The notes under the pieces are model-generated. The model saw nothing but the letters and a program-made list of their open reading frames with translations, was not told the origin of the DNA and searched no databases. Made by a program: the position numbers and the translations under genes. DNA of 46,684 nucleotides from Candidatus Cloacimonadota bacterium (GTDB taxonomy: Bacteria; Cloacimonadota; Cloacimonadia; Cloacimonadales; Cloacimonadaceae): the NCBI GenBank assembly GCA_017994635.1, contig JAGOKK010000007.1, positions 1-46,684 of the forward strand, written 5' to 3'. Below are positions 1 through 46,684 of this stretch, in pieces (within the stretch, counting starts at the first letter, position 1; each line of letters begins with the position of its first letter).

Positions 1-511
1 TTACCCCTATCTCGTGGTTTCACAAACCGTGCCCATCATTTCGATCGCGCCGCTGATCATAATCTGGTTTGGATATGGCATATCCGCGAAGATCTTCACA
101 GTGGTATTGGTATGTTTTTTCCCCATTGCATTGGGTTTGTATGATGGATTTCAACAGGTGAGCGTGGACCAGCTAAGACTGATGAAAGCTTTTGGTGCAT
201 CGGGATTCAAGACCTTTCGCTATCTGAAGCTGCCAGCAGCTCTACCGGGATTTTTTACCGGGCTCAAACTGGCGGCCACATATAGCGTGATGGGTGCGAT
301 CATCGGGGAATGGCTGGGTGGAACGGCGGGGCTGGGGATTTATATGACCCGCGCCACCAAATCATTCCAGACCGATCAGGTGTTTGCCGTGATCCTATGC
401 GTGATTGCCCTATCAATGGCGCTGTTTGGAATCATCGCAATACTTGATAGATACTTCCTTAGCTGGCGCTATCAGCATCAGGACGAATATCTGGAACCTT
501 CCTCAAACTGA
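1..511 (+). CDS. ABC transporter permease, 5'-truncated
   Basis: This is the C-terminal part of a binding-protein-dependent transport permease (BPD_transp_1 family, SsuC/TauC/ThiX-like). The frame is open to the left edge, so the true start lies outside the window and the GTG at 14 is probably internal. Visible are several hydrophobic helices and the EAA cytoplasmic loop (KAFGAS...KLPAALPGFFTG), which docks on the ATPase. The following GEWLGGTAGLGIYM segment is typical of permeases for sulfonates, nitrate or thiamine/pyrimidine precursors. The substrate cannot be told from this fragment; its ATPase and binding protein would lie to the left. No clear intrinsic terminator follows. Confidence 0.85.
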   Translation, partial: YPYLVVSQTVPIISIAPLIIIWFGYGISAKIFTVVLVCFFPIALGLYDGFQQVSVDQLRLMKAFGASGFKTFRYLKLPAALPGFFTGLKLAATYSVMGAIIGEWLGGTAGLGIYMTRATKSFQTDQVFAVILCVIALSMALFGIIAILDRYFLSWRYQHQDEYLEPSSN

Positions 512-908
512 TGGTCTATCTCTGACAGGCCGCTCGGAAATCCCCATAAAAACGCAGAATCCGCCTGAGTGAGCTTCGGTGTAGTAAGGTGAGACAAAGC
601 TCGGTAAAGGGGAGTGACTATGGAATACCTACATTTGTTGCGTACATCACAGATTGCTACAGGTATCGCTGTGGAAGGCACTGGCTGATATCTCATACTC
701 AAATCAAAGTCATCCCAAACACATCCTAAGCATGGCTTGGGATGTGTTTGAGATGCTCCTGTATAGCGCAGCACTCACAAGGGCGATTAACTCGCTTCAG
801 TAAATCTCTATGCCTCTTGCTGCTACAAAGCGAAAATTAAAGGCTCCATTGTGTGCATAATAACACTATCCAGGACAATTGAAAGGACAAAGGCTATTCT
901 CTGGGCTT
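512..908. other. Convergent intergenic region
   Basis: About 400 bases lie between the end of the ABC permease and the end of the minus-strand barrel gene. The only structure I can support is the palindromic dispersed repeat at 711-755. A minus-strand open frame at 478-774 runs through that repeat but has no recognisable protein signature and is rejected as a gene. Confidence 0.6.
711..755 (-). repeat. Dispersed 45-bp imperfect palindrome, copy 1
   Basis: Two 21-base arms (711-731 and 735-755) are inverted repeats with 19 of 21 positions complementary, around a 3-base loop. Read on the minus strand, the first arm is identical to that of copy 2 (28946-28966), and about 42 of 45 positions match overall. 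Weaker similarity continues about 20 bases further, towards 690. It lies after the 3' ends of two convergent genes, so it could act as a bidirectional terminator or REP-like element. No T-tract follows, so terminator function is only inferred. Confidence 0.8.
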
Positions 909-1703
909 CTATCTCTTCGTTGCAGGGGAGGGTATGTGTATGGAAAACTCTACTCCGCCGCTTGCGCTAATCCGAAATGAGTCATTGGGATGATTCACCA
1001 GATTGTATGCGTTCAAGCCAATTTCCGGGGTAAGGCTTAGGACACCCCCCCGGAAGGTATGGTTAATACTCAGTCCTCCACAATAGATATTATGCTGGCC
1101 ATAATCAAAGCGTCGGTACACGGGGTCATCAAAGATGGGACTCACGTTATGACGCGCATCTGAATCAAAGTGCGCGAAGTTGCCGGCAACTACAAAGTTC
1201 AGACCAGTACCCTTATGGAGGCAGATAAGAGCACCCTGGTAAAAGACGGCCTGGGATTTTTGCTTGCCCTCTATTCGTCCCCAAAACGGTTCCGTATGCG
1301 TGTAACTCGGCCGGAAATCGTTCAAAGTATAGCCGATTGAAGGCTTGATGGTCAATGTCCATCTAGCATCGTTCAGCAAAAGCTGTTTGACGCCAACTAT
1401 GCCAAACATGGCAGTATTTGCTTCTCTATGCCTGGAATATACCTGCAGATTAAACTCGGTTCTATTACCCATCCCCAAACCTAAACCGATTATGGGTATA
1501 CCGGGGACAGCATCATTCATCCCCGGGTCGTACCAGAGATTATCATCATAAACGCAGCTTCCCAGGTTTAAAAGAGAGCTCTGCTGCAGAGATATCCGGA
1601 GTCTCTCGATCTGAGTATCTTCAAAATGGGAGACTGGGATGAAAGTGCCAGCACTCAGCGGCAGGAACAGAATCAACGACAAAAATACTAAGATGTGTTT
1701 CAT
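909..1703 (-). CDS. Predicted outer-membrane beta-barrel protein
   Basis: Hypothetical protein of 264 residues with a clear N-terminal signal peptide (MKHILVFLSLILFLPLSAG). The rest is rich in alternating polar/aromatic strands and Gly turns and ends in a strand-like segment, which suggests a small outer-membrane barrel or surface protein. I do not recognise a named family. The start is ATG with GGAG 8 bases upstream. It follows the predicted lipoprotein gene (1716-2768) after 12 bases, so the two are probably co-transcribed and may work together at the outer membrane. The barrel assignment is inference from composition. Confidence 0.6.
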   Translation of the reverse strand: MKHILVFLSLILFLPLSAGTFIPVSHFEDTQIERLRISLQQSSLLNLGSCVYDDNLWYDPGMNDAVPGIPIIGLGLGMGNRTEFNLQVYSRHREANTAMFGIVGVKQLLLNDARWTLTIKPSIGYTLNDFRPSYTHTEPFWGRIEGKQKSQAVFYQGALICLHKGTGLNFVVAGNFAHFDSDARHNVSPIFDDPVYRRFDYGQHNIYCGGLSINHTFRGGVLSLTPEIGLNAYNLVNHPNDSFRISASGGVEFSIHIPSPATKR

Positions 1704-1715
1704 ATCTTTACTCCA

Positions 1716-2768
1716 TCAGTCCCCAGTGAGGCGATACAGATCGCAAAGAAAAACGATCTTCGTGCCTGCTCTATTGATGCAGGCGCTATGGATGTTTCGA
1801 AGGTTGTAGTTATCTTCAGAAGTGATCAGAACGGTTTGCTTGCCACCACCATCCAGGTCGTGGAGATACAAGGCTGTGGAATCGAAATACAGGAGTTTGT
1901 TGCGATCTTCATTCAGGCTGATCTGGAAAGGTAAGGGGTACTCTAAGGGGTTCACTGCAAATTCTATGTGATCCAGATCTGTGAAGTTTCCCGAAGCTGC
2001 GTCAATCAGGATCATGTGTTCGTCGGCGCCGAAACGATTTGTGGTGATGAACTTACCGTCAGTGCTGATCGGATAGAAAGTCCGCATGGAGTTACTGCTT
2101 GCATTCAAACTGTAAAGTAAGCTATCATTTTCACCCAGACTGTCGCATAGTCTGAATTCTCGGGGCGTCACATAGACTATCTTATCGATTGCCGAGAAGT
2201 AAAACGCATTTGTACAGTTTGCTGGCAAATCGACCACGGAGCTGAACTCATCATCGGAAAGAGTCCATTTTAACATGGTCCCAGATAGGAGCACAGATAT
2301 CTGGTTGGAATAGGGCAAGCCACAGTAGTTGACAACCGAGTTTACAAAAAGTGATGGGGCATTGTCCGAGTGAATGATGCGGTATAACGCCTGGCTCGAA
2401 TTCAAGTAGCTAAAATGAAGGCTCTCATGAGGATTCAGATTTATATTCGAGTGATAGTCCAGCTCCCAAAAAGGTTCCAGATGTTTTGAAACTGGATTGT
2501 AGGTCTGCACACCTTCACTCGTGTATAACAAAACATCGTCATTGCTGGCGTACTGCAGTTTGTATCTATAGTTGGGAGAGATAATATATCGAAGCATTGA
2601 GTAATGAGTGGGGGCAAGTATCCGAAAGCCGCTGCCATCCACATTTATTTCGCAAAGATAGTTTTTGAAATCTCTGTTTTGCAGGTGAATTGAGCAAGCT
2701 TGGATCGTTACCGAGGTAATGAAGAGAATGATAAGCAGCCGTGTTAGTGTCAGCTTTCTGATATGCAT
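1716..2768 (-). CDS. Predicted lipoprotein, beta-propeller-like
   Basis: Protein of 350 residues. It opens with a basic n-region and hydrophobic stretch ending in TIQAC, a plausible lipobox with Cys at about residue 25, so it is probably a lipoprotein. Repeated segments such as NVDGSGFRIL and DLDGGGKQTVLI resemble the Asp/Gly-rich turns of TolB/WD40-like propeller repeats. No catalytic motif is evident. The ATG is preceded by AGGAG. It is the first gene of a two-gene unit with the barrel-like gene downstream. A TTGACA on the minus strand at 2848-2853 could be its -35 box, but the matching -10 is weak. Confidence 0.55.
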   Translation of the reverse strand: MHIRKLTLTRLLIILFITSVTIQACSIHLQNRDFKNYLCEINVDGSGFRILAPTHYSMLRYIISPNYRYKLQYASNDDVLLYTSEGVQTYNPVSKHLEPFWELDYHSNINLNPHESLHFSYLNSSQALYRIIHSDNAPSLFVNSVVNYCGLPYSNQISVLLSGTMLKWTLSDDEFSSVVDLPANCTNAFYFSAIDKIVYVTPREFRLCDSLGENDSLLYSLNASSNSMRTFYPISTDGKFITTNRFGADEHMILIDAASGNFTDLDHIEFAVNPLEYPLPFQISLNEDRNKLLYFDSTALYLHDLDGGGKQTVLITSEDNYNLRNIHSACINRAGTKIVFLCDLYRLTGD

Positions 2769-3197
2769 TGCTTAGGTCTCCTTTGATTGCTTATTGTTCC
2801 GGATGGCAATTCTCCGTCTCTGGCCAAGATTATCATTGCCTATTGCTTGTCAAGTAAAACTTTTGCATAAGCTTCTTCACTTCCTGTTCATTTGGTTCTC
2901 ACACAGGAGAAACTCGAGCTTAAGTATAGCAGGCCTCGTTTGTGCGGTTGGATATCGTTGCCGTGCAAGGATTTCTTTGTCGCCATAAGCAGAAATAGAA
3001 CCACGGTGGCTGGCATGATCCGATACACAAAGTGTAGAATTGTACTTGACAGTGGATTGAGCACAGCGATCAGTGCGCTATATGCATGTTCAGCATCAAA
3101 TGATCTTTGACTGACATACTGCCGTGCTCGTGATACTGAGATTCAGACGTTTAGGTAGCTAACATGGCGCGAAGGATTGGAACAAGTGGGAAGGATA
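2769..3197. other. Divergent intergenic region
   Basis: About 430 bases separate two divergently transcribed genes. It contains one TTGACA on each strand (2848-2853 minus, 3046-3051 plus), which are candidate -35 elements for the lipoprotein gene and the glycosyltransferase gene. Neither has a convincing -10 box at 16-18 bases. Short open frames here (2794-2988, 2892-3110) carry no recognisable protein and are rejected. Confidence 0.5.
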
Positions 3198-4163
3198 ATG
3201 AATAAAGCCAAAGCAAGCATAGTAACCATCACGGATTCGAACTTTGTGATAGCAGTATACCTGTTGATTTGTTCACTGCGATACAAAAGTGTCGAAGCCA
3301 GGATATACGTCCTGGGTGTGAACCTGAGCGGGGAAGAGGCCGCATTACTTGAGCAATTCCCCGATGTAGAAATCCATCCCGCCGATATCTCAAATAAGAG
3401 AAACCCCACCAATCGCAAGGGTGAAGCATTGCTCATGGCCAAAGATGACGATTCAGATTTTATCACTTTGATGGATGGTGATTGCTTAGTTACTGGCGAT
3501 ATCAGCGAATATCTTACTCCGAGCCAAAGTGGGCTCTACTTACGCATTCGCGACGAAACTGAAGATGCCTGGGTGTATCGAAACCGTTATCAAAAAGGTG
3601 AAACCCCCGGCTACGTTCCCCAAAGTGTCCTGGATATATGGCGCAGGGACGTTGGAGGCTGTTCCGAACCGCAGACTCAACACACAGTTCTCGGGGGTAA
3701 TCTGACCATTTCCAGGGACTATCTTTCTTTCGCCGAACGCTGGCAGGATCAGATATGCAAGGTGATACCTGACCATCATACAACCAAGGCTCACAACCCC
3801 TCAAGTCATGCATATTTCCAATTCGATGAATCGGTATTAAACTCACTTTTAGCCTTTGATCCCTCCGCACCGCCAATTCATCGAGGATCTTTGGATGCCG
3901 ATTCCAGCGCATACGTGGCGCATCTGGGTCCTGCAAATCCCAAGCCCTGGAAGTTTTGGCGAAAGGAAAAGCTGCAGTACTATCCCTATGTGCTGGAATT
4001 GATAAGCTGGGCAAGGGCTCAGGGATACAGATTGCCACCTATTCCCTGGACTTTCAAGCAAAGATATCGGATCCCTATCTATATAGCTGCATACGCTTAC
4101 GCTTGGCTTTTGGCGATGAAACAAATGGCTGGGAGAATGAAGGGCAGGATTCTGAGTAGATAA
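3198..4163 (+). CDS. Glycosyltransferase-like protein (GT-A fold)
   Basis: Protein of 321 residues. I choose ATG at 3198 (MNKAKASIV), with GGGAAGG about 4-10 bases upstream, over the TTG at 3177. The N-terminus has the Rossmann-like pattern of GT-A transferases (SIVTITDSNFVIAVYLLICSL), and the metal/nucleotide-binding DxD-type motif is seen as LMDGDCLV near residue 95. A conserved-looking GGNLTISRDYL follows in the middle. The C-terminal 50 residues are basic and partly hydrophobic, suggesting membrane association. It probably transfers a sugar to a cell-surface glycan, but donor and acceptor are unknown. It appears to stand alone. Confidence 0.6.
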   Translation: MNKAKASIVTITDSNFVIAVYLLICSLRYKSVEARIYVLGVNLSGEEAALLEQFPDVEIHPADISNKRNPTNRKGEALLMAKDDDSDFITLMDGDCLVTGDISEYLTPSQSGLYLRIRDETEDAWVYRNRYQKGETPGYVPQSVLDIWRRDVGGCSEPQTQHTVLGGNLTISRDYLSFAERWQDQICKVIPDHHTTKAHNPSSHAYFQFDESVLNSLLAFDPSAPPIHRGSLDADSSAYVAHLGPANPKPWKFWRKEKLQYYPYVLELISWARAQGYRLPPIPWTFKQRYRIPIYIAAYAYAWLLAMKQMAGRMKGRILSR

Positions 4164-4389
4164 TGGAGCAGAAAAACGCATCCGAGCTTATGGCCAAGAG
4201 TTGTGCTGCATTCTTCAAGATACTATGCAGGATCGGAATGAAACTTGCGTATCACAATTGATGACCTGCTATCTATCCTGAACTGAGGTTGGCCTGTTGT
4301 GGACGAACTTCCACACATCGCTGTATTGTCGATGTGATTTCGCTTGACAGGAAACCGAAGCTGAGTAGTGTAGCGTCATAGAGGTAGTA

Positions 4390-5103
4390 ATGAGGAAGAT
4401 TTATCTGCTGATCCTGTTGATTACAAGCTTGTCCATGACGGCTTGGGGCCTCTCTATATACGACATTCAGTGTACCACATTTCCCGGCAGCGACAATACA
4501 TATCCCTCCCAATACGCTGGGAAAACGGTGAATACTGAGGGCATTGTAACAGCGACTGATTTTGAATCAGGAGGCTTTTTTCTATCTGAGCATATTGCAG
4601 GTGCTTACAGCGGAATACTGGTGCTGGATCGTACTGCGGCCGTTCGCATCGGAGATAGAATCCGACTCAGTGCCACTGTGAAAGAAAGCTTTGGGATGAC
4701 CACTCTGCAGGATGTGACCAAGCTCAGCATCATCGAGCGAAATCATCCTCTCCCGCATCCTGTGATCCTCACCACTGCTCAGTTGGGTCGCGCCGTGGAG
4801 GCTGAAGCTTATGAGGGCGTTTACGCGAGGATACTTTCGATCAGCAGCAGCAAGGTCAAATCCAGTCGCAATAGCTTCAGCGTTAGCGATGGTACAGGCC
4901 TGTGCAGAATACAATTAGGCAGTTTTGCCAGTGCACCTCAATCCCTTCGCAAGAGCACTCAGTTCTCCTCGATCACCGGCATTGTCTCTTTCAGCTTTGG
5001 TGAGTTTTCCCTGAACCCTGTCTCCGATAGCGATATCGAGGTGAACCAGCCGGTTTCTGTACAGAACCGTAGCTGGGGTAAGATCAAATCAATTTATAAA
5101 TAG
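4390..5103 (+). CDS. Secreted protein with OB-fold-like repeats
   Basis: Protein of 237 residues with an N-terminal signal peptide (about residues 1-20, ending TAWG). The mature part looks like two OB-fold-type units. The first has the pattern of G.TVNTEGIVTATDFESGGFFLSE followed by a Gly-Asp strand (IGDRIRLSATVKE). The second is AYEGVYARILSISSSK...FSVSDGTGLCRIQL. Such OB units occur in secreted DUF5689-like proteins and beside extracellular nucleases in Bacteroidetes-type bacteria, but no nuclease domain is present here. Function is unknown. TTGACA at 4344-4349 is a candidate -35. The next gene starts 23 bases downstream, so the pair may form an operon. Confidence 0.55.
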   Translation: MRKIYLLILLITSLSMTAWGLSIYDIQCTTFPGSDNTYPSQYAGKTVNTEGIVTATDFESGGFFLSEHIAGAYSGILVLDRTAAVRIGDRIRLSATVKESFGMTTLQDVTKLSIIERNHPLPHPVILTTAQLGRAVEAEAYEGVYARILSISSSKVKSSRNSFSVSDGTGLCRIQLGSFASAPQSLRKSTQFSSITGIVSFSFGEFSLNPVSDSDIEVNQPVSVQNRSWGKIKSIYK

Positions 5104-5126
5104 ACAGAAATAGCGAGGTCTGAGTA

Positions 5127-5495
5127 ATGAAAAGATTCTTCAAAACTATCCTCTTTTTGGGAGGCGCGGCTGCTGCAGCTCACTTTGGCATGAAAGCCTA
5201 CAAGCGCGTGAATGGTACTGTCAAGCTATCCAAATCCCTACCGGAATTTCTCTCCAATGTGTACGGTGAATTCCCCAAAGTGAATATCACCCGCTCCATG
5301 AACTATCTGAAGATTAAGATTGGATTCCCCCAGGAAATCCTCGACAAGCATGACGATATCGAAAATACTGTCCGCGAGTATATCGACGACTTTTATCCCG
5401 AAGTAGCCAAATGCTCCGTGGAGATTGATATCCATGCAAAGGGTGAAGAAGAGGGAGAAGCTGTACCTGAAACAGAAGAAGAAACCAAAGAATAA
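5127..5495 (+). CDS. Small membrane-anchored hypothetical protein
   Basis: Protein of 122 residues with no recognised family. It has a basic start (MKRFFK), a short hydrophobic, Ala-rich segment (residues 7-20, LFLGGAAAAAHFG) that could be a membrane anchor, a mixed alpha/beta middle, and a strongly acidic Glu-rich tail (last 17 residues). ATG is preceded by a weak purine-rich site (GCGAGG). It lies 23 bases after the OB-fold gene and is followed by a good intrinsic terminator, so it is probably the last gene of that unit. Confidence 0.6.
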   Translation: MKRFFKTILFLGGAAAAAHFGMKAYKRVNGTVKLSKSLPEFLSNVYGEFPKVNITRSMNYLKIKIGFPQEILDKHDDIENTVREYIDDFYPEVAKCSVEIDIHAKGEEEGEAVPETEEETKE

Positions 5496-5519
5496 ACCCA
5501 ATGGGGCATTCATTTAGAT

Positions 5520-5548
5520 GGCGAAGTCATTCTTCGCCTTCTTTTTTG
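5520..5548 (+). terminator. Intrinsic terminator
   Basis: A perfect 7-bp stem (GGCGAAG at 5520-5526, CTTCGCC at 5532-5538) with a 5-base loop is followed by TTCTTTTTT. It ends the plus-strand unit 4390-5495. Confidence 0.85.
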
Positions 5549-5669
5549 CCCAGTGCTTGCTGTCCAAATCTAGAGAACGTATAAGCTACATCTGTTGCGC
5601 AGAATCACTGACCTGTGAGGAGTGTAGCCGGCCAATACTGATTGTGGAAGATTGTTGGGGCATCGATAA

Positions 5670-6773
5670 CTAAAAGAAGTCGTTGAATTCTGTATCCAGC
5701 AGTTGCCTCATCCGATGCTCATCTTCGCTTTTTATGTAGGCAATGGCAAAAACCGGATTGGTGCGGTGATCAAGCTTCACATAAGCCATCAATACAGCTT
5801 TGGTCGAAAGATGATCCCTGAAAGCATCATGATCCGGGCTTCTGTGCATCACATCCACGTCTTTGCCATTGTATGCCAGGATGAAGGCATAGTTTTCCTG
5901 CGCTCTTTGCCCCCACACATTCTCCCAGGTGGGAGCCAGTCCTTCAAAATAGGCGGTAATGGGGTTAAACCCGTAGCTGTGCCAGGTGAGATCGGCTAAA
6001 CCGAATCCCCCGTAGCGCATGGGATTGAACTCGATGGGGATAAAGCCCCTGTCTGTGAGTTTGAACTCTGCATGGATGGGGAAGTTTGTGAGGGACAGAG
6101 CATTACCGAAGCTCTCGAAAAAATCGGTGACAGCCTGAAGATGGCTCTCAAACACTCCGGCGTTGGTGTAATACATCAGATGAGCATATGCGGCGATTCG
6201 TGCTTCCGGATGCCGGTAGATGTTCATGATTCGCGGTATTCCCACATGATCATAATACATATCGACGGCATACTCATCGCCACCAATGTACTCTTCCACG
6301 ATGAACTCAGAGGAGGTAAGCACAGAACTGGGGAAGAATCGTGAATATGCTTTCATTTCCCGGCTTACATCGCTTTGAAGAGCGTGTAAGTCTGTATCAG
6401 GGCCGGCAAAACGCACACCGGTGCCAAAGAACCCTTTTAGCGGCTTGATCACTACCTGTTTACCTTTCACGTCTAGCGTCGGGATGCTTTCCAGGCTACA
6501 TTTGGCAAAGTAGAAATTCGGATAAAGGCTGCTCATTGCCTTTCGGCAGAGATATTTGTCTTTCAGCTGATTGATCCCAGAAGCACAGGCCTGGTCGTCC
6601 ATTCTATTCAAAACCGTGCCCAGAGAGGTCTCAGATGGTACATACACTTTATCATCTGAGCAGAAGCGGATATCGCTGGCGAGCAATTCATCTTTGCTCA
6701 ATGCACGAATACCCTTGGGAGGATTATCCGCAATAATGCTGTTATAGGTAGTTCCGGTGATTATGTAATTCAC
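5670..6773 (-). CDS. ATP-grasp domain protein
   Basis: Predicted ATP-grasp ligase of 367 residues. Visible are the ATP-binding strand and loop (QVVIKPLKGFFGTGVRF), a second nucleotide-contacting strand (EFIVEEYIGGDEYAVDM), and the acidic metal-binding pair in FIPIEFNPMRYGG. These enzymes join a carboxylate to an amine or thiol through an acyl phosphate; the substrates here are unknown. The open frame extends upstream to 6890, but that part is the tRNA-Gly read as protein (VAGSNPVARS), so I place the start at GTG 6773 (VNYIITGTT), with AAAGGA upstream. It lies 56 bases after the tRNA and may share its transcript. Confidence 0.8.
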   Translation of the reverse strand: MNYIITGTTYNSIIADNPPKGIRALSKDELLASDIRFCSDDKVYVPSETSLGTVLNRMDDQACASGINQLKDKYLCRKAMSSLYPNFYFAKCSLESIPTLDVKGKQVVIKPLKGFFGTGVRFAGPDTDLHALQSDVSREMKAYSRFFPSSVLTSSEFIVEEYIGGDEYAVDMYYDHVGIPRIMNIYRHPEARIAAYAHLMYYTNAGVFESHLQAVTDFFESFGNALSLTNFPIHAEFKLTDRGFIPIEFNPMRYGGFGLADLTWHSYGFNPITAYFEGLAPTWENVWGQRAQENYAFILAYNGKDVDVMHRSPDHDAFRDHLSTKAVLMAYVKLDHRTNPVFAIAYIKSEDEHRMRQLLDTEFNDFF

Positions 6774-6829
6774 AAAAAAGTCCTTTTTTATCGGCAAAGA
6801 TGCTTTATACAAATGCCGCGAGTAATATT

Positions 6830-6905
6830 TGGAGCGGGCAACGGGGTTCGAACCCGCGACCCCCAGCTTGGGAAGCTGGTGCTCTACCAACTGAGCTATG
6901 CCCGC
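6830..6905 (-). tRNA. tRNA-Gly (anticodon CCC)
   Basis: 76-nt cloverleaf with acceptor stem GCGGGCA/TGCCCGC, D-arm TAGCTCAGTTGGTAGAGC, anticodon stem CCAGC/GCTGG with loop TTCCCAA (anticodon CCC, reads GGG), T-arm GCGGG-TTCGAAC-CCCGT, discriminator T and an encoded CCA. Confidence 0.95.
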
Positions 6906-6918
6906 TATTCAGATGTGC

Positions 6919-6947
6919 AAAATCCCCAATAGCCCTTTATCTGTCAA
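6919..6947 (-). promoter_or_regulatory. Candidate promoter for tRNA-Gly
   Basis: On the minus strand TTGACA (6947-6942) is followed after 17 bases by GATTTT (6924-6919), 14 bases before the tRNA. The -35 is perfect and the -10 poor, so the call is moderate. Confidence 0.45.
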
Positions 6948-6961
6948 GAAGTTTCGTGTCC

Positions 6962-8308
6962 CTACTTCAAAATGGGTAGCCATACCCCCACTACTGCTGC
7001 TATCAATAACAATGCTGATGGACTGAGATATGTCCACAATGGAAGCATCCGGGGTTCCTTAGTTTCTCCACCGCACATTGTCAGGCCGATGCGGACCATG
7101 GACCAGGCTATTGCTGCCAGCATCAGGATCAGCGCAATGACCATGGCGATGTGCCCCCTGGCAATCAGGCCACTGATGATGAAAAACTTGCTCACAAACA
7201 GCGGAGAGGGCGGAAACCCCAGGATCATAACCAGGGCGATCATCCACAGCCATGCCGTGCTTTTATTCAAGCTCCAAAGCCCAGAGATGTTGGCATGCTG
7301 TTTGTCGTGATACAGGCTTAGGATATTGCCAGCAGTGAGAAAGAGGGCCGCTTTGATCAACGAATGCCCCAGGATATGTAAAAACCCGGCGTAAGTGGCT
7401 ACTCCGCCTGCTCCAAAAGCAATCATGATCAGTCCCATGTTCTCAATCGATGAATAAGCCAGGAGCCGCTTGTAATTCCTCGTTTTGAGGATGAATACAG
7501 TGGCGATGAATACCGAGATGACTCCCATCAACAGATACAAATCCTGCGCTAAATCGCCCATACCAGCAGCCCGCATGATCTTATCCACTCTGAGCACGGG
7601 TAGCAGGGCAGTATTTAGCAAAGCTCCTGAGAGCAGTGCCGAGATCGGTGCCGGAGCTTCTGAATGCGCATCAGGCAGCCAGAAATGCAGAGGGGCCAGA
7701 CCAATCTTGGTACCAAAACCCACGAGTATAAAGATGAATGACAGCTTTAGCCAAAAGGGAGACAAGGTGGCAGCATTTATCTTCGCAAGGCTTAGGACGG
7801 CGTTCTCCGGTTGAGCAAGCACCAGAAGCAGGATGCCCACAAAGGCGAGCGCGATGCCTACGCTACAGATAAAGAGGTACTTCCAGGCCGCCTCCAGGGA
7901 ACTCTTGGTATTTTCAGAACTGATCAGCATGGCAGAGCTGATAGTGGTAGCTTCCACGAAAATCCAGATCCATCCCAGATCCCTTGCCATGCAGGCCGCA
8001 TCCATTGCTGCAATGAAGAGCATCAGAAAGATGCTTTGCACCCGGTATGCCTTGTAGCTATAATCTTTACCGCTGCCTATGCGATAGAAGGCGACAGCCA
8101 TAAATAGCAGCGAGGTGATCAGGAATATAAACAGTCCCATATCATCCATCATCCCCAGACTACCACGATAGATGAATCCTTGCAGACCCAGACACAGGTG
8201 TAGCAGGGCATGCAGCAGGACCAGTATATCCAGTTTGCGCTTGTCCTTTACGATCAGTGCCAGCAGAGACGCCAGGAGGGGGAAAGCGAAGAGCAGTGCT
8301 GCAAACAT
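6962..8308 (-). CDS. Proton-translocating subunit, HyfF/NuoN/MrpD-like
   Basis: Polytopic membrane protein of 448 residues, the last gene of the complex operon. It belongs to the antiporter-like family (Proton_antipo_M: NuoL/M/N, MrpD, HyfF). Conserved pieces include GFGTKIGLAPLHFWLPDAHSEAPAPISALLSG, with a Lys in a discontinuous helix, and the following LLAYSSIENMGLI and HILGHSLIKAALFLTAG (His/Lys pair). These residues form the proton path in relatives. It matches EhrD/HyfF in position and size. The ATG overlaps the stop of the HyfE-like gene by one base (TGATG), indicating translational coupling. It should couple electron transfer in the peripheral subunits to ion pumping. Confidence 0.9.
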   Translation of the reverse strand: MFAALLFAFPLLASLLALIVKDKRKLDILVLLHALLHLCLGLQGFIYRGSLGMMDDMGLFIFLITSLLFMAVAFYRIGSGKDYSYKAYRVQSIFLMLFIAAMDAACMARDLGWIWIFVEATTISSAMLISSENTKSSLEAAWKYLFICSVGIALAFVGILLLVLAQPENAVLSLAKINAATLSPFWLKLSFIFILVGFGTKIGLAPLHFWLPDAHSEAPAPISALLSGALLNTALLPVLRVDKIMRAAGMGDLAQDLYLLMGVISVFIATVFILKTRNYKRLLAYSSIENMGLIMIAFGAGGVATYAGFLHILGHSLIKAALFLTAGNILSLYHDKQHANISGLWSLNKSTAWLWMIALVMILGFPPSPLFVSKFFIISGLIARGHIAMVIALILMLAAIAWSMVRIGLTMCGGETKEPRMLPLWTYLSPSALLLIAAVVGVWLPILK

Positions 8309-8940
8309 CAGTCCTCCCTCAATTGGCGCGGGCTTTCGGCATCGTCAAAAGTCGATTTGATGCGCTTGATAAACAGCACCCCGATCAAGACCGAAAGCAT
8401 GATGTCCAACGATATACCCAGCGAAATGATATGGGGGAGATCGCCACCCACGGCCAGAGAAAGGAGGAAAATTCCATTTTCCATGATCAGGTAGCCCATC
8501 AGATGAGTGATCAGTTTCTTATTTGCGATGATGATGAAAAGCCCCTTGATAATGGTGGCAAATGCTATGCCAAACTCCAGCGGGAAAAGCTTTCCAGAAT
8601 GCTGTCCCGAAAACCCTGCAAGAGCAAAGCTGCCCAGAAAGATCAAGCTCATCAGCGCCAGAGAAAAGAAATTGGACACGTAGGCTTCCACCTCGCGGTG
8701 AATCTGATTGTGCTTAATGGTATCGTCGATAAACCAGGGAATAACAATAGCTTTAAAGATCAGCGTTTCGAGCGCGATGAAGGCGAACCCCACCCAGTTT
8801 AGATGGGTGCTCTTGAGCAAGGTGATGCCAAAGAGGATCAACCCTTGCACCACGAGAATCTTGATGATGGAGCTAAGCATATTGGTCACCGAGGCAAATA
8901 GCAAGGTAATTCCAAAGGCCAATACTAATATCTCTTGCAT
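8308..8940 (-). CDS. HyfE-like membrane subunit
   Basis: Integral membrane protein of 210 residues with about six hydrophobic helices. Size and operon position match hydrogenase-4 component E (HyfE, or EhrC in Ehr complexes), whose C-terminal part is related to NuoK/MrpC. The NuoK-like part here is YLIMENGIFLLSLAVGGDLPHI, with a buried Glu in a helix that matches the conserved Glu of NuoK. It starts 3 bases after the HyfC-like gene and its stop overlaps the next start. No sign of truncation. Confidence 0.88.
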   Translation of the reverse strand: MQEILVLAFGITLLFASVTNMLSSIIKILVVQGLILFGITLLKSTHLNWVGFAFIALETLIFKAIVIPWFIDDTIKHNQIHREVEAYVSNFFSLALMSLIFLGSFALAGFSGQHSGKLFPLEFGIAFATIIKGLFIIIANKKLITHLMGYLIMENGIFLLSLAVGGDLPHIISLGISLDIMLSVLIGVLFIKRIKSTFDDAESPRQLRED

Positions 8941-8943
8941 CTG

Positions 8944-9849
8944 TCACACTCCAATACTTTTTGCGATGAGAGCTGCTATGGCCAAAACGGCAACCGACAC
9001 GGGAACCAGTACCAGTTCCAGATTGCGGTTCATCCGGAAGCGTGCCATCAGGCTTTCCAGGACTCCAGTTACGATTCCAGTACTGATAATGCCACCAAGG
9101 AACCAAAGCATAGGTAATGAAGTGGTCTGGGGAATGATAATCTGGACTATCAATGAAGAATAGATCAGCATTTTAAGCGCTGCTGTATAGTGAATCAGGC
9201 CAAGAGAGAATCCGCTATAGTCCAGGATCATCACTTCGTGGATCATGGTGAGTTCCAGATGTGTATTGGGATCATCAAAGGGCACTCTGGCAGATTCTAC
9301 AAGGAGCATCAGATACAACGCGAAGACAGTGAATGCTCCCACCACAATATTCCAAACTCCCTGACCGCCAATACTATAAGAATGCAGCAAACCATTTAGC
9401 GAGTTGAAGCCGGCGCTGAAGATCAATGAGGCCATTATGAGGATGAAAGCCGGTTCCAGGAAGGCCGTAAAGCTAATCTCTCTGCTGGCACCCATGCCTT
9501 CGAAACTGCTGCCGCTATCCAATGCGGCAAACACCATGATACCTTTGGCCAAAGCCAGCAAATACAATACCAGCACTACGTCGCCTCTGAAGCTGAAGAT
9601 GGACTCTGATAGCCCTATGGGGACGAACAACGCGGCACAAAGCGTAGCGGATAGAGCAAGAGAGGGAGCCAGACGGGTGATGAAGGAAGCGCTGCTGCTG
9701 ATCACTTCATCTTTGCGCAGCAGTTTTAGAAAGTGATAATATGGCTGCAGCAGGCTCTGCCCCTTTCTCCCAACCATGATGGCCTTTACTCTGGAAATGA
9801 GCCCCGGGACAAACAAGGGCAAGAGCAGGATGATCAGTATATTTATCAT
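8944..9849 (-). CDS. HyfC/NuoH-like membrane subunit
   Basis: Membrane protein of 301 residues, homologous to HycD/HyfC and NuoH, which link the peripheral electron-transfer module to the membrane arm. The signature GRKGQSLLQPYYHFLKLLRKDEV (positive loop after helix 1) and ESARVPFDDPNTHLELTMIHEVM (acidic loop corresponding to the quinone/E-channel region) are present. I choose the ATG at 9849, which overlaps the upstream stop as ATGA, rather than the longer frame to 9897. It corresponds to EhrB. Confidence 0.9.
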   Translation of the reverse strand: MINILIILLLPLFVPGLISRVKAIMVGRKGQSLLQPYYHFLKLLRKDEVISSSASFITRLAPSLALSATLCAALFVPIGLSESIFSFRGDVVLVLYLLALAKGIMVFAALDSGSSFEGMGASREISFTAFLEPAFILIMASLIFSAGFNSLNGLLHSYSIGGQGVWNIVVGAFTVFALYLMLLVESARVPFDDPNTHLELTMIHEVMILDYSGFSLGLIHYTAALKMLIYSSLIVQIIIPQTTSLPMLWFLGGIISTGIVTGVLESLMARFRMNRNLELVLVPVSVAVLAIAALIAKSIGV

Positions 9850-11756
9850 TTGAACCCCAAAACCCAGACTAATACGACGATCAAAAAGCCTACGCACCAG
9901 GCGATATAAGCATCGGTGCGGCCATTATGCATGCCTGAGAAGAGACCGAAAAACCAATTCAGAGCTTTGCTTACTGGCTCCACAATGCACTTCCAGAATG
10001 GATCCTCACTATGCTCGGCATATTCCACTTCCCGGGCAAAGAGTCCCTCAGCTTTTATCCGCTCTTTTTTGATCAGGATAAAGGGCTTCAGGAAATAGGA
10101 CAGGGGATGCACGAACGCCAGAGATGTGTATTGCATTCTGGGGCTGGGCTTATGGTATCCGCATCCCCAGGTGGGAGATACGATATCCTTCACGCAGAGC
10201 TTTCTGATCAGATACAGGAGCCCAAAGACCAACAGCACGATCCCCAGCACGATGCTAATCTGACTAAACGTATTCCTCAGCCCGATATACCCGCTCATAT
10301 CCAGTTGCATCCAGCGCAGGAGAGGCTTTACAAAGCGCAAACCTACATTGCCAAAGATGCCGGTGAGTAGGATTCCTGCCACCAGTACTACTTGCGGCAA
10401 ACACATCCCACGAGGGCATTCCCTGGCTTTTGTGGCTTGTTCACTGCGCGGCTCACCCAGGAAGATGATGCCAAACAGCTTTGCAAATGCGATCAGGGCC
10501 AGGGCTCCGATGAATGCCATAGCTGCCAGCAGAACCACACTGATCACAATCGCAGGTAAGTCATGAGCTGCCATCGCGCTTAGCAGTCCAGTGTATATAC
10601 TGAATTCACTGATGAAGGCATTACCGATGGGCAATGCTGAAATGGCAAAAGTTCCGATGAGGAAGCAAGCTGCGCTACGTGGCATTGCTTTGGCCAAACC
10701 GCCCAATTGATCAGCTTCCAGAGTATGGGAGGCACAAAGTATGTTTCCGGAAAGATAAAAGAGCAGAGCTTTAAAGAGCGAATGAAAGAAGGTATGCAGC
10801 AGCGCTCCGGCAAAGCCCAGAGTAGCCATCATCGGTATCCCGGCATCCAGTCCCAAGAGACCCACGCTCAGCCCGATGCCGATGATGCCCATATTTTCGA
10901 TGGAAGAAAAGGCGAGGGCTTTTTTTACATTGCTGCTGATCATGGCATGGATCACACCCCAGAAGGCGGTCACCACAGAGATCAGACAGAATATCGCTAT
11001 CTCCCTGAGATTGAAGCTATTTATGCTGATGATCACGAGGATGCCATATAGTCCGGCTTTGATCATCATGGCACTCATAATGCCAGATACATGAGCCGGA
11101 GCTACTGGATGTGCCTGAGGCAGCCACGATGAGAAAGGAACGAAACCCGCTTTGAAGGCGAAGCCTATCATCAAGAGATACATTGGTAGGCGGGGCATGG
11201 CGGCCAGAGTTGAGAGATCAAAGCTGCCCGTCTGCAGGTAGAGTAGTCCAAATCCCGCTATCAGGAATCCCGCGCCTATCTGCATGGTGATGATGTAGTT
11301 CAGCGCGGCTTTCAGAGATGCAGAGCGATCCTGGATCACACATAAGAACGAGGAGATGCTCATCACTTCCCACAGCATCAGGAATAAGAGGCTGTGGCGC
11401 ATCCACAGCAGACCGTGCATACTGAGTCCCAAAAGTCCCAGCCAGAATAGATGTGAGCGCAAGCCCGGTCCGGGGTGTTCTTTCAGGTAAAAATGCCCAT
11501 ATAACATCCCTAGAGGTAAGCCAATGGAAAAGATTACACCAAAGAAGGCGGAAAGTTTGTTCAGGCCGATATTGGCAGTCCCAATGGGATCAGGAAACAA
11601 CAAAAGGTAATCCTGTACATTCCGTGAGTAAAGGACTTCCAGGTATTCAAACGCAATGAAGCCTGAGCCCATGAGCCAGACTATGCTAAAAAGCCCAGAG
11701 CGTTTCCACAGAGCAGGGATCAGACCAAGAAAGAGGATGATAAAGCCGATACTCAT
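9846..11756 (-). CDS. Large antiporter-like subunit, HyfB/NuoL-like
   Basis: Membrane protein of 636 residues with about 14-16 helices, the largest pump subunit (HyfB-like; EhrA in Ehr nomenclature). Motifs: FKAGFVPFSSWLPQAHPVAPAHVSGIMSA, then VKKALAFSSIENMGIIG and HTFFHSLFKALLFYLSGN, the Lys/His/Lys set of the antiporter family. The C-terminal part carries the cytoplasmic segment WGCGYHKPSPRMQYTSLAF typical of HyfB. The open frame can be read 56 residues further upstream, but ATG 11756 gives MSIGFIILFLGL, the normal hydrophobic start, and overlaps the previous stop as ATGA. So 11756 is preferred. Confidence 0.9.
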   Translation of the reverse strand: MSIGFIILFLGLIPALWKRSGLFSIVWLMGSGFIAFEYLEVLYSRNVQDYLLLFPDPIGTANIGLNKLSAFFGVIFSIGLPLGMLYGHFYLKEHPGPGLRSHLFWLGLLGLSMHGLLWMRHSLLFLMLWEVMSISSFLCVIQDRSASLKAALNYIITMQIGAGFLIAGFGLLYLQTGSFDLSTLAAMPRLPMYLLMIGFAFKAGFVPFSSWLPQAHPVAPAHVSGIMSAMMIKAGLYGILVIISINSFNLREIAIFCLISVVTAFWGVIHAMISSNVKKALAFSSIENMGIIGIGLSVGLLGLDAGIPMMATLGFAGALLHTFFHSLFKALLFYLSGNILCASHTLEADQLGGLAKAMPRSAACFLIGTFAISALPIGNAFISEFSIYTGLLSAMAAHDLPAIVISVVLLAAMAFIGALALIAFAKLFGIIFLGEPRSEQATKARECPRGMCLPQVVLVAGILLTGIFGNVGLRFVKPLLRWMQLDMSGYIGLRNTFSQISIVLGIVLLVFGLLYLIRKLCVKDIVSPTWGCGYHKPSPRMQYTSLAFVHPLSYFLKPFILIKKERIKAEGLFAREVEYAEHSEDPFWKCIVEPVSKALNWFFGLFSGMHNGRTDAYIAWCVGFLIVVLVWVLGFK

Positions 11757-12478
11757 TTGGCCCCCATAAAGCTGTGTATCGCATGCACGATGGATAGAGG
11801 ATGCGTAGGACAGCCTGGGATATAGATGCTGGCCGGCCAATGCGCTAGGAAGGAGCGGTCTAGCTGGACTGAAGGCGCGAAGACTCCGCCGGATATGGCG
11901 CAGCATCCGCATAAGATGAGACACTTGGGCGCGGGTATCGCCTTCCAGGTCTCAGCAAGAGCCTCCGCCATACTTCGGCTGATCGGACCTGTCAGAATCA
12001 AGGCATCAGCATGCCTGGGGGAAGCTACGATCTCGATTCCATAACGTCCCATATCAAAGTTTACGTTTGTACTGGCCCCGAGTTCCAGTTCGCAGGCATT
12101 GCAGCCCCCGGCGCTCACATTGCGCAGGGCAAAGGATCTCTGAAAGAGCTTGGTATTGGGAGAGGCAAACCTGGCCTGATACTGGGTCCCGGGAGCTATG
12201 TATAGGGCTTCCCTGCTATCGGAAGCCAAACGAAAATCTGGCTTGAAGTCTATCATCTCCGGATATTTCCGTTGACAGGCTCCGCAAAAAGTGCATTTAC
12301 CCAAGTCAAGGCCTTTCTCAGAGAAAGCTCCGGTGGGACACAGCGCGGCTAAAGCTGGCAGATCTGCATCGGCTGCCAGAAAGGGGCATCCGGGAAAAGC
12401 TGGATTGATCTGTGCCTGAAGCGGATTGGGTATCGCCTGATATCCGTGCCGGAGGCGTGCTTTTATTAGTTCAAACAT
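11753..12478 (-). CDS. ehrS: Ferredoxin-NuoB-like fusion, small subunit of Ehr-type complex
   Basis: Protein of 241 residues. The N-terminal domain (about 1-90) has one ferredoxin-type cluster site: CPTG at 47 and CTFCGAC at 62-68. The C-terminal domain is HycG/HyfI/NuoB-like and keeps the N2/proximal [4Fe-4S] ligands: CNAC (126-129), a Cys in CGCC (190-193) and CP at 223. The family stretch SPRHADALILTGPIS is clear. In relatives the ferredoxin is usually a separate subunit (HyfH/HycF); here the two are one chain. ATG 12478 lies one base after the large-subunit stop, with GGAG upstream. It passes electrons between an unknown donor or acceptor and the large subunit. Confidence 0.85.
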   Translation of the reverse strand: MFELIKARLRHGYQAIPNPLQAQINPAFPGCPFLAADADLPALAALCPTGAFSEKGLDLGKCTFCGACQRKYPEMIDFKPDFRLASDSREALYIAPGTQYQARFASPNTKLFQRSFALRNVSAGGCNACELELGASTNVNFDMGRYGIEIVASPRHADALILTGPISRSMAEALAETWKAIPAPKCLILCGCCAISGGVFAPSVQLDRSFLAHWPASIYIPGCPTHPLSIVHAIHSFMGAK

Positions 12479-12479
12479 A

Positions 12480-13913
12480 TTAGAGGTCACTCCCGCTGTA
12501 AGATAGATCAAAGCTTTTGTTGCAGATCGGGAAATCTGATATCTGCCCGTTTCGCATCACCAAAGCCAGTGCTTGCCAATTCGTAAATGATGGATCGAGT
12601 ATCTTATACCACAATGGCTTACCTGCGGGATCTGTCTTGCATAAATGCACTATACGTCCCCGATATCCTTCCACAATGCCACACGCGATGCTATCGGGAG
12701 CAAAATCCTCCAGTGCAACGCAGAGCTGAGCGGAGGGATCAAGGCGCTCAAGGTTTCGGGATACCAGATCCAGAGATTGGATGATCTCCCGGTAACGCAG
12801 GTGAGCCCTGGCCCACACATCTCCGGAGTTCTCGCAAAGCGCAGTAAACGAGATCTCATCGGATAGAGGATAATCCATTCTTGCGTCTGTAAAGATACCG
12901 CTGGACTTTGCAGTGATCCCGGTGAGTCCTAATGCCAGCGCGTCCTGAATCTTCAGTATGCCAGTGTCATCAAAACGGGATAACACGCTGCTGCTATTGA
13001 ACAAAGCTTCACAGCAATCTGTCACTTGGATGCGAACTTCCTCCATTGTCTTACTCAGAGTGTCCGCCTGAGCTTTGGAGATGCTGTAATTCACCCCTCC
13101 GGGAGTGAGCCAGCGTTTGCCAAATCTACTGCCACAGATGGCCAGTGAGGAGTTTATCACCGTCGTTCTCAGAGCGGCGAACATATTTTGCCCCATAATG
13201 TAAGCTACGTCGGCGGACAGGGCTGATAGAACTGACAGATGCATGGCGATTCGTTCCAGTTCGAGGGCGATCATACGGGTATGAAATCCCGCTGCCTTCG
13301 TTCCGGCCAGACCTTCCAATACCAGGCACCAGGCCAGCGCGTGACCGATGCTGGTGTCTCCCGCTATGCTCTCTGCCAGACAGTTCTTAGTGCGAATGTC
13401 GCCTTTTAGCATCAAGCGCTCCACGCCGCGATGCTGATAACCAAGCTTGATCTCAAGGTGTTCAACGATCTCGCCACGGCATATGAAGCGAAAATGTCCC
13501 GGTTCGATCACTCCGGCATGCACCGGCCCGACCCCTACTTCGTGCAAAGCGGGGGATTCTGAGGCTAAAAAAGTATAGTCATTATGATCAGCATGATCAT
13601 CTGTAAAAGCTTTCAAAACCTTGAGTTGGGGATGCCCCCAGGCTCGGATGCCATAATCCTCGTACAGCGATCGTTCATACATGCTGAAGGCGGGAAAATC
13701 CACTGTCAGTGCGGAGTATTCTTTACCCGGTGGAAAGGTGGAGCATAATAGCTGCACATCGCCAGATTTACCCAGCAAAGCATACATTAGTCCTTCATCG
13801 CTGCCAAAACAGTGCAATAGTGTGTAACCCGATTGCATCAGCTCCCGGAGCTTCTGTGTAAACGTCGTAAACTCAAGCTGATCCGGACTTTGGATCAATA
13901 TCGGATTCGCCAT
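12480..13913 (-). CDS. ehrL: NuoCD/HycE-like large subunit without Ni-Fe cysteines (Ehr-type)
   Basis: Protein of 477 residues: an N-terminal NuoC-like domain (about 1-115; SMYERSLYEDYGI) fused to a NuoD/hydrogenase large-subunit domain. In NiFe hydrogenases two CxxC motifs bind the metal. The first should align with ESIAGDTSIGHA (181-192), where both Cys are replaced by Ala and Thr. The second (DPCxxC) aligns with SFDLSYSG (467-474), where they are Ser and Gly. Hence no Ni-Fe site is possible and the protein fits EhrL of energy-converting hydrogenase-related complexes. First gene of the six-gene operon, so it sets the start of the transcript. The true redox substrate is unknown. Confidence 0.88.
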   Translation of the reverse strand: MANPILIQSPDQLEFTTFTQKLRELMQSGYTLLHCFGSDEGLMYALLGKSGDVQLLCSTFPPGKEYSALTVDFPAFSMYERSLYEDYGIRAWGHPQLKVLKAFTDDHADHNDYTFLASESPALHEVGVGPVHAGVIEPGHFRFICRGEIVEHLEIKLGYQHRGVERLMLKGDIRTKNCLAESIAGDTSIGHALAWCLVLEGLAGTKAAGFHTRMIALELERIAMHLSVLSALSADVAYIMGQNMFAALRTTVINSSLAICGSRFGKRWLTPGGVNYSISKAQADTLSKTMEEVRIQVTDCCEALFNSSSVLSRFDDTGILKIQDALALGLTGITAKSSGIFTDARMDYPLSDEISFTALCENSGDVWARAHLRYREIIQSLDLVSRNLERLDPSAQLCVALEDFAPDSIACGIVEGYRGRIVHLCKTDPAGKPLWYKILDPSFTNWQALALVMRNGQISDFPICNKSFDLSYSGSDL

Positions 13914-14467
13914 CTTCCTCTTCTTTCGGAGATTATTGTCGCGCGTAATACCTTCGCAACTCTACGCAGCAACTAGCTTCATTACAAATAAACCGCGTGA
14001 TTTTGTAAAGGAAAATCTTACCTGACCCCAGAAATCCAGATTCTGTAGGGATCTCTGGATCGGATTCCGGGGATGTCTCGTTGGGAGTAATTGTCCAGAT
14101 CTGTCCCCCTTATGACCTGAACTCCAGACGAAGGCCTCCTGAACGCCACTTGAACCGGATTCAGGAGGGGTTCAAGTGGAGCTTGAGATGTGTTCGGGCA
14201 GCTAGGGGGCATGGGGTGACAAATGTGTTCTGAAACTACTTTAGCCTCAGAGGGGGGATGATCTTGACAGGAAATGGCGCATATTAAATGATGCGCGCAT
14301 CACCGAGTGGACATTTCTAAACCTCAGGCATGAGTGTTCACCGATAGGGTGCATCCGGAAACAGATGTGCCTTCCAGTGTGAAAAGGTGATCGAAGCTTC
14401 AGGTGTTTTCCTTCTGAAGATACTTCTCCCTCCTTTCACAAGAACATACAAGAAAAGGAGTTACCCC
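13914..14467. other. Structured divergent intergenic region and P5CDH leader
   Basis: About 550 bases between the Ehr operon (minus) and P5C dehydrogenase (plus). It contains interleaved inverted repeats at 14135-14179. At 14181-14200 a segment resembles half of the dispersed palindrome. TTGACA at 14264-14269 could start a leader of about 180 bases. Within that leader an RNA hairpin (GGTGCATC at 14348-14355 with GATGTGCC at 14364-14371, using two G-U pairs) and CTTCAG/CTGAAG at 14397-14402/14414-14419 can form. No known riboswitch class could be fitted. Confidence 0.5.
14135..14179. repeat. Two interleaved perfect inverted repeats
   Basis: A 9-bp pair (CCTCCTGAA 14135-14143 with TTCAGGAGG 14160-14168) and an 11-bp pair (14146-14156 with 14169-14179, CCACTTGAACC/GGTTCAAGTGG) are interleaved in the order a-b-a'-b'. 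As RNA the two stems are mutually exclusive or, less likely, pseudoknotted. As DNA it could be a protein-binding site. Confidence 0.7.
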
Positions 14468-16087
14468 ATGTTTTTCGAAGTCCCCGTACCCAAGAATGAG
14501 CCTATTCAATCTTATGAACGAGGTTCTAAACAGCGTGAAAGTCTACAAAAGAAGCTTGCCGAAATGCACGACACATGCTTTGAGATTCCTGCCATTATCG
14601 GTGGTAAAGAAATCTTCAGCGGCAAGACCAGTAACTGCATTGAACCTCATAACCACAAACACATATTGGCGCATTATCACAAAGTAGGCAATCCGGAAAT
14701 TGAGCTGGCCATCCAGTCCGCGGTGAATGCTCAGCACGATTGGGAGAATATGCCGGTGTATCATCGCTCCGCCATCTTTTTGAAGGCAGCCGAACTACTC
14801 TCCACAAAGTATCGTGACATCTTAAATGCCTCAACCATGCTGGGGCAAAGCAAGAATGCTTATCAATCAGAGATAGATGCCGCTTGCGAACTGGTTGATT
14901 TCTGGCGCTTCAATGCGTACTTCGCCCAAAAAATCTATGAACAGCAGCCCCTGGTATCACCCAAAGGAGAGTGGAACTTTACCGAATACCGACCTCTGGA
15001 AGGATTTGTATTTGCCATCACGCCTTTCAATTTCACGTCGATCGCTGGGAATCTGCCCACTTCACCTGCTCTGATGGGTAATACCGTGATCTGGAAACCC
15101 GCTGGAACAGCCGTGTTTAGTGGCTACTACATCATGCAAATCTTGAGTGAAGCCGGGTTACCTGATGGTGTAATCAACTTTATCCCCGGTTCTGGAGCAC
15201 AGATCGGGAATTCCGTGACCGATTCCGAACATCTGGCTGGTATTCATTTCACCGGAAGCACGCAAGTCTTCAATTCCATTTGGCAAAGAACGGCGAATAA
15301 CATCCACCGTTACAAATCATACCCTCGTCTGGTAGGTGAAACGGGTGGAAAGGACTTCATCTTTGCCCATGCCTCTGCAGATGCACGCGCGCTTGCTGTG
15401 GCATCATTGCGCGGAGCATTCGAATATCAGGGACAGAAGTGTAGTGCCGCTTCCAGAATGTACATCCCGGATTCCTTGTATCCTGCATGGCTCAAGGAAA
15501 TGCAGGAGATGATGCCAACCATTAAGATTGGTGATCCAAAGAACTTCGGCAACTTCATGAATGCGGTGATCGATCAAGCAAGCTTTGACAACATCAAAGG
15601 GTACATCGATTATGCCAGGAATGCTTCGGATGCAGAAATTCTCTTTGGTGGAACTTGTGACGATAGCGTAGGATACTACGTGGAACCCACCGTGATCAAA
15701 ACCACCAATCCTCGCTTCAAATCGATGGGCGAAGAGATCTTTGGCCCTGTCCTGACCATCTATGTTTATCCCGAGAAAGAATATGAAAGCACTTTGCATC
15801 TTTGTGATACCACTTCCCCCTATGGTCTTACAGGATCCATCTTTGCCCAGGATCGCCAGGCAATCTGCTTTGCCTACGAGACACTGAGGCATAGCGCTGG
15901 AAATTTCTACATCAATGACAAACCGACTGGAGCGGTGGTGGGTCAGCAACCCTTTGGCGGAGGCAGATCCTCTGGGACAAACGATAAAGCTGGCTCGGCA
16001 TTAAACCTGCAACGCTGGATCTCGGCCAGATCAATCAAGGAAAACTTTGTCCCTGCAACCGACTATACCTATCCCTTCATGACCTGA
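14468..16087 (+). CDS. pruA: 1-pyrroline-5-carboxylate dehydrogenase (L-glutamate gamma-semialdehyde dehydrogenase)
   Basis: Aldehyde dehydrogenase of 539 residues that oxidises glutamate-gamma-semialdehyde to glutamate with NAD+, the second step of proline and arginine/ornithine breakdown. The catalytic Cys is in GQKCSAAS (residue 325) and the general base Glu in GETGGKD (residue 291). FAITPFNFTSIAGN and KPTGAVVGQQPFGGGRSSGTND are diagnostic of the P5CDH branch (ALDH4A1-like), whose usual length of about 540-560 fits. I start at ATG 14468, with AAGGAG 8 bases upstream, not at the longer frame from 14387. No proline dehydrogenase lies beside it, so it may serve ornithine/arginine fermentation or pair with a distant gene. 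Confidence 0.93.
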   Translation: MFFEVPVPKNEPIQSYERGSKQRESLQKKLAEMHDTCFEIPAIIGGKEIFSGKTSNCIEPHNHKHILAHYHKVGNPEIELAIQSAVNAQHDWENMPVYHRSAIFLKAAELLSTKYRDILNASTMLGQSKNAYQSEIDAACELVDFWRFNAYFAQKIYEQQPLVSPKGEWNFTEYRPLEGFVFAITPFNFTSIAGNLPTSPALMGNTVIWKPAGTAVFSGYYIMQILSEAGLPDGVINFIPGSGAQIGNSVTDSEHLAGIHFTGSTQVFNSIWQRTANNIHRYKSYPRLVGETGGKDFIFAHASADARALAVASLRGAFEYQGQKCSAASRMYIPDSLYPAWLKEMQEMMPTIKIGDPKNFGNFMNAVIDQASFDNIKGYIDYARNASDAEILFGGTCDDSVGYYVEPTVIKTTNPRFKSMGEEIFGPVLTIYVYPEKEYESTLHLCDTTSPYGLTGSIFAQDRQAICFAYETLRHSAGNFYINDKPTGAVVGQQPFGGGRSSGTNDKAGSALNLQRWISARSIKENFVPATDYTYPFMT

Positions 16088-16109
16088 GCAATAATATCGG
16101 AGCCAAGTA

Positions 16110-16143
16110 ATGGCAGCCCTGACAAAGCGCTTGGGGCTGCCAT
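16110..16143 (+). terminator. Hairpin terminator after P5C dehydrogenase
   Basis: A perfect 10-bp stem (ATGGCAGCCC 16110-16119 with GGGCTGCCAT 16134-16143) lies 22 bases after the stop. Only a short T-run follows, so it may terminate weakly or protect the 3' end. Confidence 0.6.
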
Positions 16144-16166
16144 TTCACATCCCTTGCGTAGTGTAT

Positions 16167-16193
16167 TTAGCACTCATCAACCGTGACTGCTAA
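16167..16193 (+). promoter_or_regulatory. CIRCE operator (HrcA site) upstream of htpG
   Basis: TTAGCACTC (16167-16175), 9-base spacer, GACTGCTAA (16185-16193). The CIRCE consensus is TTAGCACTC-N9-GAGTGCTAA, so only one base differs. It lies 8 bases before the -35 box of the htpG promoter, an unusual position since CIRCE normally overlaps or follows the start site. Confidence 0.9.
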
Positions 16194-16201
16194 AAATCCT
16201 C

Positions 16202-16230
16202 TTGACAGATTCACCGCCGCATTTAATATA
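16202..16230 (+). promoter_or_regulatory. htpG promoter
   Basis: TTGACA (16202-16207), 17-base spacer, AATATA (16225-16230), about 36 bases before the htpG start. A housekeeping-type promoter next to a CIRCE element. Confidence 0.75.
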
Positions 16231-16265
16231 TCTCAAGAATACGAAAATATCCAAGGAGCTTTGTA

Positions 16266-18266
16266 ATGGCAGCTAAAAAGAACGAGAAGGGTGCTCTGAG
16301 CATCCACACTGAAAACATCTTCCCGATCATCAAGAAGTGGCTTTATTCCCAACACGATATCTTCTTGCGTGAGCTGGTCTCCAATGCAGTGGATGCCATA
16401 TCCAAGCGCAAATATGCTGATGAAGCTTTCAAGGCTGAAGACGCTAAGATCGAGATCAAACTTGATAAAAGCAAGAAAACTCTGCAAGTGATAGATTGCG
16501 GGATTGGCATGACCGCTGATGAAGTGAAGAAGTACATCAATCAAATCGCCTTTTCCGGAGCTGAGGAATTTGTAAATAAGTTCAAGGATGTACAGAGCAA
16601 CATCATCGGGCACTTTGGCCTGGGCTTTTACTCCTCCTTTATGGTCGCAGAAAAGGTGACCATCGATACGCTGTCCTACGCTGAGGGCAGCAATCCTGCA
16701 TTTTGGGAATGTGATGGCAGCACTGAGTACTCGATGAGTGCGGGAAAACGCAAAGAAGTGGGAACCACCATCACTATCTATTTCAACAGCGACTCAGAGG
16801 ACTATGCCAAAGATGAAAAGGTAAAGGAAATCCTGGAGCGCTATTGTAACTTTATGCCTGTGCCGATCATGTTTGACGGCAAACAGATCAATCAAACCGA
16901 AGCCCTGTGGAACAGAAAACCGAAGGACGTGACGCGCGAGGAATACGTAAAGTTCTATCAGGATGTATTTCACGACTACAATGAGCCGGTCTTCTGGATT
17001 CACCTCAATGTGGATTTCCCCTTCAATCTGAAGGGAATCCTCTACTTCCCGAAGCTGCGCAACGAACCGGAATTCTTCAAAGGCGAAGTGAAACTCTTTT
17101 GTAACAATGTGTTCGTAGCAGACAACCTGGAAGATCTGATCCCCGAATTCCTGCTTTTGCTCAAAGGGGGCATCGACATCCCAGATATCCCGCTGAACGT
17201 CTCGCGTTCATTCCTGCAAAACGATTCGCAGGTAAAAAAGATCTCCAAGTACATCATCAAAAAGGTTTCCGACCACTTCAACGAAACCTTCAAGGAAGAC
17301 CGTAAGAAATACGAAGAATATTGGGATGACATCAATACCTTCATCAAGTTCGGCATGCTCAAGGAAGATGATTTCTTTGACGCCATGAAGGATATCGCCA
17401 TCTTCAAATCCGCCACCGGAGATTATCTGACCGTGGAGGAGTACAAAGCACGTAATGCCGCAAGCGGTGATACCACGAAGATCTGGTATGCCGCCAGCGA
17501 AGATACTCAGGTGAGCTATCTGAACCTGATGAAAGAACAGGGTATGGAAGTGATCTACCAGAGCTCCCCCCTGGATATTCATCTGTACCAGCGTCTGGAA
17601 AGCAAACTGGACAAAGTGGAATTCGTACGCGTGGATAGCGAAGTGAATGACATCCTCGTAAACAAGGATAGCAAGGCTCTGGATGCAGCCGATATCAATC
17701 GTCTACAAAAGATCTTCTACGGTGCTTTGGGGCAAAAAGTGGAAGCCAGCTTTAGTAAAGACAGCTACAAAGACTTCCTCAAGAAATACCCGTTGGCAGC
17801 AACAGCCCTCACACCTTTTATCAGGCAGGATGGAGAGCAGACCCTGATCAATATGCTGGAACTGCCAGATGCCGTGCGTACCGAATTGGGCGAAGCGGCC
17901 ATCAAAGAGATGGTGGAAGAACACTCATTTACCGAGCTGAAAGTAGAAGTGAAGAGCCTGAAGACAAAAGATATCCCTGGCGTGATCGTCTTCAGTGAGT
18001 TTATGCGCCGTTGGCACGATATGGATATGGTCTCCCGCCCCGGAGCGTCATCCGGTATGCTAAAACACCACACTCTGGTGGTAAATCCCGAAAACGAAGT
18101 AATACAAAAGCTCCTGGATCTGGATAAAGCCGGGAAGAACGAAGAAGTATCGGTAATCAGCGGCTACATCCACGATCTGTCGTTACTGGAACAGAAAGCC
18201 TTTAGCGGCGATGAATTGAAGAGTTTCATCAGTAAAGCCAATAAAGTGCTGTCTTATCTGTCCTGA
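16266..18266 (+). CDS. htpG: Chaperone protein HtpG (Hsp90)
   Basis: Cytoplasmic Hsp90 of 666 residues, slightly longer than the E. coli protein (624). It is an ATP-driven dimeric clamp that helps client proteins fold. The N-terminal GHKL ATPase motifs are seen: ELVSNAVDAISK (Asn/Asp for Mg-ATP), DCGIGMTADEV and GHFGLGFYSSFMVA. The middle-domain catalytic loop (NVSRSFLQ, with Arg) is present. ATG 16266 with AAGGAG upstream. A CIRCE operator and a TTGACA promoter precede it, so HrcA control of htpG is likely here; in E. coli htpG is sigma32-dependent instead. groEL follows on the same strand under its own promoter. Confidence 0.97.
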   Translation: MAAKKNEKGALSIHTENIFPIIKKWLYSQHDIFLRELVSNAVDAISKRKYADEAFKAEDAKIEIKLDKSKKTLQVIDCGIGMTADEVKKYINQIAFSGAEEFVNKFKDVQSNIIGHFGLGFYSSFMVAEKVTIDTLSYAEGSNPAFWECDGSTEYSMSAGKRKEVGTTITIYFNSDSEDYAKDEKVKEILERYCNFMPVPIMFDGKQINQTEALWNRKPKDVTREEYVKFYQDVFHDYNEPVFWIHLNVDFPFNLKGILYFPKLRNEPEFFKGEVKLFCNNVFVADNLEDLIPEFLLLLKGGIDIPDIPLNVSRSFLQNDSQVKKISKYIIKKVSDHFNETFKEDRKKYEEYWDDINTFIKFGMLKEDDFFDAMKDIAIFKSATGDYLTVEEYKARNAASGDTTKIWYAASEDTQVSYLNLMKEQGMEVIYQSSPLDIHLYQRLESKLDKVEFVRVDSEVNDILVNKDSKALDAADINRLQKIFYGALGQKVEASFSKDSYKDFLKKYPLAATALTPFIRQDGEQTLINMLELPDAVRTELGEAAIKEMVEEHSFTELKVEVKSLKTKDIPGVIVFSEFMRRWHDMDMVSRPGASSGMLKHHTLVVNPENEVIQKLLDLDKAGKNEEVSVISGYIHDLSLLEQKAFSGDELKSFISKANKVLSYLS

Positions 18267-18295
18267 GATTATATAGAAGTGTCTTGAGGCATAGT

Positions 18296-18317
18296 GGGGC
18301 GGACCTATCCCCGCCCC
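18296..18317 (+). terminator. GC-rich hairpin after htpG
   Basis: GGGGCGG (18296-18302) pairs with CCGCCCC (18311-18317) around an 8-base loop, 29 bases after the htpG stop. No T-tract follows, so intrinsic termination is uncertain. Confidence 0.45.
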
Positions 18318-18356
18318 CTGCCCAGAATAATGAGAATGTCAAAGGCAAAAAACAAT

Positions 18357-18384
18357 TTGCACTTGACAGGAATCGGGCTATAAT
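18357..18384 (+). promoter_or_regulatory. groEL promoter
   Basis: TTGCAC (18357-18362), 16-base spacer, perfect TATAAT (18379-18384), immediately followed by CIRCE. The nearby TTGACA (18363-18368) is only 10 bases from TATAAT and cannot be the partner -35. Confidence 0.75.
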
Positions 18385-18388
18385 AACA

Positions 18389-18415
18389 TTAGCACTCAGA
18401 ACGAGTGACTGCTAA
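18389..18415 (+). promoter_or_regulatory. CIRCE operator (HrcA site) upstream of groEL
   Basis: TTAGCACTC (18389-18397), 9-base spacer, GACTGCTAA (18407-18415). One mismatch to consensus, at the same base as in the htpG copy. It sits just after the -10 box, the classical position for HrcA repression. Confidence 0.95.
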
Positions 18416-18428
18416 GATTGATTTCTAA

Positions 18429-20084
<1,656 letters not shown>

Positions 20085-20110
20085 TAGGTTAGTAAACCCA
20101 AGATATGTAA

Positions 20111-20137
20111 AGCCTCTCCTGATGGGGAGGCTTTTTA
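20111..20137 (+). terminator. Intrinsic terminator after groEL
   Basis: AGCCTCTCC (20111-20119) and GGGGAGGCT (20124-20132) form a 9-bp stem with one G-U pair and a 4-base loop, followed by TTTTATTT. Confidence 0.9.
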
Positions 20138-20188
20138 TTTGACACAATAGTATCCTCAGATTCGTTGGCACATGGTGAAGGAGTTTTC

Positions 20189-21463
20189 ATGAAGTTCAGG
20201 TCTCTCAGCCCGCTGGAACGCAATACGGCGGGCATGTTGCTGATAGCTGCTCTGTTTAATGGAGTGGTACAGTCATTATCTCAAACGCAGGACATCATCG
20301 CCCGCAAAGCGCTTGCTGCCCAAGATTGGCAATTGATGTTGATGACTATGATCTGGCCGATCTCGAACTTCTTTTCTATATGGTGGGGGCGCTTTTATGA
20401 GAAATCCTGCCACAAGTCCCGCTATTTCTTCTTTGCTGGTGTCTTTGGTCGTCTCACTCTGGTTTATGCCATCTGGCTGACCACGATGAATGAATATCTG
20501 GTGCTTTTGGGACTGCTGTTTTCTGCCAATTCCATCCTGATCCCCGCGCAGAACAGCATATACCAGAAGAATATCCATCACTCGCGTCGTGCCAAGGTAT
20601 ACGGCTATACCATCTCATTGGGGATGATAGTATCGGTCGCGGTCACCTTTGTAGCGGGGCGCATCCTGGATCTGCATGAAGAACACTTCCGCTGGATCCT
20701 CGTACTCACCGGTCTCACGGGTTTCATCAGTTCTGTGTTGTTGTCCCTGATCAAACTTGATGAACCGATCGGTAAGACTCCCTGCTGCAAAGAACGGATA
20801 CCGCTGAAGAACATCGTCACCGATCCTATCAGACGCACCTTGACCCTGATGAAACAGAACAAGGCTTTTGCCGCGTTTGAACGGGATTTCTCCATCTATG
20901 GCATGGGTTACATCATGATGCAGCCCATCATTCCAATTTATATGGTGGATAAGCTGCAGCTCAGCTATACCAATAACTTCCTGGCAAAGGGTATTCTCTC
21001 GCAAGTGGGTATGCTGGTGCTCTCACCTCTGATCGGGAAGCTTCACGACCGCTTGCATCCCTTCCGCTTCATCGCTGCCAGTTTTGCACTACTGATGGTA
21101 TTTCCCATTCTCTTTGTGTTATCATCGCTCTGGGCGGGTGAATCGGTGGTGGCGGTGATCATAGTCTTTATTGCCTACACCATCTTTGGTATTGCTATGG
21201 CGGGTGTAAACCTTTCCTGGAATATGTCTTCCATCTTCTTTGCGGGAAAGGAGGACGCCTCCATGTACCAAAGTGTCCACGTGACGATGACGGGGATCAG
21301 AGGCTTGATCGCTCCTGTTTTGGGCTTCAGCTTACTCAAGATATTGGGCATCAATTCGGTTTTTTATGTCGCGGCGGGTTTCCTGGGATTGGCCTCGATC
21401 ATGAGCATGCGGGATTATCTGCGCTTCAAGCACCGAGTAACGGATATCCTTCCAGATAGCTAA
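20189..21463 (+). CDS. MFS transporter
   Basis: Integral membrane protein of 424 residues with about 12 hydrophobic helices in two halves, a Major Facilitator Superfamily carrier by overall pattern. The loop between helices 2 and 3 reads WGRFYEKSCHKSRYFF, a loose form of the MFS motif A, and GKLHDRLHPFRFI repeats it in the second half. The substrate is unknown. ATG 20189 with GAAGGAG upstream is preferred to the TTG at 20165. It stands between the groEL terminator and the pfk promoter, so it is probably transcribed alone, though no promoter is clear. Confidence 0.8.
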   Translation: MKFRSLSPLERNTAGMLLIAALFNGVVQSLSQTQDIIARKALAAQDWQLMLMTMIWPISNFFSIWWGRFYEKSCHKSRYFFFAGVFGRLTLVYAIWLTTMNEYLVLLGLLFSANSILIPAQNSIYQKNIHHSRRAKVYGYTISLGMIVSVAVTFVAGRILDLHEEHFRWILVLTGLTGFISSVLLSLIKLDEPIGKTPCCKERIPLKNIVTDPIRRTLTLMKQNKAFAAFERDFSIYGMGYIMMQPIIPIYMVDKLQLSYTNNFLAKGILSQVGMLVLSPLIGKLHDRLHPFRFIAASFALLMVFPILFVLSSLWAGESVVAVIIVFIAYTIFGIAMAGVNLSWNMSSIFFAGKEDASMYQSVHVTMTGIRGLIAPVLGFSLLKILGINSVFYVAAGFLGLASIMSMRDYLRFKHRVTDILPDS

Positions 21464-21551
21464 ATAATCAATTACCCTACCCTGGAACTCATCAACTTGC
21501 TCAATATTGTCCACATATGCGCTATATGCGACAAAACATCCGCTTATTTGC

Positions 21552-21580
21552 TTGACAGAAAAGCAAGACATGGCAGTATA
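21552..21580 (+). promoter_or_regulatory. Candidate promoter for phosphofructokinase
   Basis: TTGACA (21552-21557), 17-base spacer, AGTATA (21575-21580); TATATG at a 19-base spacing is an alternative -10. About 30 bases before the start codon. Confidence 0.6.
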
Positions 21581-21609
21581 TGCATCATTGATTCAAAAGG
21601 GAAGTATGA

Positions 21610-22707
21610 ATGAAAAAGAGACTCTTGGTTGCCACTGGCGGAGGCGATTGTCCAGGCCTCAACGCGGTGATCCGAGCCATCGTGAAGCGTGCTTCACAGG
21701 AGCACAATTGGGAAGTGTTGGGCTCCATTGATGCCTTCGACGGCATTCTGCGAGACCCAATGCATCTGGTGGAATTGAGTCCCGATAAAGTATCCGGGAT
21801 CCACGTGATGGGCGGCACAATCATCGGAACTACGAATCGAGGCGGCCCCTTTGCCTGGCCTGTGATGAATGCGGATGGCACATGGGATACAGTGGATCGC
21901 AGCAAAGACTTCATGGAACGCCTGCGCTATCAGAATATCGACGCCATCATCAATATCGGTGGCGACGGATCGCAGCGCATCTCGCAAGCCCTCTATGAAC
22001 TCGGCTGTCCCATCATCGGAGTACCCAAAACCATCGACAACGACCTTTCTGACACTGATTTTACCTTTGGTTTCCAGACCGCCGTGGATGTAGCCACAGA
22101 CGCGGTGGACAAACTGGTAACCACTGCTGCCAGCCATCACCGCGTATTGATTCTGGAAGTGATGGGACGTTATGCGGGATGGATTGCCCTGCATGCTGCC
22201 ATCGCCGGTGGGGCAGAGGTATGTCTGATTCCGGAAATACCCTACGACATCAATAAGGTCCTGGAGACCATCAATGAAAGAGTGGATCAAGGCAGAGGCT
22301 TTGCCAATATCGTGATTGCTGAAGGTGCCAGACCTCTGGACGGGGGAATGGCTTTCTCTGAAAACGACACCCCCGGTGCGATGAAGATCAAGCTTGGCGG
22401 TGCGGGTCTGCGCCTGTCGCACGAACTACGTGAAGCGGGCTGCCCCATTGAGATCAGAGAGACCATTTTGGGCCATTTACAGCGAGGTGGCAGCCCCAAT
22501 GCCTTTGATCGCATCCTTGCCTCCCAATTTGGTGTGAAGGCATTTGAGCTTGCCCTGCAAAAGAAATGGGGACACATGGTGGCTTACCGCCATCCCAATA
22601 TTGAGGCAGTGCCCATCGCTGAAGCCATAAAGAACTACAATTTGGTAAATCCCGAGGGCAATCTGGTGAGGACAGCCAGAGGCCTGGGTATTTCCCTGGG
22701 AGACTGA
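21610..22707 (+). CDS. pfkA: 6-phosphofructokinase (Gly/Lys phosphoryl-donor signature)
   Basis: Phosphofructokinase of 365 residues that makes fructose-1,6-bisphosphate. The start GGGDCPGLNAVIR and the active-site PKTIDNDL (Asp base) are clear. The two residues that usually sort the donor are mixed: GGDG at 117-120 has Gly (ATP type; PPi enzymes have Asp), while Lys140 in PKTIDND is the PPi-type residue (E. coli has Gly124). This Gly/Lys state is known from the group III, actinobacterial-like branch, so the donor (ATP or PPi) cannot be fixed from sequence. ATG 21610 follows AAGGGA. The PGDH-like gene starts 35 bases after the stop and may be co-transcribed. Confidence 0.92.
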   Translation: MKKRLLVATGGGDCPGLNAVIRAIVKRASQEHNWEVLGSIDAFDGILRDPMHLVELSPDKVSGIHVMGGTIIGTTNRGGPFAWPVMNADGTWDTVDRSKDFMERLRYQNIDAIINIGGDGSQRISQALYELGCPIIGVPKTIDNDLSDTDFTFGFQTAVDVATDAVDKLVTTAASHHRVLILEVMGRYAGWIALHAAIAGGAEVCLIPEIPYDINKVLETINERVDQGRGFANIVIAEGARPLDGGMAFSENDTPGAMKIKLGGAGLRLSHELREAGCPIEIRETILGHLQRGGSPNAFDRILASQFGVKAFELALQKKWGHMVAYRHPNIEAVPIAEAIKNYNLVNPEGNLVRTARGLGISLGD

Positions 22708-22742
22708 AAAAACACACAAAAAATAAAGATATGGAGACAACA

Positions 22743-23663
22743 ATGCCAAAAGTACTAGTAGCCACAGAAAAACCCTTTGCTGCCGAAGCCGCGGCAAAGA
22801 TCAAAGCCGAGCTGGAAGCGGCTAAATACGACTGCCGTTTCCTGGAGTCATACAAGGACGTCAGCGAGTTTCACGCCGCCGCCGCCGAGGTAGAAGCCAT
22901 CATCATTCGTAGCGACATTGTGGATGAAGCGGTGCTGAATGCAGCTCCCAAGCTAAAGATCGTAGTCCGCGCCGGTGCTGGATATGACAACGTAGATTTG
23001 AAAAGCGCTACCGCACACGATGTAGTGGTGATGAACACCCCTGGGCAAAATTCCAATGCCGTGGCAGAACTCGCCATCGGGATGATGATCTATATGGCCA
23101 GAGGAAAGTTCAATGGCAAGAGCGGTACCGAACTTGCCGGCAAGAAGTTAGTGCTCTTCGGTTTTGGCTACATCGCCCGTTATGTGGCAAAAATGGCCAA
23201 AGGCATCGGGATGGATGTGTATGCTTACGATCCCTATCTCTCCGCTGAAATCATGACCAAAGAAGGCGTCACTCCACTTACCAAGGTGGAAGACATCTTC
23301 AAGACCGGGGATTATGTATCGTTGCACATTCCTGCCAATACAGAGACCAAGAAGTCCATAAACTGGAACCTCTTGTCACTGCTCCCCGAAGGGGCTACAT
23401 TGATCAATACCGCCCGCAAGGAAGTAATCGATGAGGACAGCTTGCTAAAGGCTTTTGCCGAAAAGAAAGGCTTCCGCTACGTGACGGACGTAGCTCCGGA
23501 CAATCTTTCTGCCATCAACGAGCAGTATGCCGACCGCATCTATGCCACTCCCAAGAAGATGGGCGCACAAACCGCTGAAGCCAATAACAATGCGGGTATC
23601 GCAGCTGCCAAACAGATCATCGCTTTCTTTGACAAGGGCGACAAGACCTTCAAGGTAAACTAA
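22743..23663 (+). CDS. serA: D-3-phosphoglycerate dehydrogenase-like 2-hydroxyacid dehydrogenase
   Basis: NAD-dependent D-2-hydroxyacid dehydrogenase of 306 residues. The short form without an ACT domain fits a serine-pathway PGDH. The substrate-domain motif VRAGAGYDNVD and the NAD loop LFGFGYIARYVAK are present, as is the catalytic Arg (NTARKEVID). The usual catalytic His (TPHxG) is replaced: the segment reads ATPKKMGAQT, with Lys, and the usual acidic partner in DVFxxEP is not obvious (TDVAPDNL). A similar Lys variant is reported in some PGDHs, e.g. of Entamoeba. ATG 22743 (MPKVLVATEK) has GGAG upstream and is preferred to 22731. It probably forms an operon with pfkA, tying serine synthesis to glycolysis. 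Confidence 0.8.
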   Translation: MPKVLVATEKPFAAEAAAKIKAELEAAKYDCRFLESYKDVSEFHAAAAEVEAIIIRSDIVDEAVLNAAPKLKIVVRAGAGYDNVDLKSATAHDVVVMNTPGQNSNAVAELAIGMMIYMARGKFNGKSGTELAGKKLVLFGFGYIARYVAKMAKGIGMDVYAYDPYLSAEIMTKEGVTPLTKVEDIFKTGDYVSLHIPANTETKKSINWNLLSLLPEGATLINTARKEVIDEDSLLKAFAEKKGFRYVTDVAPDNLSAINEQYADRIYATPKKMGAQTAEANNNAGIAAAKQIIAFFDKGDKTFKVN

Positions 23664-23684
23664 AGTACCCTACCTTGGTATAGT

Positions 23685-23715
23685 AAAGGAGCAAGCCGGG
23701 TTGGCCTGCTCCTTT
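23685..23715. terminator. Bidirectional intrinsic terminator
   Basis: AAAGGAGCA-A-GCC (23685-23697) pairs with GGC-C-TGCTCCTTT (23703-23715), 12 pairs with one mismatch and a 5-base loop. A/T runs at the stem base allow termination from both sides. It lies between the convergent PGDH-like gene and trpS. Confidence 0.85.
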
Positions 23716-23795
23716 ATCAATAATCTCTGGAATCTGGTGTTTCGCAGATAGGTGATTGTCGGATCTCGCCTGACAATCTCCCACGATGATTGAGA

Positions 23796-24791
23796 TCAGT
23801 CTATTCCCAGAATCCTGCGCAGTTCCCTGATCTTAACTGCGGCCAATTCACGGGCTTTGATCGATCCTTTCTGCAGAGTATCGTTGATATAGCCGGGATC
23901 CGCCATCAAGTGATTGAACTTTTCCCGGAAGGGGGTTAGCTGCTCATTCATCACATCAAAGAGCTCTTGCTTGGCATGACCCCAGCCCATTCCTCCAGCG
24001 AGGTAGCGTTCTCTCAGAGCAGCAATCTGTTCTTCACTGGCAAAGCATTTGTAAAGAGAGAACACACTGCAGCAATCGGGATCTTTGGGCTCTTCTACGC
24101 CCTGGGAATTGGTGACGATTTTCATGATCAGCTTGCGCAGTTCTTTTTCGCTAGCGAAGATGGGGATGATATTGCCGTAGCTCTTGCTCATCTTACGTCC
24201 ATCTAGTCCGACTACAGTTTTCACCTTATCATGGGCCAAAGGTTCGGGCAGCTTGAAAGCTTCGCATTTGTGGACGAAGTTAAAGCTCTGGGCTATGTCC
24301 ACCGCCATTTCTACATGTTGAAACTGATCATTGCCCACGGGCACGTAATCGGGATCGAAGAGCAGGATGTCCGCGGCCATCAACACAGGATAAGTGAAGA
24401 GCCCCATATTTACGCCGTCATCTGGATCCTTGCCAGCTTCTGCATTGCTTTGGAGCATGGCTTTATAGGCGTGAGCGCGGTTCATCAGACCTTTGGGTGT
24501 ATAGGCCAGAAGGATGGTGAGCAGCTCAAAAGTCTCGGGTACGGAGCTTTGTTTATAAAACAAGGAATGATCGGGATCAAGGCCACAAGCCAGCCAGGCT
24601 CCGGCGATTTGCAGGCTCATCTGGCGGATAGCTTCGGGATCTTTGGTGCTGTTCAAGGCGTGATAATCGGCGATAAAGTAGCGTGATTCGCAGCTCTCGC
24701 TCAGTTTCAGTGCGGGTTGGATGGCTCCCAGATAGTTTCCGATATGGGGGATGCCGGTGGGTTTGATTCCGGTAAGTGCTATCTTTTTCAT
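23796..24791 (-). CDS. trpS: Tryptophanyl-tRNA synthetase
   Basis: Class I aminoacyl-tRNA synthetase of 331 residues, the usual bacterial length. It charges tRNA-Trp. HIGN (in PTGIPHIGNYLGAI, residues 11-24) and KMSKS (GRKMSKSYGNII) ATP-binding signatures are intact, as is the family stretch VPVGNDQFQHVEMA. ATG at 24791 is one base from the stop of rimO, so trpS is the last gene of the DUF1015-rimO-trpS operon. The hairpin at 23685-23715 ends the transcript. Confidence 0.97.
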   Translation of the reverse strand: MKKIALTGIKPTGIPHIGNYLGAIQPALKLSESCESRYFIADYHALNSTKDPEAIRQMSLQIAGAWLACGLDPDHSLFYKQSSVPETFELLTILLAYTPKGLMNRAHAYKAMLQSNAEAGKDPDDGVNMGLFTYPVLMAADILLFDPDYVPVGNDQFQHVEMAVDIAQSFNFVHKCEAFKLPEPLAHDKVKTVVGLDGRKMSKSYGNIIPIFASEKELRKLIMKIVTNSQGVEEPKDPDCCSVFSLYKCFASEEQIAALRERYLAGGMGWGHAKQELFDVMNEQLTPFREKFNHLMADPGYINDTLQKGSIKARELAAVKIRELRRILGID

Positions 24792-24792
24792 A

Positions 24793-26091
24793 TTATTCCT
24801 GTATAGATCCGTATAGGTAATCGGGTAAAGCGTCTGTAATCTCCACGTTTACGAAGGGGCTGTCCCCCTTGGGGGTGTTCTCAAAGGTGATCATGCCGTC
24901 GATCTCTGGCGCTTGCCACCACACTCTTCCTCTGAAGACCTCTTCATCTGCATCGTAATCCTCGATGATGGCACTTTGTACGGTGCCAACGTAGCGCTGC
25001 ATTTTCAGCTCTTTGCTTTCGCCGATCTTCATGGCATATTTTATCTCAAGCTGCTCCAGATAACGGTGGCGGGGATTATCCCAGGGCAATTTGTAGGCCT
25101 CCTTTTCTGGAGAATAGGCAAATACCCCGATATGCAGGATATCAACCTCTTCCAGAAACTTATCCAGGAGATCCAGATCGCTCTGTGTCTCATTGGGATA
25201 GCCAACCATGATGGTTGTGCGAAACACCGCTTTGGGAATCTCATGCTTGATCTGCTGGAAGAGCGCTTTGAGCTCCTCGTAGCTCTTTTGCCGGTTCATT
25301 GCTTTGATCACCCGTGGGCTGACGTGTTGAATCGGGATCTCAAAATAGGGGAGAAGGCAATTGTACTTGTTCCAGAGCTCCAGCCACTTTAGTTCAAAAT
25401 GGTCAGGGTGCATATACATCACCCTGATCCAACGATATAGATTCAGTTTACAAAGGGCATCGAGTAGTTTGGGCAGGGCCTTTTCACCATAGAGATCAAT
25501 GCCATACATGCACGTATCCTGAGCGATGATCACCAGCTCTTCGCTATCATTGGCCATAGCTTTGGCTTCATTCACCAGTTCTTCAATGGGCACCGAAACC
25601 AGCTTGCCGCGGATGGAGGGGATCATGCAATAGCTGCAGAAATTCTCGCAACCATCAGAGATGCGCAGATATACGTGTTGGCCATCCTGAAACTTGAGGC
25701 GTCCTGCCTCAGCCAGTTTCCCTTGTTTAGTACCCTTGGGTAAAACATTGGATCTCAGGTACTTTTCAAAGCCCGCAAAATCCTTTAGCATGATCCAGGC
25801 ATCAACTTCAGGAAACAGATCCTGATACTCTTCCAGGGCGCGCGTGGTCACGCAGCCGGTGGCGATGACCTTCGCTGATGTATTTGAAGTATACTCGAGC
25901 AAGTCATCCAGTACTCGGTCAAATTCGTCCAGAGATCTCTGCAGAAAAGCGCAGCTATTTACCACGACCACATCCGCTTCGGTAATATCCCGGGCTTCCT
26001 GCATTCCGTAGCTTTCCATGATAGCCACAAAACGTTCGCTATCTACGAGGTTCTTGGCGCAGCCCAAACTCTCGATGTAGTATTGCTTCAT
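24793..26091 (-). CDS. rimO: Ribosomal protein uS12 methylthiotransferase RimO
   Basis: Radical-SAM methylthiotransferase of 432 residues that modifies an Asp of ribosomal protein S12. The N-terminal UPF0004 domain holds three Cys for one [4Fe-4S] cluster (SLGCAKN, NSCAFL, ATGCVT). The radical-SAM motif CENFCSYC near residue 150 binds the second. QDTCMYGIDLYG and the C-terminal TRAM-like domain distinguish RimO from MiaB. ATG 26091 overlaps the DUF1015 stop as ATGA, so the two are translationally coupled. With trpS immediately downstream the unit is translation-related. Confidence 0.95.
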   Translation of the reverse strand: MKQYYIESLGCAKNLVDSERFVAIMESYGMQEARDITEADVVVVNSCAFLQRSLDEFDRVLDDLLEYTSNTSAKVIATGCVTTRALEEYQDLFPEVDAWIMLKDFAGFEKYLRSNVLPKGTKQGKLAEAGRLKFQDGQHVYLRISDGCENFCSYCMIPSIRGKLVSVPIEELVNEAKAMANDSEELVIIAQDTCMYGIDLYGEKALPKLLDALCKLNLYRWIRVMYMHPDHFELKWLELWNKYNCLLPYFEIPIQHVSPRVIKAMNRQKSYEELKALFQQIKHEIPKAVFRTTIMVGYPNETQSDLDLLDKFLEEVDILHIGVFAYSPEKEAYKLPWDNPRHRYLEQLEIKYAMKIGESKELKMQRYVGTVQSAIIEDYDADEEVFRGRVWWQAPEIDGMITFENTPKGDSPFVNVEITDALPDYLYGSIQE

Positions 26092-27338
26092 TTGAGGAGG
26101 TGGATAAAGAGTCCGCTACGTAGCTTTGGCTCAAACCAGGTAGATTTTGGGGGCATAATCTCACCGGCATCCGCAATGCCGATCAATTCGTCCATCGAAG
26201 TTGGATACATGGCAAAGGCTACTACTTCGCGTCCGCTATCCACGCGTTTTACCAATTCGCCCAATCCGCGGATCCCGCCCACGAAGTCGATGCGTTTGTC
26301 GGTGCGGGGATCATTGATCCCAAGGATGGGGTGCAGTAAGTTCAATTGCAGGATGGAGACGTCCAGGTTTTCCACTACATCGCATTCTTGCCAGCTTCCA
26401 GCTTTTGGGCTGATAAAGTACCATTTGCCATCGATATACATGCTTATCTGATGCAGGTGGGAGGGCTTGTATTCCGCTCCAGCGGGCACTTCCTGTACGT
26501 TCCAGCTCTTCTTTACCTGGCTCATATATTCATCTTTGGTGTAGCCGTTAAGATCTTTCACAACGCGGTTGTAATCAAAGATCTTCAGGTGATTATCGGG
26601 GAAAATCACGGTCATAAAGAAGTTAAATTCTTCATTGCCGGTATAGTTCGGATTTTGCTCACGACGCACCAGACCCACCTTGGCGGCGCTGGCGGTGCGA
26701 TGATGCCCATCGGCCACATATAGATAGCGCATTTTGGCAAAAGCTGTTTCTATGGCCTTGATATCGGCATCCTTGTCCATCAGCCACAACGTATGGCCGA
26801 TTCCATCATCTGAGGTGAAATCATACACGGGAGCATTGGTTCTGCATACATTTTCCACTATGGCGTCGATATCATCCTGGTGACGATAGGTGAAAAACAC
26901 AGGTGAGGGGTGCGCGTCGCAGGTATCAACGTGGCGGATGCGGTCTGCTTCCTTTTCTGCACGGGTCAATTCATGCTTCTTGATGGTCCCGTCCATATAT
27001 TCATCCACGGCACTGAGACCGACCAGGCCAAATTGATAACGCCCATCCATCTGCTGACGGTAGATGTAAAACATAGGCTTGTCGTCCTGTATCATGTGGC
27101 CATTGGTGATGTAATTGTAAAGGTTTTCCTTCGCTTTGGCATATACTGCGGGATCGTATAGATCGGTGCCTTCGGGAAGGTCAACCTCCGGTTTCTCCAC
27201 ATGGATAAAGCTGAGGGGATTCTTCTTAACCTCAATGCGGGCTTCATCGGAATCCATCACGTCGTAGGGAAGGGAAGCGATGGCGTGTGCTTTCTCTGGC
27301 ACGGGGCGAACTGCTTTGAAGGGCTTGAATGTTGCCAT
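26088..27338 (-). CDS. DUF1015 family protein
   Basis: Protein of 416 residues of the DUF1015 family, recognised by its start (FKAVRP...AHAIASLPYDVMDSDEAR) and by YVADGHHRTASAAK in the middle, which resembles the active-site loop of ParB/sulfiredoxin-type phosphotransferases. The exact reaction of this member is unknown. ATG 27338 with AAGAGG upstream. It lies 44 bases after the M18 aminopeptidase and may share its transcript; downstream it overlaps rimO by 4 bases. Family-level call is firm, function open. Confidence 0.85.
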   Translation of the reverse strand: MATFKPFKAVRPVPEKAHAIASLPYDVMDSDEARIEVKKNPLSFIHVEKPEVDLPEGTDLYDPAVYAKAKENLYNYITNGHMIQDDKPMFYIYRQQMDGRYQFGLVGLSAVDEYMDGTIKKHELTRAEKEADRIRHVDTCDAHPSPVFFTYRHQDDIDAIVENVCRTNAPVYDFTSDDGIGHTLWLMDKDADIKAIETAFAKMRYLYVADGHHRTASAAKVGLVRREQNPNYTGNEEFNFFMTVIFPDNHLKIFDYNRVVKDLNGYTKDEYMSQVKKSWNVQEVPAGAEYKPSHLHQISMYIDGKWYFISPKAGSWQECDVVENLDVSILQLNLLHPILGINDPRTDKRIDFVGGIRGLGELVKRVDSGREVVAFAMYPTSMDELIGIADAGEIMPPKSTWFEPKLRSGLFIHLLK

Positions 27339-27382
27339 TGGTCATAACCTCTTTATTCTTATTTTTCTGTGTTAATACATCA

Positions 27383-28654
27383 TCAGGCAAAGAAGATTTC
27401 AAATACCTTTATCAGGTACAGATGATCTTCTGTGCCGCAAGTTTCGCGTACTGAGTGCATTGCCCACATGGGATTGCCGATATCGATGGTGGAGATGCCC
27501 AGATCGGCGGCCAGAATGGGGCCTACAGTACTACCACAGGGCATATCGCTGCGCACAAGGAAGCTCTGATATGGCACATGGGCTGCGTTGCAGAGCTGGA
27601 TGAAGGCCTGGCTGCTCTCGGCTGTGGAAGCGTAGCGGTGATTGGCATTGAGCTTGATCACGGGGCCTTGATTCATGCGCGGAGCGTAATCGGGATCGTA
27701 CTTCTCAGCGTAAGAGGGGTGATAGGCATGAGCCATATCGGCTGAGATCAGATAGGAGGAGTGAATCGCGCAAAAATACTCTTCCCTGCTGCAATTCAAC
27801 GCCAGGCAGATGCGTTCCAAAAGCTCCGATAGCAGGGAGGAGAAAGCGCCTTGTGGTGTTTGGCTGCCGATCTCTTCATGATCAAAGAATACTCCCACGG
27901 CAGTGTGTTTCGGCCCTTTGGCAGACAGTAAACCCTGAAGTATGCTGTGAGTCATGGCCAGATTATCCAGCCTGCCACAGGCAATCATCTCGCTCTGTAT
28001 GCCGATGGTGGCAGCCTCGGCTGTGTCATATAGATACAGATCGTCCGCAATGATGTCCGCTGCTTTGATCTTGAGTGCTTTGGCGATCAAAGCATACAGG
28101 GGATTCTCGTCCTTCTCGCTCACGCTGAGAATGGCTTGAAGATGAGTTTGTTTATTATATTCAAATCCTTTATTTATCTCACGGTTCATGTGAATGGCTG
28201 CGTTTGGGATGATGGCGATGGGACGCTTCAGATCTACCGTGCGGCTTTCATTACCCTTGGGAGTCTTTACGATCACACGGCCGGAAACGCTTAGTTCCCT
28301 ATCCAGCCAGGTATGCACTATCGGCCCGCCATACACTTCCACGCCCATACGGCATACTCCACGATCACATCTGTAGCTCTGGGTCTTTAGCTTCAAGGAA
28401 GGGCTGTCAATATGGCTGGCGGCCAGTTTGAATCCGCTCTCGGCAGGGCTCTTGCTACCTACTACAAAGGCGATGACAGCTGTATCCATGCGACGAATGA
28501 AGTACTTCCCGCCCTTTTTGAGCTTGAAGCTTTTGCTCTCGCTCAATTCTACAAAGCCGGCAGCAGCCAATCGGTCCATGATCTGTTTGCTGGCTGTAAA
28601 GCGTGAATTCGCTCCGTCCAGGAAACTCAGGAAGTCTGTAAGGTGTTTATCCAT
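27383..28654 (-). CDS. apeB: M18 family aminopeptidase
   Basis: Cytoplasmic metallo-aminopeptidase of 423 residues, M18 family (aspartyl aminopeptidase-like), removing N-terminal residues from peptides. The co-catalytic zinc ligands are visible as ASHIDSPSL (His, Asp), FFDHEEIGSQT (Glu-Glu, then Gly-Ser) and, near the end, the M18 segment SDMPCGSTVGPILA. Two ATGs compete. ATG 28654 (MDKHLTDF) has GGAG 9 bases upstream, while 28669 has none, so 28654 is preferred. A TTGACA at 28715-28710 on the minus strand is the likely -35. It fits peptide use by an amino-acid fermenter, which is inference. Confidence 0.92.
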   Translation of the reverse strand: MDKHLTDFLSFLDGANSRFTASKQIMDRLAAAGFVELSESKSFKLKKGGKYFIRRMDTAVIAFVVGSKSPAESGFKLAASHIDSPSLKLKTQSYRCDRGVCRMGVEVYGGPIVHTWLDRELSVSGRVIVKTPKGNESRTVDLKRPIAIIPNAAIHMNREINKGFEYNKQTHLQAILSVSEKDENPLYALIAKALKIKAADIIADDLYLYDTAEAATIGIQSEMIACGRLDNLAMTHSILQGLLSAKGPKHTAVGVFFDHEEIGSQTPQGAFSSLLSELLERICLALNCSREEYFCAIHSSYLISADMAHAYHPSYAEKYDPDYAPRMNQGPVIKLNANHRYASTAESSQAFIQLCNAAHVPYQSFLVRSDMPCGSTVGPILAADLGISTIDIGNPMWAMHSVRETCGTEDHLYLIKVFEIFFA

Positions 28655-29295
28655 AGTATTATGCTCCATTCTAATGTGTTGAAGGCCATGATTTCCAGTG
28701 GGCAGTTTATGTCAAGCAAGAGCATGAGTAGCATCGACTTTGAGTTGTGAGTCTTCGAAGTGGTCGCTGCCAATACTCATTCTTCCAGCCCGATCAGACT
28801 CTTGTCTCCTCACTTCAAGTTACGCTAATGCACCGCCAAGAGTGGCACATGCCATAGTGAGTGTGCAAAGCGCAGCGAAGCCCTTTGTGAACACACCCCG
28901 TCGGTACGACTCTAGCCGCCTGTCAACTGCTAGACTTGCTAAACACATCTCAAACACATCCCAAGCCACGCTCAGGATGTCTTTGGGATGCTCTTGGATT
29001 CATTATGGAGCCAAAAGTAAAGACAATAGTACACTTCGTATTCTACATGTGCCAGGGCTTTTTGTGCATTTGGTACACCTTACGAGGGGCTTTGGAGAGT
29101 GAACCGCAGGAGAGCCCCTACGAGGTGAAAACTATGAATCGTGTCGCCATCCGGGCTATTTGGGAACTGGTCTATGATGTGCACGACCAGAGATTAGCCC
29201 AAAAGTGTCATTCTCCGGGCTGTTTTAATCTGCCAGAAGTCTGAGCGATTTCGTGCGTTAGTTGGCAGTGAGTTTTAGTTGGCGACTTCGTTGCG
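28655..29295. other. Intergenic region between Uup gene and aminopeptidase
   Basis: About 640 bases without a supported gene. It holds palindromic repeat copy 2 (28946-28990), a candidate -35 for the aminopeptidase (28710-28715, minus), and a 7-bp inverted repeat AGGGGCT/AGCCCCT (29085-29091, 29113-29119) whose flanks also carry a direct TACGAGG repeat. An open frame on the plus strand (28936-29244) crosses the repeat and is rejected. Confidence 0.5.
28946..28990 (+). repeat. Dispersed 45-bp imperfect palindrome, copy 2
   Basis: Arms 28946-28966 and 28970-28990 pair at 17 of 21 positions around a 3-base loop. The right arm is identical to that of copy 3; the left arm is identical to copy 1 read on the other strand. 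Similarity to copy 3 continues to about 29005 (TGGATTCA shared). Confidence 0.85.
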
Positions 29296-31059
29296 TTAGA
29301 GAGATGCTTTATCGCTCAATTCCACCCAGCGTTCGAGGATCTGTTCGTGTTCTGAACTGAGTCGCTCTATATCGGCTGCCAGGTCGCTGTATTCCTGAGC
29401 TTTGAGATTGGGTAGGCTAAGGCGATCCTCTAGTTCGTTTAGGTTGTTCTCCAATTCTATGATTCGGGATTCGAGGTTAGCAAATTCCCGCTGTTCATTG
29501 TAGGATAGACCTTTATTGGTCCTCTTTGGGCGTAGAATCTCAGGCGAACTGCTCTCTTCACGTACTTCTTTTTCGTAACGTTTTACCAGGAGGTAATCAG
29601 AGTAATTGCCGGCAAACTTGCGGAAATGGCCATCTTGATGGATGAAGAGGTAATCCACACAGCGATCAAGGAAGAAGCGATCGTGAGAAACCACGAGCAG
29701 GCAACCCTTGAAGGCATCAAGATAATCCTCCAGGATTTCCAGAGTACGGATGTCAAGATCGTTAGTTGGTTCATCCAGGATGATGAAGTTTGCTCCAAAC
29801 ATGAGGGACTTGAGCAGATAGAGGCGTTTTCTTTCACCTCCGGAGAGCGCTGAAAGCTTCATTTGCTGCATTTTGCCATCGAAGAGAAAACGATTGAGCA
29901 TCTCGGTAGCTGTCACTTTACTGCCGTCCGCCATCCTGATGGTTTCCGCGTATTGCGCGATATATTCATAAACGCTTAGCTTTGGATCAAAGCTATCTTC
30001 ATCCTGTTTATAATAAGCGATATGAGTATTGATGCCCAGTTTGATGCTGCCAATATCTGGTTTGACATCGCCGGTGATCATCTTGAGAAGAGTGGTTTTG
30101 CCACAACCGTTGGGGCCTAACACACCGATGCGTTCCAGGGGTTGAAAGTTATGATCCAGCTCCTCAAAGAGAGGGCGCGAATCGTAGGACTTGCTAAGCT
30201 TATGCAGTTCCAGAATGGTGCGGCCCAGGCGATCGGTTTGAAAGGATATGTCCAGATCCTGTTCCTCGATCAGATAGCTTTTACTAAGCAGTTCCTTTAC
30301 CCTGTCCACATGGTTTTTGGGTTTGGTGGCCCGGGCTCGGGCTCCCCGGGCTAACCACGCCAGTTCTTTGTCCAATTGTGCCTGACGGCGGGTTTCTTTG
30401 CGTTCAGAATCCTGCTGGCGCAGGATCTTGCCCTTTACGTAGTCACTATAGTTCCCTTCATAAAAGTAAAGCTTTGCCCGTTCGATCTCGAAGATGCGGT
30501 TGCACACGGCATCCAGGAAATAACGATCGTGGGTAACGAAGATCAGTGCTGTCTTCATGGTGGCCAGATAGTCCTGCAGCCACTCGATGGTATCCAGATC
30601 CAAGTGATTGGTGGGTTCATCCATTACCAATAGATCTGGCTCGGTAGCCAGCACCTTGGCAATATCTACCTTGCGCCGTTGACCGCCGGATAGTAGTCGC
30701 ATGGGTTTATCATAAGTATCAATGCCCAGTTTGGTGAGCAGCGCTTTGTACACATGATCTGGCTTTTGCGCTTTGGGATCACCGGGAAATACATGCTCCA
30801 GGACATTTGCGTGGGGAAGAAACTGGGGATCCTGTTCCAAATAACCTATCTTGAGACCTTTGCGGGGAGTGATGGTACCGGTATTGGGAGGAAGTGCTGC
30901 TGATAAGATACGCAAGAGCGTTGTTTTACCGCTGCCATTCACGCCCAGAATGCCGATTTTATCCCCAGCATGGACGCCGAAGCTGGCATTATCAATGATG
31001 CATCTATCCCCATAGGAGAGAGAGACATTTTCGAGTGTGAGGATTACGTCGCTGGCCAT
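29296..31059 (-). CDS. uup: ABC-F family ATPase, Uup-type
   Basis: Soluble tandem ABC ATPase of 587 residues without membrane segments, an ABC-F protein acting on ribosomes or DNA-linked processes rather than transport. Domain 1 has GVNGSGKTT and LSGGQRRKVDIAKVL; domain 2 has GPNGCGKTT and LSGGERKRLYLLKSL; each is followed by a DEPTN Walker B. The last 70 residues (SYNEQREFANLESRI...) form the Lys/Glu-rich coiled coil that marks Uup rather than EttA. ATG 31059 lies 6 bases after the 3' end of tRNA-Arg, so it is probably transcribed with or through the tRNA. Confidence 0.9.
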   Translation of the reverse strand: MASDVILTLENVSLSYGDRCIIDNASFGVHAGDKIGILGVNGSGKTTLLRILSAALPPNTGTITPRKGLKIGYLEQDPQFLPHANVLEHVFPGDPKAQKPDHVYKALLTKLGIDTYDKPMRLLSGGQRRKVDIAKVLATEPDLLVMDEPTNHLDLDTIEWLQDYLATMKTALIFVTHDRYFLDAVCNRIFEIERAKLYFYEGNYSDYVKGKILRQQDSERKETRRQAQLDKELAWLARGARARATKPKNHVDRVKELLSKSYLIEEQDLDISFQTDRLGRTILELHKLSKSYDSRPLFEELDHNFQPLERIGVLGPNGCGKTTLLKMITGDVKPDIGSIKLGINTHIAYYKQDEDSFDPKLSVYEYIAQYAETIRMADGSKVTATEMLNRFLFDGKMQQMKLSALSGGERKRLYLLKSLMFGANFIILDEPTNDLDIRTLEILEDYLDAFKGCLLVVSHDRFFLDRCVDYLFIHQDGHFRKFAGNYSDYLLVKRYEKEVREESSSPEILRPKRTNKGLSYNEQREFANLESRIIELENNLNELEDRLSLPNLKAQEYSDLAADIERLSSEHEQILERWVELSDKASL

Positions 31060-31065
31060 AAATGC

Positions 31066-31142
31066 TGGCGTCCCTGAGGCGATTCGAACGCCTGACCTTC
31101 ACCTTCGGAGGGTGCCACTCTATCCAGCTGAGCTACAGGGAC
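31066..31142 (-). tRNA. tRNA-Arg (anticodon CCG)
   Basis: 77-nt cloverleaf: acceptor GTCCCTG/CAGGGAC with discriminator G and encoded CCA, D-stem GCTC/GAGT, anticodon loop CTCCGAA (anticodon CCG, reads CGG), T-arm AGGCG-TTCGAAT-CGCCT. Closely resembles E. coli tRNA-Arg(CCG). Confidence 0.95.
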
Positions 31143-31158
31143 GCAAATAGGTGAGTTC

Positions 31159-31187
31159 ATAGATTTCTGACGGCTACTTTGTGTCAA
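31159..31187 (-). promoter_or_regulatory. Candidate promoter for tRNA-Arg
   Basis: Minus strand TTGACA (31187-31182), 17-base spacer, ATCTAT (31164-31159), 17 bases before the tRNA 5' end. It starts just after the ThyX-like stop codon. Confidence 0.6.
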
Positions 31188-31197
31188 CTCCAAATGA

Positions 31198-32604
31198 CTA
31201 AAACTCGCTTTTTCCGCAGAGTTTGGCGGCTGCATTAGGGGCGTGTTTTCTGGCAATATCACGGATTACATCGGCGATTTCACGGATTTCCCACTGGGCA
31301 TGGGCATCACTGCGCAGACGTACAAAGTGATAGATCTCCCGTAGATTCATCTTGGCATATACCTTTACAGGGGTGGCATTTAAGTTCAAATAGCTGCGCA
31401 GATGTGCCAACGAAGCGGGGAAGGTGTCGCCAAGCTTGATCCCTTCATAAAAGAGCTTTTCCCATATCCCTTTGCGCTTGATCTTCAGGATTGGTTCAGG
31501 CAGCATGATGATGCCTGGACTGCCAGATTTCTTGATCAAAGTGCACTGACGATGCCGCTTGAATTGAGCCCAACAGCACTCGCTCATACTGATTTCAAAT
31601 TCAAACTCCGCGGTTTCAAATGCGCGCGGCATTTTGTGCCAGCTTTCCAGGCCGGAAAAGAGTTGATTCCAGAGCTGGGTTTTCTTCAGTTTCGGCAGAC
31701 CGGACACAATATCAAGGGTATCAGAGTAGCTAAGCTCTCCCCTGATGTAAATCAGTGCAGTGAGTATGCGGTCGTCAGCATTGTGGGGTGCAGAGATCAG
31801 CTTTACCTTGGTTTCCAGATCCAGCGCGGCCAGCCAGGGCAATTCCTGCTGCATAAAGCCGCTGAAGCCTATCGCGTCTGGATTGACGGTTCCTTTGAAT
31901 CCATCATTCTGAGTGTAACGGATCAGAGAAGGACTGATGGCTGAAACTTCCGTGTAAAGAAGTTCACGCAGTTGGTGGGCTTCAGCTCCAGGCGCTGATG
32001 AAAGACGGCGTAGCAGGGCTTCAATGTTGCGGGCATTGATGGTGATCCCCATCTGGGTCTTTGTGGCCAGAGGGAGGATATATCGCGCGTCTTCCTTGGC
32101 CCGGCATTCCAGATCTCGTCTTGATAACTGTTTATCGAGGGTCTGGTAGTACTCGCAGAGCATTTTGTAAGAGCTTTCATACTCATTGAAAAGGCTCTTC
32201 ATGTAGGCTTTGTAGCGTTTCTTCAGTTTGGGCAAATCGTCGAGCTCTTCAGGGATCACGTAATCCGCGGAAAAGGTTACGTAGCGCTGAGATTTTTCAG
32301 TGAAAGAGACCAGGCGACTTCGCTGTACAGTCTCAGTGAGATGTCTGGAGATATCAATTAGATCGATATTGAAGACAGCATGCTCAGCTACAGAGGCATG
32401 CCCCATTTCGAAGATAATATTGGTATTGGATGAACGAGCTTTTTCTACTTCTTTGAGGGCTTCTACGCGCAAATCATCCACACTCTTCTTGCTGCGGCTG
32501 ATTCTGGCGTAGGCTGCAGAGATCACTTCGGGAGTGGCAGTTCGATCCTTCAGACTGTCAATAAGGCTCTTGTCAATGTTGAACCCGGCAATGAGAAGCT
32601 TCAT
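31198..32604 (-). CDS. thyX: Tandem ThyX-like protein (FAD-dependent thymidylate synthase family)
   Basis: Protein of 468 residues made of two ThyX-like halves; classical ThyX is about 220 residues per chain and works as a tetramer making dTMP. In the N-half, GHASVAEHAVF and RSRLVSFTEKSQRY match the GHxSxxEH and RHRxxSxNExSxRY motifs, with His and Asn replaced. The C-half has RHRQCTLIKKSG (no Ser/Glu) but a full AHAQWEIREIA end. So catalytic elements are split between the halves. ATG 32604 has GGAG at 9 bases; ATG 32619 overlapping the deoC stop is an alternative. Whether it makes dTMP or has another flavin role is open. Confidence 0.8.
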   Translation of the reverse strand: MKLLIAGFNIDKSLIDSLKDRTATPEVISAAYARISRSKKSVDDLRVEALKEVEKARSSNTNIIFEMGHASVAEHAVFNIDLIDISRHLTETVQRSRLVSFTEKSQRYVTFSADYVIPEELDDLPKLKKRYKAYMKSLFNEYESSYKMLCEYYQTLDKQLSRRDLECRAKEDARYILPLATKTQMGITINARNIEALLRRLSSAPGAEAHQLRELLYTEVSAISPSLIRYTQNDGFKGTVNPDAIGFSGFMQQELPWLAALDLETKVKLISAPHNADDRILTALIYIRGELSYSDTLDIVSGLPKLKKTQLWNQLFSGLESWHKMPRAFETAEFEFEISMSECCWAQFKRHRQCTLIKKSGSPGIIMLPEPILKIKRKGIWEKLFYEGIKLGDTFPASLAHLRSYLNLNATPVKVYAKMNLREIYHFVRLRSDAHAQWEIREIADVIRDIARKHAPNAAAKLCGKSEF

Positions 32605-32618
32605 TGTGGGGGTCTCCA

Positions 32619-33392
32619 TCAAAGCAGGGCAGAAACACTGCTAGCGCCGATCCTGCTAGCGCCAGCGGCTATCATTTGGTTCGCGCTGTCTTTATCACGA
32701 ATTCCGCCACTGGCCTTTACTCCAAGTTTGGGGCCAACAACTTCACGCATCAAAGCGATGTCTTCCGCTTTGGCTCCAGAAGTTCCAAAACCGGTGGAAG
32801 TCTTTACGTACTTTGCTCCTGCCTTTTTGCTGATCAGACAGCTGAGGATCATCTGCTCCCTGGTCAGAAAGCTGGTTTCGATGATTACCTTGAGGAGTAC
32901 AGAATTTTCCAGACATTGGATGGCAACTGACTTGATGGTTTCCATCGCCATCTGCCAATCTCCGCTTCTGAGAGCCGCCAGGTTTTGCACCATATCCAGT
33001 TCATCGATTCCAGCCTCAAGCACAGCCTTGGCTTCTTTCTTTACGGCTTTTCGGGAGCCAGCCCCCAGGGGAAAGTTTATCACAGTGCAGATCTTCACGG
33101 CACCATCAAGGATTTTCCGGGCGTAGGGTATGAAGTGGGAATTGATGCACACGGAGGCTGTATGATGTTCGGCGGCCATGGCGCAGAGATTTGCGATATC
33201 ATCGTCTGTGGCATCGGCTTTGAGTACTGTAGCATCGATGATGGATGCGATGCCTTTTGCCGGGTCGTAAAGCTCATCGGGTTCATCAGCCCGACATTTG
33301 GCGCAGTGTAAACAAACATGGTGAGCTCCGCCACAGCGACAGATCTGCTGGCTGGGAAAGTATTCTTTGGCAATGTCTGGTATGCTTTTCAT
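32619..33392 (-). CDS. deoC: Deoxyribose-phosphate aldolase with N-terminal Cys-rich extension
   Basis: DeoC of 257 residues, a class I aldolase splitting 2-deoxyribose-5-phosphate to glyceraldehyde-3-phosphate and acetaldehyde. The Schiff-base Lys is K197 (YVKTSTGFG), with Asp132 (ELDMV) and Lys226 (GVKASGG). Residues 15-40 form an added Cys-rich segment: Cys18, 20, 27, 30 and 33 with His24-25, like a small zinc or iron-binding finger; I know of no such finger in textbook DeoC. ATG 33392 follows AAAGGA, 10 bases after the rlmN stop. Its stop overlaps the possible ThyX start, pairing a deoxynucleoside-salvage gene with a dTMP-family gene. Confidence 0.93.
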   Translation of the reverse strand: MKSIPDIAKEYFPSQQICRCGGAHHVCLHCAKCRADEPDELYDPAKGIASIIDATVLKADATDDDIANLCAMAAEHHTASVCINSHFIPYARKILDGAVKICTVINFPLGAGSRKAVKKEAKAVLEAGIDELDMVQNLAALRSGDWQMAMETIKSVAIQCLENSVLLKVIIETSFLTREQMILSCLISKKAGAKYVKTSTGFGTSGAKAEDIALMREVVGPKLGVKASGGIRDKDSANQMIAAGASRIGASSVSALL

Positions 33393-33402
33393 AATGTATC
33401 CT

Positions 33403-34422
33403 TTAAGAACCGGCTAATTGACCACAGGCACCTGATACATCAGATCCGCGGCTGCGTCGCAGAGTGATGGCCTGATTGATGCTCTGGGCAGCGGTCATAA
33501 ATGTTTCAATTTCCTGCGCATCAGGTTTTCGGTAGGGTAGATGGGGCACGGGATTGAAAGGTATAAAATTGATCTTACAGGAAAGATCGCCAGTGAACTT
33601 GCGCAAGGCCTTGATGTCGGCAGGGCTCATATTCACATCAGGGATCAGTATGTATTCGAAAGTGACGCGATAACTGCTCCGGCTCAGGTAGTACACCAGA
33701 GCATTCTTCAGGCTAATCAATGGATAGGTCTGATTGATGGGCATCAAGGTGCTGCGGATCTCGTCAATGGCTGAGTTTAGCGATACAGCAAGCTTGCATT
33801 TTACTCCGCTATCGGACAGAGCGATTATCCCGGGGATGACGCCACAGGTGGATACTGTGGTGCGTCGGGGACTGAATGCTATGGTATCATGGGCTTGAAT
33901 GATGGTAAGAGTCTTTAGCACTGTGGGAAGATTGTCCAGGGGCTCGCCCATGCCCATAAAAACGATGTTTGTAACTCTTGGAAGTGGGCTTTGAGCCAAT
34001 GCCAGCATGATTTGTCCCACGATCTCATGGGTTTCCAGATTGCGCCTCAGTCCCAATCTGCCGGTGGCACAAAAGCTGCAGGAACGGGCACAACCTACCT
34101 GGGACGATACACAGAGTGTGTTCTTTTTGTCTGGATCAGGGATCATCACCATCTCGATTTTGGCACCATCTTCCAGGAGTAAGCGGTATTTGATGCTACC
34201 GTCATCGGCCTTGTCCTCTTTATCGATGATGGGCAAAGTAAAGCTGTATTGTTGAGTGATAAATACCTTAAAATCGATGGGAAGATCCGTCATCTCTTCT
34301 GGGTTATACACCAGCTTTACATAGAGCCAGTGCATCAACTGACGGTGCCGGAAGGCAGGGTATGCCTTCATAACTACGGCTTTAATTTCGCTGGAACTCT
34401 GGGAAAAGATGTTTACTCGCAT
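33403..34422 (-). CDS. rlmN: Dual-specificity RNA methyltransferase RlmN
   Basis: Radical-SAM methyltransferase of 339 residues that makes m2A in 23S rRNA (A2503) and tRNA (A37). The cluster motif CARSCSFC (CxxxCxxC) near residue 110, VFMGMGEPLDN, and the C-terminal Cys in VSGACGQL, which carries the methyl group in the mechanism, are all intact. ATG 34422 overlaps the PSP1 gene by 10 bases. Confidence 0.97.
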   Translation of the reverse strand: MRVNIFSQSSSEIKAVVMKAYPAFRHRQLMHWLYVKLVYNPEEMTDLPIDFKVFITQQYSFTLPIIDKEDKADDGSIKYRLLLEDGAKIEMVMIPDPDKKNTLCVSSQVGCARSCSFCATGRLGLRRNLETHEIVGQIMLALAQSPLPRVTNIVFMGMGEPLDNLPTVLKTLTIIQAHDTIAFSPRRTTVSTCGVIPGIIALSDSGVKCKLAVSLNSAIDEIRSTLMPINQTYPLISLKNALVYYLSRSSYRVTFEYILIPDVNMSPADIKALRKFTGDLSCKINFIPFNPVPHLPYRKPDAQEIETFMTAAQSINQAITLRRSRGSDVSGACGQLAGS

Positions 34423-35252
34423 GTCAGTAAATCCGGAACACTGATCACCGGTAGTGTGTTGTATTCATCGGGGGTCAATTCGGCAATCCCTTGATCTTCA
34501 GTGGAAAGATATATCTTTTTGGCCAATACATCGATGCGAAATACCATCGCTTTATTCCCCTTGTATTTTACGCAGGTGCCAATGATGGGAAAATCTCTGC
34601 CTTCTTCCACGTAGAAATCCTCTTCGAAATTCAGACAGCAAAGTAAGCGTCCGCAGGGACCTGATATTTTGGATAGGTTCCCAGCTAGATTCTGATCCTT
34701 GGCCATCTTGATGGTAACCTGATTGAAGCGCTTGAGGAAACTGCTGCAGCAGTATTGGCAACCACACATACCAAAACCGCCCAGGCGCTTTGCTTCATCG
34801 CGCCCAGTAGTTTGGTGTAGTTCGATACGGGTGCGGAAAATGGTGGCCAATTCGCGGACAAATACACGAAAATCGATCCTGCCATCTGCGGTGAAAAAGA
34901 AAGTCAGCTTGTTACCGTCAAATTGATATATGGTTTCAATCAGTTTCATCTCAAAGGGGTAGCGCAGCAGAAGGTCATTGAAGGTGTGGGAAGCCTTTTC
35001 TTCTTCCTGACAGATGCTATTCATTTTATCGATGTCCGAATCGCTTGCTTTGCGCAGGATCTTATAGACACGGTTGCCGGATAGAACGTCACTATCTTCA
35101 CGGGGGACAGCCATGTGCACAATTTGGGCGATATCCTCGCCGCGTTCTACCTCCACTACGATGAGATCTTCGGGTTCGATGGGCAGGGCATCAGGATTCA
35201 AGTAATGCCCCATGCGGCCACTACGAAACTCCACTTCAATATAATCTTGCAT
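34413..35252 (-). CDS. ricT: PSP1 domain protein (RicT/YaaT-like)
   Basis: Protein of 279 residues with the PSP1 domain. Diagnostic Cys-rich segments are GFGMCGCQYCCSSFLKRF and CGRLLCCLNFE. In Bacillus the homologue RicT (YaaT) acts with RicA and RicF in an Fe-S-containing complex affecting RNA processing. The role outside Firmicutes is uncertain. In many genomes this gene lies by holB; here it is between the GlmU-like gene (3 bases) and rlmN (10-base overlap). GGAG precedes ATG 35252. Confidence 0.88.
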   Translation of the reverse strand: MQDYIEVEFRSGRMGHYLNPDALPIEPEDLIVVEVERGEDIAQIVHMAVPREDSDVLSGNRVYKILRKASDSDIDKMNSICQEEEKASHTFNDLLLRYPFEMKLIETIYQFDGNKLTFFFTADGRIDFRVFVRELATIFRTRIELHQTTGRDEAKRLGGFGMCGCQYCCSSFLKRFNQVTIKMAKDQNLAGNLSKISGPCGRLLCCLNFEEDFYVEEGRDFPIIGTCVKYKGNKAMVFRIDVLAKKIYLSTEDQGIAELTPDEYNTLPVISVPDLLTCE

Positions 35253-35255
35253 CTA

Positions 35256-36446
35256 TTATTCTCCAGATAGCATTTCGTATAGCTCCATCTCGGCGCTACT
35301 CAGCTCCAAGTCTCTGCGTTTCTTCACGATGGATGCTGTTTTGCAAAAGGCTGGATATCGATATTCTGTCAAGGAATCAGCTTCGCCCCAAGAAAAACTG
35401 GGGACAAAACCGATAAACAAACCAGGGCCATAGATGTTGCACCCAATTCCTATTACCAGACCAGTATTCAATGATGTATTGATGCCAGTCTTGCTGTGAT
35501 CTCCGATAATGCAGCCCATAAAGCAGGTCCCGGAATCCATTTTATCGGTTATTCTGTAATTGTATACATTGACGTTACGATATGTGTTCTTCAAATCACT
35601 ATTATTCGTGTCAGCGCCCAGATTTACCCATTCTCCGAGGTAGGAATGCCCCAGAAAACCGTCGTGTTGCTTGTTTGTATAAGCCTGAAAGATGCTGCCT
35701 TCCACTTCGCCGCCTACCTTGCAGACTGGACCGATGCTCACTCCGCCGTAGATCTTGGCCCCAATCTTGATCACGCTCATCTTTCCGATGTAGGTGGGCC
35801 CGCAGATCACGCTATTTGCCATCACTTTGGCTCCCTCATCGATCACGATAGGACCCTCTGATGCGTCCAGAACCACGTTTGGGGCCAAACTAACATCCTC
35901 GGCAATCCATATTCTGTAGGGATTCAGCACATGCACACCTGGTTCGGTTTCAAAAAAGTTGTCCTCTTCATAAAAGATGTTTTCGAAGTCCCAAGTGATC
36001 ATCCGGGGATTATCATGCACAACTTCCGGCAGGTGCTGATATAGAGTCACGCTGCTTACTATGGGCTCTACTGAAGTGGGCAGAGTAAAACCAAATTCTA
36101 GCTTTACACTGGTACAAATTGCTACTACCTGATCGCCACTTAATAAAGCCTGATCGGTTCCCAATTCTTTGATGGCGCGGATTGCCTCATCATTTACTAC
36201 CAAACGTGAGTTTACATAGAGCTTGATGCCTTCAGCGGGAGCATTGATCTCCCAATCTGGATGGCGCTCCCAGTAAAGCTTCTCAAGTCTGGGTTCCATA
36301 ATGTAGCTGGAGCCCTGGTCACCGAAGAGATACTCCAAGCGCTGACGCAGCTTTAGGATGCCACAACGCACATCTCCCACCATACGGGTGAGGGTAATGG
36401 GGTAGAAGGACTTATGATAATTGTCATCAAAGATTACGAGCTGCAT
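35256..36446 (-). CDS. GlmU-like putative sugar nucleotidyltransferase (NTP_transf_4 and LbH)
   Basis: Protein of 396 residues. The N-terminal 140 or so residues match the NTP_transf_4/GlmU_Nter group (MQLVIFDDNYHKSFYPITLTR) but lack the GxGTRM nucleotide loop of true GlmU. From about 185 a left-handed beta helix begins, with hexapeptide repeats such as VSLAPNVVLDASEGPIVIDEGAKVMANSVI, typical of acyl or nucleotidyl transferases. Such proteins are common in Bacteroidetes-like genomes and are thought to act on UDP-sugars; this is not proven. AGGAG precedes the ATG, which lies inside the GT2 end (20-base overlap). It fits the envelope theme of the operon. Confidence 0.8.
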   Translation of the reverse strand: MQLVIFDDNYHKSFYPITLTRMVGDVRCGILKLRQRLEYLFGDQGSSYIMEPRLEKLYWERHPDWEINAPAEGIKLYVNSRLVVNDEAIRAIKELGTDQALLSGDQVVAICTSVKLEFGFTLPTSVEPIVSSVTLYQHLPEVVHDNPRMITWDFENIFYEEDNFFETEPGVHVLNPYRIWIAEDVSLAPNVVLDASEGPIVIDEGAKVMANSVICGPTYIGKMSVIKIGAKIYGGVSIGPVCKVGGEVEGSIFQAYTNKQHDGFLGHSYLGEWVNLGADTNNSDLKNTYRNVNVYNYRITDKMDSGTCFMGCIIGDHSKTGINTSLNTGLVIGIGCNIYGPGLFIGFVPSFSWGEADSLTEYRYPAFCKTASIVKKRRDLELSSAEMELYEMLSGE

Positions 36447-37596
36447 TTGTCACTCCTTTTGGGGGGCGTTTACCATGCCAGACAAAGAAGCCAAACTGGC
36501 CCATGATCATGGTAAACACCAGAAAAAAGGTCTGGATGATCAGCCACAGAGGGTAAAACCCCAGCATTCGGGAACTAATCCCAAAATGCTTGCGGCTGTA
36601 TGAGATCATGATGTTTTCGATCAGGATGCGGTAGGCAAAGATGATCAAGCCCAGAGGCAGATTGATCAGCATCATCACCAGCCCGCCCCAATATAGACAG
36701 GCCATGGAAAAGAGGATGAAAAAGAACTCAGGATTGAAGGTTAGCTGATACTTCATGTTCGAAGCCCAGCGGCTGCGTTGATTTAGTAGCTGTTTCCAGC
36801 TCTTCACCGGATGTGTATGTGTAAAGGAAGCGGATGAGAAATTGAAGATAATCTTGTGTCCTTTACGACGCATCAATTGCATAAGATTGACGTCGTCACC
36901 GCTGATCAGATGAGCAATCCTGGCAAATCCACCCACATCATAAAAAGCAGACTTTCTATATGCCAGATTCTGCCCGATGCAGGCCCAACTTTTGCCCAGA
37001 GTGTAGCCTCCGCCCAAAACCATGTAGGTAAGGGCAAAATCCAGGTGTTCATACTTCTGCAAGATGCTTGCTTTGCTCCATACGGGGATCAAGGTTCGTG
37101 AATAACCCGCCACCATGCTAACATCGTCGGTAAAACAGGCCACCATGCTTGATATCCAGGTGAAGGGAACGATGCAATCCGCATCCGTGGTCAGTATTAT
37201 CTCTCCCTGGGCAGCTTCTATAGCATGGCTGAGCGCTACTTTCTTCGGGGAGATGGAGTTTTCTCGATCGGTACTTTTCAGGTATCTTACCTTGTGCCCA
37301 GCGTCAATGTATCGCTGGATGATGGCTGCAGTATCATCTTCCGAATCATCATCGGCAAAGACGATCTCGTATAGTTCCTGGGGGTAATCCTGCGAAAGGA
37401 GACAGGTCATCAAACGCTGCAGGTTAGCAGCTTCATTGCGCGCTACAACCACCACGGATACCAGTTTTTTCCGATAGTTAGGCATCGCCTTATAGCGCTT
37501 CCAGCCAAAATAGAAGCGGATCACAAACACGATATAGGTAAGCGCGCCGCTACAGATAAGCGCAAAGAGAATCCAGAACAGCAGTCTTGCGATCAA
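36427..37596 (-). CDS. Membrane glycosyltransferase family 2
   Basis: Protein of 389 residues with an N-terminal helix, a GT2 catalytic domain and three or so C-terminal helices. The GT-A core shows VSVVVVARNEAANL, FADDDSEDDT, the DxD TTDADCIV, and the late NQRSRWASN (Q-x-x-R-W class of processive-type GT2). It probably adds a sugar from a nucleotide donor at the inner membrane. I take the TTG start at 37596, which overlaps the PBP stop as TTGA with AGGA upstream, instead of the TTG at 37626. It is coupled to the PBP gene upstream and the GlmU-like gene downstream. Confidence 0.88.
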   Translation of the reverse strand: MIARLLFWILFALICSGALTYIVFVIRFYFGWKRYKAMPNYRKKLVSVVVVARNEAANLQRLMTCLLSQDYPQELYEIVFADDDSEDDTAAIIQRYIDAGHKVRYLKSTDRENSISPKKVALSHAIEAAQGEIILTTDADCIVPFTWISSMVACFTDDVSMVAGYSRTLIPVWSKASILQKYEHLDFALTYMVLGGGYTLGKSWACIGQNLAYRKSAFYDVGGFARIAHLISGDDVNLMQLMRRKGHKIIFNFSSASFTHTHPVKSWKQLLNQRSRWASNMKYQLTFNPEFFFILFSMACLYWGGLVMMLINLPLGLIIFAYRILIENIMISYSRKHFGISSRMLGFYPLWLIIQTFFLVFTMIMGQFGFFVWHGKRPPKGVTNAARNL

Positions 37597-39662
37597 TCCA
37601 ATTCCTGTGCGTCGTTGTACCCCCAACGCGTGGGATAGAAATTGAAGCGCAAAGTATCGGACATCGCAGGAGGAATGTTATCCTCCAGAAAGTACTCATC
37701 CATACCTTCGCCATTGCTCAAGAACCCGGTGCTGGAATTGATCTTACGGCTTACTACGCCATCTGGGACGGAAAAGGTATAGCGCGGATCGTCGGCTGCA
37801 GGGAGCTTACCTTTGTTATCTAGCCTGATGCATTTGGTCATGATTCGTCCCCAAATGGGGGCACAAACTGCACTGGATGACACTGTGGCATTACTGTCGA
37901 AGCCATTCCATATCCCCAGGGTGAACTTGGGATTGAAACCGATGAACCAGGCATCACGATGATCGCTGGAAGTTCCGGTCTTCCCTGCGACCTGCCAGTG
38001 ATAGTTGTTTCGAGCTGCGGCTCCGGTACCTGATGATGTGACGGATTGGAGCATTGAGGTCATAATGTATGCCACACCGGAATCTGTTACTTGGGTTTTA
38101 GTGGTGTATCCCCGTTCCAGCACCTTTCCATTGATGTCTTCCACCTTGGTGATAAACACAGGGCTTACACGGTATCCACCATTGGGGAAAGTGGTATAAC
38201 CCGAGATCAGAGTGATGGGAGTAACCTCATAACTCCCAAGTGCAGCGGAATAATCTGTCACTCTACGTTTGATCCCAAAGCGCATAAATGCATCGGATAA
38301 TACATCCAGCCCCAGATCGATCGCCGCTTTTACTGCCCAAAGGTTATAAGAATGAGTGATTGCGGTGCGCATCCGGCTGAATCCGTAATACTTTTTTGTA
38401 TAGTTCTGAGGTGACCAGGGTTTACCATCTCCGCCAGTCAAACTAATGGGGGCGTCGTTGATCACAGTCGCAGGAGTATAGCCCTTTTCGATGGCTGCTG
38501 TGTAGAAAACTGGTTTAATAGAGCTGCCGGGTTGTCGTTTTGCTTGAGTCATGCGGTTAAACTTGCTATGGGTGAAGTTTCTGCCCCCGATAAGAGCTCT
38601 TACATAACCAGTCTTATTCTCCATCAATACCAGTCCGCCTTGCAGATACTTAGTATTGATATCAAAGGCGTTTGGACTTACAGATGCGTATTTATTGGCA
38701 TAGTTATGCCGGCCTTCAACCTCCGTAAGGTACTGATTCATCACTGAATCGGCATACACGGAAAGATCCTGGTCCAGAGTGGTGTATATCCTGAGGCCAC
38801 CTTCAAAGAGTCGTTCTGTGCCATACTTGCGTTCCAGATAGAGCCTGATATGCTCAATGAAGTAATCCGATGCATATTGACGATATGAACTGCCGGCGTT
38901 CCGAAGTGGAGTCTTGATGGCGGCCAGGTACTCTTCTTCGTCCAGCTTTTTGACTTTCTTCATCCGTTCCAGGATCAGATTGCGTCTGGCCAGCGCCCGG
39001 TCAGGATGCTTGATGGGATCAAAGTAGTTTGGGCGTTGAATCATCCCGATCAACGTGGCTGATTCAGGCAGAGTAAGATCCTTGGCATGCTTGCCAAAAT
39101 AATACAGTGCAGCAGTTTCCACTCCATGGATCTGACCTCCCCAGAATATCTTATTAAAGTATATTTCCAGGATTTCTTCTTTGGTAAATTCACGTTCAAT
39201 CCGGAAGGACAGGAGGATTTCCTTGATCTTGCGTGAGATGCGTTTATCCAGAGTTAAAAACATGTTTCGGGCCATCTGCTGAGTGATGGTGCTGGCGCCT
39301 TGGGAGAAATCCCAGCGTACTATATCGATCACGATCGCCCTCACGTTTCCCAGGATGTCCACCCCATAGTGTTTATAAAAGTTCTTGTCCTCGGCAACGA
39401 TCAGCGCATCCACCAAATGGGGCGGCAATTCCCTCAGTGATACCAGCTTACGCTTTTCAAACGCGAAGAGATGAATCATTTTACCATTGCGGTCATACAC
39501 TTCAGAGCCACTGCGCAGGGTGAAGTTTCGCAGCTCGGAGGTGGGAGGTAATCCGTCCCTGTAAAACCACACTACACCAACGGCTATTCCGATTATGATG
39601 CACACGGCGATACCGGCGATCTTGAGCGTCTTACTATAATCTCTTCTATGTCTTCTCTTCAT
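37593..39662 (-). CDS. Penicillin-binding protein 1A (bifunctional)
   Basis: Class A PBP of 689 residues. After a short basic tail and one membrane helix (about 13-33) comes the GT51 glycosyltransferase domain, with VAEDKNFYKHYGVD (catalytic Glu) and GASTITQQMARN. It is followed by the transpeptidase domain with SxxK as SSIK (RQPGSSIKPVF), SxN as SYN (ITHSYNLWA) and KTGT. So it both polymerises and crosslinks peptidoglycan. ATG 39662 overlaps the Gx transporter stop by 4 bases. Confidence 0.96.
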   Translation of the reverse strand: MKRRHRRDYSKTLKIAGIAVCIIIGIAVGVVWFYRDGLPPTSELRNFTLRSGSEVYDRNGKMIHLFAFEKRKLVSLRELPPHLVDALIVAEDKNFYKHYGVDILGNVRAIVIDIVRWDFSQGASTITQQMARNMFLTLDKRISRKIKEILLSFRIEREFTKEEILEIYFNKIFWGGQIHGVETAALYYFGKHAKDLTLPESATLIGMIQRPNYFDPIKHPDRALARRNLILERMKKVKKLDEEEYLAAIKTPLRNAGSSYRQYASDYFIEHIRLYLERKYGTERLFEGGLRIYTTLDQDLSVYADSVMNQYLTEVEGRHNYANKYASVSPNAFDINTKYLQGGLVLMENKTGYVRALIGGRNFTHSKFNRMTQAKRQPGSSIKPVFYTAAIEKGYTPATVINDAPISLTGGDGKPWSPQNYTKKYYGFSRMRTAITHSYNLWAVKAAIDLGLDVLSDAFMRFGIKRRVTDYSAALGSYEVTPITLISGYTTFPNGGYRVSPVFITKVEDINGKVLERGYTTKTQVTDSGVAYIMTSMLQSVTSSGTGAAARNNYHWQVAGKTGTSSDHRDAWFIGFNPKFTLGIWNGFDSNATVSSSAVCAPIWGRIMTKCIRLDNKGKLPAADDPRYTFSVPDGVVSRKINSSTGFLSNGEGMDEYFLEDNIPPAMSDTLRFNFYPTRWGYNDAQELD

Positions 39663-40171
39663 GTCGTTACCCTTAAGCTCGGGATTTTATCCTCTATATA
39701 TAGGCACAAATACGCTGTGATTATACCACTAATCAAGCCTAACAAAATCAGGATTGGTGTCAATACAAAAAGTCCATCGTTGCGAATAAGCCAAGATCTC
39801 ACTAGTAGCAATTGCGCGGTATTATGCCCTATTGCGCCAAGAACACTGATGCCAAACATGCTGAAACGAGGACGGATAAATAGCCCCATGCTCATCAAGC
39901 AAACCGCCGCCAAACCTCCGACCAGAGATAGCGCAAGCATTGGCGATAGGAGACTGAAAGTGGCAAGCGCTCCAATCACTGATTTGGCGATTGCGACCAC
40001 AAAAGCGCTGAGGATTCTGCGATGATAGACCAAGTAGAGCAGCACGACATTGGATAGCCCGATTCTGATAAATGGTATAGGCAGCATGCTCATAATCAGA
40101 TTTTCCACTATGTACACAGCGGATGCCGTGGCGGTTAGAAACGCCAGGAATAAAATGCTGTCCGGCTTCAT
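39659..40171 (-). CDS. Gx transporter family membrane protein
   Basis: Membrane protein of 170 residues, about five or six helices, of the Gx_transp family (formerly linked to heptaprenyl diphosphate synthase component I). The pattern IRIGLSNVVLLYLVY with an early Arg and the Gly-rich LVGGLAAVCLMSMGLF fit. It is related to ECF S-components, and the substrate is unknown. It is translationally coupled on both sides (ATGA at 40171, ATGA at 39662). Confidence 0.85.
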   Translation of the reverse strand: MKPDSILFLAFLTATASAVYIVENLIMSMLPIPFIRIGLSNVVLLYLVYHRRILSAFVVAIAKSVIGALATFSLLSPMLALSLVGGLAAVCLMSMGLFIRPRFSMFGISVLGAIGHNTAQLLLVRSWLIRNDGLFVLTPILILLGLISGIITAYLCLYIEDKIPSLRVTT

Positions 40172-40887
40172 GAATTGAAGTACCTGTGGATAATGGGATC
40201 AGGGCTTTTCCGTAACTCTTGATAGGAACCGAAATGCAACATCCTGCCCATCTCAATGAAGAGGATCTTTTGCCCCAAGTGCTCAATTGTGCCTATATCG
40301 TGAGTAATGGTGATTAAGGTGGCTCTGTTTGCACTGATGATTTCGCTCATGTAATAAAGAGTGTCCTGAGCAGTAATGGGATCCAGACCGGATACCGGTT
40401 CATCAAAAATGATGTAATCTGGATCATATACAAGGGCGCGGGCGATCCCGATCCGTTTTCTCATCCCCCCGCTCAATTCGGCGGGATACAAGCTTTCGGT
40501 GTGGACCAGACCCACCAGATCAAGGCATTCCTTTACCTTTGTAGCGATCTTGTCCTCATCCTTTTCGCCTCTTTCATATAGGGGTAGAGCCACGTTTTGA
40601 TACACCGTGAAGGAATCCAGTAGTGCCGCCATTTGAAAGACCATTGCGAAACGTTCCTTCACTCTGCTGCGCTCCATTTTGGTACACTGATACAGGTCTA
40701 TGCCATCAATCTCAATGCTTCCCGCATCTGGAGCATAAAGCCCCAAGAGGCTCTTCATCAAAACTGTTTTCCCCGATCCGCTGCGTCCCAGGATCACCAG
40801 GTTTTCCCCATCCGGCAGAGTAAAATTAATATCTTGCAGGATTACTTTTTTGCCCAAACTCAGGCTCAGTTTATCTACCTTAATCAC
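40168..40887 (-). CDS. mlaF: ABC transporter ATPase, MlaF-like
   Basis: ATP-binding protein of 239 residues, closest in pattern to MlaF/Ttg2A of the phospholipid-transport (Mla) system. Walker A GRSGSGKTVLMKSLLGL, signature LSGGMRKRIGIARAL and Walker B YIIFDEPVSGLDP are complete, followed by the H-loop ITHD. No MlaE permease or MlaD MCE protein lies beside it in the window. GTG start at 40887 overlaps the VanZ-like stop as GTGA. Confidence 0.85.
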   Translation of the reverse strand: MIKVDKLSLSLGKKVILQDINFTLPDGENLVILGRSGSGKTVLMKSLLGLYAPDAGSIEIDGIDLYQCTKMERSRVKERFAMVFQMAALLDSFTVYQNVALPLYERGEKDEDKIATKVKECLDLVGLVHTESLYPAELSGGMRKRIGIARALVYDPDYIIFDEPVSGLDPITAQDTLYYMSEIISANRATLITITHDIGTIEHLGQKILFIEMGRMLHFGSYQELRKSPDPIIHRYFNS

Positions 40888-41246
40888 GCCTGTATCTTCT
40901 TTTTTTGGTATAGACCGGTTAGCAGCGCGCTCAACAGACCAAAGGAATTGGCATAGAAATCGTAGATACTTACACTGCGGCCGGGAATAAAGCGTTGATG
41001 ATACTCATCCAGGGCGGCGCTGATCCACATCAGTACAAACACGCCCAGATATGTTTTCGTGGCAGCAGTGCGCTTTCTCATGTATGTGCTTACCAGTAGT
41101 CCCCAGATGAAGTATACGAGGATATGTGCAAGCTTGTCGCCACTCCAGATATTTACGGTGGGAAGGTCTTTGCTGGGGATGGAAGATACCAGCCAGATCA
41201 GCAACATCCACAACACACAGAGATAGAGATAGCCCTTTGCACTCAT
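40884..41246 (-). CDS. VanZ family protein
   Basis: Small membrane protein of 120 residues with about four helices, VanZ-like. The family end DEYHQRFIPGRSVSIYDFYANSFG is plain. Some VanZ proteins give teicoplanin resistance, but most have no known function. ATG 41246 overlaps the DUF3108 stop by one base (TGATG); ATG 41270 is a longer alternative. It precedes the MlaF-like gene in an envelope operon. Confidence 0.85.
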   Translation of the reverse strand: MSAKGYLYLCVLWMLLIWLVSSIPSKDLPTVNIWSGDKLAHILVYFIWGLLVSTYMRKRTAATKTYLGVFVLMWISAALDEYHQRFIPGRSVSIYDFYANSFGLLSALLTGLYQKKKIQA

Positions 41247-41941
41247 CAGGATATACTCAGTATCTCCCATGTGATCACGACCAGCTTCTTGCGAAGATGC
41301 GCCTTGACCGGTATGCCACCTTGATTCACCCAGATACTCAGGTGCAGATCTTCATCGAGGAAGTTGTGAGTAAGCATGTCGATGTAAGGTGCTTTATTGG
41401 CATTCAAGGCTTTGAAACGCAATTCATACTTTCTGGTCTGAAACTTGCCAAGGGAGGTCTTGAGATCTTCTACTTTACCGCCGCTGACGATAGCTTTCCA
41501 TGGTCTGCCATTTCCGTCCACCAGATACTCGCCAATGGGCTTTTCGCTTTGACTGATCTTGGCCAATAGCGTAAAGATATCATGGCTGGGCGCAGGTAAA
41601 GTGTAGCTGATGCTTTCATTACTGGACTTTCGGTGCATGGTGGCCGAGTTTTTGTGATAACTCGTGTTGATAATATCCTTGAGCTCGCTCTGGTGGATAA
41701 CTCTTACATAGCTTTGAGGCATGAAATCCGCGTCGAAGGACACCCGGTAGATATTGTTTATATGGGGGAAGATCGTCCTGAAGCCGCTGTTGCTGGCTTT
41801 GACGTAAAGATTATCTTTGCCAATGCTCAGCCTCAGGTCTGCCACCTTGAATCCCATGGAGTTTATCCTGTACTCCAGATTTTGAGCTTGCACTATACCC
41901 AGGCCAAGAAGGCCAAGTATCAGTATAATGTATTTATTCAT
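41246..41941 (-). CDS. DUF3108 domain protein, secreted
   Basis: Protein of 231 residues with a signal peptide (MNKYIILILGLLGLGIVQA) and the DUF3108 beta-rich domain (EYRINSMGFKVADLRLSI at the start, the late LHLSIWVNQGGIPVKAHL). It is presumably periplasmic. Function unknown. It overlaps the CorC-like gene by 8 bases upstream and the VanZ-like gene by 1 base downstream. Confidence 0.8.
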   Translation of the reverse strand: MNKYIILILGLLGLGIVQAQNLEYRINSMGFKVADLRLSIGKDNLYVKASNSGFRTIFPHINNIYRVSFDADFMPQSYVRVIHQSELKDIINTSYHKNSATMHRKSSNESISYTLPAPSHDIFTLLAKISQSEKPIGEYLVDGNGRPWKAIVSGGKVEDLKTSLGKFQTRKYELRFKALNANKAPYIDMLTHNFLDEDLHLSIWVNQGGIPVKAHLRKKLVVITWEILSIS

Positions 41942-43196
41942 CGCTATCTATCTTTCTTACCTTTACTTGTTTGATGCTTCGTTCGTCGCTGTCCAGAACC
42001 ATTATGTCCAAACAATCATTGAGGATATAGCTTTCTCCCACCTGGGGGACATGGTTGAACTGGGCCAGGAGAAACTCAGCAATGTTGTCATAATCGTCCA
42101 CCGAGATGTCAGTGGAAAACTCCTGATTAAACTGCCTTGCACTATAATTCCCGCTCAAGGTGTAGCTGCCATCATCGCATTTGGTGAATTCTGGGATCTC
42201 GTCGGCATCGTATTCATCGCGAATCTCACCCACGATCTCTTCCAGTATGTCTTCCAGAGAGATGATACCCGAGGTGCCACCATACTCGTCCACAACCACG
42301 GCCACCTGCAGCTTACGAGCTTTGAATTGATTCAATAGGGATTGGATCTTCATGTTTTCGGTCACGAACCATGCGGGTCGCATCAAGTCAGTAATGCTCT
42401 GCTTTTCCGGATACAACAGGATGTCCTTTACGTAGATGATCCCCACGATGTCATCAATGGTCTCCCGGTACACAGGTATCCGCGAATAACCGCTGGCCAC
42501 GATCAAATCTCTGAGTTCATCCAGACTCTGGCTTTCCTCAATGGCGGTAACGCGTACACGAGGCACATAGATCTCGCTGATCTCGGCTTCTCTAAAACGG
42601 AATAGTCCTACCAGCATCCTTTTTTCATGCTCTTCCAAAGTACCTGATGAGGATTCGCTTTGAATCAGATTGTGAAATTCCTCATGTGTAAAGCGTTGAC
42701 CAATATGCTTCTCCAGATTTTGCTTGCGCGATACCCAGTAACTAATCTTTTCAAAGACCCAGACTGGGGGGAAGAGTACAAACTGCAATAGGGCTAGGGG
42801 ATAGGCCAAAATGAGGCTGATCTCATTGGCCTTGCTCAGTGCTATCAACTTGGGGATGATTTCCCCAAAAAATAAAATCACCAGTGTGGCGAGCAACACT
42901 TGGATGGTGATTGTCGAAGATAAATCCCACCCTCTAGTTTTGGCCAGATTGATGGCGATAATGGTGCCAAAAGACGATATGGCCACATTTACCAAAGTGT
43001 TTCCTAAGAGCAAGGTGATTAGCAGCTTGCGCGGTTTAGATAACAGCTTTAACACCATTCTACCTGTTTTTGAATCGCTATTCTCCAGTTTTTTTAAGTA
43101 CACGCGTGACAATGAAAACATTGCCGTTTCGCTGCCGGAAAAGAAAGCTGACAAAGCTAGGAATACGACTAGCAGCAATATGTTGGAATCAGCCAA
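41934..43196 (-). CDS. CNNM/CorC-HlyC family membrane protein with CBS pair
   Basis: Protein of 420 residues. It has an N-terminal DUF21/CNNM membrane domain (FFSGSETAMFSLSRV; three to four helices), then two CBS domains (YVPRVRVTAIEE..., GIIYVKDILL; VVVDEYGGTSGIISLEDILEEIVGEI) and a CorC_HlyC C-terminal domain. Family members are linked to Mg or Co export. The start is TTG 43196 with GGAGG 7 bases upstream, one of the strongest Shine-Dalgarno sites of the operon. It overlaps ybeY by 8 bases, the usual ybeY-corC neighbourhood. Confidence 0.9.
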   Translation of the reverse strand: MADSNILLLVVFLALSAFFSGSETAMFSLSRVYLKKLENSDSKTGRMVLKLLSKPRKLLITLLLGNTLVNVAISSFGTIIAINLAKTRGWDLSSTITIQVLLATLVILFFGEIIPKLIALSKANEISLILAYPLALLQFVLFPPVWVFEKISYWVSRKQNLEKHIGQRFTHEEFHNLIQSESSSGTLEEHEKRMLVGLFRFREAEISEIYVPRVRVTAIEESQSLDELRDLIVASGYSRIPVYRETIDDIVGIIYVKDILLYPEKQSITDLMRPAWFVTENMKIQSLLNQFKARKLQVAVVVDEYGGTSGIISLEDILEEIVGEIRDEYDADEIPEFTKCDDGSYTLSGNYSARQFNQEFSTDISVDDYDNIAEFLLAQFNHVPQVGESYILNDCLDIMVLDSDERSIKQVKVRKIDSDE

Positions 43197-43629
43197 TTAC
43201 ACCCTCCGTAATTTGCTTTCGGTAATTCTCTTCTGCGTCTTCCATTTTTCTTCTGTCTGCCGTTCTGATGTGATCAAAACCTGTCAAGTGTAGTAATCCA
43301 TGAATCAGAACCAGCCAAAATTCCTCTCTGAATGTATTTGTACCCTTTTGTAAAAACACTTGATTTGTGTCAATGATAATATCACAAAGCCGGGTTTTGC
43401 GCCCATCCAGAACTATGGCATCACCTGCAAAACTGAGCACATCAGTGACGCGATTCACCCCACGGTAAAGCCGGTTAAACTCCCTCATAGCCTCACTCTT
43501 GACCAGTTGCAACGAAATCTGGAAATCAGTATCAGGCGCTTCAGCGGCGCATATAGTCTCTGCTATCAGGCTAATGGTGGTGGCGTCTGTGCCGCTGGGT
43601 AAATCACCCTCTATATCAATGTTTGTCAT
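43189..43629 (-). CDS. ybeY: Endoribonuclease YbeY (rRNA maturation factor)
   Basis: Zinc-dependent RNase of 146 residues needed for 16S rRNA 3'-end maturation and ribosome quality control. The zinc motif HGLLHLTGFDH (H-x3-H-x5-H) near residue 110 is intact, as is the preceding RGVNRVTDVLSFAGD. ATG 43629 lies within the end of the 7TM-HD gene (14-base overlap). The pgpH-ybeY order is also found in Bacillus. Confidence 0.95.
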   Translation of the reverse strand: MTNIDIEGDLPSGTDATTISLIAETICAAEAPDTDFQISLQLVKSEAMREFNRLYRGVNRVTDVLSFAGDAIVLDGRKTRLCDIIIDTNQVFLQKGTNTFREEFWLVLIHGLLHLTGFDHIRTADRRKMEDAEENYRKQITEGVIG

Positions 43630-45709
43630 GCTCTTCTGGGTAATCCAGTCGTTTGCGATAGATGCTCCCCAACACAGGCAACATGGATTGTTTCACGGTG
43701 TGAAGGTCTTTCATGGTAATTGGGGCTTCATCGAATTGTCCTTCGCGGATGAGACGGGCGATGGTATCATCAATGATCTTTATAATATCTTCTTCGCTCT
43801 GGATGTTTTTCGCTTTGGTAGTGCTTTCCACCACGTCTGCTAGCATCACCAGCACAGCTTCTTTACTTTGGGGGCGGGGACCGGAGTATTGAAAAGCCTG
43901 CGGGGGAGCGTCCAGATTTAGCTTTTGGGCTTTGTCATAGAAAAAGCGGATAACGCTATTTCCATGGTGTTGCATTAGAATGTCGATCACTGGCTGGGGA
44001 ATCTTATGCTTCTTTGCCAGAGCAATGCCTTCCAAAACATGATTTTTGATCATCTTCGCGCTTTCTTCCGGAGCTCTGGTATCGTGTATCGCATTCGAAT
44101 TCTCGTTGTTCTCTGTAAAGGCTTCTGTATTTACAATCTTTCCGATATCGTGATAATAGCTGCCCACTCTTGCCAAAAGCGGATTCGCCCCAATCGCTTC
44201 GGCAGCCCGCTCTGCAAGATTGCCCACGATCAGGCTGTGATGATAGGTGCCTACCGCTGTAGTAGCCAGTTGTTTCAGCAAGGGATGGTTAAAATCGAGC
44301 AGTTCCAGTAAGGTCTGTTTGGTAGCTCGATTCCAGCGGCGCTCGTAATACGGTACGATAATCAGAATACCCACGATGCTGATAGCACAGGAAATCATCC
44401 CAAAACCGATGTTTCGAAACACTACAGCCAGAGGATCGCTTTTGTAGATTGATATGGCTACATTCACCAGTGTAGTGGAGATCAATAGATAAAACCAAAT
44501 ACTGAGGAATTCATGCTGCGCATGCTGGCGTTTCACCAGCAGCAAGGTCATGGTGGTGCTTAGTAGAAAGATCACCGGGGTATAGGTTTCCCAGTTTATA
44601 AAGGGATTCAAGATCAACATCGAGCAGATCCCATAAAGCAGGCCAAAATCCGTGCTAACCAGTATTGCAGCCGCCAGAACGGTAAGGGCGAAGGGGATCA
44701 AGAGGTTGTTCAGCGTAAAAATATGATTTGTGAAAATGCCTACAAGAACGATTAGGATGAAGCCCAGATTTACCGGTAGATAGTCAGCGACGCTATGGCC
44801 ACTGGTTTTATTGAATACACCATAATAGTGATTTGCCACAAGCAGGATTAGAAAAGTATAGATCATCATACCCAAGGCCAGCAACATCTGCTGCAGGGGA
44901 GATTTATGCAGGTTTCGGCTACGAAAAGCCGCTTGTAACGATTCCAGCTTCTCGATATCACGTTCGGTAACTCGGGCGTTCTTTCGGACGATCACTTCAT
45001 TTTGTAGTACAATTCCTTCAGTCTCGGGTATCTCACTGAGGGTTTTTTGCTTTAGCTCTATCAGGTGTTCTTCATCGACCACGATGTTGGGAAGCACCAA
45101 GCTTTCCGCTATTGCAGTGAGGAACAGCTCAGCTTCCGGGTATGCCCCAATGAGTTCCCGCAATGCTTCATCACGGTTTAGATATGTACTTGTGGGTTTG
45201 GAACTTCGAGATTTGCCGTTGAAGATCAGGATACTGTCGCCAGGTGATTCGGCGTAAATACCTCTTTTGTATACTTCTTGCAGCCCAGCTCGGATCCGGT
45301 CATAGCTTCGATCCAGATTTTCATTGCCATACGCAAAGACCAATGCGGCTGTATCCAGCTTGAAACCTGCCTTGGTGGCTGCATCGGCCTTTTGGACAGG
45401 GCTGAGAGTAGGATCATCATAAAAAATTGCCCAGAGCTGGTCAATGACGCTTAGGGCGCCAAACAACTGCTCGTCGCTGATGCGATATGGCGTGGGAATG
45501 TTTTCCACGCTTTCTTCGCGTTCGCTATTTAGCAGCTCCGGATTTTTCATGATCGGAAAATCAAAAGGTGCGATCAGTTCTGTTTCTGAGACCTGGCCTG
45601 CCTTTAAGCGAAACTCTGGATAGTTAAAGCGCCCAACCGCGAAGGTGTGGTACAAACCCACGATTATCAGGGCTGTAAGTATTATGATCCACATGTATTT
45701 CGAATTCAT
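43616..45709 (-). CDS. 7TM-HD family protein (PgpH-like phosphodiesterase)
   Basis: Protein of 697 residues: one N-terminal helix, a large extracytoplasmic 7TMR-HDED domain (about 40-270), around seven helices, then a cytoplasmic HDIG domain. The HD motifs are TYHHSLIVGNLAERAA, SYYHDIGKI and QHHGNSVIRFF. In Listeria PgpH cleaves c-di-AMP, so a role in c-di-AMP breakdown is plausible; no synthase is seen in the window. It is the first gene of the long minus-strand operon and has a good promoter just upstream. Confidence 0.9.
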   Translation of the reverse strand: MNSKYMWIIILTALIIVGLYHTFAVGRFNYPEFRLKAGQVSETELIAPFDFPIMKNPELLNSEREESVENIPTPYRISDEQLFGALSVIDQLWAIFYDDPTLSPVQKADAATKAGFKLDTAALVFAYGNENLDRSYDRIRAGLQEVYKRGIYAESPGDSILIFNGKSRSSKPTSTYLNRDEALRELIGAYPEAELFLTAIAESLVLPNIVVDEEHLIELKQKTLSEIPETEGIVLQNEVIVRKNARVTERDIEKLESLQAAFRSRNLHKSPLQQMLLALGMMIYTFLILLVANHYYGVFNKTSGHSVADYLPVNLGFILIVLVGIFTNHIFTLNNLLIPFALTVLAAAILVSTDFGLLYGICSMLILNPFINWETYTPVIFLLSTTMTLLLVKRQHAQHEFLSIWFYLLISTTLVNVAISIYKSDPLAVVFRNIGFGMISCAISIVGILIIVPYYERRWNRATKQTLLELLDFNHPLLKQLATTAVGTYHHSLIVGNLAERAAEAIGANPLLARVGSYYHDIGKIVNTEAFTENNENSNAIHDTRAPEESAKMIKNHVLEGIALAKKHKIPQPVIDILMQHHGNSVIRFFYDKAQKLNLDAPPQAFQYSGPRPQSKEAVLVMLADVVESTTKAKNIQSEEDIIKIIDDTIARLIREGQFDEAPITMKDLHTVKQSMLPVLGSIYRKRLDYPEEHDKH

Positions 45710-45715
45710 TATTCC

Positions 45716-45743
45716 CTTATATACAAAGGCGGTTACTTGTCAA
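45716..45743 (-). promoter_or_regulatory. Promoter of the 14-gene operon
   Basis: Minus strand TTGACA (45743-45738), 16-base spacer, TATAAG (45721-45716). The -10 is only about 7 bases from the ATG at 45709, so the leader would be very short, or the transcript leaderless or started at a nearby site. Confidence 0.65.
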
Positions 45744-45782
45744 GAGCGAAATCCCTCTGATATCTCCTATACTTGTCAAGCT

Positions 45783-45827
45783 CATCCCAAACACAACCCA
45801 AGCCGCGCTCAGGATGTCTTTGGGATG
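45783..45827 (+). repeat. Dispersed 45-bp imperfect palindrome, copy 3
   Basis: Arms 45783-45803 and 45807-45827. The right arm is identical to copy 2; the left arm differs from copy 2 at two positions. It lies 102 bases after the histidine-kinase stop and upstream of the operon promoter. A CCCCTGAAAGGGG hairpin follows at 45844-45856. Confidence 0.85.
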
Positions 45828-45928
45828 ATAATGGATTCAGTAGCCCCTGAAAGGGGTGAAACAGGTGGATAAAAGCGCTGAAGAACACAGCGTAATCCCG
45901 TGTAGGTGCAATGACATAGCGAAGGAGT

Positions 45929-46684
45929 CTATATGCGAGGTAGTCTGATGGTGATGGTGCTTCCTTTTCCGGGTTCTGACTCTATCTCCAAACTGCCCTT
46001 CATCTTCTTCACTGAATCACGGCACAAAATCCAGCCCAGACCAATGCCGGATCCCTCTCTTCGTGCGCTGTAAACAGGTTTATTGCGCTTCATCAATTCC
46101 TTGATCTCATTGCGGCGCATGCCTACACCAGTATCAGAGATGGAAATAGTGATTTGCTTATCGGCATTTCGCGCTTTCAAACCTATACGGCCGTTATCAA
46201 AACTAAACTTTACTGCATTATTCAGCAGATTGCGTACGACTATTTTGAAGAGGTCGCTGTCGATGAGGGCAAAGATCTGCTCATCCCCATAATCGAAATC
46301 CAGAGTGAGGTTTTTCTGTGCGGCTATAGGCTGATAGATCATGTATATCTGTTGCAGATGAGGGATGATATCTTGATTTGTGATGTTAGTAATGTCGTCC
46401 AATCGGCGGCGCTGCAGTCTGATCCCATCCAGCATTTCGTCCACCAACTTATACATGTTTTGGCTGCTACGTCTCATGCTGTGCAGGATTTCCTGTTTCT
46501 CATCCTCTGGAAAGCTGCCGTTTAGGATCATCTCGAGAACTCTGCCGAAATTACCCAGTGGAGCGCGCACATCGTGGCTGATAACGCTTACGATCCAATT
46601 TAGAGTTTCCACGCTATCCTGCATGTTTTTATTGCTGCGGCTCAGTTCTATGCTATTCTGGTGAATGATGCGGTTCTTCTTTTT
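45929..46684 (-). CDS. Sensor histidine kinase, 5'-truncated
   Basis: The C-terminal 251 residues of a histidine kinase; the frame stays open to the right edge, so the ATG at 46624 is probably internal. The phospho-acceptor box is SVISHDVRAPLGNF. The ATPase domain has the N box (VVRNLLNNAVKFS), G1 (DTGVGM) and G2 (GSGIGLGWILC) followed by GKGSTITI. A Lys/Asn-rich helical linker precedes the H box. The sensing domain and the response regulator lie outside the window. The cues it reads are unknown. Confidence 0.9.
   Translation of the reverse strand, partial: KKKNRIIHQNSIELSRSNKNMQDSVETLNWIVSVISHDVRAPLGNFGRVLEMILNGSFPEDEKQEILHSMRRSSQNMYKLVDEMLDGIRLQRRRLDDITNITNQDIIPHLQQIYMIYQPIAAQKNLTLDFDYGDEQIFALIDSDLFKIVVRNLLNNAVKFSFDNGRIGLKARNADKQITISISDTGVGMRRNEIKELMKRNKPVYSARREGSGIGLGWILCRDSVKKMKGSLEIESEPGKGSTITIRLPRI

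Follow-up and report, generated by a model that had tools for sequence, protein, structure and literature searches.

A predicted Ehr complex in a Cloacimonadota clade that mostly lacks UbiA, and a Bacteroidota sister clade with replaced proximal-cluster ligands

Introduction

Ehr (energy-converting hydrogenase-related) complexes have been described in Geobacter (PMC7894505), Margulisbacteria (PMC6349859), CPR bacteria, Nitrospira and ammonia-oxidising archaea (PMC7304191, PMC10284858, PMC10432482), and the reports concur that CxxC ligands are absent and that no function is known (PMC6349859, PMC10284858, PMC10432482, PMC7304191). The Geobacter sulfurreducens complex (GSU0739-0745) and its counterparts in these other groups have a large (L) and a small (S) subunit, NuoL-like and HyfE-like subunits, further membrane subunits and no Ni-Fe ligands, and the Cloacimonadota complex described here is alike in each of these respects. 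It is unlike other Ehr complexes in its gene order (L-S-B-C-E-F), in a host that lacks both UbiA and HypD, and in a Ser at position 473 of EhrL, which is usually Cys.

Three further systems are close relatives. Escherichia coli hydrogenase-4 and formate hydrogenlyase (Hyf, Hyc) share subunits of the HyfB, C, E, F, G and I types, the pump residues and a hydrogenase-type proximal cluster, but the Cloacimonadota complex lacks the Ni-Fe ligands, the maturation genes and the HyfA-, HyfD- and separate HyfH-type subunits, and its EhrS has a one-cluster ferredoxin domain fused in. Complex I (Nuo) resembles it in the NuoC-NuoD fusion, in NuoB, NuoH and NuoL/M/N-type subunits and in the loss of all four Ni-Fe cysteines; unlike complex I it lacks the NADH module, the tandem Cys at the position of NuoB and the quinone His and Tyr. 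Pyrococcus furiosus MBS (Mbx; PDB 6u8y) is likewise derived from group 4 and has no working Ni-Fe site. MBS retains two of the four cysteines, however, and the CxxC motif of its small subunit MbsJ is shortened, which exposes the proximal cluster and leaves one of its Fe atoms without a Cys ligand (PMC7684303), whereas EhrL retains none of the four and the EhrS motif is of hydrogenase length. The equivalent of MbhL E21, which matters for proton reduction in MBH (PMC7684303), is absent in MBS and present in EhrL.

Results

The ehr operon

The DNA analysed here (the window) is a whole contig of 46,684 bases from a 2.12-Mb Cloacimonadota draft genome of 92% estimated completeness. A reading made from the sequence alone had proposed a six-gene hydrogenase-4-like operon, and all six open reading frames are indeed present on the minus strand, from 13913 to 6962, with the expected family matches (Complex1_49kDa/30kDa, Oxidored_q6, two Proton_antipo_M, NADHdh and a HyfE-type protein). 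The starts of ehrS and of the hyfB- and hyfC-like genes were adjusted from the junction sequences and homology, and the resulting coordinates are shown in Table 1. In operon order the junctions are TAATATG, ATGA, ATGA, TGACAGATG (a 3-base gap) and TGATG; because neighbouring genes overlap or sit 1–3 bases apart, this is one translationally coupled operon. Scans for consensus promoters and terminators gave matches no more frequent than in shuffled sequence.

Table 1. Features of the ehr operon and the evidence for each.
Feature	Position	Strand	Evidence
ehrL, NuoC-NuoD/HycE-like large subunit, 477 aa	12480..13913	(-)	Family match, alignment, structure model
EhrL A184-G185-D186-T187 codons, former first CxxC	13353..13364	(-)	Alignment; D186 invariant in 100 Ehr rows
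EhrL S471-Y472-S473-G474 codons, former second CxxC	12492..12503	(-)	Alignment; S473 codon is AGC
ehrS, small subunit with fused N-terminal ferredoxin-like domain	11753..12478	(-)	Family match, alignment
hyfB-like antiporter subunit (NuoL/HyfB type)	9846..11756	(-)	E130, K202, K278, K329, E384 retained
hyfC-like subunit (NuoH type), acidic charge axis	8944..9849	(-)	E132, E185, D192, E199, E205 retained
hyfE-like membrane subunit	8308..8940	(-)	K63, E154, D179 retained
hyfF-like antiporter subunit	6962..8308	(-)	E119, K143, K201, K280 retained; K374 where most Ehr have Glu

A tRNA-Gly gene lies directly downstream of the operon, and a divergent P5C dehydrogenase gene (14387-16087) lies upstream. 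The latter was considered as a partner and set aside, being near the operon in just two Cloacimonadota genomes, the window's and one other. Comparison of the Cloacimonadota and other loci revealed no consistent partner gene beside the ehr operon.

The large subunit has lost the Ni-Fe site and kept its pocket

When EhrL is aligned with HycE of E. coli, MbhL of Pyrococcus and Nqo4 of Thermus, the first CxxC pair corresponds to Ala184 and Thr187 and the second to Ser471 and Gly474, as had been read from the sequence, and the same alignments show no CxxC pair displaced elsewhere in EhrL. The protein ends three residues beyond the last motif position, so it has no C-terminal tail of the type cleaved during hydrogenase maturation. 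The positions of the Nqo4 quinone residues H38 and Y87 are occupied by I136 and G185. A structure model of EhrL (pLDDT 89.8, pTM 0.91), least certain at the chamber loop 130–138 and at the C-terminus, is nearest to HycE of formate hydrogenlyase (7z0s_E) and then to NuoCD of complex I.

The altered motifs are strongly conserved. AGD[T/S] and LSYCG are retained in 18 other Cloacimonadota orthologues of 39–64% identity, and S471, Y472 and G474 are invariant in all 99 Ehr rows with sequence there, although S471 was part of one of the two patterns used in the contig scan, such that its invariance outside the Cloacimonadota is partly selected and the Cloacimonadota rows are the unbiased test. E137, the equivalent of MbhL E21, and R142 are invariant in 100 Ehr rows, as is R418 in all 99 that extend to it. 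With an invariant pocket and 50–64% identity across 17 orthologues of the same clade, EhrL is, judged from these alignments, under purifying selection. At position 473, 80 of the 99 rows have Cys; this Cys of LSYCG was considered as a catalytic thiol and ruled out, given Ser in the window's copy and Ser or Ala in 19 rows.

Clusters of EhrS and the membrane arm

The ferredoxin-like domain of EhrS contains C47, C62, C65 and C68, conserved in 100% of 79 rows, as the ligands of one [4Fe-4S] cluster. They align with the fourth to seventh cysteines of HycF, HyfH and NuoI, and the outer cluster is gone. We take the retained cluster to be of the N6b type, adjoining the proximal cluster, and the missing one to be of the N6a type. 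The proximal [4Fe-4S] ligands C126, C129, C193 and C223 are all present, and the CxxC motif matches that of HycG and MbhJ without gaps; the motif being of hydrogenase length, Cys ligation of the proximal cluster is expected to be complete.

All four membrane subunits retain their pump residues, and ion translocation coupled to a redox reaction is a prediction for this complex. Of the claim that the iron-sulfur and pump subunits keep their key residues, the part on the pump is correct; in the ferredoxin domain only one of the two clusters is left. H197 and H204 in a loop of the HyfC-like subunit appear Ehr-specific in comparison with E. coli HyfC, HycD and NuoH only, and we make no claim for them; CooK and EchB, other group 4 relatives, may carry these His residues too.

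Family membership and distribution

In a 92-row tree, EhrL falls in a fully supported clade (SH-aLRT 100) outside both the CxxC-bearing group 4 proteins (of E. coli and Cloacimonadota) and the NuoD-like proteins. The tree was made by a quick method with a limited reference set, and the relative on the Geobacter side that groups with the window's EhrL is a Desulfuromonadaceae protein rather than G. sulfurreducens EhrL itself. The sequence features of Ehr are present, namely a large subunit without the Ni-Fe CxxC ligands encoded in one operon with a small subunit and Hyf/Mrp-like membrane subunits; those that define the neighbouring groups are lacking, whether the two Ni-Fe-binding CxxC pairs of group 4 [NiFe] hydrogenases, the NuoD quinone His and Tyr of complex I or the shortened small-subunit motif of MBS/Mbx. 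On sequence grounds the window's complex is an Ehr complex, not a hydrogenase, and the separate EhrL clade and the genome-wide absence of HypD (see below) bear out the sequence-only reading in this respect.

Relatives were confirmed at no fewer than 559 loci across many phyla. The 80 listed among these at least 559 include Melainabacteria, Lentisphaerota, Spirochaetota, Bacteroidota, Ignavibacteriota, Acidobacteriota, Pseudomonadota, Myxococcota, Desulfobacterales, Desulfuromonadaceae, Planctomycetota, Chloroflexota, Verrucomicrobiota, Elusimicrobiota and Riflebacteria. Ehr is therefore a known, widespread family of at least a dozen phyla, of which the window's complex is an ordinary member. 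The suggestion that Ehr is confined to a few groups is contradicted both by these loci and by the published reports, and because the family spans so many phyla there is nothing special about its occurrence in a fermenter, which had been singled out.

The Cloacimonadota clade and its hosts

This version of Ehr is held by 18 genomes of one Cloacimonadota family, the window's and 17 others with 50–64% EhrL identity. Contamination or a pseudogene was considered and rejected, since 9 of the 12 genomes of the genus carry ehr, in a single clade. The order L-S-B-C-E-F is found wherever the operon is whole in this clade, whereas other phyla mostly have B-C-E-F-L-S; the latter order also occurs in one genome of the same family (G047), which according to the tree represents a separate acquisition.

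Family searches of the window's genome, which is approximately 92% complete, found no PF00374 hydrogenase, HypD or UbiA. HypD was found in none of the 18 genomes of the clade, and UbiA in only three, leaving 15 without it. By comparison, 14 of 14 control genomes and 67 of 75 Cloacimonadota outside the family have UbiA, and a UbiA homologue is present in 38 of 41 genomes with Ehr from other phyla. Most members of the family without Ehr also lack UbiA, so the low quinone capacity belongs to the family rather than to Ehr. Given the HypD and UbiA counts, both H2 and quinone are unlikely partners of the clade's Ehr. We note that absence of UbiA is compatible with a scavenged quinone and that the genome is incomplete.

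The window's genome also contains an Rnf operon and several genes of multimeric FeFe hydrogenases, so the host has other routes for ferredoxin oxidation; nearly every genome of the phylum has RnfC (115 of 125). A NuoEF pair with an associated protein of 1100 amino acids was examined as a formate dehydrogenase and rejected, as the protein has a Pyr_redox domain and a short Molybdop_Fe4S4 match and no molybdopterin catalytic domain.

A sister clade without the proximal cluster

The sister of the Cloacimonadota clade in the 92-row tree is a Bacteroidota clade of 11 rows (SH-aLRT 100; sister relation 91). In its EhrS the proximal ligands are replaced by D, a variable residue (C, T, A and others), D and N; no pump residue and no cysteine of the ferredoxin domain is lost. 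Conservation of the replaced site is itself high, and a NuoB/HycG fold is still predicted for the protein. Among 345 genomes drawn independently around one member, 13 had Ehr, 12 of them of the D/D/N type (the centre genome included). When the ligand sites were masked, the EhrS tree placed the change once, separating 22 rows from the 52 of 74 scored rows, the window's among them, that keep every proximal ligand (SH-aLRT 98). No report of proximal-cluster loss in Ehr was found in the literature searched, older subscription papers on Ehr lying outside its scope. New here are this loss in the sister clade, the single ferredoxin-domain cluster, and the gene order and HypD/UbiA profile of the Cloacimonadota clade.

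Discussion

The explanation that we favour, and to which we give about even credence, is that the complex is redox-driven, being fed by ferredoxin, and translocates ions while reducing a small terminal acceptor other than protons, quinone or polysulfide. Reduced ferredoxin, or another low-potential protein from amino-acid or propionate oxidation, would dock on the N-terminal domain of EhrS, and electrons would cross the two clusters into the EhrL chamber. There a small acceptor would be reduced, with protons arriving via E137, and movements of the chamber loops would drive export of Na+ or H+ by way of the HyfC/HyfB/HyfF arm. As there is no Ni-Fe site and there are no maturation genes, H+ is not the acceptor; quinone is probably not the acceptor either, with both Nqo4 residues replaced and no UbiA in the genome, and nor, probably, is polysulfide in the manner of MBS, since the EhrS CxxC motif has the hydrogenase length.

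Several observations sit uneasily with this explanation. No consistent partner gene adjoins the operon to point to a donor or an acceptor, and with Rnf and the FeFe hydrogenases already available to oxidise ferredoxin the host does not need a third outlet. Also missing is the outer ferredoxin cluster, the expected docking place of ferredoxin, and the Bacteroidota clade has the pump without the proximal cluster, which weakens any mechanism that needs electrons at EhrL. For the window's copy, with its two clusters, the earlier expectation that the complex should move electrons is likely to be right; given the Bacteroidota clade, it cannot hold for the whole family.

The strongest rival, possible although on balance unlikely, is a redox-gated translocator in which the ferredoxin-domain cluster acts as a sensor of reduced ferredoxin, or takes its charge from it, and so switches or biases an antiporter of the Mrp/Hyf type, with EhrL as a structural remnant that does not turn over. 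It ranks as high as it does mainly because of the 22-row clade that has lost its proximal ligands with the pump intact; the ferredoxin-domain cluster is also the sole redox centre common to all Ehr sampled, and the operons have no partner oxidoreductase. Most Ehr nevertheless retain every proximal ligand, and the pocket residues of EhrL are among the most invariant of the complex, which would be needless in a mere remnant. Somewhat more doubtful is the idea that the whole Ehr lineage is a complex I/hydrogenase-4 type pump progressively disconnected from terminal redox chemistry, now a ferredoxin-gated or otherwise driven ion translocator that passes no electrons to a substrate in EhrL. The Ni-Fe site and outer ferredoxin cluster would have been lost first and then, in the Bacteroidota, the proximal N2-type cluster, giving way to the conserved Asp/Asp/Asn with the pump still intact.

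Use of quinone or polysulfide by an enzyme like complex I or MBS is improbable. The fold is as much that of complex I as of group 4, and nearly all Ehr-bearing genomes of other phyla have a UbiA homologue, but the quinone residues, UbiA in most of the clade and the shortened motif of MBS (PMC7684303) are all wanting here. More improbable still is an FDH-Ehr arrangement, with a cytoplasmic formate dehydrogenase that has Ehr as its partner in the membrane, as proposed for Margulisbacteria (PMC6349859); all Ehr subunits of G. sulfurreducens are more abundant on formate (PMC7894505), yet no conserved formate dehydrogenase candidate adjoins the operon in Cloacimonadota or at the other loci, and the single NuoEF-associated large protein examined here has no catalytic domain of that kind. 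A functionless, decayed or misassembled hydrogenase operon, which the loss of all four catalytic ligands might suggest, is refuted by conservation: 18 orthologues are conserved and a wide family shares the substitutions, and in the operon itself the frames are intact and the junctions coupled.

The role of Ehr matters to bioenergetics, the family being widespread, conserved and expressed in Geobacter but not known to have a substrate. The complex of the window is itself ordinary, and the interest of the locus lies in its host and its sister clade. A host clade without [NiFe] maturation and mostly without quinone synthesis removes two candidate acceptors together, and the loss in the Bacteroidota clade offers a natural experiment, one that bears on how a pump of the complex I type can work and on whether coupling needs an N2-type cluster at all.

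Ligand replacement in the Ehr subunits

Comparison of the EhrS small subunit sequences shows that every ligand of the proximal [4Fe-4S] cluster is replaced in the Bacteroidota-centred clade, sister to the Cloacimonadota Ehr sequences (rows L078, L079, L103, L104, L113, L115, L117, L119, L123, L124, L125 and L162-L173). The four sites carry D; C, T, A and others; D; and N, and the replacement was a single event. The pump and the EhrS ferredoxin-domain cluster are both retained despite this loss, and position 422 of the EhrL large subunit is Cys in all 11 of the clade's first rows. EhrL residue 473 is Ser (codon AGC) in the window and Cys in the remaining Cloacimonadota sequences; Ser or Ala is also found there in other phyla.

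Genomic neighbourhoods

In 16 loci the ehr operon is adjoined by a gene whose product begins with a DNA-binding region of the excisionase type and also has a portion resembling PTS EIIA (domains named by eye); in 15 of them this gene immediately precedes a B-first operon (B-C-E-F-L-S). The L-first Cloacimonadota operons are without this neighbour.

Immediately downstream of the operon in the window lies a tRNA-Gly (ccc), overlapped by the ATP-grasp ORF as listed; the real start of the ATP-grasp gene is therefore more internal.

Features and their positions
Feature	Locus	Position
EhrL residue 473 codon	window	12495-12497
tRNA-Gly (ccc)	window	6830-6905
ATP-grasp ORF, as listed	window	5670-6890
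Excisionase-type/PTS EIIA-like gene, upstream of hyfB-like (example)	L062	4302-4985
Same	L088	1118-1792
Same	L052	2940-3593
NuoF-type locus	L159 (G000:C134)	228-5277
Distinct NuoD-like protein, other Cloacimonadota	L137, L138, L141, L144, L145, L147, L148, L150	

Related proteins in Cloacimonadota

On another contig of the window's genome, a NuoF-type protein adjoins a 1100-aa Fer2/pyridine nucleotide oxidoreductase protein, whose domain matches include a short molybdopterin Fe4S4 match and no molybdopterin catalytic domain.

Other Cloacimonadota carry a distinct NuoD-like protein with the motifs VCRICVPEPDTNEY and SLHT(Y/C)PPEIER. One Cys of its first cysteine pair is retained, and the protein represents a second non-Ni-Fe class.
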